From NCBI GenBank assembly GCA_916048095.2, contig OU696589.1, positions 6,578,183-6,642,182 of the forward strand: a stretch of 64,000 bases of DNA, given 5' to 3'. A program made the position numbers and the translations under genes. This document shows, piece by piece, positions 1 to 64,000 of the stretch (position 1 is its first letter; each line of letters opens with the position of its first letter). The notes under the pieces were generated by a model. It searched no databases and had not been told where the DNA came from. It was given only the letters and a program-made list of their open reading frames with translations. Source of the DNA: Sacculina carcini (lineage: Eukaryota; Arthropoda; Thecostraca; Sacculinidae).

Positions 1-1030
1 GTGTGTATTTGTGTGTGTCAGTTTGTGTGTCATTGTGTGTGGCAGTGTGTGTCATTGTGTGTGTCATTGTGTGTGTCATTGTGTGTATGTGTGTCTTTGT
101 GTGTCAGTGTGTGTGTCATTGTGTGTCAGTGTGTGTCATTGTGTCATTGTGTGTGTCATTGTGTGGCAGTGTGTGTCTTTGTGTGTCATTGTGTGTGTCA
201 TTGTGTGTATGTGTCATTGTGTGTGTCTTTGTGCGTGTCATTGTGTGTATGTGTGTCTTTGTGTGTCAGTGTGTGTGTCATTGTGTGTCAGTGTGTGTCA
301 TTGTGTGTCATTGTGTGTGTCATTGTGTGGCAGTGTGTGTCTTTGTGTGTCATTGTGTGTGTCATTGTGTGTTTCATTGTGTATGTCTTTGTGCGTGTCA
401 TTGTGTGTATGTGTGTCATTGTGTGTGTCAGTGTGTGTATGTGTGTGTGTGTGTCAGTTTGTGTCAGTGTGTGTCTTTGTGTGTGTCATTGTGTGTCATT
501 ATGTGTGTGTCTTTGTGTGTGTATGTGTGTGTATGTGTGTGTCTTTGTGTGTGTCAGTGTGTGTGTCATTGTGTGTATGTGTGTGTATGTGTGTGTATGT
601 GTGTGTGTCTTTGTGTGTGTCATTGTGTGTCAGTGTGTGTGTCATTGTGTGTATGTGTGTGTCTTTGTGTGTGTTTTTGTGTGTCAGTTTGTGTGTCAGT
701 GTGTGTGTCATTGTGTGTCATTGTGTCAGTGTGTGTGTCATTGTGTGTCAGTGTGTTTGTATTTGTGTGTCTTTGTGTGTCAGTGTGTGTGTCTTTGTGT
801 GTCAGTGTGTGTGTGTCATTGTGTGTGTCAGTGTGTGTGTCATTGTGTGTCTTTGTGTGTCAGTGTGTGTGTGTGTGTGTGTGTGTGTCATTGTGTGTAT
901 CATTGTGTGTGTCATTGTGTGTGTATTTGTGTCATTATGTGTGTCATTGTGTGTATCATTGTGTGTGTCATTATGTGTGTCATTGTGTCATTGTGTGTAT
1001 TTGTGTCAGTGGGGATGTGTGTGTGTAAAT
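1..1030. repeat. Imperfect (GT)n array, about 1 kb
   Basis: GT dinucleotides are interrupted every 8-14 bases by TCATT, TCAGT or TCTTT, so the array is a compound microsatellite rather than a pure one. Long open frames of V/C/S residues in all three plus frames follow from the repeat and are not genes. The left end lies outside the window. Confidence 0.95.
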
Positions 1031-1075
1031 TGCTTTATTGTACTCCAATAAGTTGGCTTTTCAGTACAATTTCAA

Positions 1076-1077
<2 letters not shown>

Positions 1078-1142
<65 letters not shown>
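1078..1142. repeat. (TA)n microsatellite
   Basis: About 32 TA units. The array abuts a Penelope-like terminal fragment, a common arrangement for retroelement ends inserted at or extending TA tracts. Confidence 0.95.
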
Positions 1143-1148
<6 letters not shown>

Positions 1149-1290
1149 TTGAAGTTTTCGACATATACGAAGAGAGAGAAGAAAACACAAATGACTGCCA
1201 CTTTAGTCAAACGTTTCGGTCTTGACTGATCTGTCTATAGTCACTGACGAAGGTCTCAAGACCGAAACGTTTGACTAACTGACAAATATT
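1143..1290 (-). mobile_element. Penelope-like terminal fragment with hammerhead-like motif
   Basis: A 22-bp inverted repeat (arms near 1205-1226 and 1256-1277) surrounds a short loop. It contains CTGACGA, a five-base stem GGTCT/AGACC and GAAAC (1244-1268), the layout of a hammerhead ribozyme core. The outer arm continues into sequence that is also present at 34960-35095, on the other strand. This motif near element ends is known for Penelope-like elements. Assignment is by motif only, because no reverse transcriptase is seen, and one unpaired A follows CTGACGA. Confidence 0.45.
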
Positions 1291-2434
1291 TGCACACATA
1301 TATGAGTAATTACACGGTATGTATATATGACATCAAATGACACTTGCAGACAAACATATATACACACTCACACATACACACAAACATAAGCACATACTAG
1401 GAAGAATATACAGCATACATGAATCTAGCAGCATCATAATTTAGCTGCTTTCTTCCTACCTCAGTTCTGATTGAAGGATGAATTATATCTCCTTTACGTG
1501 TGTTGATTATTTTTTCACTTCGTTGTACAGTTTCAAATATTATGGATGACTCTTGTGTAAGTAATATGGACTTCACAAGTCGTCTTCGATTGTGTGTGTC
1601 ACAGTGTTTGTGTGTGTGTCCCTTCTTTCTTCTGAATGTAGTAAAATTTCACTTTGGTTTTGTAGTTTATCATTTTTTTCATTAGTTATATTTTGTTTGG
1701 TCTTGTTTTCTTCCTATTTTATCTTATTTCTCTCGTTTGTGCTGTGTTCTCTGTGTGTTAACGTATCGATTGGTGATGTTTTGCTTCACGAGCTTGCACC
1801 AGCCATTTGATACCAGCTATTTTTAACGAAACCCGTCGTGTATACTGATTCATACACACACGCGCTCTCTCGCACTTTCAAAATACACCTCTCCCTCTCT
1901 CTCTGTCATCAAATAGGCTTGCAATACAAAATGGAATGTATATGTCAAATTTAGCATAGTGGACGTACAATCACTTTTGTACAGGCATGTGTGTGTGTAT
2001 TTGTGTGTGTGTGTGTGTGTCTGTCAGTATGTTAGTGCTAGTGTGAATGTGTGTGTGTGTGTGTGTCAGTATGTTAGTGCTAGTGTGAATATGTGTGTGT
2101 GTGTGTGTGTGTCAATATGTGTTAGTGCTAGTGTGAATGTGTGTGTGTGTGTATATATTTGTGTATGTGTGTAAGTGTGTGTTTGTATGTGTGTCTGTTT
2201 TGTATTGCCTGTCTGATTAAACCAGTGGGTTTTTTTTATTTGGCGTTGTGCAATGGTGCTGATTGGAACACTCACACACTTTCTTTCTCTGCTTCTCTCT
2301 CTCTCTCTGTTTTTATTTCTGTCGCTATTTTCTATTGGCGTGTATTGTTCTATTTTCGGTTGTAACGTTGAAATCACACCGCCGCACCACTAGAATTAAT
2401 GGCTTTTGCTTCGTACATTTCCGGTCACGCTACG

Positions 2435-2475
<41 letters not shown>

Positions 2476-4150
2476 AGTGTGTGTGTGAACTGTTATCTGT
2501 GACACATACACAGCGTGTATGGTATATGAGCATGTAAGGTATTTTCACGGGTAGCATAGTGATATGAATCACAGCGTCAAATGGGGTTTCATCAGTGTAT
2601 TTATGACTAACACCGTAACACACACACACACACAATTTAGCAAAAAAAGGTCAAAATAGTCTGAAAAATATGGCATCATTTCATTCTGCGTGACTTTTTC
2701 AGTATGATTTCTATGCTTGCCAGCCTATTTTTTAGTTATGTGCATGTACTAATGTTTAGTTTTCGTTATATTTAATATGAAAAAGAGCACATTGAATACC
2801 AACAAGTATTCATCGTTAATACAACAAATTACAACAACAATATTTCTATTCTCCCAAACTCCACTCTCTTCTTCATCCAGCCAAACTTCTTAATCTCGCC
2901 TCATTGTTGATTGTCGGTTGTCATAGCAACCAGCATACAAGCGACAAATACACACACACACACAACTGAAATAAATATAACTTCGCAAACAGTTAGTAAA
3001 TACAGTATATGATAACCTAAAAGCAACGCAATCGCTATAGACAGTATTTTGCGTGTTTTCTTCACCTGGTTTTGTTGATTGTACAATATGTTCATGCGTA
3101 TATTGGAGTTGAAAGCACTACGATGTGATACCTAGTCAATTCTATAGCATGATAGCATAGTTTTGTTTATATTTGGCGACATTTCGGTGAAATATCATAA
3201 TTCTTTTGTCTCGGCGGTGCTCAGGTAACAGCCGCACGAGACAGCTCTGTCTTGACACCCGGCTTTCATTTCAGTGGCGTGTATTTTGTATGCATGGCGT
3301 GTGTGTGTGTGTGCGTATTTTTATAAGGTATCTCCATTCTTTTGCACGAATTCCTTTGAGAATTTCGACTTGGTGCATTGCCCATATTTTTCCCAGTCGC
3401 TTTTTTTCCGGCTACAAGGCTGATCATGGAATACAAAATAACATTTTCATGACGCAAATGTGGAATTTTATTTTGTGTTTTTCTGACGAAATCCTGTCAT
3501 TTCAGTTTTGATAAAACTATTCGTCTCCATACATACTGTACAAATTCCTCAGACATATCGGCGGTACGTCTTTTTGAAGATTTTGCGAAACATTTATTCT
3601 GTTTTTTTCTGTCTCACAATGTTTCGTGACAGAACAGGAATAAGCAGATGTCTGGAGAAAATATTTCATCTGTATGTCTGTCTGCTACTCTTTCTAAACT
3701 GAGACTCAAGTTAGTCACGAAATAATTGATTATGAACAATTAGTGATTAGTGAACCAGTGGTCTAGTTGATGGTGGCAATATCTCAATGACGTACGATTT
3801 GACTCCATTCTTGTCTCCGGCTCTTCATCTCGTGATTTTTACTAATTTTTGTGTTCACTTATGTAATATTTGTGTTTGACCAAAATTGCTATGTATATTG
3901 TTTGCAATTTTAGCTGTTTTTTCTAGTTGCATGTATTTTAAATTGGGTTGATGTTTAATTCAGTGGTGGAGATGACAGGATTTTCTTCACACCGTGAAAA
4001 TGTGTTTGCAACTGTTCAATGTGTTTCTATTCTGTGATCGTGTGTGAACCAAGCTGCAGTTTCTGGGCTCTGTCAGAGCCGTTTTCATTCGTTCACAACT
4101 GGCATTGCTAATTCAAGCTCGTGCGTATGCTTGTCTTGATACTTTCATGT
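1291..4150. other. Noncoding, AT-rich, with GT tracts
   Basis: GT tracts lie at 1987-2160 and 2437-2476, with three copies of a phrase containing GTCAGTATGTTAGTGCTAG near 2022-2130. No open frame has coding character or recognisable homology. The stretch is probably an intron or the 5' flank of the gene whose terminal exon is at 4602. Confidence 0.6.
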
Positions 4151-4157
4151 GTTGTCG

Positions 4158-4505
4158 CTGGTTTCCATGGAAACGTGTTGCCATGACAACGTATTGTCGT
4201 TGATTTCCACAGTCGCGTGTTGTCATGACAACGTGTTGTGTTGGAACGTATTGTCATGGAAACGTGTTGTTGATTGCCATGGTCGCGTGTCATGGAAACG
4301 TATCGTCATGACAACGTGTTGTTTTGAAAGCGTGTTGCCATGACAACGCGTTGTTTTCATAGCAGCTGGTTGTCTAAGAAACATGTCATGGCAACGTGTT
4401 GTCGTTGGTTGCCATGACAACACATTGTCGCTGATTTCCGTTGCAGCTTGTTGTCTTGGAAACTTGTTGTCATGGAAACGTATTGTTGTTGGTTGTCATG
4501 GTGGC
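4158..4505. promoter_or_regulatory. Cluster of X-box (RFX)-like inverted repeats
   Basis: About a dozen imperfect copies of the palindrome GTTGYCATGRNAAC are packed into 350 bp. Clear ones are at 4161-4174 (GTTTCCATGGAAAC), 4177-4190, 4219-4232, 4333-4346 and 4408-4421 (the last four GTTGCCATGACAAC or GTTGTCATGACAAC) and 4466-4479. The RFX X-box consensus is GTTNCC followed by 0-3 bases and RGYAAC, so several units fit it fully. The cluster may be a degenerate minisatellite whose unit happens to be an X-box. It lies about 100 bp before a terminal exon. Confidence 0.5.
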
Positions 4506-4546
4506 GTCTTAAGTGGCAAACATTGTATGAGCATTTTAGTGGTAAT

Positions 4547-4592
<46 letters not shown>
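4547..4592. repeat. (GT)n microsatellite at a 3' splice site
   Basis: A pure GT tract ends nine bases before the predicted acceptor (cag at 4599-4601) of the 4602 exon, in the place of a normal pyrimidine tract. Confidence 0.85.
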
Positions 4593-4595
<3 letters not shown>

Positions 4596-4601
4596 AGACA
4601 G

Positions 4602-4790
4602 ACATGTCTGTGCTACATGTCCGACGCTGACTTCACAGGGGTGGACAGTCTAGCTGAACGTGCGGCCAGTGCCGGTTTCTTGAGCGACCAACACGTTCAA
4701 CGTCTTCAACAAGTCGGTCTGCTGCAGCCGCTCACCAGTCAGCAGCAGAAACAGGAGCAGCAGTCGAACTCTCACGAGTCCGCCTCATAA
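4602..4790 (+). CDS. Terminal coding exon of an unrecognised gene
   Basis: An open frame follows the acceptor GAGACAG and runs 62 codons to a TAA. The peptide begins TCLCYMSDADF and contains AERAASAGFLSDQH, a leucine-rich amphipathic stretch (VQRLQQVGLLQPL) and a Gln/Ser-rich tail. Base composition is much more GC-rich than its surroundings and third positions look coding. Two AATAAA signals follow at 4939 and 4953, which supports a last exon. I do not recognise the family. Upstream exons are not visible in the repeat-rich 4.5 kb to the left and may lie outside the window. Confidence 0.6.
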   Translation, partial: TCLCYMSDADFTGVDSLAERAASAGFLSDQHVQRLQQVGLLQPLTSQQQKQEQQSNSHESAS

Positions 4791-4938
4791 CTCACAAATG
4801 TCTGTTGTTTCTCGGTGACTGACCAGTGAGTCACTGTGAAGTGACTTATCGTCATATCGTGTCAACGTGATGAGTCAACAGTAAATGTGTCAGCGTGGAC
4901 GACAATAGAACATGTGATGGTTACCCGAGGAGTTTATA

Positions 4939-4958
4939 AATAAAAAGTTTTCAATAAA
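4939..4958 (+). terminator. Two AATAAA polyadenylation signals
   Basis: AATAAA occurs at 4939-4944 and 4953-4958, about 150 bp after the TAA of the terminal exon at 4602-4790. Confidence 0.6.
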
Positions 4959-4969
4959 CATCAACACTG

Positions 4970-6027
4970 CATTTAGAACATTTTGTGAAATAATTTGAGT
5001 AAATTTAATTTGGGACGTATTGGTTTCTCAAAACGGAAAATTATTAATAATCACGATGAAATAATTATATTCAAACCCATTTGAAGTATATTTTCATGTG
5101 AGCGTATATCGATCTTGTGAAAAACCACAAATTAATCTAGCTAAAATAATAAGTGATATTTTTTCGAAAACCATTTAATAAAGTTAATTGAAAATCTATG
5201 AAAAAATATAATCGAACACGTAATAATCATGATTCATATACGTAATCGGCGCACATTTTTTACCAAGTTAACGTGCGTTATTGTTGTGAGCACTTGCGGT
5301 CTGCAAACAGCCAACTCACTTGCTGAATTAAGTTCGTGCATAGCAATTACATTGACATTACGTAGAAGAAAAAACTCTTGACATTAGCATGACGAACAAC
5401 GCGAAATTTTGTCACCCTTTTATTTATGTTCAAACACACTAACAAACTCGACTTATCCGTACAAAATGATGATAAGTTGTATTATTTTGATGAAAAATGT
5501 CCATTGCCTGTGATCCTGTCTGAAATAACAACGTAATAGGCCAGCGTACGTAACAGAGGCAGTGTGTGTGTGTGTGTGCGTGCTAGTGCGGGATTAATTA
5601 TTGGCGCCGTGCTGAACATCCGGGAGAAAGGTCGACAACAATAGGCGGATGTCAAGTGCAACTACAGTGCCTCGTGTATTAACGCACGTGCGCTAGGATT
5701 TACTGAACCAATCGGGCCCAAATAAGATATTTAACAAGACAGAGTATTACGAGGCTTGTATCTCCTTATATGAGCTGTCACCGAGTTGTCCAACCTGCTT
5801 GCGAATGTAACTTGCTTCTTGAGACCAATCTCGTTTCAAGCTATACCTTGAGACTGTACTGTTCAATCAAAATCCGTCGATTGGCGAAATTGCTGATTCA
5901 GGCTGAAATTTCCAGAAGACAAGCTGGCTTCTCGCCAGTTTGCGTGGAATTTTTAGTCAGTACACTTGTAGATATTAACATGCCACACTGAGAAAAGTTG
6001 ATTGTACATAATATAACCTCGGGATGG
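4970..6027. other. AT-rich intergenic sequence
   Basis: No supported gene. A short GT tract is at 5562-5578. The open frame at 5770-5991 has no coding signature. Confidence 0.6.
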
Positions 6028-6370
6028 CAGGGGTGTAGATTTGTGTCGAGGCTCGGGGAGATGACAGCCATCAAGTATTAGTGTTCTAAGTTGACTCAGT
6101 TGGCCAATTGCATGAGACCCTCAACCATTTTCGGCCTAATCAATTACAACACACATACCTCAATGAAAAGTATATTACATAAAGTATAATTTTTCAAATA
6201 TTTATCATTTTTTTCATTCCTCATGTATTATTTTTGCTGTGTTGATTTTTATGATAAAATACCCAATGAACTGAACTCAGCAGAATTATCCAGGGGTATA
6301 ATTGCATATTCATACTCCATAGTCAATTTGTCGGGGGTATATATATACCCCCCAGGATCTATTGCCCATG
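6028..6370 (+). mobile_element. MITE family A, copy 1
   Basis: This 343-bp noncoding repeat also occurs at 9874-10258 and 33478-33792, with a partial copy at 36667-36790. Shared landmarks are a start GGTGTAGATTTGTGTCGAGG, a middle GTTGACTCAGTTGG and an end CCCCAGGATYTAYGCCCATG. Terminal bases form a short inverted repeat, best seen in the copy at 9874. No transposase is encoded. Confidence 0.75.
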
Positions 6371-6591
6371 GGGGCAAATACTTGGGGAGTTGTACAACAC
6401 TCATGTTTATTTGCTTTGCGTCCATTGATTGTGCTTCTGAGAACTGCGAGTGAGTCGCAGTATGGCATGCAACACAGTCGCGTTCAAACACACGCGCACT
6501 CCAACACCATTCGGCAGCTTCCGTTCCAGGAACCAGACAGGTGTAGCTATTTTGATGCGCTGGCGAAAATATTTCAACAAGCCGCGATCAC

Positions 6592-6800
6592 CAGAGCCGT
6601 AGCAACCGCCCCCCGCACCCCCCCCCCAGGCCGGAAGGGGGCCCGTGGGTTGAGGGCCCCGTTGCTTCACGCATGATATTGAAATTTATCATAAAGTAGC
6701 GCATAAAAGTACGCATAAAGTCCCCAGGAGACCGAGGAGCTGCTCGAAACTGCATTTTTTCCTAAGTCGAACCTCTGTTATAATGATGCTATATTTTCCA
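6592..6800 (+). mobile_element. hAT-type MITE family B, right-truncated copy
   Basis: Starts CAGAGCCGTAGCAACC and shares about 180 bp with the complete copy at 48981-49224, including ATAAAGTNGCGCATAAAAGTA and CCCCAGGAGACCGAGG. The right terminal repeat is not found here, so this copy is truncated or strongly diverged. Confidence 0.6.
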
Positions 6801-7510
6801 GATAATTACGGAAATCACCAATTTGGCGCCACTGAAAAACTCACGTCTCTCCCAAAAAAGGCCAAACAAATGAGAGACGAAATGAAGTTTAAACAATGAC
6901 AATTTGAGTCTTTAATGATTCATAGCCATGGAGTGGTGTTAGTACGACTTGGCACTCCGCCAAATGCGCATGTCTTTTTTAGAAAAGTGATAATTCGTTT
7001 TCACGCGCTTGACTTGCAGCAGCGCTAGCATGTTGGAAATGCATTTAGAGTTTCAATAGAGATTGCAGTTAACAATTCTAAATAATAACTACCAACCAAA
7101 AGGATACACTTGTTGCCATATATATATCTATATATATAAAAGTATATATATATATATATTCACAGCACTCCTTACTAGTATCACACCTGGTATCTGTATT
7201 GTCTGTATATACCAATATATATGTATCTAAGTATGCAATAAGACCAGGTTTAGGCGATTGAACGAGAACGCAACAGATAATAATGGCATATATTGTTTGA
7301 TGCTGGCATTGGTCATAAATGGCCGACAACTTGTGTTGAATAGTTTTTAACAATGATAAAAATAAGCCTATCTCAAATGAACGCGAACCAAGTCACAGGA
7401 TTGATAATATTTGCTTAAGCTCACAACGAGATTTGTGTCCAGTCAACTTATCATCAAGTTATCAATTCGCTGTTCACTGCGTCGGCGTTTCCTGCAGGAC
7501 ATTCGGGGAA
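6801..7510. other. Intergenic, TA-rich
   Basis: TA tracts lie at 7119-7160. It is the 3' flank of the minus-strand gene ending at 7511. No convincing gene is seen. Confidence 0.5.
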
Positions 7511-9067
7511 TCAACAACGACCTTGTTGTCTTCGTCTGGAGCCCACTCGACAATGATACTTATGAGACCACGAGTTCAACAGGCACTGCGCTCTTCCTTC
7601 TCTGTCTACTCTGATGCTGCCCTGAATTGACCAGTCCCCTGGCTGTTGCTGCTGGTCCACGTGCGAAATCTGCCGCACCGACGAACTGGAACGGTGGTAG
7701 GAGTGCGAGTGTTGGTAATGGGTGAGCGTGGCGCGAGTATGACGCTGCTGCTGCTCTGAGACACCCCCCGACCTCGTCTCTGACGTCATAGTCATGTGCC
7801 TACTCTCGCGGGCACTGTGGCCAACCTGCTGTGAGCGGGTTTCAACCTTCAACAGAGGATTCTTAGCTATCGTACCATCATAGGCAAATAAGTATCGCTC
7901 ACTTGGGGGACGGGCATTGCTGCCGAAATTACTGGGAAAGTGAGTCGAGATCGAGGTATTGCTTAACTTCACCGTCTGCTGATGGTGCTGAGCAGTTTCA
8001 ACCGAACTCGATGTCCACACTCGATGACCACTCGTACTGACGTTTGATGCGTGAGCCATCATCGGCAACGGACTCTCCACCACCGTTCCGTCATACATGA
8101 ACATCTTGCCACGCGCATTGGAGCGTTGGTCCCTTGCAGAGTGGACGTCGGCAGGGAGATCAGGAGCCGCCACATTTGAGACGGTGGCATTCACTTGTCG
8201 CCAATGTAGCAACGCGTCATTGGAGGCGAGATGATCGGGAGTCAACTGACAAGACTGGCCTAGTCGCCAGCAGCCGGTGCTCCACTCAATCGTAGCGTCC
8301 TCGCTGGAGCAGTTCGACATCGTACAGTAGCCAGTGGCACCAAACTGCGACGGGACGATCACGTGTCCTTGCCGACATGGTCCTCGGGAGTATGGCGGGT
8401 AGCACTTGTTCCCAAGCAGAAGACGACCGCCGACACACAAATTTCGACGACATTCTACCTCCAAGGTGTCCTCATTGACTGCCAGACGACCTGTGCCTGC
8501 CGCCAGACAGCCGACAGAACCGAGCGGTTGACATTTAGCGCGCCACATCACGTGACCCTCGGGACACGTGCTGAGGCGGCATTCGGCACGTGAGCGGCTG
8601 CTGTTGTAAATAAACAGCTGCCCGGCAGGACAAGGTCCTCGGTAGAACACCGGGTGACACGTGGACGAGCCCACGTGAACCGCATGACCGGCAGCGCAGT
8701 CACACGCCAGTTGTCCAGTCGGTTCCACGAGAGGAGCCTCGCCCGGGGCTCCGCACCAACTATCATTGAGCAGATTTTCGGCGTGCACGTGTTGGCAACT
8801 AGTCGTGGCGTTGGCGACCGTGCTGCTGGCCACCAGCACGCTGCCCGGCTGCCGACACAGCGCGTGCTGTTGCAACAGAGACACGCAGCGGTGCACGAGC
8901 GGCGAGTAGGCCTCCAGTTTTCTGTGTGGCCGGCAAATAAGAGGTTGCGATCGATCACGAACACTAGTGGACGTCGGCATTGCCACCAGCAGCCTCCAGC
9001 AGTTGCTTGATACGAGCAGGAGAAACAGTAGCAGTGAAGATGGCCTCCAATGAACTCCCCTCAGCAT
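7511..9067 (-). CDS. Secreted Cys-rich protein, DUF4789-like
   Basis: A single open frame of 518 codons runs from ATG at 9067. An in-frame ATG at 9100 is an alternative start. The first 30 residues form a signal peptide, with the hydrophobic core SLLLFLLLV. A central region of about 200 residues repeats a Cys motif: FYRGPCPAGQ, PPYSRGPCRQGH and related CxPLG units, each flanked by CxxxxC pairs. This matches the DUF4789 pattern known mainly from arthropod extracellular proteins of unknown function. The C-terminal half is Ser/Gln/His-rich, lacks Cys, and carries two copies of a short motif, MFMYDGTVVESPL and LFAYDGTIAKNPL, about 65 residues apart. The last 30 residues are basic. Family assignment is from memory of the motif; function is unknown. 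A further 5' exon cannot be excluded. Confidence 0.7.
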   Translation of the reverse strand: MLRGVHWRPSSLLLFLLLVSSNCWRLLVAMPTSTSVRDRSQPLICRPHRKLEAYSPLVHRCVSLLQQHALCRQPGSVLVASSTVANATTSCQHVHAENLLNDSWCGAPGEAPLVEPTGQLACDCAAGHAVHVGSSTCHPVFYRGPCPAGQLFIYNSSRSRAECRLSTCPEGHVMWRAKCQPLGSVGCLAAGTGRLAVNEDTLEVECRRNLCVGGRLLLGNKCYPPYSRGPCRQGHVIVPSQFGATGYCTMSNCSSEDATIEWSTGCWRLGQSCQLTPDHLASNDALLHWRQVNATVSNVAAPDLPADVHSARDQRSNARGKMFMYDGTVVESPLPMMAHASNVSTSGHRVWTSSSVETAQHHQQTVKLSNTSISTHFPSNFGSNARPPSERYLFAYDGTIAKNPLLKVETRSQQVGHSARESRHMTMTSETRSGGVSEQQQRHTRATLTHYQHSHSYHRSSSSVRQISHVDQQQQPGDWSIQGSIRVDREGRAQCLLNSWSHKYHCRVGSRRRQQGRC

Positions 9068-9100
9068 CACTGTTGTGATTGGAGGTCGACAGGCAAGCAT

Positions 9101-9720
9101 GGTGGTATGACCAAGCTCAACTGCTCGATAATACGTGTGTTTCCAAGCAACGACGATGAACAGAATTGGCAGGTCCGGCAGGTCACCTCGACCACACTGA
9201 TAATTCGCACCAGTGGTCTTCAAACATGTTCAAACGTGTTCGAGCATGCTGTCACATGCAATCTTCGTCGTCAGCGCAAGTTACAGCGCAGTGAAGCTCG
9301 GATCAATGAGACGATGAAAGAATGATCGATCGATGCGAGAAAATCCGCAGTGAAGTTGCATGAAATTAGTAGATAATTATTACTGTTTGAATAAGTGCAG
9401 TTTTCAGGAAGGCGAAAATTTTACAACAAGGCGTGCACACATCTTTCAGCGAGTCAAGCGCAGAACCAACGCGTGAATACCTCGACGAAAACACGAGTGA
9501 CAACAGCGTGACAACGAAGATGAACCAAGCAAAAAACTGATCAGAGAATGCTGATTCAGTGTGCTTCCAGTTCTACTACCTTTAACGCACACCCAAACAC
9601 CACCAGTGCCACTACACGACTGAAGCTCCGCGCGCACCTGTGTATGTGTGTATTTGTGTGTTGACAAACGACTCGTACGGCAGCGCGCACCACTCCTGCG
9701 TTCCTCGATGTCAATGAAAC

Positions 9721-9755
<35 letters not shown>

Positions 9756-9873
9756 CAGATCCGGCTGGGGCAAGCATGACGTGAGCATAACTGACACCTG
9801 CTCCGTCCTCTGTAATTTACCCCTCTCTCTCTCTTTGCATACCGGTAATTGTGCATTGTTAGAGTGCACACAC
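9101..9873. other. 5' flank of the DUF4789-like gene
   Basis: Noncoding apart from chance open frames. A (CA)n tract lies at 9720-9756. The probable promoter of the minus-strand gene is here, but no TATA or initiator can be assigned with confidence. Confidence 0.4.
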
Positions 9874-10258
9874 CATGGGTGTAGATTTGTGTCGAGGTTC
9901 GGGGGCCATCATGCATTAGTGTTCATCATGCATCATGCATTAGTGGCATGACAGCCATCATGCATTAGTGTTCAAAGTTGACTCAGTTGGGCAATTGCAT
10001 GAGACCCTTAAAATTTTTCACCCTATTCCTATTCCATTACAACACACATACCCCAATGAAAAGTATATTGCGTAATATAATTCTTCACATATTTATAATT
10101 TTTTACATTTTTTGTGTATTGCTATTTGCCTTCTTTGCTGATTTTGATGATAATTACCCAATGCACTGAACTCAGCAGAATTCCCGGGGGGTATAATTGC
10201 ATATTCATACCCCCAGTCAATTTATCGGGGGTATTACCCCCCAGGATTTACGCCCATG
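9874..10258 (+). mobile_element. MITE family A, copy 2, with target-site duplication
   Basis: The 385-bp copy starts CATGGGTGTAGATTT and ends AATTTACGCCCATG in complementary orientation (14-bp imperfect terminal inverted repeat). It is flanked on both sides by GCACACAC, an 8-bp duplication as made by hAT transposases, although the flank is low-complexity. No coding capacity. Confidence 0.75.
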
Positions 10259-10339
10259 GCACACACACACACACAAACACACGTACTCTTTGATGCCGGC
10301 GCATATAAAGGCTGAGGAATTGAAGTCACAAATCCTATA

Positions 10340-10672
10340 AGACGGGTGGGCAAACTTTTTCTATTGAGGCCCGGATAACAGGAAGAACCATGAGCGCGGG
10401 CCTTATAATCCTTCTGTTCAATACTTGCAAGCCAAAACTAAAGCTCTGTGAATTAAGACAAAATAACTGAGCTGGACATTTCATATTAATCATTGGTGAG
10501 ATTCATGCAATGAAAACAAACAAAAATAACTGTAACATGCTTACTTACTTTATATATTATGTAATAAGTTACGTGGATACATTTTATCAAGTAAACTCAA
10601 CTACCGCCAGCGGGCCTGATGAACTGACGTCACGGGCCTGATGAACTGACGTCACGGGCCTGACCTAGAAGA
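10340..10672. mobile_element. Possible hAT-type MITE
   Basis: Starts near GGGTGGGCAAACTTTTT, a phrase common at hAT MITE ends, and ends in a GCGGGCCTGA region that contains a 22-bp unit repeated twice with a partial third (10612-10668). Each full unit includes the palindrome TGACGTCA. Terminal repeats are not clean, so the boundaries are approximate. Confidence 0.35.
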
Positions 10673-10897
10673 GCGTAATCATGTGTACAATAAATCACGT
10701 AAATCTGTCCTTCCAAACCTCGTGCCAAATATATGTCATCGCCTTCCAATAGAACACGTTTACAATTTAGACGCAGTAACACAACGAAATTTGTGTAGAA
10801 CGATGAAATGTGTGCATTGTCCTAGCTGAAACAATAGTATATACCCGATCGTATTATTCAATAAACTACATACACACGCACGTACACACAATTAACC

Positions 10898-10966
10898 TGG
10901 CCTGTGGCTCAGTCGCTAGGGCATTGAACTCTGGTGTCACAGGTTCGAATCTCGATCAGTTTCGTT
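10898..10966 (+). mobile_element. tRNA-like SINE head, degenerate
   Basis: Contains an A-box-like TGTGGCTCAGTCGCTAGG and a B-box GGTTCGAATC with tRNA-like spacing, but acceptor-stem ends do not pair. It is read as a SINE promoter relic and not a working tRNA gene. Confidence 0.45.
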
Positions 10967-11087
10967 CAATAACACAAAGGAACATACAATCTCTTGTGTG
11001 ACATACAATCTCAAAACGGTGTAGATTTAATGTCAGCAGATAAATATCCAATCACACATACACACATTACATTAACACACATTTTAT

Positions 11088-11505
11088 ACCGCGCTTTTCA
11101 CCCGAGGGTCTCAAAAGCGCTCACACACACACTCAAGCAAAAGAGTCGCATACACACGTATATGGAAAACTCAGACACAACATGGATATTAGTTCCACAA
11201 GAATAATTACATGGTATGATCAGAATTATTCAAATTTAATTAACAAGAGCGTGAACGTTATATAAATAGCATGATTGCAATTTTCATGCATCTTGATCAT
11301 AAATAAACAGAGAAGAAGAGAACGAGAGAGAGAGAGAATGGTGATAATATTAGAAAATAAAAACACTCGATAATTTCAATTACATATTACTTTTATTTTA
11401 CAGTTGATTTCGTCACACAGACACACACAAACACACACACACATATAGTATTAGGGCATTTATAACGCGCTTTACATCGATGGGTCTCCAAAGCGCTCAC
11501 ACACT
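11088..11505. repeat. Two GCGCTTT...AAAGCGC short inverted repeats
   Basis: Units at about 11089-11122 and 11464-11499 each read GCGCTTT, then a short spacer with GGGTCTC, then AAAGCGCTCACACAC. Related half-units occur near 20650, 21500 and 46030. This looks like a small dispersed foldback family. Confidence 0.5.
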
Positions 11506-11641
11506 AATAAACATACACACACATACACACACAAACACACATAGTATTAGCCAACACAAAATATTCACTACACCACACACACACATGTGTGTTTGTGTAT
11601 ATCTATGTCTGTATGTAACTGTGTTTGTTTGAATGAGTGTT

Positions 11642-11815
11642 AGCGTATGCATATTTGTGTGTGTGTGTGTGTGTGTGTGTGTATACTTGTCTGTACCTTT
11701 GTGTGTGTTATTGTGTCTTACTGTGTATTATTATTATGTGTGCGTGTGTGTTATTGATTTGTGTGTGTATGTGTGTGTGTGTATGTGTGTGTGTGTGTTA
11801 GTGTATGTTTGTGCC

Positions 11816-11887
<72 letters not shown>

Positions 11888-11888
11888 T
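11642..11888. repeat. (GT)n arrays downstream of VPS72
   Basis: Imperfect GT tracts, the longest and purest at 11819-11880, lie directly beyond the VPS72 stop codon and may be in its 3' UTR as (CA)n. Confidence 0.85.
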
Positions 11889-11889
11889 G

Positions 11890-12055
11890 TTACTTATGTA
11901 TATTGTTGACGGTAGGAGTAGTGTTGGTGGTGGCTATGGTGTTAGTGTTGTTAGTATTGTTAGTATTAGTATTGAGAAGGCGTCGTCGTTGAGACATGAG
12001 CCGAGCCCGCCTCTCTTTCTGCTCCCGTCGCCACTCCAACCACCGAGCCACCTGT

Positions 12056-12057
<2 letters not shown>
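11890..12057 (-). CDS. VPS72: VPS72 coding exon 8 (C-terminus)
   Basis: 56 codons including TAA. The acceptor is a (TG)n tract ending in gag before GTACAG; a second acceptor six bases further (cag before GTGGCT) would be equally in frame. The exon encodes a basic helix (VARWLEWRREQKERRARLM) and an Asn/Thr-rich tail. The helix has no obvious human counterpart, so the exon rests on frame, composition and splice fit. Confidence 0.7.
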
Positions 12058-12121
<64 letters not shown>

Positions 12122-13117
12122 CACACACATATACACAATAAGACACAATAACACACGCACACACAATAAAACAATAACACACATACACATATATACACAA
12201 TAGCACACACACAAAGACAATAACACATAGAATAATAACACACACATACACACACAATAAAACAATAACATACACACAATAAAACAATAACACACACACA
12301 ATAAAACAATAACACACACACAATAAAACAATAACACATACACACACAATGAAACAATAACACACATATACACACACAATAAAACAATAACACACATATA
12401 CACATACAATAAAACAATAAAAAACATACACACATAATAAAACAATAACACACATACACACACATAATAAAACAATAACACACACATACACACACAATAA
12501 AACAATAACAAACATACACACACACACACACACAATAAAACAATAACACACACACACACACACAATAAAACAATAACACACACACACACACAATAAAACA
12601 ATAACACACACACAATAAAACAATAACACATACACACACAATGAAACAATAACACACATACACACACACACAATAAAACAATAACACACATATACACACA
12701 CAATAAAACAATAACACACATATACACATACAATAAAACAATAACAAACATACACACATAATAAAACAATAACACACATACACACACATAATAAAACAAT
12801 AACACACACAATAAAACAATAACAAACATACACACACACACACAATAAAACAATAACACACACACACACAATAAAACAATAACATACACACAATAAAACA
12901 ATAACAAACACACATACACACAATAAAACAATAACACACACAAACACACACAATAAAACAATAACAAACACACATACACACAATAAAACAATAACACACA
13001 CAAACACACACAATAAAACAATAACAAACACACATACACACAATAAAACAATAACACACACAAACACACACAATAAAACAATAACAAACACACATACACA
13101 CAATAAAACAATAAAAC

Positions 13118-13148
<31 letters not shown>

Positions 13149-13323
13149 ATAAAACAATAACACACACACACACAATAAAACAATAACATACACACAATAA
13201 AACAATAACACACACAAACACACACAATAAAACAATAACAAACACACATACACACAATAAAACAATAACACACACAAACACACACAATAAAACAATAACA
13301 AACACACATACACACAATAAAAC

Positions 13324-13366
<43 letters not shown>

Positions 13367-13990
13367 AAAACAATAACACACACACACACAATAAAACAAT
13401 AACATACACACAATAAAACAATAACAAACACACATACACACAATAAAACAATAACACACACAAACACACACAATAAAACAATAACAAACACACATACACA
13501 CAATAAAACAATAACACACACACACATACACACACACACACACACACACAATAAAACAATAACAAACACACACACAATAAAAACAATCAGGGGAACAATC
13601 AGCTATCGTTCAGGGGAGCCGCGAGAGACTTAGGCCTGGCTTCGGCAGCGAATAAGCCTGGCCGTCATTCGTGGCAACGCCGCCTCCATTGTTTTATAGT
13701 AGTATTGTAAATATGTGTACACGTTTGTAAATATATTTGTTTGTGTCATAAAACAATAATACACACATATACACACACACAATAAAACAATAACACACAC
13801 ACACATAATAAAACAATAACACACACATACACATAATAAAACAATAACACACACATACACATACAATAAAACAATAACACACACACACATAATAAAACAA
13901 TAACACATACACATACAATAAAACAATAACAAACATACACACACACACACATAATAAAGCAGTAACACACACATACACATACAATAAAAC

Positions 13991-14025
<35 letters not shown>

Positions 14026-16066
14026 AACACACATACACACACGCAGTGACACATGAACATAGGGCAACACACCTCAGGTACTTGTCTGTTGCCCTTGAGT
14101 TCTAGTTGTCGATAGTAGGCCTCGCGCAGTACCTTGATAGCCTGTACGTTGGCGTAGGGCAGCCGAGTGATCGGGTCAAAATATCGCGCCGGCAGTCTGA
14201 CATAGACACACATACACAAATAAATACAAATATACACAAATACAAATACAAATATACACACACATACATACACACATACAAATACAAATATACACATACA
14301 TACAAATACAAATATACACATACAAACATAGACATACAAATATACATATACAAATATACATACAAATACAAATATACACATACAAATATATACACATATA
14401 AATATATACAAAATTACAAATATACACATACAAATATATACACACACATACATACAAATATACACACAATACATACAGATACAAAATCACACATACAAAC
14501 ACAAATATATAGAAGCAAAACACACACACACAAAAACAGAAAAAGGCGCATACACACATGTACACGAATACACAAAAACACACTATAAATGTATTGAACA
14601 CTAACATTATGTGCTCTACATAGAATGTTTTTCAAGCGCCCCCACACACACACATACATACACACACACAATGATCAATAGTAATATAACATATATCTCA
14701 TACAGAGAAAAATACACTTAAAACAGACTGATATACGAACAATACACAAACCTACATAAAATCACATAGCCGTACATACGTACAGGCACATGAATGTAAC
14801 CCAAGTGGAAATTAATGTAACCCTAGTGGAGATGAATGTAACTCTAGTGGAAATTAATGTATAGTGGAAATTAATGTAACTAGTGGAAATTAATGTAACT
14901 AGTGGAAATTAATGCATAGTGGAAATTAATGTATAGTGGAAATTAATGTATAGTGGAAATTAATGTAACTAGTGGAAATTAATGTAACTAGTGGAAATTA
15001 ATGTAACTAGTGGAAATTAATGTAACTAGTGGAAATTAATGTATAGTGGAAATTAATGTATAGTGGAAATTAATGTATAGTGGAAATTAATGTATAGTGG
15101 AAATTAATGTATAGTGGAAATTAATGTATAGTGGAAATTAATGTATAGTGGAAATTAATGTAACTAGTGGAAATTAATGTATAGTGGAAATTAATGTATA
15201 GTGGAAATTAATGTATAGTGGAAATTAATGTATAGTGGAAATTAATGTATAGTGGAAATTAATGTATAGTGGAAATTAATGTATAGTGGAAATTAATGTA
15301 TAGTGGAAATTAATGTATAGTGGAAATTAATGTATAGTGGAAATTAATGTAACTAGTGGAAATTAATGTATAGTGGAAATTAATGTATAGTGGAAATTAA
15401 TGTATAGTGGAAATTAATGTATAGTGGAAATTAATGTAACTAGTGGAAATTAATGTATAGTGGAAATTAATGTATAGTGGAAATTAATGTATAGTGGAAA
15501 TTAATGTATAGTGGAAATTAATGTATAGTGGAAATTAATGTATAGTGGAAATTAATGTATAGTGGAAATTAATGTATAGTGGAAATTAATGTAACTCTAG
15601 TGTAAATTAATGTATAGTGGAAATTAATGTATAGTGGAAATTAATGTATAGTGGAAATTAATGTACAGTGGAAATTAATGTACAGTGGAAATTAATGTAT
15701 AGTGGAAATTAATGTATAGTGGAAATTAATGTATAGTGGAAATTAATGTAACTCTGCTGGACATTAATGTTAAACTCGTTTCCACGAGTTAAACGTCAGT
15801 ATAAATGAGTAAAGCACTAGTGAAAGTGTGCGTGTGTATGTATGTGTGTGTGATGTGTGTGTATGTTAGTGTGTGTGTGTGCGTCAGTGTGTATGATGTG
15901 TCAGTGTGTATGTGTGATGTGACAGTGTGTCAGTGTGAATATGGGTGTTAGTGTGTGTCCGTGTATGTGTGTTTGATGTGTGTGTATGTGTGTTTGATGT
16001 GTGTGTGTGTGTGTGCGTGTGCGTGTGTGTGTGTATGTGTGTTTGATGTGTGTATATGTGTGTTTG

Positions 16067-16115
<49 letters not shown>

Positions 16116-19100
16116 TGTATGTGTGATGTGTCAGTGTGAATATGTGTGTCAGTGTCTGTGTGTGTTTGTATGATGTGTGGGGTGAAACACCAATATACCT
16201 GGTGACTGGACAAATACTGCGCGCTTTGACTGCGGGAGGCGACTGCTTCAACTGTGGCAACAAATCAGCCAAAACAGCCGGCTCCGAAAACGAGACAAAC
16301 GTACGACTGCATCGTGACTGAGCTGTGACGTCATCAGTAGTAGTCAGCTCCTTCTGATGTTGTTGACATGACGTCATTGACGATGATGATGACGTCACAG
16401 CGGTAGGTCGGTCGGAAAATTCAATCTGCATCGTAGAAAAACAGACAGACAACAGTACAGTACAGTGAGTGAATCTATGAGGCATGGATAATAAGTCAAT
16501 GGATGAGTGCGTCAAACAGTGGAATAGTTCGCTGGTTGGCTCAATGAATAGTCATTGAGCCAATCAACCTATCAGAGAATCCCAGCAAGGGCGACATCTC
16601 AGTGTAGCGCGAGCGACGGCGATAAGATAGAAAGATAAGGAGGAAAGTGAGCTAGATAAGGAGGAAGATGAACTAGATAAGGAGGAAGGTGAACTGGACA
16701 AGGAGGAAGGTGAGCTAGATAAGGAGGAAATTCACCTTGATAAGGAGGAAGGTGAGCTGGATAAGGAGGAAGGTGAGCTAGATAAGGAGGAAATTCACCT
16801 TGATAAGGAGGAACGTCACCTTGATAAGGAGGAACGTCACCTTGATAAGGAGGAAGGTGAACTGGACAAGGAGGAAAGTCACCTTGATAAGGTGGAAGGT
16901 GAACTGGACAAGGAGGAAATTCACCTTGATAAGGAGGAAATTCACCTTGATAAGGAGGAAAGTCACCTTGATAAGGAGGAAATTCACCTTGATAAGGAGG
17001 AAATTCACCTTGATAAGGAGGAAATTCACCTTGATAAGGGGGAAATTCACCTTGATAAGGAGGAAATTCACCTTGATAAGGAGGAAATTCACCTTGATAA
17101 GGAGGAAATTCACCTTGATAAGGAGGAAATTCACCTTGATAAGGAGGAAATTCACCTTGATAAGGAGGAAAGTCACCTTGATAAGGAGGAAAGTCACCTT
17201 GATAAGGAGGAAAGTCACCTTGATAAGGAGGAAAGTCACCTTGATAAGGAGGAAAGTCACCTTGATAAGGAGGAAATTCACCTTGATAAGGAGGAAAGTC
17301 ACCTTGATAAGGAGGAAATTCACCTTGATAAGGAGGAAATTCACCTTGATAAGGAGGAAATTCACCTTGATAAGGAGGAAATTCACCTTGATAAGGAGGA
17401 AAGTCACCTTGATAAGGAGGAAATTCACCTTGATAAGGAGGAAAGTCACCTTGATAAGGAGGAAAGTCACCTTGATAAGGAGGAAAGTCACCTTGATAAG
17501 GAGGAAAGTCACCTTGATAAGGAGGAAATTCACCTTGATAAGGAGGAAATTCACCTTGATAAGGAGGAAATTCACCTTGATAAGGAGGAAATTCACCTTG
17601 ATAAGGAGGAAAGTCACCTTGATAAGGAGGAAAGTCACCTTGATAAGGAGGAAATTCACCTTGATAAGGAGGAAATTCACCTTGATAAGGAGGAAATTCA
17701 CCTTGATAAGGAGGAAAGTCACCTTGATAAGGAGGAAAGTCACCTTGATAAGGAGGAAAGTCACCTTGATAAGGAGGAAATTCACCTTGATAAGGAGGAA
17801 ATTCACCTTGATAAGGAGGAAATTCACCTTGATAAGGAGGAAATTCACCTTGATAAGGAGGAAACTCACCTTGATAAGGAGGAAACTCACCTTGATAAGG
17901 AGGAAATTCACCTTGATAAGGAGGAAAGTCACCTTGATAAGGAGGAAATTCACCTTGATAAGGAGGAAAGTCACCTAGATAAGGAGGAAATTCACCTTGA
18001 TAAGGAGGAAACTCACCTTGATAAGGAGGAAAGTCACCTTGATAAGGAGGAAATTCACCTTGATAAGGAGGAAATTCACCTTGATAAGGAGGAAATTCAC
18101 CTTGATAAGGAGGAAATTCACCTTGATAAGGAGGAAATTCACCTTGATAAGGAGGAAGGTGAGCTTGATAAGGTGGAAATTCACCTTGATAAGGAGGAAA
18201 GTCACCTTGATAAGGAGGAAATTCACCTTGATAAGGAGGAAATTCACCTTGATAAGGAGGAAATTCACCTTGATAAGGAGGAAATTCACCTTGATAAGGA
18301 GGAAAGTCACCTTGATAAGGAGGAAATTCACCTTGATAAGGAGGAAAGTCACCTTGATAAGGAGGAAATTCACCTTGATAAGGAGGAAAGTCACCTTGAT
18401 AAGGAGGAAATTCACCTTGATAAGGAGGAAATTCACCTTGATAAGGAGGAAATTCACCTTGATAAGGAGGAAATTCACCTTGATAAGGAGGAAAGTCACC
18501 TTGATAAGGAGGAAATTCACCTTGATAAGGAGGAAAGTCACCTTGATAAGGAGGAAAGTCACCTTGATAAGGAGGAAAGTCACCTTGATAAGGAGGAAAG
18601 TCACCTTGATAAGGAGGAAATTCACCTTGATAAGGAGGAAATTCACCTTGATAAGGAGGAAATTCACCTTGATAAGGAGGAAATTCACCTTGATAAGGAG
18701 GAAAGTCACCTTGATAAGGAGGAAAGTCACCTTGATAAGGAGGAAATTCACCTTGATAAGGAGGAAATTCACCTTGATAAGGAGGAAATTCACCTTGATA
18801 AGGAGGAAAGTCACCTTGATAAGGAGGAAAGTCACCTTGATAAGGAGGAAAGTCACCTTGATAAGGAGGAAATTCACCTTGATAAGGAGGAAATTCACCT
18901 TGATAAGGAGGAAATTCACCTTGATAAGGAGGAAATTCACCTTGATAAGGAGGAAACTCACCTTGATAAGGAGGAAACTCACCTTGATAAGGAGGAAATT
19001 CACCTTGATAAGGAGGAAAGTCACCTTGATAAGGAGGAAATTCACCTTGATAAGGAGGAAAGTCACCTAGATAAGGAGGAAATTCACCTTGATAAGGAGG

Positions 19101-22100
19101 AAACTCACCTTGATAAGGAGGAAAGTCACCTTGATAAGGAGGAAATTCACCTTGATAAGGAGGAAATTCACCTTGATAAGGAGGAAATTCACCTTGATAA
19201 GGAGGAAATTCACCTTGATAAGGAGGAAATTCACCTTGATAAGGAGGAAGGTGAGCTTGATAAGGTGGAAATTCACCTTGATAAGGAGGAAAGTCACCTT
19301 GATAAGGAGGAAATTCACCTTGATAAGGAGGAAATTCACCTTGATAAGGAGGAAACTCACCTTGATAAGGAGGAAAGTCACCTTGATAAGGAGGAAATTC
19401 ACCTTGATAAGTAGGAAATTCACCTTGATAAGGAGGAAGGTGAGCTAGATAAGGAGGAAATTCACCTTGATGTCGTCTAGCTGTAAGTCCATTGCCGCCG
19501 ATGCTGAACATGCAGAAGCCGTTGTTGTTGTAGCGTTGGATTTGCGTGGATTTGCGGTGGCGGTGGCGGTGGCGTGTGGTGGTTGTGGGCACTTGTGAAC
19601 CACTGAATGATAGCGGATCATAGGGCCGGTGCAGGCGTGTTTGGTTGGTCGTGCCTTGCGCTTCTCCGTCTCCATCAACAAGTACTTCTCTGCACCGACA
19701 CACACACACACACATAAGAAACATAAACACAAACATAAGAAACACACACACACACATAAGAAACACAAACAAACAGACACACACACAATAATCACAAACA
19801 CACAGACACACAAACATAAGAAACACAAACACACAGACAGACACACAAACATAAGAAACAAAAACACATAAAGACAGATAGAAATACACACAGAAAGAGA
19901 GCGAGAGAGAGAGAGAAATGGAGAAATACACACAGAAAGACAGAGAGAGAAACGGAGAGAAGCACAGACAAAAAGATAAACAGGACAAACAGAAAGAAAG
20001 AGAGACAGAGAGACGCCGGCACGCGATCGTGCTCACACACCCAGACTGTTGAGATTCTCTTGTTCGGTGATTTTCGCCTCGGCCAGGCGTTCTTCCTGCG
20101 TCATAGAGCAGCGTGTGGTGGCCTCGTCGGCGGCCCGCTGTCTGCGCTGCCTACGGCGACGATTCAGTCGCTCGTGCAGTTCCAACTGCCGCCGCTGTGT
20201 CTCGGCAGACTTGGCGAGCGTCGAGCGCCGCCGACCGGCCGCCACACTCGCTAACACACAAACACAGATAGATAGATAAATAGATGATTTATTGACCACA
20301 GTGCACAAAGTACAACTTAGAACACTTACATACATACACACACACATAAGAATCACAAACACACACAGACACACATAACAAACACACACACACACACACA
20401 CATAACAAACACACACACACACACACATAAGAAACACAAACACACACACACACACACAAGAAACACAAACACACACACAAGAATCACAAACACACAGACA
20501 CACAAACATAAAGAGCATACATACTCAAACGTACTGCAGTCCATACACACATACACTGCTGAGAGACACTCACTCATACGTTGATCCATACATATAAATT
20601 CACACACAAACACATTAAATCCCATTTGATTTCATTTATTGACCGTTTGTACCGCGGGTTTTTTTCAGTGCCGCAAAAGCGCATTCATAAGCAATCGGTA
20701 CGGTAAACAATTAAACATGAAATTAGAAACCAACAAAACATGACACCCACACATACAAACACACAAGATCACCGTATGTTGTGGTTAATGACCACACAAA
20801 AACCTGGCAAAATGCGATTTGCACCTTAAACCCCGATTATCATCATTATGAACTGATATACAAACACACAAACACAAACACACAGACAGACACACAAACA
20901 CACAGGCAGACACAGACACGCACACACACACACACAAACACACACTGACACACAAACACACATGTAATATATGAATGTACACATTGTAATATATTTGTTT
21001 GTGTCGAAAAAACTACACACTGATACGGACACACACACACACACACACAGGGATAAAGCTGGATATTGACAAGAAGACAGCTTGACAGCTCGAGCTTAGC
21101 TCATTTCCTGTAGCAACAAATATGTGAGTACACACACACACATACACACACAGGCAGACTAACCTATAGCGAGATTCTTGGCGTTTCGCCGACGATGTTT
21201 GAGTTTGACGATGGCCGAAGATGAGGCGGCCGAGGAGCTGTCAACACCAGTCGAGCCCGCCGTCGTCTCCTCCTTGTTCTTCTTCTTGACCAGCGCCGGC
21301 TCCTGAACACAAACCAACCACCACAACGTGCACACACACACAATCCAGTGTGTCTGTGTGTTTATCTGTATATGTGTGTATGTTTACGTGAGCATGTGTG
21401 TGTGTGTGCATGTTTGTGTGTGTGTGTATGTGTGTTGTTGTCGAGTTTTGTTGATTTCAAATATCATGTTTCATTGCTTACCGTACTCTGCTTATAAACG
21501 CGCTTTCGCAACATTGAAAGGGGCGGTACAAACGCTCAATAAATTCAATCAAATGAAATGTGTGTGTGTGTGTGTGTGTGTGTAAGTGTGTGTCGTGAGG
21601 ACTGGTCACCTTGTAAGCCTTGGTGAACACCCCGCGCACGAGTCGACGCTGATGTTTGCGCGAGTCTTCATCGTCCTGTCCTTCGACGTCTGATCTCACT
21701 TCGTCAGTCTCGTCAATGTCAAAGTCCGAATCAACCACATCGTCCTCTTCTTTCTCTGACCTGATCCCAACCAAACCAGCCCACACACGAACACACAAAC
21801 ATGCGTAAATAAAAATTCTCCCCGATAGATATCTATTTGGAAAAAGTAATTTGTTTAGTTTGAAAGGGCAAATCTGATTTATATTAACATCAAGCGTATG
21901 ATAATGTGTTCTACATATCACATGTTCAATAACAAGTAGAAAGTATATACTGTAACGAAATATGAAAAACCAAAACTGTATTGAAAGACAGCCGCGCGTG
22001 GGCATGTCTATCCCACGCACGCCTACAGAGCGACCAGCGAACAATTGCGACTCCTACACGATACATTCATTTCGTTTCATTTTATTGCGACACTCATCCA

Positions 22101-22690
22101 CTACGTGGATTTTAGAAGCATCTTACAACATAGGTAGTCATTATAGGTATACACAATAAAAGCATAGTCATACGTACCACGGTGTTAGAATACAGGTTAT
22201 TTCAAGTAGTAGGAACATGGTTAAAACGGTGGTCAAGTAAATCTGAGGCTCAAGTCTGGTAAAATAAAGCTGAGGCATACACGGTAAAGTTAAGATGATA
22301 GTTAAAATGCAGAAAAAAGTAATATAAAAATACATTCATACACCGTGCATACGCGAACACACACAGGTCCAGTTCAGACACTCGCATACACTTGGCACAC
22401 ACAATCGTAGACAGTCTCACACAAACACAGGCACACTAACAAGTTCACGCACTCAGACACAATCTCTCACACACTCTCTCTCTCTCTCTCTCACCATACG
22501 CAATCACACAACATATACAGTAGGAAGTCCTACGAGATATCAAAAATCACCTGTATGCGTCATCATTCTCATCGTCGCTGAATCCTCCGTATGTTGTTTT
22601 ATAGAACTCATCCTCTTCCTGTTCGTCGATCAACTTGCTCATGCGATTGCCAGCATTGGCGCGACGCTCGCGCGATTTGGCCAGCCACAT
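11890..22690 (-). CDS. VPS72: VPS72 / YL1 nuclear protein (H2A.Z-handling remodeller subunit), complete, 8 coding exons
   Basis: Joined minus-strand exons 22690-22551, 21760-21610, 21302-21164, 20250-20041, 19689-19466, 16425-16199, 14196-14073 and 12057-11890 give about 460 aa with every splice phase matching. Known family role: YL1 binds H2A.Z-H2B and is a subunit of the SRCAP and TIP60 complexes in the nucleus. Landmarks in order match human VPS72: MWLA start, EEDEFYKTTYGGFS, VDSDFDIDETDE, FTKAYK, a basic middle, EERLAEAKITEQENLNSL, CTGPMIRYHS, CSRTFVSFSE, then the YL1 C-terminal domain ICPVTRLPARYFDPITRLPYA and KVLREAYY. It is longer than human (364 aa) because of low-complexity segments. 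Introns are unusually rich in tandem repeats. An acceptor just before the ATG implies a noncoding 5' exon. It is head-to-head with BOD1L1. Confidence 0.92.
12062..13578. repeat. Composite (CA)n / AATAAAACAATAAC array in VPS72 intron 7
   Basis: About 1.5 kb of CA tracts regularly interrupted by AATAAAACAATAAC (on plus), giving a variable unit of roughly 18-30 bp with several dozen copies and longer-period duplications (for example near 12930-13100 and 13200-13330). On the VPS72 sense strand it reads as TG tracts with TTATTGTTTTATT. Very long V/C/L open frames on minus are produced by the repeat. Confidence 0.95.
13579..13740. other. Unique island inside the composite array
   Basis: About 160 bp of complex sequence (CAGGGGAACAATCAGC... 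to ...AAATATATTTGTTTGTGTC) interrupts the repeat. Its last 20 bases resemble sequence at 20985-21004. No splice-bounded exon could be fitted into the VPS72 frame. Confidence 0.5.
13741..14035. repeat. Second block of the composite (CA)n / AATAAAACAATAAC array
   Basis: Same unit as at 12062-13578, about ten copies, ending just before VPS72 exon 7. Confidence 0.95.
14073..14196 (-). CDS. VPS72: VPS72 coding exon 7 (YL1 C-terminal domain)
   Basis: Acceptor GTCAG at 14197 completes an Arg codon split from exon 6. The exon encodes LPARYFDPITRLPYANVQAI and VLREAYYRQLELKGNRQ, the hallmark of the YL1_C domain (human PALYRDPVTDIPYA). Donor GAG then GTGTGT at 14072, in phase 0. Confidence 0.93.
14208..14600. 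repeat. (ACAAATAC)n-type compound repeat
   Basis: Low-complexity stretch built from ACAAATA, TACACA and CATACA words, without a fixed period. It occupies the start of VPS72 intron 6 as read toward exon 7. Confidence 0.85.
14792..15775. repeat. 17/19-bp minisatellite in VPS72 intron 6
   Basis: About 57 tandem copies of TAGTGGAAATTAATGTA, with a minority of 19-bp units that carry an extra AC (TAACTAGTGGAAATTAATG). Rare variants (GTACAG at 15663-15690, ACTCTAG at both ends) mark edges. Unit order is clustered: runs of the 19-bp type at 14950-15030, otherwise scattered. No open frame or splice motif is linked to it. Confidence 0.95.
15826..16175. repeat. (GT)n array near VPS72 exon 6
   Basis: GT tracts with GATGTG and CAGTGTG interruptions. 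One of only a few GT-on-plus (CA-sense) arrays inside VPS72. Confidence 0.9.
16199..16425 (-). CDS. VPS72: VPS72 coding exon 6
   Basis: Acceptor GATGCAG at 16426 and donor CAG then GTATAT at 16198. The exon begins IEFSDRP, has a Ser/Thr linker, then CSRTFVSFSE and ARSICPVT, aligning with human CSRTFITFSD and REVCPVT. It enters in phase 0 and leaves with two bases of an Arg codon. Confidence 0.92.
16630..19465. repeat. 21-bp minisatellite, about 135 copies, repeating the exon 5 donor junction
   Basis: Plus-strand unit AAATTCACCTTGATAAGGAGG. Read in the VPS72 direction each unit is GTGAATTTCCTCCTTATCAAG, so each junction of two units reads ATCAAG then GTGAAT, identical to the real end of exon 5 and its donor. 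Variants at donor positions give GTGACT, GTGAGT, GTGAGC, GTGAAC and GTGACG. A divergent class (AGGTGAGCTAGATAAGG on plus) sits at both array edges and internally near 18158 and 19250. The length is divisible by 3, so several frames are open on both strands (one minus frame spells a PPYQGEF heptad for about 1,000 residues). The VPS72 frame itself hits TAG after the first unit. Confidence 0.95.
19466..19689 (-). CDS. VPS72: VPS72 coding exon 5
   Basis: The acceptor is a (TG)8 tract followed by TCGGTGCAG. The exon encodes KYLLMETEKRK and CTGPMIRYHSVV, matching human CPGPIITYHSV, then a His/Ala/Thr-rich low-complexity tail ending LQLDDIK. Donor ATCAAG then GTGAAT at 19465 leads straight into the 21-bp minisatellite. 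Phase 0 at the 3' end fits exon 6. Confidence 0.9.
19690..20035. repeat. (CA)n and (GA)n low-complexity intron
   Basis: CA tracts interspersed with ATAAGAAACA, then GAGA-rich sequence at 19895-20010. The 350-bp intron 4 of VPS72 consists almost entirely of this. Confidence 0.85.
20041..20250 (-). CDS. VPS72: VPS72 coding exon 4
   Basis: Acceptor GTGTTAG at 20251, donor CTGG then GTGTGT at 20040 (the better-looking GTGAGC four bases on breaks the frame). The exon encodes a very basic Arg-rich helix and MTQEERLAEAKITEQENL, matching human LTQEELLREAKITEELNL. Split Glu codon to exon 5. Confidence 0.92.
20255..20560. repeat. (CA)n with CATAAGAA interruptions
   Basis: Compound microsatellite upstream of VPS72 exon 4 (in transcript sense a TG-rich tract). 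Confidence 0.85.
20561..21163. other. VPS72 intron 3, remainder
   Basis: Contains a CGCGGG...AAAGCGC foldback-like piece near 20650, CA tracts at 20862-20960 and 21026-21050, and no coding signal. Confidence 0.5.
21164..21302 (-). CDS. VPS72: VPS72 coding exon 3
   Basis: Acceptor TGTTCAG and donor ATAG then GTTAGT. The exon encodes EPALVKKKNKEETT, a Ser/Ala stretch and KLKHRRRNAKNLA. This is the basic histone-binding side of the N-terminal region. Conservation with human is in composition, not in residues; phases join exons 2 and 4 exactly. Confidence 0.85.
21330..21600. repeat. GT tracts and a small foldback in VPS72 intron 2
   Basis: GT tracts at 21340-21437 and 21557-21592 flank a segment with AAACGCGCTTTCGC and GCGGTACAAACGC. 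Confidence 0.7.
21610..21760 (-). CDS. VPS72: VPS72 coding exon 2
   Basis: Acceptor GGGATCAG and donor AAG then GTGACC. The exon encodes the acidic box DVVDSDFDIDETDEVRSD (human EVDSDFDIDEGDEPSSD), a basic patch and VFTKAYK. The acidic segment is the H2A.Z-H2B contact region in the family. Confidence 0.93.
21761..22550. other. VPS72 intron 1
   Basis: AT-rich. Holds a short palindrome (GCGCGTGGGCATGTCTATCCCACGC near 21991-22015) related to the perfect one at 53139-53174, and CT/CA tracts at 22320-22495. No gene. Confidence 0.5.
22551..22690 (-). CDS. VPS72: VPS72 coding exon 1
   Basis: ATG follows directly on acceptor CTGTCAG. The exon encodes MWLAKSRERR, AGNRMSKL and QEEDEFYKTTYGGFSDDE, matching human AGNRLSGLLEAEEEDEFYQTTYGGF. 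Donor ACAG then GTGATT. An unseen 5' UTR exon must lie further right. Confidence 0.92.
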
Positions 22691-23791
22691 CTGACAGATA
22701 ATTGGGAAACTATCAACCAACACTGCGTGTACCCCGGTGCAAGACACATCTGTGCGTTTCATCTCCCGTTTTTTACCTGATTGGGTACAATTTCGTTTGG
22801 TCTGTAATCTTTGAAACCTTTGGAGAAAAAAACATCTTGGAATCAGCAGAGTAAAGCCGGAGCTCCACTTATTAATGATTTCTTTCAATGCCAAGTTCTA
22901 ATATAAATTCAGGCAGAAAATGTGTATTTATGGACGGCTAACCTGGTATTGGCAGTCTGTCATGACAGATAATTGCGGAGAAATTTGAAAACCAGTAGTC
23001 TAGAAAGCACAGAGAAATTACCGACTACTCCACTTGCCTTTGTAAAAGTAAAGCAGAGCTGAAAGTATAAAACACAACGCCAACGGAACCAAAAACACTA
23101 TTCAAAGCACAGCCAAAACAGTAAATACTTCATTAATGTCTTTATTCGTGCTCTTATGGAAATTTGACATGATCATTAAAAATTTTGGTGATCCATATTA
23201 TGGGTGAATCACTGTTTTAGTAATGTGCTGAGATGAAGAGACCTATTTCTTTAATTGAGGAATATTTTTAACAAACAAATGTAGACCAAATCAGCGCGAC
23301 CGAATCAATTGCGACATTATTCTGAGCGCAATGTTTTCTGAGTTCTGTGTTTGTTGAGTTTCCTCGGTTCGCCTTTAGCTTACGTAGAGGCTGCATCGGA
23401 CCACAGCATCTGAGCCTAACCTGTGCTATATGCAGTAACCAATAACAACAACAACAACAACAACAGCAATGTTTTCGTGTGTGTAAGCGTGTTGGTGAGA
23501 TGATTTGTAGGTGTGGCGGTTTAAGGTGAATATTTTTATATATTTCATGTGTTCGTATACTTTTAAAATGTTTTAATATGTAGCTGAAGGATTATCGTTT
23601 GTTATTGGTTTTTGGGTTTTTAATCCTACAGTTTAATGTATGTAGATGCAACACACTGCTCAATGTGATTTTACAGCGGATTTATTTTTATTTTTTGTGT
23701 GTTTTCAGCCGTGCAATAAGAATTGCTTCATGATCTGGTGAATTGTTGTTGGTGAGACGAGTGTGGTTGTTCAGTGCTGTTCGCTAACGTC
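22691..23791. promoter_or_regulatory. Shared intergenic/promoter region between VPS72 and BOD1L1
   Basis: The 1.1 kb between two divergent start codons must hold both 5' UTR exons and both promoters. A clear acceptor (TTTTCAG at 23702-23708) begins the BOD1L1 exon that contains its ATG, and a short upstream ORF starts at 23730. No TATA box or CpG island is evident. Confidence 0.5.
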
Positions 23792-24079
23792 ATGCTAATG
23801 AACGGTCCACCAATGTCAATGTCCGCCGACCCCCAGCAGCAGCAGCACCCGCTGCCCGTGCATGTCGCCATGACAGTGCCTCCCCCGTCACTGCGGGTCC
23901 CCCTCACCATCCCCCCTCCACCGCTGCACGTGCCTCCACCCCCACTGCCGCCTGCACAGCCGCAGGCCGTCATCTACGGCGATCAGGACGAGGCGGTGAA
24001 GCGCGTCTGGCACGAGGTGATGTCGCGCGGCGTATTTGACGCGCTGCGCCGGGATTGTCTCGCCGATGTGGACACACGG
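23792..24079 (+). CDS. BOD1L1: BOD1L1 coding exon 1
   Basis: First ATG downstream of the acceptor at 23708; a second in-frame ATG is six bases on. Proline-rich head, then AVKRVWHEVMSRGVFDALRR. Donor ACACGG then GTGCGT, phase 0. Confidence 0.85.
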
Positions 24080-27000
24080 GTGCGTGACAGTTCTCAACCC
24101 TCTCTTCCTCTCCTGTGATTCACTGACTCTTCTATATTACTATTTTGCACTGTTGTTTGCGCACGTTAAAGGTTAAAAGCCTCGAGTGACAGCTGCTACA
24201 CGGGAAGAAGCCGAAGCTTATGAACACACACATGTGTGTCCCGTGCAGCTCGCTGCCACCACAGAACCGACCCTCTCCACGCTATGACGCCACAAGGACG
24301 GAAGACGTATTAGAGAGGGCCACCTCCCCAGAATGCATGACACAACACATGACTGATATCTGGTACCATCATTTACTGCTGGGTGGACAGGGACTGTTGG
24401 ATTATAGAATTCGCCCAATGAAATTCTGCTCCGCCGGGATTTGAACCACGGTCCTTTCGCTTGTGAGGCGGGTGTGCTACCACTACACCACGGAGTCCAC
24501 AAAGTGTGTGTTGTTCTTATTGAGATATGATAGGCGTTCATGGCAGCCGGTTAAATTCGATATTCTGAATCTTTCCAATTAAATGTATTAATTGTCAATA
24601 AAAGGTAGGCAATTAAGCTAAACTAGGTTTGCAGGAATTCTACACAAGCTGAAACTTTCACAAAACAACAACCGCTTCTCCCATATCGCCACAGTAAGCC
24701 ACACTTTCAAGTCACAAAACACATCATCACACACATAATAATCCTGAATCACAAAAACAGTCTCAATGCTCGTGAATACACTCTGTGTACACTTCTCTCG
24801 TTATAATATTAATTAATATATGCGCTGTTGCCTTTAACAGCTTACAGCTTATGTTATTTCGTCTGGAGCTTTCTTGTTAGTATTTCTTATTTGTTATGCT
24901 TTCTTGTTAGTAGTTCTTATTTATTATGCAAACTATGTTGATTCAATACGTTTTCAATTCTGGGCTTGTTTACGCATGCATTGTGCTAGTTATGTTTAAT
25001 GAACTTCCTCTTGAAAATCCATCTTCTCTCTCTCTTACAGGTATTTTTGTACATATCTTCTCGGTGTATCTTCTGTTGAATAATTATTATTATATTGTGT
25101 GAATAACTGTTTGGTTTATTGATCTGTGGTTATTTTCAGCTGTTTTTTTTCTATAGTATATCGCTGCTCATATCTTATCGTTTATGTGATATTGTTTTGT
25201 TAAATCTACATTGTTTGATTGTCTGTTTCCTGCATCTATGTCAATTTGAGCGCTATACCAAATACACGTGTTGTTGTTGTTGTCATGTACTCACGTGGTC
25301 ACGTGATCACGTGATTCTGCCAACAGCCAGCCTATCAGAACCTGCACGCGCGCGTCGGTCGTTTTGTGCGCGTGTTTCTCGGACAGCAGAAATGGTCGCC
25401 GAGTTTGAACCGTAATCAGCTGAGAGAGCGCATGGGACGTCAACTGCTCGTGTGAGTGTGCTCTGGGATCCTCCGTTTTTTATATATGTCTCTGACGGTT
25501 TATTAAAAAGTCAAACACACACACACACACACAGGAATGTTGGTTATTCTTGGATGTTTCTTATTGAATCATATTTATTGTTATTTATTACTTATTTATT
25601 AATATTTATTCTTATTTATTGATGGTTGTTATTTACTGAATCACATATTTATTGTTGATTGTTATTATTTATTGAGGAACGTGGGCGGAGTGACATTATG
25701 GAATGTTATCGGATGATGGTTTATTATTTATTGTTATTTATTTATTATTTTCTTTCCAACTCTCTTTCTAGAATTTTTGCTTTTCGAACTCTCTTTCTCT
25801 CTGAATCTTTTGGGTGCATCCGGTACATGGGGCCACCGCAGGGTGGTAATAGTGCTTGCACTCTTCCCCCATGATACTGGAATTGTGTGTAATTAATAAT
25901 AACAATAATAATAAAAGTTAAATGCTCAAGTGGCAGCTGCTACACGGGAAGAAGTCGAAGCTTATAAAAACACAGGTGTGTCCCGTGCAGCTCGCTGTCA
26001 CCGCAGAACCGACCCTCTCCACGCTATGGCGCCACAAGTACGGAAGACGTATTAGAGAGGGCCACCTCCCCAGAATACATGACACAACACATGACTGATA
26101 TCTGGTACCATCATTTACTGCTGGGTGGACAGGGGCTGTTGTATTATAGAATTAGCCAAATAAATTCTTCTCCGCCGGGTTCCGAATGTGGTTATGCGAG
26201 TATGATATTGTTTGTGTTTCTTTTTGTATGTGGATTTATACGGAGACCACACGACAGATGCATACTCCAATTGCGGTTTTAATGTTTGTCTTCTCACCGA
26301 GGTTCCTCTTCCCCGCCTTCTAGTTGTCATAACTTTCTTTGAAGTTGTTTGTATTGTGTTTTGGTTTGTGATATCGTTGATGCTTTTGTTTGGAAAGCTA
26401 TATTTCTCTACTTATATCTCTTTTAATCTGATTCTAAATAAGTTGTTCTGTTATTCCCTCGTATATACAGGGTGGCGCCGGTAAATGAAGACAATATGCG
26501 CTCCACACAAAACTTTTATTTTTTGACAAAAGTCAGTACATTGGATGAAAGGTTTGAACTGGGGTAGCTGATGGCGACCTGTCGATCACACTTCACTCGA
26601 TGAATCCCCCTCCGCAGCGATGACGGCCTCGATTCGTGGCCTGAACCGGGCGCAGTTCTTGGTCAGCATGACCTTGTTCATCTTGACCATCACCTGCTTG
26701 ATGGCTGACTTCAGAGAGTCGAGAGTGTTGTGTGGGCGCTTGTTGGTGTCCCTCTCGACTACGCCCCACAGGTAGTAGACGAGCGGGTTCAAGTCCGGGG
26801 AGTTTGGCGGCCAGAACTCGGGCGTGATGTAGCTGTGCAGGTTGGCGCTCATCCACTCCTGCGTCGCCTTGGCCTTGTGGGCAGGGGCCGAGTCCTGCTG
26901 GAAGACATACGGCCTTCCCTCGGCCACTCCGTCGATCCAGGGCTTCACGACTCACGCAGAACCTTCACATACTCTTCGGCGTTCACCCTAAGTCCTTTCT

Positions 27001-30000
27001 CGAAGAAGTGCGGAGGCATGACGTCTCCCTGGTTGGAGACGACGCTGAAAACCATGAAGGTGGCTGGGAACTTTGTGTGCATGACGAGGGGTATATCCTC
27101 GGGGTCCTGACACAACCACCGGTCGTTCCTCCCGTTCACCTTTTGATCTTGGTCGAAACTTTTCTCGTCGGAAAAGAACCAAAGCATTTTGGGTTCCTCG
27201 GGATGCTTGATTTCACACAGCAACTTTTTGCTTTTTCGTAGCGGTTTTCCTTGGTTTGTTGTGTCATAAACTGACCCCGCCTCATCACACATGAGCTGTA
27301 GCGTTAATCTTCGTGGATGCAACGTCACACTGTCTTGTGATGCACCTGCAGCTCCCGAGCGATGGCTCGGATTGACTTGCTCGGGTCATCGCCGACGATG
27401 TTCTGGACTTTGGCGATGAAATCATCGTCTCTGATGGCATCAGATCGTCGGGAATGCTTCTTCCGCTTTGCCACAGACTGGACGTTGCCCCCAGACTCAT
27501 CCAAGCTTCGCTTGACTTTGTATACGAAGCTACTTTCGACCTTGAGGAAGGTGGCGACCTCCGGCGCCTCGTTGACGGCGTGAAGCGCCACAATGACAGC
27601 GTGCCTTTTCATTTCTTCTGTTATCATCTTTAGCTGCAACCTTCCCTCTTGCTATGGCCCACAACTACTATAAAGCCTTGAACATATATACAAAAAATTA
27701 TTGCTCTGCACAAAATAGTTTACTCGCAATACAGGTTTGAAATTTGTGGTTATTTACCGGCGCCACCCTGTATATAAATGTTGCCGATTTTAATTAATTT
27801 TCTTGTTCAATTTGTTATTTTCCGGCTGGTTATTTTAATATCATAATTATGTCCGCCCTTTTTTCGTTCTTTGTTCCAATCTTGTGCTCAATTTTTGCTT
27901 TTTCCAGCCTTTCTGGACTGCATTTTGTAAAATAATTTCATACAATTTTTCAACGTGTATCCTGTGTGTGTGTATGTGCGTATGTGTGAGAGAGTGTAGT
28001 TCTCCATTTCTGGACATCGGAGTGGAGCGTATTGTAGACCAGGTGGTACAGCGCAGTGCTTGCAGTGGTCACACACAACGAGTGTACGATCTCGTGCACG
28101 AGGTGTTATTTACACCTCCAGGACAACCCCGTCCTCCACCTCCTCCTCCGCCATCGTCATCATCAGGTGAGCTGTCTGTCTGTGTGTCTCTCGATTGGCT
28201 GTGTGTGTGTGTGGGGGGGGGGGGGGTGGTTTTGAGCAGTAATGATGTACCGGTCCGATAGTCCTTCTACCTTTGGTCGGATATTATATGTATTATTTGC
28301 CATGGAGTTCTGTTCCAGTTATCTATATGATTAGCTGGTTTTTTTTCACGTTTTTTTCCTGTAGTTTTGTCCTTTCTTCGATATTTTTCCAATTCATCAA
28401 TTGCAATTTCTTTCAATTTATCTCGTGTTCTGTAGCTTTCGCATCCTTCCATCTATGTTTCTCTTTCCTATTTAATTGGCAATTAATTATGCTTAATTGA
28501 TATGTCCGATGGATGCCATTTTCCTTGTTTTCTCGCGTTTGTTGTATGTTAATATTTATTTCTCCTTTTGACTTCACATCTAACACATCTTTCACTTATC
28601 ATTTCTCCAGTATCTGATAAACTTATTATAAACCTGTCATGTTTTGTGTTATCTTCAAGCGCTTTTTTTGTTATAAGTTTTGTTAATTTGTTTTGTTCTT
28701 GTTCCGAATTCTAATTGTGTGTATATTCTGTTGTTGTGCATGTGTGTTTGTGATATGCGCTCTATTAAATATATGATTGATGGATAGAAGGTCGCTATAG
28801 ATCATCCTAGCTTATCTCGCGTGATTCTTCCTTATACCTTCACAAATATCGTTATTTTTCGCTGTTCGAAAGGTTATTCGTATGTCGCATAGCTTCACCC
28901 AAAACTTGTTCCAGTTTCATTCTATTATTAATATGAATTTCTGTGTTTTTCAGCGAAATCGCTGAATTTCATTTAGACTCTTGAAATTTCACTTACTGTA
29001 TTGTTATGAGCTTATGTGAGCTTATGCGTATATGTAGCTGTTTTGCGAGAAAAACACCCGAATGGTAGCTATGTATCGGTAAAGTAATCATAAATCTCTT
29101 TCACATAGTTCCAGTCCAGAATGCAATTTTAGGAGGGGCTGAATTATTTTATGCGAATATGCCTATATATCAATAATTTCTACAAACATATATTTGTGAG
29201 AACCACAAGGGACACAATATAAAGAAACTCGTTTATGTATCTTTCCTTCACGTTTGCTAGATGCGTTCATTGTTTGTTTGTATTTGTTGATGGGTTTTTT
29301 CCATTAAGTTTGTTGGGTTTTGCTGACAGATTCGATGGTGAACCACACATTCTTGCCACCACCAATGTCCTTCGATAACTCACTGCAGACCTACCGACAC
29401 ACAGACTCTGAGCTCAACGGTAGCGGAACTACCTCCCCCCCTGTTCGTACTGGACTCAATGATACACCGAAGAATTTTTACAACAATCAACCAGTTACGG
29501 ACGACAGTGACAGCCGGACAGACAAACAGACAGACAGTGCCGTGAATCAGTCTGCGCCAGCGATGTTCACTCAGTGGTACCAGCAGTTCCAGATGTTCGA
29601 TTCAACGTCCGCACCCGCTCAGCAGAAGGTCACCGAACCGGCGGCTCAAAAACACCCAGCGGCTCACGAGGAATCGGCTGACGAAGACGCGGAGGTGTTA
29701 CAAGAAGATGGAGAAGTACTGGAGACTTCTGATGTTAAAATGTGTTGTGTAGCCGACATGATGGATCAGGACAACAGTGATGTACGCTTGGATGCCGACC
29801 AGCGGCTCGTGTTGGACAATAACGACGCAGTGATTGAGGACGGTGAGATTGTGGACAGTGAGAGTGAGGAGGCGCCCGACAGTCCCAATGTCATGTGGCA
29901 GATGAGTCCTCTGTCGGAGGCAGGCAGTGACCGGGCCGATGATCTGATGGAGCAAGCGGAAGAACTGCTCGAACAACAGCAGCGTCTGCAACAAACTGAG

Positions 30001-32226
30001 TCTGTGTCTCAACATTTCAACGAAGTTCCTGGTGTGATAAATCGGCCGTTTGTAACAGGAGATGCTAGTGAACAACAAGCAGAAAACACTTCTCATCTTG
30101 TCAAATCGGAACGTATCGAGGCGAAAACTTCACCACGCGAAGAGGATGTTGAAACGAGTTGCGATATCGAGTCGCCAAGGGTCGTCGACCACGAGAATTC
30201 GGTCATTCCTTCAAGTGAAGCTGACAATATTGAATCAGCTACAACGTGTAGTGGCGTTGCGAGCGAATCAACAACAGTGCAGTCATTTTCTGGGGCTAAG
30301 GGTGACGAAGTTGTTTCCTTTGAATATACAGCTTGTCGGTCAAAAGTTGACTCAAATGTGGTTGACAATTTTGTCGAGGATGAAGTTTCGGATGAAGCAA
30401 AGTTCACCGACGTGGTAGAAAAAAGCACAACAACATGCTCCCTAGCGGACGTGGAAGGCTTACCCAACTCTAGCCCTACCGATGCGAGTGGCTCCGAATC
30501 AGTCAGATGTCACAAATTGGAGCAATCGACAAGCGACAGCGATGATGTCAAGTTGAGGTCAACGTCTTCCTCTTCCTCGAGACATTCATCCTATTCGGCT
30601 CTTTCCCAGTCCCAGTCCTTGAAAACATCCAAAGCGTCACGCTCAAAAGCATCGACTTCTTCTGACTCCGCTTCATCAAAAAACGTGTCATCACGGTCGA
30701 GGTCTTCGCATCACAAAGATTACCGCAGATCTCACAGCTCTTCGTCATCTTCCAAGCATAAACGTCATCGGCACGAGCGTGGGTCTTCCACGAGTGGTCG
30801 CGATCACAGTTTCTCCAATAAACGCTCTCTATCCTCATCGGAGGTGATGTCTTCTTCCCAAATACTTCAACCCAAATCCCCTAATACCGCAGATATGACT
30901 TCATTGCCAATAGGCGCCTGTGGAGACTGTCCTACATCAACTATCCCGAGCGATTCCGTGACAACAAAGAAGGCAGATGTCACATGTGCCGGAGATGCAG
31001 CCTTAGTATTGTCCGCCGCTGATTCTGCGTCTGAAAGTGACGCGGTGTCTGTGAAGTGTGTCTCTCCCAGGTCCGGTGCAGATTGTGCGTCTGTTTTGCA
31101 GCACGAGACTCCATCCTTCGATGTGTCGCATCTACAATCTCCTGGTGATGTTCCGCGTCGGCTCGCAAGCTTTGATGAGAGAGCAAGTGGAGCGGAGAAC
31201 ACACTTGATACAATTCAGCAGACACAGGCCAGTGGCCAGAAACGTCTTCGCTCTTTGTCACCTGAGTTTGTCTGCAAAAAGTCACGTCGTTCTCTCTCTC
31301 CGTCGTCATCCACTAGCGAGTGTGTCAAATTGTCAGAAGTCCACTGTCTTTCTGCAGACGTCGAAACCATCTGTTTCCCATCAACCTGCAACAGTGATGC
31401 TAACAAACAAACTACTGCGGTTCTATCGACGGACGGTGGTCATTGTGACTCGGAGCAGGCGAGAATTACTGGGCCCAGTGATCTGAATGTCGGTATCAAT
31501 GCTTGTTCGTCGACGTCTTGCGGTGAAAGCAGCTCATTGGAGTGTGGAAGCGATATACTAGTGAAAGACGAGGTGGACGTCGCGGCAAATGACCGTAATT
31601 CTGAGCAGCAGTTACGTCCAGTTCGACGTCATCACCATCACTGCCATCATCGAAACAAATCAAAGCAGAACTCTATCGACGGTGCTTCAAACGATGCCAG
31701 CTCGCTCGTGCGATTTGACTACGTTGGAGAGGTGTGTGCTCCTCGACCTCTAGAGGAGGTGCAGCAATGGCGTTATCTCCAGATGGCCCTGGGTAATCGC
31801 AGGATACTGTCCACCTTGCACCCCTCACCTCCTGCTGTTGGTGCTGTTGAACGACCAGAGAGTCGGGTGGTAGATCGTAGAAGCGAATCGTCGATAAAGA
31901 AGGTCTCTTCTTCTAATACGGTACAGCTTGCGACAGAAGTGTGTAGCGTTCTCTCAACGTCTTCTGCTATTGCTCCATCCAGCAGTGATCAATTGAAAAA
32001 TTCTTCCACTGATTCTCAGCAACATACCGATATTCAGCATACGAGTTCACAGTCCAGTAAAAAATGTCTTCCGGATCCTCAAGCTAGTGATCAACATAAG
32101 CTGGAGGGATGCTTGAATAAACCGCTGATTTCACAGACAAGTCTTAACAATTTGTCTGTTTCGCGTCCAAAACGACGAAGAGCTCCTGTAAACTACCTGG
32201 CCCTGATTTCAGGGGATCAACAATGA
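23792..32226 (+). CDS. BOD1L1: BOD1/BOD1L1-type protein (Shg1 domain), complete, 4 coding exons
   Basis: Joined exons 23792-24079, 25327-25451, 28000-28166 and 29330-32226 give about 1158 aa, and all phases agree. Residues about 60-175 match the BOD1/Shg1 domain: GVFDALRRDCLADVDTR, then PAYQNLHARVGRFV and QKWSPSLNRNQLRE, then GVERIVDQVV, as in human BOD1 (RRDCLADVDTKPAYQNL). Family roles are chromosome biorientation through PP2A-B56 (BOD1) and fork protection with SET1/COMPASS (BOD1L1). The N-terminus is Pro-rich. The long last exon is acidic and Ser-rich with an SR/KHKR tract (about 605-700), a His cluster, a conserved-looking VRFDYVGEVCAPRP (about 985) and a basic C-terminus RPKRRRAPVNYLAL. 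It is larger than BOD1 (185 aa) and smaller than human BOD1L1, as in other invertebrates. Introns hold SINEs and a mariner element. Confidence 0.88.
24167..24498 (-). mobile_element. tRNA-Val(CAC)-derived SINE, complete, in BOD1L1 intron 1
   Basis: The 332-bp minus-strand copy runs from tRNA-like head (GGACTCCGTGGTGTAGTGGT) to an AACCTTTAA tail. The cloverleaf anticodon loop reads CTCACAA, giving CAC. The B box GGTTCAAATC is present. Confidence 0.85.
25327..25451 (+). CDS. BOD1L1: BOD1L1 coding exon 2
   Basis: Acceptor CCAACAG. The exon encodes PAYQNLHARVGRFVRVFLGQ and KWSPSLNRNQL, aligning with human PAYQNLRQKVDNFV. Donor GT then GTGAGT, phase 2. Confidence 0.9.
25745..25886 (-). mobile_element. 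Dispersed repeat family E, copy 1
   Basis: About 140 bp shared with 50165-50300 and 53842-53990. It contains, in the other orientation, GCATGGGAAGAGTNCAAGTG, CACCCTGC and GTACCGGA. No terminal repeats, and unclassified; it could be a SINE or LINE tail. Confidence 0.6.
25913..26186 (-). mobile_element. tRNA-Val-derived SINE, head-truncated, in BOD1L1 intron 2
   Basis: Same family as 24167-24498, oriented minus. It lacks most of the tRNA head and stops at the B box (TTCCGAA in place of TTCGAA). Confidence 0.8.
26468..27770 (-). mobile_element. Mariner element (maT/ITmD37D-like), inactive, in BOD1L1 intron 2
   Basis: The 1303-bp element has about 20-bp terminal inverted repeats (CAGGGTGGCGCCGGTAAAT and its complement) and TA on both sides. 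It encodes on minus a transposase with an N-terminal helix-turn-helix (about 27639-27325), FSDEK, VFQQDSAPAHKA and PPNSPDLNPL. The reading frame is broken twice, near 27325 and 26945. The third catalytic Asp of the D-D-37D triad is Val (NPLVYYLW, codon GTC). It is therefore non-autonomous now. High identity to the family consensus pattern suggests a fairly young insertion. Confidence 0.88.
28000..28166 (+). CDS. BOD1L1: BOD1L1 coding exon 3
   Basis: Acceptor GAGTGTAG. The exon encodes SPFLDIGVERIVDQVV and YDLVHEVLF, the last helix of the Shg1 domain (human AGVDRIISQVV), then a polyproline run. Donor CAG then GTGAGC, phase 1. Confidence 0.88.
28167..29329. other. BOD1L1 intron 3
   Basis: AT-rich. 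A G13 run lies at 28213-28226 and a fragment of MITE family D at 29118-29190. No other feature is seen. Confidence 0.6.
29330..32226 (+). CDS. BOD1L1: BOD1L1 coding exon 4 (long C-terminal exon)
   Basis: Acceptor GCTGACAG completes an Asp codon, then 965 codons run to TGA. Mostly disordered: acidic EDGEIVDSESEE, a Gln/Glu helix EQAEELLEQQQRLQQ, an SR-like stretch with KHKRHRHERG, RSLSPEF and RRSLSP phospho-type sites, and a His-rich patch. No domain is known to me beyond the C-terminal basic motif. Confidence 0.88.
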
Positions 32227-32731
32227 TATCAGCACGTTTTCATCCAACTAGGCTGCATCAAATTTCAACAATGTCGAGGTATTGTCTTCACATTTGCACG
32301 TTTTCTTTTGATTTCTCAGTTTTGTGTGTGTCTTTGTGATGGCTCAATTGGAATCTAGCATTAGTAGAAGGTATGGACTATCAAGTTGTATAATACTCGT
32401 GCAATGTGCGTCTGGGATCTCCTGCAAATCTCGGGATTCTCCGCCTTGTGTTATCTGGGTGGAATTTTGTTGGATGTGTGTACTGGTATGTAGAAAGTGT
32501 TTGTGTGTGTGTATGTGTGTGTATATATTTGTTGGCCTGGTTGTGTTGAACGCTCGCCTGGTGTGAATTTGTTTGTTATGCTAGATCGCTTGTGACATGC
32601 GTGGAATTTTGTGTTTGTCTGTCGGCTGTGTATGCGTGTGTGTATGTGTATGTATTTTGCCGTTTCACAATATTGTATCGCTTGTGTGCGAGCTGTGCCT
32701 CACCTCAGAATCCTGCTGTGCTGTGCCTCAG

Positions 32732-32737
32732 AATAAA
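32732..32737 (+). terminator. Candidate polyadenylation signal of BOD1L1
   Basis: AATAAA 506 bp after the stop codon, followed by AT-rich sequence. It is the first canonical hexamer seen downstream. Confidence 0.45.
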
Positions 32738-33477
32738 TTATAATAACTTAATTTCCAATCATTTTGCGCTGTTTGTTTTTTGAACAGCGTACCAGCAATT
32801 CACTTATTTACAATGGAATACGTTCTAGAAAAAGTGTCTTTCTGCTATACTTTTGTGTGTGTGTGTGTTTTTTTGCTATTGTTGGGAGTTCGTTACAAAC
32901 CAAACCACGCGTTCTTGCTTTTTGAAACTGAATATCAATGTCGAGCTTCATTTCTTCAATTTTGCTCGTTGTTCACGTGCCTATTGTTGATTCGGTGTCT
33001 CCACGTATTCCACACAATTTCCTATTACTGTTTCTGTGCGTGTGTGTGTGTTTGTGTTGGGTTTTTTCCAACAGCATCTATGGGTGTTACTGTTTGACGT
33101 GTGTAAATGAGTCAATATATACATTTATGTATGATTTCATTGTTAATGCGAGAAATTATTTTCATTATTCTTATTAATAACAGGCAAATTCAGTAGCATG
33201 GGATGGCTAGTTTGGTTAGTATGTGACCCCGAGAGAAACCCAAAAACTCAACCAGAAAATAATATAGAAGTCACAGAATTGAAATAATTCACAAAAGAAA
33301 TTCACACACACATTACTAAGACAAATATATACCAAAGTATATTTCGCATAGCATAATAATTCGTCGTTGAAAAAATTTATACCATATTTGTAATCTCGTG
33401 CCATTGTTGCGAGCTGATCTTCTGGTATTATCTGTGATACGTCTGATAAACACACACACGGATGATATGGTGTTAAT

Positions 33478-33792
33478 CAGGGACGTATCTAGATAGATTT
33501 GTGTCGAGGCTCGGGGGGATGACAGCCATCATGCATTAGTGTTAAAAGTTGACTCAGTTTGGGTCAATTGCATGAGACCTTAAAATATGTTCAGCCTATT
33601 CAATTAAAAAACACATACCTCAATGAAAAGTATATTGCGTAAAGTATAATTTTTCGTGTATTACTATTTTTCGCTATGCTGATTTTGATGATAATATACC
33701 CAATTTTAACTAAACTCAGCAGAATTATCGGAGGGGGGGTATAATTGCATATTCATACCCCCAGCCAATTTGTCCTAGGTTCTACGCTCATG
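33478..33792 (+). mobile_element. MITE family A, copy 3
   Basis: 315 bp with the same landmarks as 9874-10258. Flanks GTGTTAAT and GTGTTCAC agree at 6 of 8 positions, a possible decayed 8-bp target duplication. Confidence 0.7.
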
Positions 33793-34283
33793 GTGTTCAC
33801 CTCACTTATAGGCCAAATCTAGTGTGAGGTTTCCATTTGTTTTTCGATATTGTCGACCGTGACAATTCCAACGACCCCACAATGATCATTTGCTGATCGT
33901 GTTTCCGTTGGTGCCACCCTTCCCTACGCTTGAGGGCATCGACCCTGAGTATTGCAACCTCTGACCTGATATGACACACATTAAATCATGCACCGCCGTC
34001 ACTTTCACACATGTGTCTAGCTTGCGTGTGCTCTTGTGTGTGTGTGTGTGTGTGCGTGTGTGTATGTGTTGGTTTAAAATGACTTGTTCTGGAATCGATC
34101 ATATCACAACAGCGATATCATTCTTTGTGTTCATTGCATTCACACATGTGACGCGTTGAAATTTTATCACTAATTTCCTACGAGTTCACTTTTGTTCACT
34201 CTCATCGAGGATGTAGTGACGTGTTGTCACGTTATTTTGTATTTATATTTGCGCGACACAGTTTTTTCGGCATTTAAATTAAA
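33793..34283. other. Intergenic, upstream of a possible gene
   Basis: A GT tract is at 34038-34070. It contains GTGACGTGTTGTCACG, a near-palindrome, at 34217-34232, about 55 bp before the ATG at 34284. No gene. Confidence 0.4.
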
Positions 34284-34490
34284 ATGATTTGTGTAGACGC
34301 GCGCGAGTCCATGTTGATAAGTGGCACGTGTTTAGCGATGTTTTCGGTAATTGTCGGCTGGAATATTTATGTGGTGGCGCTGTGTGGTGGCGTGTCATTG
34401 TGTTTGATGGCTTGCGCGCTGCTGGTCGCTCGAGCGTGCCGGCTGCACGTCGGTTTGTATGTCCGTGTGCGCTGGCTGCTACATTTGCAG
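34284..34490 (+). CDS. Possible first exon of a membrane protein
   Basis: ATG followed by 69 codons to a strong donor (TTGCAG then GTGAGA). The peptide contains two closely spaced hydrophobic segments, LISGTCLAMFSVIVGW and VVALCGGVSLCLMACALLVA, then a basic stretch RACRLHVGLYVRVRW, which suggests an N-terminal hairpin or signal-anchor with a positive inside. GC content and codon use stand out from the AT-rich flanks. I do not recognise the family, and no certain second exon was found, though a 40-bp candidate bounded by CACAG and GTGAGT lies at 41110-41149. Confidence 0.4.
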
Positions 34491-34512
34491 GTGAGATTTC
34501 AACAGGCAGATA

Positions 34513-34795
34513 CAGGGGTTCACAACCTTTTTCGTTGCGCGACCCCCAGAACAGATCCGGACCCCCAATAAAATAAGAGAAGTTGGTAAAACACCTTTTC
34601 ACTGAATTATTATCACATTCAATAATTTAATGTCATCGTTATTGAATTTATTCGAAAATATAAGGAAAAACATCAGGTGTTTACAACATGAAATTTTTTT
34701 TGCAAATTTTGAAGGATGCAACTTTTTTCAGGCGGCTTTCACGACCCCCTGAAGTGACCTCGTGACCCCCCTGGCTGGGAACTTCCGTTCTACCA
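34513..34795 (+). mobile_element. hAT-type MITE family C, copy 1
   Basis: Starts CAGGGGTTCACAACC, contains GCGACCCCCAGAACAGATCC and ends with a degraded GGCTGGGAACTTCC. The body matches 48404-48720. It begins only 22 bp after the donor at 34490. Confidence 0.75.
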
Positions 34796-34959
34796 GCATT
34801 TACTTGTTTGCGTTTATTTGAAGTTTAGATATAATTTAGTTATTTCGTCATATCTTGCTCATCATTTCCTCTTTTATGATTATGATTATTGTTAAAATTA
34901 ATTGACAAGGTGAAATTGTGAGTAGCACGAAATATATAAATATTGCTATAAGACAAGAG

Positions 34960-35095
34960 TCTATAGGCTATAGTCACTATAGACTGATCAGTCTATATTC
35001 ACTGACGAAGGTCTCCAGACCGAAACGTTTGACTAAAGTGGCAGTCATTTGTGTTTTCTTTTCTCTCTTCATATAAATTTATATAACTATATAGT
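34960..35095 (+). mobile_element. Penelope-like terminal fragment, second copy
   Basis: Carries CTGACGAAGGTCTCCAGACC, GAAACGTTTGACTAAAGTGG and the AT-rich continuation seen, on the other strand, at 1143-1290. Confidence 0.45.
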
Positions 35096-35353
35096 GTTCC
35101 TCTCTCGCACTCACTTCTCTGAATTCACTGCCCGTCTATCCGTGTTATCTTTCTATCTTTCGTTTACGATTCATTCGGTTTTTGCCTCGGATTTTTGCCG
35201 TATGCAAGAAGTTCATTTTGTATTGAGACATTTATTTTGTATATATAATTTTTCTCGCCTTGCCACGTGAATATTTGCGCCATGCTCTTCCAACATCCGC
35301 AATTATCGTGAATATTTCGTACAGATATCAGATATTGGGGGCACTCACTGTGT

Positions 35354-35716
35354 AAACACACACACACACACACACACATACACAGTGGTATGACAGTGTT
35401 ATCAATACATTCCTGCGTGTGTGTGTGTGTGTCGGTGTGTGTGGGGACCTTATAAGGTGATGTGCGAGAGCAGCACATGTATATCCGTAAAAGGCCAACT
35501 TTAACTCCTCTCTGCTGTGTTCACTTTCTCATCCTTCCATTTCCTTTCTTGTACTGTCTGTCTGTCTCTGTGTGTGTGTGTGTTTGTTTGGCTTTGTTTT
35601 GACCGGCTCGCGAAATACACACACACACACACACACAGACAGACAGATTTGCGTCGCAGAGGTGTCACGTGCAGTGTGGGGCAGGTCAACGAGACAAGTT
35701 CTGCAAGACTTGCAGC

Positions 35717-35759
<43 letters not shown>

Positions 35760-36165
35760 GTCACACACACACACATGCTGGCAGTCGATCGGCAGGTGTG
35801 GTTGTTGGTGCGCGTGCTGTAGTAGTGCTGTTCACCTGTAAGTGTAAGTGTAAGCGCCTCAGTCAGTGTGTGTGTGTGTTGTGGTTATAAGTGTGTAGTG
35901 TTAGTGTGTGATTTGTGTGTGTGTGTGTGTCCAGTATATCGTCTCGTCTGGCTAAATGCCTGATATAGTCGAATTGGAGACCAACTCTGCTCGCATGGTC
36001 AAGGTTTGTGTGTATGTTTGTGTGTGTCAGTGTGTCCGTGTCAGTGTGTCCGTGTCAGTGTGTGTGTGTCAGTGTGTCCGTGTCAGTGTGTCCGTGTCAG
36101 TGTGTGTGTGTATGTTTGTGTGTGTATGTTTGTGTGTGTCAGTGTCAGTGTGTGTCAGTGTGTGT

Positions 36166-36214
<49 letters not shown>

Positions 36215-36275
36215 AGTGTGTCAGTGTGTCCGTGTCAGTGTGTGTTCTCACCGAGTTGACTCCGCAGAAATGAGA
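35354..36275. repeat. Series of CA and GT arrays
   Basis: CA at 35356-35385 and 35621-35640; GT at 35415-35445, 35717-35757, 35865-35935 and 36003-36245. The last includes CCGTGTCAGTGTGT units with period about 12. A short Cys-rich open stretch between arrays (35652-35710) is bounded by GTCGCAG, but no frame assignment is secure. Confidence 0.8.
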
Positions 36276-36521
36276 AGTCAAAGACTCGTGGCTCCTGCCT
36301 TCCAAAGATCATATTTCTGTTTGAACGTTTGTGTTGTGGTCTGGTTAACAATTTATTTGGCTAATATAGTCCAATAATCGATTACCTTGTTTGGGAAGCT
36401 ATATTTTTGTACGTCTTTCTTGATTGTCTGTTTTTGAAGGACGAAATTATGGTTTCTGTTTGATTTTGAGTGTCGAAATATTTTTTCGTTCTGAATTTGT
36501 TCATTTTTTGTTAGGCATCTA

Positions 36522-36536
36522 TAAATGTGTCAGTGT

Positions 36537-36603
<67 letters not shown>

Positions 36604-36615
36604 AGTGTGTGTGTT
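36522..36615. repeat. (GT)n microsatellite
   Basis: About 30 uninterrupted GT units, among the longest in the window. Confidence 0.95.
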
Positions 36616-36666
36616 CTTAAACTTCTTAAATGTTCTTGTTCTTAAATGGGAAACTTCTTAACATTC

Positions 36667-36790
36667 AGTGTGTCGAGGCTCGGGGGGGGGGATGACAGTC
36701 ATCATGCATTATTGTTCAAAGTTGACTCAGTTGGTCAATTGCATGAGATCCTCAACTATTTTATGCCTAATCAATTACAACACGTGCCTA
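36667..36790 (+). mobile_element. MITE family A, left-end fragment
   Basis: Carries GTGTCGAGGCTCGGGGG and GTTGACTCAGTTGG as in the full copies, and breaks off after ATTACAACAC. Confidence 0.65.
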
Positions 36791-36814
36791 ATCATGTGTT
36801 TTCAATGATATATA

Positions 36815-36970
36815 CACACACAATAATGTGCGAATATGCTTTGCGATAATGCTTATATCAACAAATTCTACAGAAATATATTTTTATTGGCCTCTTTTAG
36901 TGAACCTCTTGGTTATGAGGAGTTGATGAGCTTCAGCCTCCTGATTCCTTCCTCTAGATCCACCAGTGTG
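36815..36970 (+). mobile_element. MITE family D, partial
   Basis: Shares ATATCAACAAATTCTACAG, GTGAACCTCTTGGTTATGAG and the terminal GATCCACCAGTG with the complete copy at 50723-50976. A second partial copy is at 37590-37712. Confidence 0.65.
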
Positions 36971-37589
36971 TGTGTGTTTGATCTGCCACTTATGGGCAGA
37001 GGGTCGGCTGAACTGTTTTACGTCGATAAAAGAAGCTCAATTCAGTATTACAGTATAGCCCGGTATATAAGAGAGTATTTCTTCCTGACCCGTCTTATAT
37101 CTAATTTACGTGTAATTTTCCCCCGAGGACATAGGAGAGACAGGCACTCGATGAGCATGTAGTCGTTTCTGTAGGTCAGGTGTGTGTGTGTGTGCGTGTG
37201 TGTGTGTGTGTGTGTGATACGTTTGTGAAATTCCCGTCTGTTTTTCCCTTATTCTAAACCAACTTTTCATTTTCAACAACAACAGTGCCGGGAAAGCGAA
37301 TAAATTCATTTTTTCCACCGAATTAAATTTAAGTGCCTCACTATAGAAGCCAAAAATAAACGATTTATTTCTGTTTGACCTGAATTTCCCACGAATTACA
37401 AACTCATTTTGCGGTTTATAATGATGGCGTGAAATTTGTCTGTGTGATTTTCTAGCAGCGTGGTAGACTTCAGAATAATGCACGTGAATAATAAACGCTA
37501 AAAAATCCGACTGTCGTGCATACACAAAGCTATCGTTGTAACACCTAGGCGTATATCGTTTAACATGCAACTCACATACACAACCAGTG

Positions 37590-37712
37590 TATCCATGCTT
37601 ATATCAATCAATTCTACGTAGAAAGATATTTTTTGTCTTGGTTATCAGGAGTTGATGGAAACATTTGGGGGGGGGGGGGAGTTCAGCCCCCCTGGATCCG
37701 CTAGTTCACACG
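37590..37712 (+). mobile_element. MITE family D, right-end fragment
   Basis: ATATCAATCAATTCTACG, GGAGTTGATGGAAACATTTG, a G13 run and CCCCCCTGGATCCGCTAG correspond to the right half of 50723-50976. Confidence 0.7.
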
Positions 37713-37759
37713 TGAGGTGCCGCTCAATTAGTAGCTGAGCATTGAGCAATTGTGAGCAG

Positions 37760-38872
37760 CCTCGTGTGTCTGTGTGTTAGTATGTGTGTGTGTGTGTGTG
37801 TGTCAGGCTTTTGCATTATTACAACTGGTTCTTTAAGCTTTTTCAATTCTGGTGATGACGTGGTCTCTATGATTGCATCATCGCCAAACACAACCTGGCG
37901 TGTGTTTGTGTTATGTGTTTGTGTGTGTTATGTGTTTGTGTGTGTTATGTGTTTGTGTGTGTGTGTTATGTGTGTTTGTGTTATGTGTGTGTTATGTGTG
38001 TGTGTTTGTATCCATGTGTGTGTGTGTGTGTGTGTTTTGTGTTTGTATTTATGTGTGTGTGTTATGTGTGTGTGTTTTTGTTTGTATTTATGTGTGTTTG
38101 TGTTATGTGTTTGTTTGTGTGTGTTATGTGTGTGTTTGTGTGTGTGTGTGTGTGTGTTATGTGTGTGTGTGTTTGTATCCATGTGTGTGTGTTTGTGTGT
38201 GTTTGTGTGTGTGTTATGTGTGTTTGTGTTATGTGTTTGTTTGTGTGTGTTATGTGTGTGTTATGTGTGTGTTTGTGTGTGTGTGTTATGTGTGTGTTTG
38301 TGTGTTATGTGTGTGTTTGTGTGTTATGTGTGTTTTGTGTGTGTGTGTGTTTGTGTGTTATGTGTGTGTTTGTGTGTGTGTTTGTATGTGTGTTATGTGT
38401 GTGTTATGTTTGTGTGTGTGTGTGTGTGTTTGTGTTATGTGTGTGTTATGTGTGTGTTTGTGTGTGTGTTATGTGTGTTTGTGTTATGTGTTTGTGTGTG
38501 TGTGTGTTTGTGTGTGTTATGTGTGTGTTATGTGTGTGTTTGTGTGTGTGTTTGTATGTGTGTTATGTTTGTGTGTTATGTGTGTTTGTGTTATGTGTGT
38601 GTTTGTGTGTTATGTGTGTGTTTGTGTGTTATGTGTGTGTTTGTATGTATGTTATGTGTGTTTGTGTGTGTGTTATGTTTGTGTGTGTTTGTGTTATGTG
38701 TTATGTTTTTGTGTGTGTGTTTGTGTTATGTGTTTGTGTGTGTGTGTTTGTGCTATGTGTATGTTTGTGTTTGTATCTATGTGTGTGTGTGTGTGTGTGT
38801 GTTTGTATTTATGTTTGTGTGTGTGTGTGTTTGTGTTATGTGTGTATGTGTGTTTGTGTTATGTGTTTGTCT

Positions 38873-38914
<42 letters not shown>

Positions 38915-39328
38915 GTGTTTGTGTTATGTGTTTGTGTTTGTATTCATGTGTGTGTGTGTGTGTGTCTGTGTGTTATGTGTGTGTGTTTGTATCTATGTGT
39001 GTGTGTGTGTTTGTATTTATGTGTGTGTGTGTGTGTGTGTGTGTGTTTGTGTTATGTGTTTGTGTGTGTGTGTTATGTGTTTGTGTTATGTGTTTGTGTT
39101 ATGTGTTTGTGTTTGTATTCATGTGTGTGTGTGTGTGTTTGTGTGTTATGTGTGTGTGTTTGTATCTATGTGTGTGTGCGTGTGTTTGTATCTATGTGTG
39201 TGTGTGTGTGTTTGTATTTATGTTTGTGTTTGTGTGTGTGTGTTTGTGTTATGTGTGTATGTGTGTTTGTGTTATGTGTTTGTCTTATGTGTGTGTGTGT
39301 GTTTGTGTGTTATGTGTGTGTGTGTTTG

Positions 39329-39361
<33 letters not shown>

Positions 39362-39570
39362 TTGTATTTATGTGTGTGTGTGTGTGCTTGTGTTATGTGT
39401 GTGTGTGTTTGTGTGTTTGAGTGTGTTTGTGTGTCAGTGTTTGAGTGTGTTTATGTGTGTGTGTGTGTGTTTGAGTGTGTTTATGTGTGTGTGTTTGTGT
39501 GTGTCAGTGTTTGAATGTGTTTATGTGTGTGTGTGTGTGTGTGTTTGTGTATGTGTTTATGTGTGTTGAT
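37760..39570. repeat. 1.8-kb (GT)n array with GTTATGTG interruptions
   Basis: Built from GTGTTATGTGT, GTGTTTGT and GTATTTATGTG words with duplicated blocks (for example 38820-39060 resembles 39120-39310). The 500-600 codon V/C/M open frames in all plus frames are repeat products. Confidence 0.95.
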
Positions 39571-39799
39571 TTTGGTTCAGGTTTGTGATATGTTTTTCGG
39601 CAGCTGAAGATCGATGATCGAGCAGCGATAGACACGTGAAATACGCGAATATTTATGTGGTGTGGTTGCGTTGTTTTTTCACGATATCACGTTGAACTTT
39701 TCGCTATCTCCTCTGACAAATGGATATTGTGAAATATGGGAAATGACTGATGAAATCACCAGAAGAAGGGGGCTGCATTGATTCAGCAGAATTTATCGT

Positions 39800-40292
39800 A
39801 TTTCACTGTGTATAAGAGACCCTTTTTTGGTCTAAATTTTCATGGTAGAAACAGGGGGTTATCTTATACACAAGAATATCTTATACACAAGGATCTCTTA
39901 TACACAGGGGTCTCTTATACACAAGGATCTCTTATACACAAGGATCTCTTATACACAATGATCTCTTATACACAAGGGTGTCTTATACACAAGGCTCTAT
40001 TATACACAATATTATCTTATACACAAGGGTCTCTTATACACAAGGGTGTCTTATACACAAGGCTCTATTATACACAATATTATCTTATACACAAGGGTCT
40101 CTTATACACAAGGATCTCTTATACAAAATGGTCTCTTATACACAATGATCTCTTATACACAAGGGTCTCTTATACACAAGGATCTCTTATACACAATGGT
40201 CTCTTATACACAGGGGTTTCTTATACACAAGAGTATCTTATACACAGGGGTTTCTTATACACGGAGCGATAGCGAAGCGATGTCTTATACAC
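39800..40292 (+). repeat. 17-bp minisatellite with a Tn5-end-like core
   Basis: About 26 tandem copies of a unit with core TCTTATACACAAGGRTC. An inverted copy of the core, TGTGTATAAGAGAC, sits just upstream at 39807-39820. Units vary at three or four positions. It is not coding, although one frame stays open. Confidence 0.9.
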
Positions 40293-40639
40293 GGAGGGTA
40301 ATCCGTGAGCCAAGCAGTTACGTCCCAGCTAAGTTCAGATCTCTTTATCCTTATGTGTGTGTCTATAGGCTAGCTTAGTTAGGAAAGAGAATGAGAAGTT
40401 CGGTACTGAAGTGTGGGACCAAACTGACCCGAGGCGTAATATCCTTAGCTTGCTGTTATCTCTCACGGAATCATAGAAAACCGCAAAATTGGTTCAATGC
40501 AACAGTGCACTGCTCTGAGTGTGTGATGGAAAACGACACAGGTGCACGTGCAGACAAAGGCTAGTCGAGGCTTGTTGCATGCAAGCAGATTGCATGCTGG
40601 TTTCGCACGAGCTGACAGGTGCACACAGGTGTTATCTCT

Positions 40640-40863
40640 CACCACGCGCGCTATCTCTCTCTCTCTCTCTCTATCTCCGCCATCACTACCACTGGCAACG
40701 ACACTGGCCAACTGTTCAATGCGATGTTGCCAACTACACACACACACACACACATACACATACACATACATACACACACATACATACACATACACACACA
40801 TACATACACACGCCGGAGACCTTGATATGTTTATGTTGGCATCTACTGTGTTCTCAATCCATA

Positions 40864-40931
<68 letters not shown>

Positions 40932-40940
40932 TGTGTGAAT
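40640..40940. repeat. CT, CA and GT microsatellites
   Basis: (CT)n at 40652-40672, (CA)n with CATACA at 40737-40812, (GT)n of about 28 units at 40865-40922. Confidence 0.9.
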
Positions 40941-41361
40941 CATATTAGCCCGGATATCTCCGGTTATAAGAGAGTGTAAGAGTTATAAGAGAGTATTTCT
41001 CCCTGACCCGTCTTCTCTCTATCTATACTTTACGTTTCAACAAGGGTTCTGTTTCGTTCAGCGACTTTTTAGTTGAATTATTTATTGACATTTTGTTTTT
41101 CTTTCACAGCGAATTAAACGGTGTTCGATCTATCGCTACTTGAAACATGTGAGTATGTTTTCAATGTTCAATGCTCGGGGGATTCATGTTCTGCTTCAAT
41201 TTAGCAATTGACTCGAGCCATAAACTGTGTGATGTCTTCACAATGATGCAAGATAGATGAAGCGAATATAGATAGATACAGATAACAGCATGAGCTACAT
41301 GCACCCACCTACTGCACACACACATACATACTGAACGGGACAAACAGGACACGAATACGAA

Positions 41362-41812
41362 CAGACGTAGAGATAGAGAAGACGTAGAGATAGAGATAGA
41401 GAAGACGTAGACATAGAGATAGAGATAGAGAAGACGTAGAGATAGATATAGAGAAGACGTAGACATAGAGATAGAATTGGCGAGAGATAGAGATAGAGAA
41501 GACATAGAGATATAGATAGAGAAGACGTAGAGATAGATATAGAGAAGACGTAGAGATAGAGATAGAGAAGACGTAGAGATAGAGATAGAGAAGACGTAGA
41601 GATAGAGATAGAGAAGACGTAGAGATAGAGATAGAGAAGACGTAGAGATAGAGATAGAGAAGACGTAGAGATAGAGATAGAGAAGACGTAGAGATATAGA
41701 AGACGTAGAGATATAGATAGAGAAGACGTAGAGATAGAGATAGACTTGGCGAGAGATATAGATAGAGAAGACGTAGAGATAGAGATAGAGAAGACGTAGA
41801 GTAGATAGAATT
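41362..41812. repeat. 23-bp minisatellite GACGTAGAGATAGAGATAGAGAA
   Basis: About 18 copies, with internal GATAGA hexamer slippage and three insertions containing TTGGCGAGAG (41470, 41750, 41806). It is noncoding; L/Y/S open frames are repeat products. Confidence 0.92.
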
Positions 41813-42170
41813 GGCGAGGGGTGTGCAGCTTGGTTTCACGTGGTGCTCCATGGTGCTGGTTGCTGCGTTGATGCGAAGCAGGAGTGGAGTGTATTTCCTT
41901 CGACATCATCAGCGGCAGCGGCAAAAATCAGCAGCATAATCCGATCTGAAGCTAATTCCTGGATAATTCCTTCTTTTTTTTCAATTATAACCACCAACAA
42001 AAATCACCGTCTAAATGATAGATGGATATAATCGAAAACTGTCAAGAATTTTCATTAGTATTCTTTCCTTTCTCAAATTGTTGTCAATGGCGATTTCATG
42101 AAGGCAGATGTCCCCAATAATGAATGTATTCCTATCTATATAATTCTGCTATGGCTAATTGTTCTGCAGT

Positions 42171-42515
42171 CTGGCCCGTTGTTCGGATCGACCAAACGTA
42201 TCTATTTATCCTTCCATTAAAATTCTGCTGCCGCCGCCCGTGATATTTCAACGGTGCCGGAGATATCCAAGCGATGAAGGCTTCATTTTCCATGTGGGCG
42301 TAAAAAACCTATTCTCGGTATTAGATTGCTTCGTGGCATTTTTTTCTGCGGTCGTGATCGGCCGATTAGTTTTGCATGTTGAATTTCATGTGTGCTGTCT
42401 CGATTCAGCTGGCCCTGACAATATCAGTCACGTTTTTACACAAAATTCAACGAGGTGTGTCGTATGCATGGCTTCACTAAATTCACCGACAAATCTCGTG
42501 CTTTCTGATATCTGA
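42171..42515 (+). CDS. Open frame with one hydrophobic segment, possible exon
   Basis: An open frame of 114 codons starts after an acceptor-like TTCTGCAG (42163-42170) and ends at TGA 42513-42515. Residues include PSIKILLPPPVIFQ and a candidate membrane segment VLDCFVAFFSAVVIGRLVLH followed by Cys-containing sequence. Codon use is not clearly biased and no family is recognised. It could be a 3' exon of the gene starting at 34284 or a chance frame. Confidence 0.25.
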   Translation: MARCSDRPNVSIYPSIKILLPPPVIFQRCRRYPSDEGFIFHVGVKNLFSVLDCFVAFFSAVVIGRLVLHVEFHVCCLDSAGPDNISHVFTQNSTRCVVCMASLNSPTNLVLSDI

Positions 42516-42732
42516 GACCACTAGCGATATCGTGATAAACCACGCATTTATTTGTGCAAAATTAACGTAATTAATTATTATTATTATTTATAATCAACGA
42601 ATAATGTGGAGTGGAAAAAGAGTGAACGTTATAAATGAGATGCAACTGCAATCTTCATACATGTTGATCATCAGAAAATACTCAGAAAAAGAACAATAAC
42701 TTCAGAAACTAAAAGCCCACACAGTGTGGAAA

Positions 42733-42992
42733 GTTTAAAGGCCTAAGTGACAGCTGCTACACGGGAAGAAGCCGAAGCTTATGAACACACAGGTGTGTCC
42801 CGTGCAGCTCGCTGCCACCGCAGAACCGACCCTCTTCACGCTATGACGCCACAAGAACGGAAGACGTATTAGAGAGGACCACCTCCCCAAAATGCATGAC
42901 ACAACACATGACTGATATCTGGTACCATCATTAACCGCTGGGTGGACAGGGGCTGTTGAATCATAGAATTCACCCAAAGAAATTCTCATCCG
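42733..42992 (-). mobile_element. tRNA-Val-derived SINE, head-truncated
   Basis: Minus-oriented copy with intact body and tail (GGCTTCTTCCCGTGTAGCAG), missing the tRNA head beyond TTCTTTGGGTGAATTC. Confidence 0.8.
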
Positions 42993-43195
42993 TTCAACAA
43001 TGAATCAGCATTTCATTTTCCACACAAAAATAAACGAATTTTAATTAATAAAAACACACATTTGTCCTGTTCTGTCCGACCTTTAGCTTCCCACTTGGCA
43101 ACTCTTCCATTACCCACCAGTGGGGAATTCCGCACAGGCTAAGAACCACTCATCTAGATTCTAGAACTCTAGATCTCTAACAAATGTTTCCATCA

Positions 43196-43475
43196 GTGGT
43201 TCCCAACCTTTTCTAGTTTGCAGCAGCCTTGGTAAGACTTTCAAAGGGTCCCGGCATCCTTATAAGGAAATTATCCGTATTTAAAATATTTAAAATCTCC
43301 GTTATTTTTATTATATATTTTCATTTCGACATTTTGCATAGGTGCAACAACATCTTATACATAGATATGATAATTTTTCTTCACACTGATCCTGCTATTA
43401 CAAAACAATGCTATTATAATACAAATATGCAATTTTTCCCCTGAATTTTGGCGGCACGCTCAAGAGATGTCACGG
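43196..43475 (+). mobile_element. hAT-type MITE with CAGTGGTTCCCAACC end
   Basis: The left end CAGTGGTTCCCAACC is the classical hAT terminal sequence. The body differs from family C (GCAGCAGCCTTGG). The right end is decayed around CACGGAACCCC. Confidence 0.55.
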
Positions 43476-43649
43476 AACCCCTTGTTGTAGCTCTAGAGAG
43501 ATTATGCTTGAGATTTGTTTAGACAGCTTGTCACCTAGTTGAACAACATAGGTGTGCAGGGTAAATATCCTTCAAGGTTCATACATCTACGCATTCTACA
43601 CGTGTTCATAAATCACAACCAAACGACGTCGGACACGATCATGGCAGAG

Positions 43650-43655
<6 letters not shown>

Positions 43656-43684
<29 letters not shown>

Positions 43685-43820
43685 GGGGTTTCCAACAACT
43701 TGTTCTCTTGTGATGAAGCCGTCTCATATAATGATACCATCTGCAGACTAGGGCTGGAACGAGGCGTGCTTGTGTACTAGCGTACATGTACACATGTACA
43801 TGTACTAGTGTACATGTACC
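43656..43820. repeat. (GA)n tract and GTACATGTAC palindromes
   Basis: (GA)n at 43654-43681. A self-complementary block of GTACATGTAC words lies at 43783-43818. Confidence 0.6.
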
Positions 43821-43984
43821 AGTTACATGACAGCGAGCCGACGTTGCAACATTTCATCTTGACATTTGTGCATGTTGAAAATGCAATCGCTCGTGCGTGT
43901 GTATGCACAGCAGAGGCGGTGACATCTCTTGCAGAAGAGTGTGGCCGTGTTGCAGGCTTTTTCTAGCGTCTTATACCGTAACTG

Positions 43985-44378
43985 TTGCTTATAAATATGT
44001 ATGTATGTTTGTGTGTTCAACTGTGTATATGTGTGTGGGTGTTCAACTGTGTGTGTGTGTGTTCAACTGTGTGTGTGTATGTGTGTTCTACTGTTTGTGT
44101 GTATGTGTGTTCAACTGTGTGTGTATGTGTATGTGTGTGTATGTGTGTTCTACTGTTTGTGTGTATGTGTGTTCTACTGTGTGTGTATGTGTGTGTATGT
44201 GTGTTCTACTGTGTGTGTATGTGTATGTTTGTGTGTGTATGTGTGTGTTCAACTGTGTGTATGTGTGTTCTACTGTGTATGTGTGTATGTGTTCAACTGT
44301 GTGTGTATGTTTGTGTGTATGTGTGTATGTGTGTGTATGCGTGTGTGTGTATGTTTGTGTGTGTGCGTTTAAGCCAAG
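43985..44378. repeat. (GT)n array with GTTCAACTGTG / GTTCTACTGTG units
   Basis: Compound array with a loose period of about 26 bp. Noncoding. Confidence 0.9.
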
Positions 44379-45016
44379 CATATATACATGTATATGTTAG
44401 AAATAATACCAACGTTCTTTGGTATTTGTATCCGGTTTGACGCTTCAGCGGCTAGGTTTGTATGCCCGTGTGCGTGTGTATGTTGAGTGAAATGCCAAGG
44501 TGAGAATGTGGACAATTTGACCACAGGTATTCACAGTGTGCCCCCGGGGCGCATTTCTGCTCAATCTCTTCACATTCCTCCCTTTCTCTCTGTCTTTCAC
44601 ATGACCGCTATCAATTTTCTCACTATCTCTGATATTCTCTCGGACTCGTTGGCTGATTTCCCTCTCTCTCTCTCTCTCTCTTTCTTTCTGTGTGTTTGTG
44701 TTTCGTTCACATCTGATACGCTAATTCGCTGTCACAACATAATTATCTCTATTTCCTACCAGTGGATAATTCCCACATGTTACGGCTTTCCTAAAATAAA
44801 CATTCTCGGAAGTCGCCAACTGAGTTTATCACGTGTGTTTGAAAGTTTTTTTCTCGCTAGAATCGCCTGGCTCACCGCAACTGCGTATTAGGCTGTATCA
44901 AACACACTCCTTTGAATATCTTCATGAATATATTCGTGTATTCTATATTGTACATGATGCGTTTACTTGTCGTGTGGTCTTTGGTTGGTAGCTAGTTAGT
45001 TGTCACCATATTTGCA
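44379..45016. other. Intergenic, nothing recognised
   Basis: CT tract at 44661-44685. The open frame at 44487-44891 has no coding character. Confidence 0.45.
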
Positions 45017-45340
45017 GGACTCCGTGGTGTAGTGGTAGCACACCCGCCTCACAAGCGTGGTTCAAAACCCGGCGGAGCAGAATTTAATTGGGTGAATTCT
45101 ATAATCCAACAGCCTCTGTCCACCCAGCAGTAAATGATGGTACCAGATATCAGTCATGTGTTGTGTCATGCATTCTGGGGAGGTGGCCCTCTCTAATACG
45201 TATTCCGTCCTTGTGGCGTCATAGCGTGGATAGGGTCGGTTCTGCGGTGGCAGCGAGCTGCACGGGACACACCTGTGTGTGTGTTCATAAGCTTCGGCTT
45301 CTTCTCGTGTAGCAACTGTTACTTGATGCCTTTAACCTTT
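45017..45340 (+). mobile_element. tRNA-Val-derived SINE with target duplication
   Basis: Starts GGACTCCGTGGTG, lacks about 12 bp of the tRNA arm next to the anticodon, and ends CCTTTAACCTTT. Flanks ATTTGCA and ATTTGCT form a 7-bp near-perfect target-site duplication. Confidence 0.85.
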
Positions 45341-46208
45341 ATTTGCTGTCAGAAAAGTCAGGGTGAGCCGATTTAGTCGCCAACCACATACAAAAATTCA
45401 GTGTGTGTATTTATAGGGTACATGTTTGTAAATACACTATATAGAGGTCCCCCTGATCGTGCTATTTCTGTTGGCTAACTCGCGGCAAAGGCGGACCTAG
45501 AAAATCTGATTGCTAGGGGATGATAGGGGTAGATAGTCACTGGATTATATGTATGTGTGTGTGTGTGTGTGTATTTAACACTGAAATTATGTAAGTGTTT
45601 TCTGTGAGGCGTTTGCAACATCACTGTCACGTGTTTGTGTGTGTGAGTTATTTTTCAACTATTTCAGCGAAAACACAATTCCGAGGCAATTTACTACAAT
45701 AATTCATGCTGTTTTCCATGAAGAAAACACGCGACTAAACACGGATAAGATCGCCTGATGGAATCAGAAATGCAACCGAATATTGTGGAATTCAGGCTAT
45801 TAGGTCGATTAAAATGTTTTTGCACATACGGAAAAATTCACTGTCAATTTCAAAAGAAATCAGCTTGTGTAACTTTGATTTATCATTCAATTGTGCAAAG
45901 AACACTATATGTTTTTGGATGGACTGAAGTATCGTAGTTCGCCTCGTATCTACAGTCGGTACATCGTGTTTGCTCAAATACTGAGACAACATTCTATATT
46001 CTGTGAATTTTAGTACATTTATATCGCGCTTTTCACCTAAATTCATGTTCACATTTTCAGTGTGAACTTGGCCAAACTAATAACCAACACGTATTTGTAC
46101 GTTCGTTCAGTTTTATCCGACCGAACCTGTTCTACTGGGTCTTTCTATACGAATACTATTTCTATACTAGGCGTCTCCCGTAAGTGAAGGTTCTGAGCCC
46201 GCCCTTGC

Positions 46209-46262
<54 letters not shown>

Positions 46263-46630
46263 TGGATTGTATTGAGAAATAACTGCACGTGCTCTAGGAT
46301 AGTTCGAGTTCGATGGAGCGAGGCTTGTTTTGCGCAGCTTGTGCAGGATACAGGATATTTTACTGTGTGTGTGTATGTGTGTGTGTGTGTGTGTGGGAGT
46401 GTGTGTACACTGTTGCAGATTGTTGCAATATAGTCGTCGGTGTGGTATTTTCGTCAGTCCAACTGCCTGATCTGCTCTGTCTGCACTCACTTTCCTGTAC
46501 TGCTTTGTTTTTCTTCTCCTCATTTTCTCTCTCTCTCTCTCTCCAAGTGCCCTCTTTCTAACGCGCGTGTTAGATTGATATCACGCATGTATGGAATTAT
46601 GAGCGAGTCATGCAACCAAAAACATGCATG

Positions 46631-46694
<64 letters not shown>

Positions 46695-46701
46695 ACACAC
46701 A

Positions 46702-46735
<34 letters not shown>

Positions 46736-47214
46736 CATCCATATAACCGAGGCATTTTTAGTGGAGGTGCCTAAATTGCAAAGCAGGTGCAACTACAACA
46801 TGAATTTTCGGCCGAAAATCGACTACATTTTTATCACGCAACACTTTTATATGTATTTGAATATATGTATGTTAGATATTCGACCTTGGTAGAAAACCGC
46901 GTGGTCATTTTAATGCATATGCTTTCCATGGGCTTCCACGCAACGATTTGAAAATATGTGTGTTTGTGCTCTTTGATGTTTGTGTCTTCGTGGGTGGAAC
47001 ACTCGGCAATGAACAGTCCACGTGCGCGCCCAAGATTTGCATGCGCGTGCATGTGTGTGTGTGAGTCTGTGTGCACGTGCGTGCGTGTGTGACACAGTCG
47101 CTCTTGATGGAAGATCAGTGCAGACTAGACGAGCATTCTGTCAGCAGGTGCGCCTGCACGTGATCGATCACACTAGTGAGAGAGACGAGTGTGTTGTTGT
47201 GTGGAGGGGGCAGC
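45341..47214. other. Intergenic, microsatellites only
   Basis: GT at 45551-45571, 46209-46246 and 46363-46393; CA at 46633-46732. A TATCGCGCTTTTCACC foldback half-unit is at 46022-46038. No supported gene. Confidence 0.5.
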
Positions 47215-47427
47215 ATGTCTCGTGAGCGCGTGGGACTTCAGTCGGCGGGACCCAAGTGGCGGGGACGTGACTGCAAACCTCAGCTCACCAAGAGACTGAG
47301 CAGTTCTCTGGACTCGATCCTGACCGAGCTGGGAGTGGAGATCAGCATGCGACTCATCAAATGCGCCACCACGCACGTTCGTCTTCCCTGGTCTCTTTCT
47401 CACTTGAGCTGTCGGCTGTACCTCTGA
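47215..47427 (+). CDS. Possible first coding exon, gene unassigned
   Basis: ATG (context GGCAGCATGT) opens 70 codons to TGA. The sequence is GC-rich and coding-like, beginning MSRERVGLQSAGPKWRGRD and continuing KPQLTKRLSSSLDSILTEL, an amphipathic helix. A weak donor in frame (CAC then GTTCGT near 47375) would make it an initial exon. It could be the 5' end of SARM1, whose upstream exons lie 5.4 kb further right, or a separate gene. No family recognised. Confidence 0.35.
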   Translation: MSRERVGLQSAGPKWRGRDCKPQLTKRLSSSLDSILTELGVEISMRLIKCATTHVRLPWSLSHLSCRLYL

Positions 47428-48066
47428 TGTGTATTCTGAGCTTTGTTTGTGTGTCGGTTTCACGGTGAGAGGCTACAGTATACACGAACCTCACAACACT
47501 TCAGGAAGCCAAACTCAACTAGGATGGCAGGAATATGTCCTAATAGAGAAACATTTTATTTCTCAAGAGGATTGAACGTGCTTGGGAGTTATTGCGGCTT
47601 CTGGGAATTTTTTCATTGTTTTATCCAAATGCTTTCTGATTTTCTGTGCATCCTATTTATTTGCATTGTGAAAATTCAGTGGACTTTGGTTAGCGTTCAA
47701 AGGAGACTTTGAACAGGCTCGTTCAGACTATGTATTATCCTATCTACATCGGCAACTCCCGGTAAACTGATGCAAGAGCGTTAATGAATTCAGTGCCACT
47801 CAGATATTCGGCGACTAGAAGTGACTAGATTAAAGTCAAACGTGTATGGAACCTTGTCCATCAGAACAACTGTCTATATCCGAATTGAAAGTGCTTTCTA
47901 ACTATCGATTAATTATCCACAATTTCATGGTTGCTAGGTCTACTGATTGGGGTTACGACCGCTTTAGCCAACAAACCATTTTGGCCAACGCTCGGCGATC
48001 GAAGAACAAATTCTACATAAACATATTTTTTCTTGACTATTTCTAGTGAACCTGTTGGTTATGAGG
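47428..48066. other. Intergenic, with a MITE family D fragment
   Basis: A family D piece at about 48000-48066 (AAATTCTACATAAACATATT...GTTGGTTATGAG) abuts a minisatellite. Nothing else is seen. Confidence 0.5.
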
Positions 48067-48312
48067 AGTTTGGTGTCCAATTCTGGAGATGTTTGGTGTC
48101 CAGTTCTGTCCTGTCCAGTTCAGTCCTGTTCTGGAAATGTTTGGTGTCCAGTTCTGGATATGTTTGGTGTCCTGTTCTGAAGATGTTTGGTGTCCTGTTC
48201 TGAAGATGTTTGGTGTCCTGTTCTGAAGATGTTTGGTGTCCTGTTCTGAAGATGTTTGGTGTCCTGTTCTGAAGATGTTTGGTGTTCGGTTCTGAAGATG
48301 TTTGGTGTCCAG
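48067..48312 (+). repeat. 23-bp minisatellite GTTTGGTGTCCTGTTCTGAAGAT-type
   Basis: About ten copies, the central five nearly identical and the outer ones diverged (CCAGTTCTGG). It seems to have expanded from the GAGTTTGGTG junction at the end of a family D fragment. Confidence 0.9.
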
Positions 48313-48403
48313 TCATTGGAAAATTCTGCACTAATTCAACTGGCAAATATATGCCCCAGTTGGGTTGATGTGTCTATGTTAATTCTTCTGAAAGCAGTAA
48401 GAC

Positions 48404-48720
48404 CAGGGGCTCCCAACCTTTTTCGCTCCGCGACCCCCAGGACAGATCCGGAGGGTTCCGTGACCCCCCCCCCCCCCCCCCCCAGTAAAAATAAGAGAAG
48501 TTGGTAAAACACCTTTATACTGAATTCTTATCACATTCAATACTTTAATGTCATCGTTATTGAATTTATTCGAAAATACGAGGAAAAACATCAGCTCTTC
48601 ATAACATGGAATTTTTTGCAAATTTTGACGATGCAACTTTTTTCAGGCGGTTCTCACGACCCCCTGAAGTGGCCTCGCCACCCTCCTAGGGGATCGTGAC
48701 CCACCAGTGAAGAACCCCGG
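48404..48720 (+). mobile_element. hAT-type MITE family C, copy 2, with target duplication
   Basis: 317 bp, starts CAGGGGCTCCCAACC and ends AGAACCCCGG. Flanks AGTAAGAC and AGTTAGAC match at 7 of 8 positions. It has a C16-18 run at 48466-48483 and no open frame. Confidence 0.85.
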
Positions 48721-48980
48721 AGTTAGACTATTCATCCGGCTAGTAGCCCAGTAACTCAGCTATTTAGCATGCATGCATTGAAACCGCCTTGCAATGCACC
48801 TCGTGACCTTTGGCAGTGCGAACTTATCGTATTGTGCTCGTCATATTCATTTCACTGCACCCAATAACCTGCACGTGTAACACAGAGTACAGGAGCACTA
48901 GGGCGGATGTTGTGACAGCCAGCTTGTGTCAAACACAGCGCATAATCCTCGTCGAACACTAGTGGCATTTATCTTGTAAT

Positions 48981-49224
48981 CAGAGCCGTAGCGACCACCC
49001 CCGCACCCCTTGGCCGAGGGCCCCCAATACATCACGCATGACATTGCAATTTATCATAAAGTGGCGCATAAAAGTACCGTAAATCCCCAGGAGACCGAGG
49101 GGCAGGGCTGCTCGTAACTGCATCTTCCCAAAGACCGACATCTATTGTAATAGTGCTTTATTTATGATAGGAGGCTCAATTATTGTTTCGGAGGGGGCGC
49201 CATAAACTTCGCTACGGCTACCTG
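48981..49224 (+). mobile_element. hAT-type MITE family B, complete
   Basis: 244 bp with inverted ends CAGAGCCGTAGCGA and TTCGCTACGGCTACCTG. Flanks CTTGTAAT and CTTGTAAC give an 8-bp target duplication with one difference. Confidence 0.88.
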
Positions 49225-49386
49225 CTTGTAACCGACACTGACGCTTCAGATCGCTAGGAACGTTGTTGCAAAATTGGCGCGTGCCAAGTGAGTCAGGAAC
49301 AGCAGTTCGGTTCTGGATGAATCTATCGATACTCTCGACCGCGCTTTCTAGTCCAGTTGTCTCGAAACTTTTCCATTATCTCTGTT

Positions 49387-49675
49387 GGACTCCGTGGTGT
49401 AGTGGTTAGCACACCCACCTCACGAGCGGAAGGTCCGTGGTTCGAATCCCGGCGGAGGAGAATTTCTTTTGGACGAATTCTATAATCCAACAGCCCCTGT
49501 CCACCCAGCAGTAAATGATGGTACCAGATATCAGTCATGTGTTGTGTCATGTATTCTGGGGAGGTGGTCCTCTCTAATACGTCTTTCGTCCTTGTGGCGT
49601 CATAGCGTGGAGAGGGTCGGTTCTGCGGTGGCAGCGAGCTGCACGGGGCACACTTGTCACCTGAGGCATTTAACG
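49387..49675 (+). mobile_element. tRNA-Val-derived SINE, internally shortened
   Basis: Full tRNA-like head with GTGGTTAGCACACC and B box GGTTCGAATC. It lacks about 45 bp before the tail (from CACACTTGT directly to CACCTGAGGC). Confidence 0.85.
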
Positions 49676-50164
49676 TTTCTCTTGTGAAATATTGTGAAAT
49701 AATATTTATCTCTTGTAAATATTTATATTGTGAAATGCTGACATATAAGGTAGTTTTCACTCTGAAATTCCATCTAAGCTTCAAGTCCTGAAGTCAGTCT
49801 TAGCATAAGTCCTTTGCATGTATCATTCCGATGGAATGTGAATGAAGAGATTGTGGCGTGTGTGTCATCTCATGTGTTGTAATAGCGTTGTCTCATGAAT
49901 CATTATCGTGAAGTGAACTGCACTCTGAAATGCATCCAACGACGACGAAGACTCATCGTAATTACAGGAACACCATGTTGACACAATCTTACATCATCGT
50001 TTGCTCCTGTGCTCCACAATATCCGCTGGCAACAAATCCACACTTTCTCTTTCTCCAGTGTGCAATAACGGAAACGCATCCCCTTGTTAAGCAGATCGCA
50101 AAATCATTGATAAATAAACTTACACACACACACCAATGTCATAAGAGCAACTTACAGCAATTAC

Positions 50165-50300
50165 AGGCAAATCCAGTAGCATAGGGAAGAGTGCAAGTGC
50201 ACTATTACAACCCTGCGGTGACCTCATGTGTACTGGAACCTAACCAAAAAGATGTAGAGAGAGAGAGAGAGTTCGAAAAGAAAATCATTCTAGAAAGAGA
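50165..50300 (+). mobile_element. Dispersed repeat family E, copy 2
   Basis: CAAATCCAGTAGCATAGGG, AGTGCAAGTGCACTATTACA, CCCTGCGGTGACC, then (GA)n and TTCGAAAAG, as in the copies at 25745 and 53842. Confidence 0.65.
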
Positions 50301-50722
50301 TTAGGAGCAGTTGTTCAATCACTTCTATATTTGCGTGAAACAATACTTTCCACATTTTCCAGGTTTTTTGGTTTGAGCGTTTCTCGCTCATTATATATAT
50401 ATATGTTTGTGTTTGTTTTCTCACTATAATCGCTGTCTATCTATCTTGGGACGCCGTATTTACAATAAGAGCAACAACATCCTTGCGATTGCTCGTAATT
50501 ACGAATGGGTACGACTTGATGTTATCTGATAGTCAAATAAATGACATAGTCGGGTAATCCCGTGGTGAGAACATTCCACCAGGCGAAACTGATTGTCGCC
50601 GTTGAAAAATCGCTCTTACTGATATCGAATCTCGGACGTCACTGATGACTGGTGCAATCACATCGGTAAATCACCGTCTGCTAGCATCGTTTTTTTGTTT
50701 GTGAGTGCGGGGAACATGATGT

Positions 50723-50976
50723 CAGTGACGGATCCAATGTGCGATTTTGGGAGGGGCTGAATTAAATTTTTTAGGCAATGAATATTGAGGGCGATCAGTC
50801 ATGTACATGCATCACTATACAACATCCTAGCGATATGGCTTATATAAAAAAAATTATACGAAAATATATTTTTGCTTGACCTCTTTTATTGAACCGCTTG
50901 GTTATGAGGAGTTAATGGAAACATTTGGGGGGGGGGGGTTCAGCCTCATGAGCCCCCCTCTCTGGATTGGCCAGTG
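50723..50976 (+). mobile_element. hAT-type MITE family D, complete
   Basis: 254 bp, starts CAGTGACGGATCCAATG and ends CTGGATTGGCCAGTG. Flanks CATGATGT and CATGCTGT match at 7 of 8. Fragments occur at 29118, 36815, 37590, 48000 and 59782. Confidence 0.82.
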
Positions 50977-51012
50977 CATGCTGTGCTGCGCGATATGAAC
51001 CCGGACCTTAGT

Positions 51013-51353
51013 GGACTCCGTGGTGCAGTTGTTAGCACACCCGCCTCACAAGCGGGAGGTCCGTGGTTCGAAACCCGGCGGAGCAGAATTTAATTGGGCG
51101 AATTCTAAAATCCCACAGCCCCTGTCCACCCAGCAGAAAATTATGGTACCAGATATCAGTCATGAGTTGTGTCATGCATTCTGGGGAGGTGGCCCTCTCT
51201 AATACGTCTTACGTCCTTGTGGCGTCATAGCGTGGAGAGGGTCGGTTCTGCGGTGGCAGCGAGCTGCACGGGGCACGCCTGTGTGTTCATAAGCTTCGGC
51301 TTCTTCCCGTGTAGCAGCTGCCACTTAGGCATTTAACCTTTTAACCTTTAACC
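51013..51353 (+). mobile_element. tRNA-Val-derived SINE, longest copy
   Basis: About 341 bp. The head folds as tRNA-Val(CAC): CCCGC / CTCACAA / GCGGG anticodon arm, B box GGTTCGAAAC, then the shared body (CCAGCAG, GATATCAGTCATG, GGCGTCATAGCGTGGAGAGG) and a TTTAACCTTTTAACC tail. Confidence 0.88.
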
Positions 51354-51530
51354 GGAAATATTATGTTCCACAGTCTGCATAGCATCCACGCAAGATAGAC
51401 TTATATTCGAAGGAGTGGAGATAATTCTGCTCTTAGACACCTCTCACGACATATAGCCGGTAAGACGGCACAAGGGGATGATATCCCAATACAAGCGTGC
51501 AGAGGCGTACCTGCCGCCCCCCCACCGGTC

Positions 51531-52060
51531 TAGGCTAATTTTGTAAGGATTCAAGAACATTAAATTGAGCTAATTCCTAGTTCTGGAATTCATTCGAGAA
51601 CACATTTTTGGATGTTTTATGATAACAAAAGATATTTCACACAGACAATCTTTTATTGATTGATGTTTGAAAAATATATAAATCTCAATCTAGGCGTTTA
51701 CAGCGCTATGAACCCGTTCCTGGCGTATTTTTTGTTTGTAGCTTTTTGTTTACCTCTACTTTATTTGTTTACTTGCAATTATTATAACAATAATAAAAAT
51801 ATCGTGGAAATCCAACACAAATGCAACATACTAATGATTCTCAAAATGCACAAATGAAGTAAACAAAAAATTGCAAGCAAAAAATGCGCCACAAACGCCT
51901 AGATTGAGATTTCTATATTTTTCAAACATCAATCAATAAAAGATTGTCTGTGTGAAATATCTTTTGTTATCATAAAACACCCAAAAATGTGTTTTTGAAT
52001 GAATACCACAGCTAGGAATTAGCTCAATTTAATGTTCTTGAATCCTTACACATTTAGCGT
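51531..52060. repeat. Long inverted repeat, arms about 170 bp
   Basis: The left arm (about 51541-51705: GTAAGGATTCAAGAACATTA ... CTCAATCTAGGCGTTT) is repeated in reverse complement at about 51893-52050. Identity is roughly 95 percent by eye, with a 190-bp AT-rich spacer whose ends also pair partly. G/C-rich pieces flank both sides. It is likely a foldback DNA element; a transcript would form a long hairpin. Confidence 0.85.
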
Positions 52061-52858
52061 GAACCCCCCACCATTTATGCTTGCGAGTCACTTAGCCACA
52101 AGAAATTGTTGGTTTCAACGCGACTGTTATTAGGGAATTAGCATATGTAGATATAGATGAACCGGTTATAATAGTGCATGCTTCCAGTCACCTAACTCGA
52201 AGATCATCATTTTCAATTGATCTCGCCTTCGTTAAGATATTTGAGATATTAGTATTAGACGATAATTCAACGTCTTCAACAGCTCTTGTGCCTCCCCCTA
52301 AAACGTGCCACCCGGGACAAACCCCCACCTCCCCTACGTCACTGCAGGTGTGCAAGTGAGTTGCAAAACTACTTGCTCGAGATTTGCTTGAATTTCACCA
52401 AATATACAGTTTATCACGTGCATAATATCTCCGCACACATTAACACTATATTCAAAATAATGAATTTCGCTCGCTGACAACAGAAACCGGATCTGGTTGG
52501 CGATGGGTGCGTCAGTGCACACATTTATAGAGAAGCGAGCGTGGCAGGGTACTGCAGACACTCTCACCCTCTTCGTACTAACCACAAACCTCATGCCAAA
52601 CATGCAATGTGCAAACGCGCGGGCACTCCATTTTGAAGCTTGGCTCGGAAATCACAAATATTACGAAACTACTGGATGTAAGGATTAGGAATGCTCTTAA
52701 CGGGATGAAAGCGGGTAAATGAAAGCATATTGGTTTCATATGGACGTTGGATCGATTTGCACACAGAGTCATTGTACACTCGACCTATGCGCGTTTTTAT
52801 TCTTGTTGATTTTTGTCCAACGTGCGTCGTATATACTGTCAATTTTGAATTGCGTCAG
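52061..52858. other. Upstream of SARM1 exon, nothing firm
   Basis: No splice-bounded coding exon was found. Sequence is of mixed composition. Confidence 0.4.
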
Positions 52859-53029
52859 GTGAAGGACGCACCCGAAGACTCCAGCGGCGCATGGATCGGC
52901 AACGGTGTACCACGGACCACCTTTCAACACAATGGTGACAGTTTAGCCAGCAGTGGAGTGTCTCGATTTAATCACTCTCCCGGCAGCAGCAGCAGCAGCT
53001 CAGAAACTGCTTCCTCACTCCACTCACAG
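52859..53029 (+). CDS. SARM1: SARM1 upstream exon a (probable)
   Basis: 57 codons between acceptor GCGTCAG and donor CACAG then GTACCA, phase 0 at both ends. The peptide VKDAPEDSSGAW ... FNHSPGSSSSSSETASS is of low complexity. It is assigned to SARM1 by position, matching phase and coding-like composition, not by homology. Confidence 0.6.
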
Positions 53030-56000
53030 GTACCACCACGCGCAGTCATCATCAGACTTCATCACCGTCATCATTAGACACTTCATCACCGTCATCATCA
53101 CACACTTCATCACACACTTCATCACCGTTGTACTGAGACAGGCGCGCGTGGGACATCGCTGTCCCACGCGCGCCTACAGGACCACACCACTCGTAGACAC
53201 GCCTCAGGAACGACTCACCATTTCCCCTAATTACAGTCACCAACAAGGCTCAGCACACATCCACACCAGCACACGCACACACATACACTCACATGCATAC
53301 ACATACACACACGTGCACACCATCTGCCTGTATAACCAGTGCTGCGCATACAGACACGCACACATTCACAAACAAACATCTACCGCTCGCGCAAGGACCA
53401 CAGCCACACAAACACACGCACACTTTCACTCGCCCTAACATACAGACTTGCATACGCAAACATCATAGCCCAAACACACACACACTCACACACACACACA
53501 CACTAATAGCTCAGCAATATACTACAACCGTCATCATTAGACACTTCATCACCGTCATCATCATCACACTTCATCACCGTCATCATTAGACACTTCATCA
53601 CCGTCATCATCATCACACTTCATCACCGTCATCATTAGACACTTCATCACCGTCATCATCACACTTCATCACCGTCATCATCACACACTTCATCACCGTC
53701 ATCATCACACACTTCATCACCGTCATCATTAGACACTTCATCACCGTCATCATCACACACTTCATCACCGTCATCATCACACTTCATCACCGTCATCGTG
53801 TATTTGCCGCTGTTATTGTTATTAGTATTGGTATTATTAATCACAGGCAAACCCAGTTGCATGGGAAGAGTACAAGTGCACTATTACCACCCTGCTGCGG
53901 CGACCACATGTACCGGAAAGCCCAAAGATGTAGAGAGAGAGAGAGTTTGAAAAGTAAAGCATTCTTTAAAGAGAAAGAGAGTTCGAAGAGACAATAATAA
54001 GTGAATAACAATAAACAATCCATCCGCTAACACATTGTCAGTGATAACTAGGGCTGTCAAAAGTTAATAAAGTTACTTTTTCACCTAAGGGTCACTTTTT
54101 CATAAGCTACCTAAAACTGCATGAAAAAGTTATGTACGATAATTATTAAAAAAGTTATTAGGTTACCAAAAGTTACTTTTTCATCGTTAGGTTACTTTTT
54201 TTACTTTTAGGTTACTTTTTGATCGTCAGGTTACCTTTTGTTATTTTTCTTGTTATTAGGCAAGTTTACCACGAAGTTTGGTGACTTTTTGCAGATAAGA
54301 GGCACAAAAACGGTATATATGAGGATAATATAGGAAAAGAGATGGAATATTAGGTCTGAAGATAAAGAAATGTCAAAATCTCTGCTGTTAGGATTTAGCA
54401 ATTGATATGCACCTTAATATCCGTGCTACTCGATATTTATACGTTTTTCGGTACGCAGGATAGCGTCATTCCATTTTAGGAAATGTCCACGAACCGGAGG
54501 GTGTCGTGAGATGTTTGGAGCGTGGTATAGTACGATGTGTGAGCTCTCTATACCAGATACTGCACTGTAGCACTTGACAGTACGCATTTACTTGAACAGG
54601 AATTAGCACGTGATTTTCAGGGCGTGACATAGCGCCATTTTCTCACGTTTGTGACATTTATAAGACTGTGAGCACAGGGTGATACATATGGGAGGACGGG
54701 GGGCATTCACACATGCAGTGTTTACGCTCACACAAATATACAAGCTGTAGCACGTGCTATTTGATAAATAGTTCCATTGAAACAATATAAAGAACATTAT
54801 TGCGACCATTACTAAAAATAATTACATTAGCAAGTAGTATATTTCGCATTTGTATTAGCTTTCCACTTTAAATTGAATTTTGATGGTTATGCTTCTTTTT
54901 GCGATGTTAGCCAATTAATATTAAGTCACTTTTGGTGGTTTGTTGAAAAAATGGTACCAGATCGGAGAGGGTGGAAAAATAGTACCAACTCGGAAAGAGT
55001 ATAGAAAAGAAGGACTGGTGTATTTTCTTCCTTCAGAACTGCAAACAGAAATTCACCTTTTTTGAAGGTTATTTTTGCGAAGATTAGGTTATTTTAGGTT
55101 ACCTTTTTATAGGTTATTAGGTTACTTTTTATGTTCACAAACAAACAACAAACACACCGTGTATTTGATATAGCGCACTAATCAGCAAAGGCATGATAAA
55201 CATGTGATAAAGCGATACAAAAGTGACAATAACATTACCACTCATAGGTTATTTTTAGGTTACTTTTTTAGGTTACTTTTTCTCGAAAATATAGTTACTT
55301 TTTTCTGACTTTTAGGTTACTTTTTTGACAGCCCTAGTGATAACCTTTCTCTCCTTGGAGCTCTTTTTTCCAACAGAAGTTACCCAGACGAATTCAGTTT
55401 TCTGCGGAGTTCCTCGGGACTTAATTACTACATGACGATGGTGCGAGGTTGTTTGCTTCGTTTCCTCTTTCATCTTTTTCCATAGTCTTTTTTCAATTAC
55501 ATCAAAGTGACTGATAATGAAAAATACTTGCGTGACACGCTTTAACGGCCTCGACAACCATTGAAATGGCGTGTTCTGTGTTCGCACCGATGTTCAGAGC
55601 AGTCGCTGTCATTTGACCCACATCAAGAGGTCACACGTGGTCTCGGCACGTGCTACCAGTACCACGTCATCATCACCCAGCTCACATCATCTATCTCAAT
55701 CACTGGCCAACACAACCACTGCACACAGCATCTGTTCCGAGTCGCTGCTCCGAGGCGATCATTCTTCATCGCTTCCTAGACTGGGTTCACTACGTTCCGT
55801 CAACGTTCACTCGGACGATTTGCATTCGGTGCCGACGACCATTGAAGCAGCGTGTTCAGCAGGCGAACAAGTGGATGACGACACGGGTTGCCCGTCGACG
55901 CACGTGCTTCAACTAGTCAAGAACTTCGACAACTACAAGAAGGGAGCCAAAATGGGCGAGGCAGGCAAATTGTCGCCTCCTCGCAACTTGGCCGTCACTC

Positions 56001-59000
56001 CACACGGCACGGACTGCGTGGATAATGGCGTCACAATGATGGGCGCAAGTGACCTGAAGCTGATCAACAAGTCCTACAGCACGTCTTCTTCCGAGATTCG
56101 AATGCTGGGCAAAGACTTCCACAAACAAGAAACATCCAATAATCACGAGCGAATGATGCAGCTGAGCGACGGAGACAAAACCTACAGAGAGTCCACTTTC
56201 AAGCTGGACCGAATGGCAAAACTGGAGGGCAACGGACTACTAGCAAAGAAGAAAGTCTGCAGTGAGCAGGTATGCTGTCTCATCAATTTTCGCTGTTGTG
56301 GCCGTTCATACAACCATATCACACTTCTCTAACTGAACTTAGAGCATTCAGTAGTCGAACATTCGGTGTTTTGTGGTTGTGTCAATCCTTGAAAATTCAG
56401 TGAACGGCTTTGTACATAGTGAATACAACGTGGTCAAACATATGCATAGTGAGTAGAACAGATTGTTGAGCGGAACAATTTAACGTTGTCCGGACAATAC
56501 TTCGAGATATGATGATACATTACTTCTAGAATATTGTTTGATCCCGATATCCAGAAGTAAAAGGGTATTTGTATATGTACTTGTATATGTATGCCAAATG
56601 GCGTTCCAGAGACGGCAGAATGTGCGGTGTGGCGACATGAGTCGCGATACGGCGTCGCAGCGCACGTGTACCGACGCCAGCTTCAGCAGCGACCAGATGA
56701 GGGCGAGGCGCGTGGCCATGTTGCAATCGAACATGTCGTTGACCAGGGACGCGGGAACGGTGGTGGCATCGGGCAGCGAGAACCGCTCGATGAGTGTATC
56801 ACACTTGGCGTTCAACCAGCACAGAGCCGGACATCCAACGGTCAGTCGTAGCCCCATATACAACCCGTTGTTTCCCAAATCTTTTTGTTGGACTCTGTGG
56901 TCTAGTGGTAGCTCACCCGCCTCACAAGCGGGAGTTCCGTGGTTCGAAACCCGGCGGAGGAGAATTTCATTGGGTGAATTATATAATCCAACAGTCCCTG
57001 TCCACCCAGCAGTAAATGATGGTACCAGATATCAGTCATGTGTTGTGTCATGCATTCTGGGCAGGTGGCCCTCTCTAATACGTCTTCCGTCCTTGTTGAT
57101 CCATAGCGTGGAGAGGGTCGGTTCTGCGGTGACAGCGAGCTCCACGGGACACACCTGTGTGTGTTCATAAGCTTCGGCTTCTTCCCGTGTAGCAGCTGTT
57201 ACTTGATACCTTTAACCTTTAACACATACACTTAACTTATTAACTTGGGGTGCTAAGCAGGCTTGACAGCAACGTGTCAAAGCTGTGATGATAAGCTAAA
57301 GAGAGTAGATGAAACATAATCGCTGGGTTTTACGATTGTTATACATTTGCACTGTCAATCATTGAATACGGCAATTATTGAATGTCTTTCATTATGAACA
57401 TTTCATAAATCCCCCATCTTGGTACATGGATCATATACTATGCAATCACATGTGACCAATCTCGAACCGTGAGTTTCTTCAATCTTGCTGAATTGCCCCT
57501 TTCAGAACACTGAGACTGTGACTAGCCCGGCAGTTCAGTCGGCAATGGAAGAATTGGGACGTATCGAGAAGACCACCAACGCACTGGACGTCAACCAAGC
57601 ATTGATCCGCTGTGGCAACCATTTGTCATCGCTGTTGGTATCGTTAAACCAGCCCGTGACGACGCCGACCGGCTCGACAGAAAGACAGCTGAGTGTGGCA
57701 AGCTGCAGTGATTCAACGACCTATGACCAGCTGCAGCAGCCGATGGACAAAGCCGATATGTTCAACCAAATGGACACGGTGATGCAGAGAGCGTGGTCGG
57801 TGCCGGCCCACGGTCGTCAACTGGGAGTGTCACTTAGCAACACCATCCGACAGGCGGGCGGGCTGGATACACTCATCAGCTCTACTGATGAAGACTCGCA
57901 CGAGCTGAAGCGACGCAAGGCGCGCGTGCTCAGCAACTGCTTGACCACCGAGAACCGACAGTACGTGGTCGAGCGAGGTTTGGTCGGCCGCGTCGTGCAG
58001 ACCGCCTGCCTCACGTGCTGTCACCAACTGGACAATGAAGACGCACGTGCAGGCGCCGGCATCCTCAAGTCGCTGTTCAAGCACAGTGAAGGCACGTGTA
58101 GTACTGTGGTGCGCTACGGAGGGTTGGACGCCGTGCTGGAGCAGTGCAAGAAGCGTGACGTACCGACACTGCGTCAGTGTGCCATGGCACTGGCCAACCT
58201 GTCTCTGTACGGCGGACCGGAGAATCAGCAGACCATGTTGCAGCGTCGTGTTCCCAACTGGCTGTTTCCGCTGGCATTTCACAGTGACGATGTGATCCGC
58301 TACTACGCGTGTCTAGCCATCGCCACGATGGTCGCCAACAAGGAGATCGAGGCGGCCGTGCTACGTTCAGGCACTCTCGAGTTGATCGGTCCGTTTTTGT
58401 CCAAGTTGAACCCGGCCGAGTTTGCACAGAAGGCACTGCCTGTGTCGGCCGGCGGCCAGTCCGAGTCGTGGCTGCGTCGTCTCGTGCCAGTGCTGCTGTC
58501 ACACCGCGAGGAAGCGCGCAATCTGGCCGCCTTCCACTTCTCCATGGAAGCCAGTCTCAAGGTGCAGCAGCGTGCCAGCAACGCGACCGACAATGGTAGC
58601 GGTAACGAAGTCACCGGCACTGGTCACAGCAGTGACGCCGGGGCACTATTCTACAAAATCGGTGCCATCGAGCCACTGATCCACGTGGCCCGACTACCGT
58701 GTGCCGTGGCCGCTCGGTTTGCTCGCAACGCCTTGAGCTACCTCGACATCGAGACTCCTCACACGCTGAGTCAACAAGTTCCGCTGTGGTCGACTACTGA
58801 CGTGGCCAATTGGCTGCACCAGGTGAGCTTTACTTCAAGTCTTGAGACATAATATTTAGCCACACTTGGAGCTATCTCCTGCTGGAAATCAGCTCTTTTT
58901 ACATGTGTCTATCCCCACACGACCTCTCTGAACACATTCTTGTGAACATGTTCCACTGCACATAGACAAACTCATTGAACAAGGAAAATCAAGGCCAGCG

Positions 59001-60054
59001 CTAACCTGTGACAAGAGATTGGTACTGGTTTGGTTCTCATTTGATCTGGTCATCTATTCTTCAGCACAGATTCCTTTCGTCCCCCACTAAAATTCCCTTT
59101 GATGATCATTCAGGAGAACACCAAATATTTGCGTGATGTGTCTGGCACTATTTTTTTGTGCGCGTGAATTATTCTTTTTGAAGTCAATATTTCGTCAATG
59201 GTTGTGAACATATTTATGCGTGTGTCTCTGTGGTAATGGACCACGTTGGCCAGATTGAATTCGACGAGTACATGGACGGGTTTATGCGGTCGCGTGTCGA
59301 CGGAGACTTGCTACTGCGCCTCACCGACTCGATGCTCGACCACGACATCGGAATGAGCAACGGTATTCTGCGACAGAGGTTCATGCGCGAACTGCGTCGA
59401 CTCAAAATCATAGCCGACTACTCCAGTTGTGATGCTAGTCAGCTGGGCGAGTTTTTGCACAGTGTAGCTCCCGAGATCACAGTATACGCTTACAGCATGT
59501 TGATGTCGGGAGTGGATCGCAACATCCTCAGGTCAGTGATGATCCATCCCTGCCATCATTATGATTATCAATCCTCGTTCGTTTGTTTGTGTATTGTATT
59601 TTAGGGGTGCATCGGCCTCTAGGACCATATGACATCCCTGATTATCAATGGATCAAGGGCACATTGGTGACAATTGGCATGAAATGAAAAATGAAAAATG
59701 AAAAATGAAAATGAAATGAAATGAAAATGAAAAATGAAATGTCAAATAGACACCTGCAAAATGACAGCTTTTGAAGGACTACCCTCACTGCACTGGAGCC
59801 CCCAAAATGTTTCTATCAACTCCTCATAACCAAGAGATACACTAAAAGAGATCAATATAAGTCATTTTCTGTAGAATTTGTTCATAAAATCATTATGGCA
59901 AAGATATTGTATAATGATGTATGTACATGACTGATCGTCCCAAAGATTCAGCCCCTAACAAAATTGCACTCATTGTTGTAATCACGAATGCAAGATGTCT
60001 TTGTTTTTACTGTACCTACCACACATGCTCCCAGACCCCCGGACAGACAGACAC

Positions 60055-60134
<80 letters not shown>

Positions 60135-60737
60135 CAAGATAATTCGTGCTGATCATTCTTGCTGGTGTATACATCATGATTGAAGAGAGACAGAAACGTT
60201 GCTGAAACCAGTACAGATAATGTAATCATACTTCGTTGCAATCGTTGCAAAACACTTGACTTCTACAAAGAAATCAACCAAGGCATGTGATTCGTATGAA
60301 TACATCGATGTCGTCATGGTCCGTCACTTGAACTTGACTGTTTTGTAGGGTGATTCATGTGACAAGTGATTCACCGAACAAACTTATTACACAACACACA
60401 CACACACACATATTACCTCATCGTTTGCTTGCTGAAAACCTCGCGGAATTCGCGTTCCCGATGTCATTTGACCTGTCCATCGCGTGACACCTGGATATCT
60501 TATGAATCACGCCATGACAACACCCAAACCAACTTACTTGCTTGGAATGTCTTGAGAAACATATGCAAACGATGCGATGAATGACGTCTAATCCCCGGGA
60601 ATCCGTTCGATACAATCGATGCGTGTGTGTGTGTGTGTGTGTGTGTTGGTGTAGGTGTTTGACTGACGAACAGCTGCAAGAGGAATGTGGCGTCTCCAAT
60701 GCCATCCATCGCTTCAAAATACAAGAATCCATCAAAC
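52859..60737 (+). CDS. SARM1: SARM1 (ARM-SAM-TIR NAD hydrolase), partial: ends before the TIR exons
   Basis: Exons 52859-53029, 55598-56269, 56610-56840, 57506-58822, 59254-59531 and 60655-60737 join in consistent phase. The ARM region matches human SARM1 closely: LFKHSEGTC, GGLDAVLEQCKKRD, PNWLFPLAFHS, VANKEIEAAVLRSGTLELI. SAM1 follows (DVANWLHQ, then VDGDLLLRLTD, GMSNGILRQRFMRELRRLK), then SAM2 (ADYSSCDASQLGEFL, LTDEQLQEECGV). Known role: ARM binds NAD/NMN and restrains the TIR NADase; SAMs form the octamer; it drives axon degeneration and, in invertebrates, p38 innate immune signalling. The N-terminal 360 residues are Ser/Thr-rich and resemble the extended N-termini of ecdysozoan orthologues. 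No TIR exon is found up to 61.8 kb, after which an LTR element fills the window. Confidence 0.9.
53040..53130 (+). repeat. CACTTCATCACCGTCATCAT repeat, first block
   Basis: Four units begin 11 bp after the SARM1 donor at 53030. The main block follows at 53517-53800. Confidence 0.85.
53131..53516. other. Palindrome and CA-rich intron sequence
   Basis: A near-perfect hairpin (GGCGCGCGTGGGACA, TCGC loop, TGTCCCACGCGCGCC) lies at about 53141-53174. CA-rich sequence follows from 53255 on. Confidence 0.7.
53517..53800 (+). repeat. Minisatellite CACTTCATCACCGTCATCAT(CA/TAGA)
   Basis: About 12 units of 21-27 bp in the SARM1 intron. Two unit types (ending ATTAGACA or ATCACA) alternate. Confidence 0.92.
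53842..53990 (+). mobile_element. Dispersed repeat family E, copy 3
   Basis: AGGCAAACCCAGTTGCATGG, AGTACAAGTGCACTATTACC, GTACCGGAAAGCCC and (GA)n, as in the other copies. Confidence 0.65.
54049..55336. mobile_element. Non-autonomous hAT element, 1288 bp, perfect target duplication
   Basis: Ends TAGGGCTGTCAAAA and TTTTGACAGCCCTA are inverted repeats, flanked by identical GTGATAAC on both sides (54041-54048 and 55337-55344). Subterminal sequence is full of AGGTTACTTTTT / AAAAGTTA repeats in both orientations, typical transposase-binding arrays. The middle has no transposase frame. The perfect duplication suggests a relatively recent insertion. Lies in a SARM1 intron. Confidence 0.92.
55598..56269 (+). 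CDS. SARM1: SARM1 upstream exon b
   Basis: 224 codons from acceptor GTTCAG to donor GAGCAG then GTATGC, phase 0 at both ends. Begins SSRCHLTHIKRSHVVSARAT, then Ser/Thr-rich regulatory-type sequence, LPRLGSLRSVNVHSDDLHSV, and ends GLLAKKKVCSEQ. The acceptor choice is the one that keeps phase with exon a; the 3' end is secure. Confidence 0.75.
56610..56840 (+). CDS. SARM1: SARM1 cassette-like exon
   Basis: 77 codons between acceptor GTTCCAG and donor CCAACG then GTCAGT, phase 0 on both sides, so skipping keeps the frame. Encodes RRQNVRCGDMSRDTASQRT, SSDQMRARRVAMLQSNMSL and MSVSHLAFNQHRAG. GC-rich and coding-like in a poorer intron. Assigned to SARM1 by position and phase; could be an alternative exon. 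Confidence 0.7.
56890..57222 (+). mobile_element. tRNA-Val-derived SINE in SARM1 intron
   Basis: 333 bp, head GGACTCTGTGGTCTAGTGG, anticodon CAC, tail CCTTTAACCTTTAACAC. Inserted 50 bp after the cassette-like exon. Confidence 0.87.
57506..58822 (+). CDS. SARM1: SARM1 ARM-domain exon
   Basis: 439 codons from acceptor CCTTTCAG to donor CACCAG then GTGAGC, phase 0 at both ends. Carries the whole armadillo domain and the start of SAM1 (VPLWSTTDVANWLHQ). The entire autoinhibitory NAD/NMN-sensing domain is thus in a single large exon. Strong third-position GC bias compared with neighbouring introns. Confidence 0.93.
59254..59531 (+). CDS. SARM1: SARM1 SAM exon 1
   Basis: Acceptor TTGGCCAG, donor CTCAG then GTCAGT, phase 0 to 2. 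Completes SAM1 and opens SAM2. VDGDLLLRL and GVDRNIL are near-identical to human SARM1. Confidence 0.93.
59782..59985 (-). mobile_element. MITE family D, minus-strand copy in SARM1 intron
   Basis: CCAAAATGTTTCTATCAACT, CCTCATAACCAAGAG, TCTGTAGAATTTGTTCATA and TCAGCCCCTAACAAAATTGC mirror 50723-50976. The terminal repeats are lost. Confidence 0.7.
60057..60133. repeat. (GT)n microsatellite, about 38 units
   Basis: Uninterrupted GT tract in the SARM1 intron between the two SAM exons. Confidence 0.95.
60655..60737 (+). CDS. SARM1: SARM1 SAM exon 2
   Basis: The acceptor is a (TG)n tract ending GGTGTAG. 83 bp encode CLTDEQLQEECGV and AIHRFKIQESIK, closing SAM2 (human VSEQQLLEDCGI). Donor AAAC then GTCAGA at 60738, phase 1, running directly into (CA)n. 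Confidence 0.88.
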
Positions 60738-60741
60738 GTCA

Positions 60742-60781
<40 letters not shown>

Positions 60782-61319
60782 CAAAATACAAACACAACCA
60801 GATTGGCACTGATAAATTCATGGGGTAATTATTATTTAGACGGAAGTGGCGTAATCACCATGTCGCATGAATCGTACGAGTATTGAACAAGGTTCTGGAA
60901 TTCCCCGATAAAAAGATTGCATATCTAGACACCATGGCAACACTCCCAAACATTAGTCTATCAGTGTGTGTAATCTAATTAAGCTCAATTTGAGACTAAA
61001 CAGTTGCATGTTATCATGACAACATGTTCCAAAAGTTATCATTAAGTCAAGATTTGGATCTCCAACTTCAGTCAGATTTCCGCAGCAGTGAAAATGGTAC
61101 GTTTTTATTGGAAACTCCTCCATTGATGACCGCAGAACGTGCAAACTACATGCATGCCGTAAAAATGTGAAGTATGAAATGCTGCCTTTTTCTGTGTATT
61201 GCGGTTACGTCGCAAATGATACGAAAAAAACAATAAACGTATAAGCAGAAGAGAAAACATACATGGCATATGATGTACAATATGTTGTGTTTAACCTATT
61301 AGTTTGCACATTAATTTAA
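60742..61319. other. SARM1 intron after SAM2
   Basis: (CA)n at 60742-60780, then AT-rich sequence. No TIR exon (no DVFISYR-like frame) is present. Confidence 0.6.
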
Positions 61320-61510
61320 CTGTAGTTCTGTATTGGCGTGTGCGTGCATTTGTGTGTGAGTGTGAGCGTGTGCGTATGTATGTATGTATGTATGTGTGTG
61401 TGTGTGCTTGTGTGTAGTTCTGTATTGGCGTGTGCGTGCATTTGTGTGAGAGTGTGAGCGTGTGCGTATGTATGTATGTATGTATGTGTGTGTGCTTGTG
61501 CGTATGTTCT
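61320..61510 (+). repeat. Tandem duplication of a ~93-bp GT-rich unit
   Basis: Two consecutive copies beginning TAGTTCTGTATTGGCGTGTG, each ending in (GTAT)n. The unit precedes the LTR element by about 350 bp. Confidence 0.85.
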
Positions 61511-61868
61511 AGTGTAGTGAGTGTCAAGGGCATAAGCGGAGCTAGTGTAGTGATGATTGAAAGCTGTAGTGTAAGCTGATGCGCGAGTGTGCGCATACAG
61601 TGGTGCGTTGTTCCGCTTATGAGCTTTATAGTTGGGAGTTCAGCTATGAAGTTGTTGGTAAGAAGGGCAGTGCGATACGAGGAGTGGTTGTGTGTGGGGT
61701 GAGCTGTGGTGGTACAGGAATTGTGTTAGTGCGCGGTTGAGTTGTTCTTGTGGCGTTCTGTGTATTCTTCTTGGTTGCGTTTTTGCTCGTCATTCTCATC
61801 TCTACGGCCTTGTTTCATCTTCATCTTTAATACATCGTGCAATTTTCCGTTTGTTATTGGGTGAAGAC

Positions 61869-64000
61869 ATGGAGCACAAGTTACAAGCTATTTCGGCACC
61901 GCGTACGGAGGCAACGTTGGATTTCAGACTCGTACCGGAATACGATGGGACGACAGATCCGTCTGCATGGATTGGGAAGGTGAAAAAGATATGTCGTTTG
62001 CACGGAGTGGGTCAAGTGGCAGTGGTGGCCGGCATGCGCCTCGTGGGTGATGCTTATGAAGTGGTGGATGCCTTGTCTGACAGTGACCAGCTGGATATGT
62101 CTAAATTGGAAGAGGAGCTTCAAACCGCGTTCGGAATGGATTCATTCACTGCTTACGACGAATTCACAAAACGGAAGTTAGTGACTGGCGAAAGTGTCAA
62201 CGTTTTATTGGCAAGTCTACGCAGGCTGGGCAAACGATGCAACATCTCCGACGACGTTTCGTTAAAATGTGCGTTTGTGGCGGCCCTCCCTCAACACGTG
62301 AGGCAGACCATGCGAGCAAACGCCAGACTTGATGCTATGGGCATGGAGGAAGTTGTGGACCGGGCGAGAGTAGTGCTGGCAGAGTCAAACGCTTCTGGAT
62401 GTGGACCGGCAATTGACCAGCAGCCTGAAGGGGGCGCAGTCGCTACCGTGGTGGCACACGCCGCATCACCGCGACGCGTAGGAACGTCTCCAGCGAGGTG
62501 CTATGTGTGTCACAAGGTGGGTCATATAGCGCGTTATTGTAGTCAGCGACAAATGGCGACAATTGAACGAGGCGTTGGCGATCCGAAAAGCCGTGCACGA
62601 CTGACGTGTTATACCTGCGGCAACTACGGACATATTAGCCCTGTGTGTCCTTTAAATGCCAAAGGAGAGGAGGCCTCGACGCGAGCCTTTTCTCCGCAGT
62701 GAATCCAGCGTCGCTGATCACACTGATGGTCACCGTAAATGGCAGGCGGTGCCGAGCAATGCTGGACACTGGTTGTACTAGGAGCCTAGTATACAAACGT
62801 TTATGTGATAGCCGTTTAAGAAGAACTGATACAACATTGGTAACTATCAGTGGTGACGAGATGGCGTGTGAAGGAGAGTGTCGCGTAGTCGTTGAAGTGG
62901 ACGGTGCAAAAAGAATTGACATCGACGCCCTGGTGGTGAACCACAGGCCTGTTGGTATGGACGTCGTACTTGGATTGGACTGCGTGAAAGCGTTGGGGGG
63001 ATTATCGTTGGATGTCGACCTACATCCCTCCTTTGGACTAGATTCACAGGCATGGTGTGTCAGCCGCACAGAGGACGCTATGGCGGTGGCGGAAACCCAA
63101 TGTCTCTCGATAGAGCACAGCGATTTCTCTGCCACATACGATAAAGAGGGAAATTTTTGGAGCGTCAAATGGAAATGGGCCACTCAACCAGAGATTCTGA
63201 CTAATCAGACGGCTGAATACAACATTCCTCACAACCTTCGGGAAGCATACAAAGATGAAATTCAGCATTGGATCAGTGAGGGCTGGTTAATAGAGCACGA
63301 CTCGAAGATCCATGGACCAGCAAAGGGACTTATACCACTGATGGTGGTAAATCAGAAAAACAAGTCCAAGGTTCGCCCAGTTATGGACTTTCGTCAACTC
63401 AACCACTATATCGAGCTGCACACTGCAGAAGCTGATGTTTGCCATCAAAAGTTGCGGGATTGGCGAAGAAAAGGTGACAAAATTGCACTACTGGATTTGA
63501 GAAAGGCATACCTTCAGATACATGTTGACCCCGAGCTCTGGAGTTATCAAACGGTGATTGTACAAGGGAAGAGATACTGTTTGACACGGCTCGGATTTGG
63601 ACTCAGTGTTGCACCAATGATTATGAAGGTTATTGTCGAGTATGTGCTGGCTCAAGACGACGTAATCCAGGGTTCAGCTTCGTCGTATATTGACGACATC
63701 ATTGTGGACGAGTCGGGAGTAACTGCGGAAAAGGTGAGCGAACATTTTAATCAGTTTGGCCTGGTGTGCAAGGCGGCCTCGCGGGCCAATCCGACTTGTC
63801 GCGTATTGGGGTTGAGTCTTCAACGCGACAATGGCAAGTTGTCATGGACAAGAGACAACATCATAGAAGAGTCAAGAGGCCCGATAACTCGGAGGAAAGT
63901 TTTCAGTTTCTGCGGGCAGGTGATTGGGCACCTACCAGTGGGAGGATGGATGCGAGTCGCGGCTTCATTTGTAAAGAGACTGGCAAATGAATCAAGTCAA
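61869..64000 (+). mobile_element. LTR retrotransposon (Ty3/gypsy-like), left part; runs off the window
   Basis: Parts visible in order: gag (61869-62702) with two CCHC zinc knuckles (about 62500-62541 and 62608-62649), an aspartic protease with LDTG near 62763, and a reverse transcriptase with a YIDD box near 63690, continuing past the window end. The gag-to-pol order and the CCHC knuckles fit LTR retrotransposons; the RT resembles Ty3/gypsy relatives with a divergent active-site region. No 5' LTR or primer site could be fixed, since only one end is in view. The visible parts look well preserved, so the copy is probably young. It lies in or after the SARM1 intron that should precede the TIR exons. 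Confidence 0.85.

Follow-up and report, generated by a model that had tools for sequence, protein, structure and literature searches.

Coding exon 5 of the VPS72 gene of Sacculina carcini ends inside a minisatellite: its splice donor lies in the outermost of 135 tandem 21-bp units, most of which carry a donor motif of their own. Judged from the sequence, this array was probably seeded by the donor itself, with the outermost site used and the inner copies acting as decoys that are rarely used, and it would be a tolerated mutational by-product rather than a dedicated device. We refer to the whole stretch of DNA that was analysed, 64,000 nucleotides, as the window, and all positions are counted along it.

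The gene was identified by the Pfam domains YL1 (7.6e-33) and YL1_C (6e-13) and by PDB chain 8qr1_S ("Vacuolar protein sorting-associated protein 72 homolog", 2.3e-47), and its nearest named orthologue is from Pollicipes pollicipes. In exon 1, a further ATG upstream, at 22690, yields MWLAKSRERRANAGNRMSKL, which resembles the orthologue P0001. Exon 5 (224 nt) reads ...GACATCAAG/GTGAAT on the minus strand at 19466/19465, the junction proposed in a preliminary description of this DNA. Joining this donor to the acceptor at 16426/16425 gives an open VPS72 frame, and the product, DDIK-IEF, is unbroken in P0001 and appears as DDIQIEF in P0002 and P0003 (Pollicipes pollicipes). Eleven further orthologues, which complete the 14 aligned out of 120 listed, lack a clear counterpart of it. 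Thus, the protein sequences of the closest orthologues support 19466/19465 as the real donor.

Table 1. Features of the VPS72 gene and its minisatellite in the window.
Feature	Position	Strand	Remarks
VPS72 coding exon 1	22551..22690	-	MSKL at 22642, start used in searches
VPS72 coding exon 2	21610..21760	-	
VPS72 coding exon 3	21164..21302	-	
VPS72 coding exon 4	20041..20250	-	
VPS72 coding exon 5	19466..19689	-	end GACATCAAG; unit 1 begins with the final 6 nt
VPS72 intron 5	16426..19465	-	3040 nt, of which 2829 nt are array
Minisatellite	16637..19471	-	135 x 21 bp, sense consensus ATCAAGGTGAATTTCCTCCTT; 124 units with sense donor AG/GTGA
Unit 1	19451..19471	-	real donor AAG/GTGAAT at 19466/19465
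Unit 2	19430..19450	-	ATCTAGCTCACC..., without donor, with in-frame TAG
Unit 6	19346..19366	-	first inner strong donor, AAG/GTGAGT
Units 7-54	18338..19345	-	first copy of identical 48-unit stretch; coordinates derived from unit numbers
Units 59-106	17246..18253	-	second copy of identical 48-unit stretch; coordinates derived from unit numbers
Non-array part of intron 5	16426..16636	-	acceptor TTTTTCTACGATGCAG/ATTGAA
VPS72 coding exon 6	16199..16425	-	start ATTGAATTTTCC, read as I-E-F
VPS72 coding exon 7	14072..14196	-	
VPS72 last exon	11890..12051	-	VARWLEWRREQKERRA..., stop TAA; placed by eye from likeness to P0001

Tandem Repeats Finder (TRF), run over the window, returned a 21-bp unit at 16634-19471 with 135.1 copies, 94% matches, 0% indels and a score of 4885. 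Read in the sense register, 19471 to 16637, the array consists of exactly 135 head-to-tail units with none off length, in line with the earlier estimate of about 135, and its exact period and copy number mark it as non-random. The window as a whole is rich in tandem repeats. Unit 1 is made up of 6 exonic bases and the real donor, so that the array begins 6 nt inside exon 5. All 21 of its positions match the unit consensus, the exonic bases included, compared with 7 of 21 in the 21 nt immediately upstream. The real donor is therefore the outermost copy of the array, as the preliminary description had it. Its further statement that the intron consists of the array holds for 93% of the length; the remaining 211 nt are non-array sequence next to the acceptor.

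A sense AG/GT donor is present in 124 units (75 GTGAAT, 40 GTGACT, 7 GTGAGT and 2 GTGACG), and the other 11 (units 2, 11, 63, 123, 125, 129, 130 and 132-135) have lost it or never had one, so the claim that all remain donor-like is wrong, although it holds for most units. GTGAGC and GTGAAC, which had been listed among the variants, proved to belong to the antisense strand: in a count of donor variants over the array, AGGTGAGC (6) and AGGTGAAC (3) occurred there only. The units without a donor cluster near both ends of the array, and a donor-less unit could for this reason be the older state, which would count against seeding at the donor.

Comparison of the units with one another showed that 48 of them (1008 bp, 0 differences) are repeated at a shift of 52 units. 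On this evidence the array contains a recent duplication of 52 units, which suggests growth through large duplications and, although seen within one assembly, is suggestive of copy-number polymorphism. A 30-mer array probe, searched with up to 3 mismatches, matched 122 times in the 264-Mb genome and 122 times in the window alone. By this probe the array is unique; units in several genes, which a dispersed repeat that breeds introns should show, were not found. The 6 exonic bases code for I-K, and the I is retained in the three closest orthologues, so that these bases look older than the array. The proposal that the array grew out of the exon-intron boundary is thus probably correct.

We suggest that a 21-bp segment across the exon 5 donor, comprising 6 exonic and 15 intronic bases, was duplicated in tandem at the DNA level, and that the units then spread into the intron while the functional donor stayed in the outermost one. 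Splicing most likely still proceeds from this donor, because its junction gives the protein stretch of the closest orthologues, and we infer that it dominates in the RNA. The inner copies would seldom be used, since exon definition should favour the site at the edge of the 224-nt exon, the majority of inner sites do not surpass the real one in strength, and the repeat RNA may pair with itself. Because unit 2 holds a TAG in the VPS72 frame, any transcript spliced from an inner donor would be truncated before YL1_C, as the preliminary description anticipated, and would presumably undergo nonsense-mediated decay. The array would then persist as a mutational by-product under selective tolerance.

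Donor strength and RNA folding were considered with respect to this choice. The real donor forms a predicted U1 duplex of -6.9 kcal/mol. The six VPS72 donors whose scoring was in register span -6.6 to -8.2 kcal/mol, and a seventh, for which the register was off by one base, gave -5.8 kcal/mol. The donor score of the real site, 4.7, is the highest of six; it is an ordinary donor for this gene. The seven inner GTGAGT units reach -10.7 kcal/mol and a score of 8.1. They exceed the real donor and the other scored VPS72 donors, so leakage may be substantial. The preliminary description overlooked their strength, as it did the pyrimidine tract and AG before each inner unit. In local folds of the first 34 units, the real donor was predicted to be 0.53 unpaired, against inner means of 0.27-0.30, and it ranked first of the 34 units in six of seven span settings and second in the other. 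Unit 2 TCTAGCT is predicted to pair with AGCTAGA in the exon. The sense strand gave z -0.79 for the boundary segment (46/200 shuffles at least as stable) and z -1.99 for the array interior (6/200), and the antisense strand folded better than the sense strand (z -3.60, 0/200). Arrays built from shuffled units folded at least equally well in 68 of 400 cases; when the donor part was held fixed, the figure was 109 of 400. Folding is thus modest evidence for preference of the real donor, and RNA structure as a special device was rejected, because it is not unusual when set against the shuffled units.

If the inner donors, chiefly the seven GTGAGT sites, were used at sizeable rates and in proportion to array length, unproductive splicing could set VPS72 output. 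The real donor is accompanied by 123 inner ones, of which seven surpass it in strength; each of their transcripts would be cut short before YL1_C by the unit 2 stop; the 52-unit duplication suggests that length changes; and downstream units of human IFI6 are described as serving as donors. However, among the three states common at donor position +5 (75 A, 40 C, 7 G), G is the least frequent. This gives no appearance of selection favouring strong inner donors, and we consider regulation of this kind doubtful. A related mechanism, in which the chance of unproductive splicing into the unit 2 stop rises with every inner unit and array length thereby tunes VPS72, appears slightly less likely still. 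If it operated, unequal exchange would alter array length and with it the supply of an H2A.Z chaperone, so that output would vary among the alleles of a population. The units might also be steps in recursive splicing, removing the intron piecemeal through zero-length exons at a pyrimidine tract and AG fused to a GT donor. All 134 unit-unit junctions have 9 or 10 pyrimidines within the 10 nt before ATC/GTC, followed by AG (123 AAG, 7 TAG and 4 CAG), and TGAC of the GTGACT units, 17 nt ahead of the AG, reads like a branch site. An acceptor directly before a donor is thus present as a motif only and is mostly AAG, a poor acceptor, whereas the seven acceptors placed in VPS72 are CAG or TAG. The 21-bp spacing is also too small for spliceosomes on adjacent units, which makes such a ladder very unlikely. 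As for the suggested titration of U1 snRNP, the array does offer 124 U1-complementary sites in one stretch, but most are weak and, in the fold over the first 34 units, predicted to be partly paired. They lie in one intron of one gene, and the copy number of a single pre-mRNA is tiny relative to cellular U1; the idea is implausible.

Other alternatives concern the origin of the array. Tandem duplication of exonic sequence around ATCAAG-(A)TTGAATTTTCC could have created the whole intron, with units that resemble the spliced exon junction. Consistent with this, the start of exon 6, ATTGAATTTTCC, and the start of the intron, GTGAATTTCC, have a 7-nt run in common at an offset of 1 (p 0.0055 by shuffles, 0.003 by window positions), the other five VPS72 introns have only 2-3 nt in common at their boundaries, and tandem genomic duplication is treated as an accepted mode of intron gain in a review (PMC3443670). 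However, the similarity was spotted before it was tested, and 6 of 382 window 20-mers (0.016) do equally well given a GTGA donor. The likeness after the donor and acceptor has p 0.003-0.016 depending on the null, and the sequences before them differ. On its acceptor side the array is bordered by 211 nt that do not resemble it, and the acceptor itself is likewise unrelated. Birth of the entire intron in this way seems improbable. Alternatively, an ordinary intronic minisatellite may by chance extend to the exon. An array filling 93% of the intron is not very unlikely to end near the donor, the window abounds in tandem repeats, and other donor-bearing arrays exist, one without a recognisable adjoining exon. 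The mismatch-free match of 6 nt into the exon, with the real donor included, speaks against coincidence, which we regard as highly unlikely. The plus strand is open from 16631 to 19414 (927 aa of DKEEIHL-type heptads), with two weak Pfam matches under the curated cut-offs. A 21-bp period by itself keeps frames open, however, and long minus-strand frames are equally so; the plus-strand frame has no Met, and an open VPS72 frame runs on the opposite strand. The chance that it encodes a protein is close to nil.

Donor-bearing arrays were also surveyed across the genome. Three AGGTRAGT sites spaced 5-35 nt apart gave 538 matches (306+232), compared with 94 (30+64) for the reversed pattern. The first matches listed comprise nine arrays by hand count, six with one 14-bp unit type, and three of the nine were read. 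At L021 an apparent non-LTR retrotransposon, as read from its frame only, is followed at its 3' end by the 14-bp unit; L023 has 25-bp units and no recognisable exon; and the 15-bp array of L022, a locus that stemmed from the donor-pattern search, appears by reading to start about 9-12 nt after GAG/GTGAAT of an MFS-like exon. Given the contents of the arrays read, the surplus of matches does not speak for a role in splicing, and we rejected it as such. At another locus, L061, a 28-bp array lies 12 nt past TTTT/GTAAGT. L022, L061 and the array at 36007 in the window looked at first like promising donor-anchored candidates. We then compared 52 edges of 26 arrays, from the window and L061-L065 (L062 and L064 partly N), with 6000 random positions, using a coding score that is weak (1.2-6.9 for the VPS72 donors). 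Four of the 52 edges had a donor with coding-like sequence upstream (p 0.029 to 0.054 each), among them the VPS72 edge (p 0.054) and two edges of the 36007 array, where about three are expected by chance. Donor anchoring as a general feature was discarded, because there was no excess in these 26 arrays.

The donor-seeded array in VPS72 is thus probably tolerated rather than useful. Nevertheless, 124 near-identical donors after one exon of a conserved gene amount to a natural experiment on donor choice by the spliceosome and on the way a minisatellite can arise out of a splice site. Should any inner donor be used, the length of the array would become an inherited control on gene output.

Zhuo et al. 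(2007) are said to have described how introns are gained or grow through tandem genomic duplication. As in that process, VPS72 has tandem segment copies with a splice-site-like AGGT at an intron boundary; unlike it, the intron is clearly array-derived at the donor side only, and the acceptor is unrelated. Intron gain or growth of this type is covered by the review cited above (PMC3443670). The C. elegans minisatellite CeRep25B, likewise an intronic repeat linked to splicing, is over-represented near alternatively spliced regions, although the abstract does not state that its unit recreates a donor (PMC4039745). The likeness to human IFI6 lies in a minisatellite that offers multiple splice donor sites. 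Position at an exon-intron boundary is a feature of this type, and the VPS72 array appears to occupy such a boundary, with the real donor in its outermost unit. The IFI6 repeat reportedly comprises some 26 copies of a 12-bp unit at an exon-intron boundary, compared with 135 copies of 21 bp in VPS72, another gene in another phylum; the VPS72 array also has the unit 2 stop and a pyrimidine tract per unit. In a published account of IFI6 (6-16, G1P3), downstream repeat units serve as splice donors and give three mRNAs (PMC4526556), and the title of Turri et al. (1995), cited there, refers to a minisatellite that supplies multiple splice donor sites. IFI6 is a precedent both for arrays of this sort and for the use of their inner donors. 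The preliminary view that no system of this kind had been described is overturned by this precedent, and the VPS72 array appears to be a large case of a rare, already known kind of repeat.

The minus-strand gene holding the 21-bp array is VPS72 (YL1). Its seven-exon joined protein matches Pfam YL1 (7.6e-33), YL1_C (6e-13) and the VPS72-homologue chain 8qr1_S (2.3e-47), and an eighth exon completes the gene (see table). The top orthologues are P0001 (54%), P0003 from Pollicipes pollicipes (49%) and P0002 (48%), which makes a barnacle or a near relative the probable host. Joining the end of exon 5 (19466) to the start of exon 6 (16425) in phase 0 gives ...LDDIK-IEFSD..., with FDDIKIEFADD as its counterpart in P0001 and RLDDIQIEFSE in P0002 and P0003. 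The orthologue alignment took in 14 of 120 listed proteins, and because 11 of the 14 aligned without a clear counterpart of this stretch, support for the junction comes from the three closest orthologues. DDI(K/Q)-IEF is unbroken in all three, which supports at the protein level the donor and acceptor assigned in the preliminary description.

The array runs from 19471 to 16637 as exactly 135 units of 21 bp with zero indels, and accounts for 2829 of the 3040 nt of intron 5. The sense consensus of the unit is ATCAAG/GTGAATTTCCTCCTT. A sense donor is present in 124 units, as GTGAAT in 75 (including unit 1, the outermost), GTGACT in 40, GTGAGT in 7 and GTGACG in 2; units 2, 11, 63, 123, 125, 129, 130 and 132-135 have none. 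The preliminary description thus located a real array correctly and described it well, but it missed the 11 donor-less units and took GTGAGC and GTGAAC as donors. Neither occurs in sense; they appear six and three times, respectively, in antisense, as readings of donor-less units. Compared by eye with the main type, the donor-less units carry a stretch of about 10 bp as if inverted, and nine of the 11 have a donor-like AGGTGAGC or AGGTGAAC on the opposite strand.

The simplest reading of the sequence is that the exon-intron boundary seeded the array. Unit 1 matches the consensus at 21 of 21 positions, six of them exonic, compared with 7 of 21 for the 21 nt upstream. The I of the I-K codons, with the flanking DD and IEF, is common to the three closest orthologues. 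These observations support the earlier proposal that the array grew out of the boundary. A 30-mer probe (up to three mismatches) matched 122 times in the genome surveyed (264 Mb, 43 contigs) and 122 times in the window. Another unit form may have preceded the donor-bearing one, as donor-less units lie near both array ends (unit 2 at one, those from 123 onward at the other), with units 11 and 63 in between. That intron 5 was itself born by tandem duplication of an exon segment is a lead, not a finding. A 7-nt run common to the exon 6 start, ATTGAATTTTCC, and the intron start, GTGAATTTCC, gives p = 0.0055 in shuffles and p = 0.003 when compared with positions in the window, but p = 0.016 (6/382) once the donor must start GTGA, and the likeness was spotted before it was tested. 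One review gives tandem duplication of an AGGT segment as the only intron-gain mechanism shown in vivo (PMC3443670). Within the array, a variant string of 48 units (1008 bp) recurs exactly at a shift of 52 units, and therefore about 1.1 kb appears to have been gained recently by one duplication, in the array itself or in the assembly.

The real donor pairs with U1 at -6.9 kcal/mol, and the six VPS72 donors scored in register span -6.6 to -8.2; for the exon 7 site, -5.8 was obtained with a one-base shift from the register. The donor core of the 74 other GTGAAT units is identical to that of the real donor. The seven GTGAGT units are stronger than the scored VPS72 donors (U1 -10.7 kcal/mol; donor score 8.1 versus 4.7 for the real donor). 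The in-frame TAG previously noted soon after unit 1 was found in unit 2, as the ninth codon from the unit 1 ATC (IKVNFLLI, then stop), so any inner donor is predicted to yield truncated VPS72 without YL1_C. At all 134 inter-unit junctions, an AG preceded by 9-10 pyrimidines in 10 nt looks like a weak acceptor that abuts the following unit, an arrangement with the motif of a recursive splice site. The AG is AAG, a poor acceptor, in 123 of them. In local folding predictions for the first 34 units, the real donor was most open in six of seven settings and second in one, with an unpaired value of 0.53 versus an inner mean of 0.27-0.30; exon AGCTAGA pairs with TCTAGCT of unit 2 in the predicted fold. 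Sense folding was unexceptional against shuffles (boundary z -0.79, interior z -1.99); 68 of 400 shuffled-unit arrays matched or exceeded the stability of the real one. Predicted folding was stronger on the antisense strand (z -3.60). A regulatory role of the array is conceivable but seems unlikely.

A donor-triplet pattern matched 538 times genome-wide versus 94 for its mirror. Among the matches listed, we counted nine arrays and inspected three; one is apparently a retrotransposon tail, and the excess gives no evidence of a splicing function. Three other arrays begin 3-12 nt past a plausible donor. In a small survey of 26 arrays with a weak coding score, 4 of 52 edges (the VPS72 edge included) had a donor and coding-like upstream sequence, with about three expected. 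The VPS72 array is thus most reasonably seen as a one-off event. The gene hosting the L022 array is putatively MFS-like, and a second, 11-bp array follows in the same intron. No recognisable exon adjoins the L023 array. In the next VPS72 intron, neither strand of the 17-bp unit contains a donor-like AGGT, and the array of that unit touches no exon. Elsewhere in the window, four tRNA-model matches (29-48 bits) adjoin recurring similar frames, which suggests a tRNA-derived SINE family.

Features in the window and at loci elsewhere in the genome (L numbers)
Feature	Position	Strand	Remarks
VPS72 exon 8	12051-11890	-	likeness to P0001
17-bp minisatellite, 52 copies	window 14845-15750		96% matches; part of next VPS72 intron
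Possible first exon (ATG...GTCAAG)	window 35956-36245		followed directly by GTT and TG-rich 14-bp array
L022 15-bp array	about 1478-2420		starts ~9-12 nt after donor GAG/GTGAAT
L061 28-bp array, 26 copies	3785-4527		starts 12 nt after plausible donor TTTT/GTAAGT
L023 25-bp array	contig 2, from 128415 to 130547 or beyond		most listed units with near-perfect donor AGGTGAGT
tRNA-model match	24427-24497	-	
tRNA-model match	49390-49457	+	
tRNA-model match	51014-51085	+	
tRNA-model match	56893-56959	+	
Broken Mariner-like transposase frames	window 26589-27651	-	reading of frames

The preliminary description knew of no described system of this kind, a claim of novelty that the donor repeats of IFI6 (6-16) do not support. 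Two downstream repeat units of that gene act as splice donors and give rise to three mRNA species (PMC4526556, citing Turri et al. 1995). By this comparison, the VPS72 array would be a new, large case of the donor-minisatellite kind, unusual within it for its copy number and for a second unit that is both donor-less and stop-bearing.
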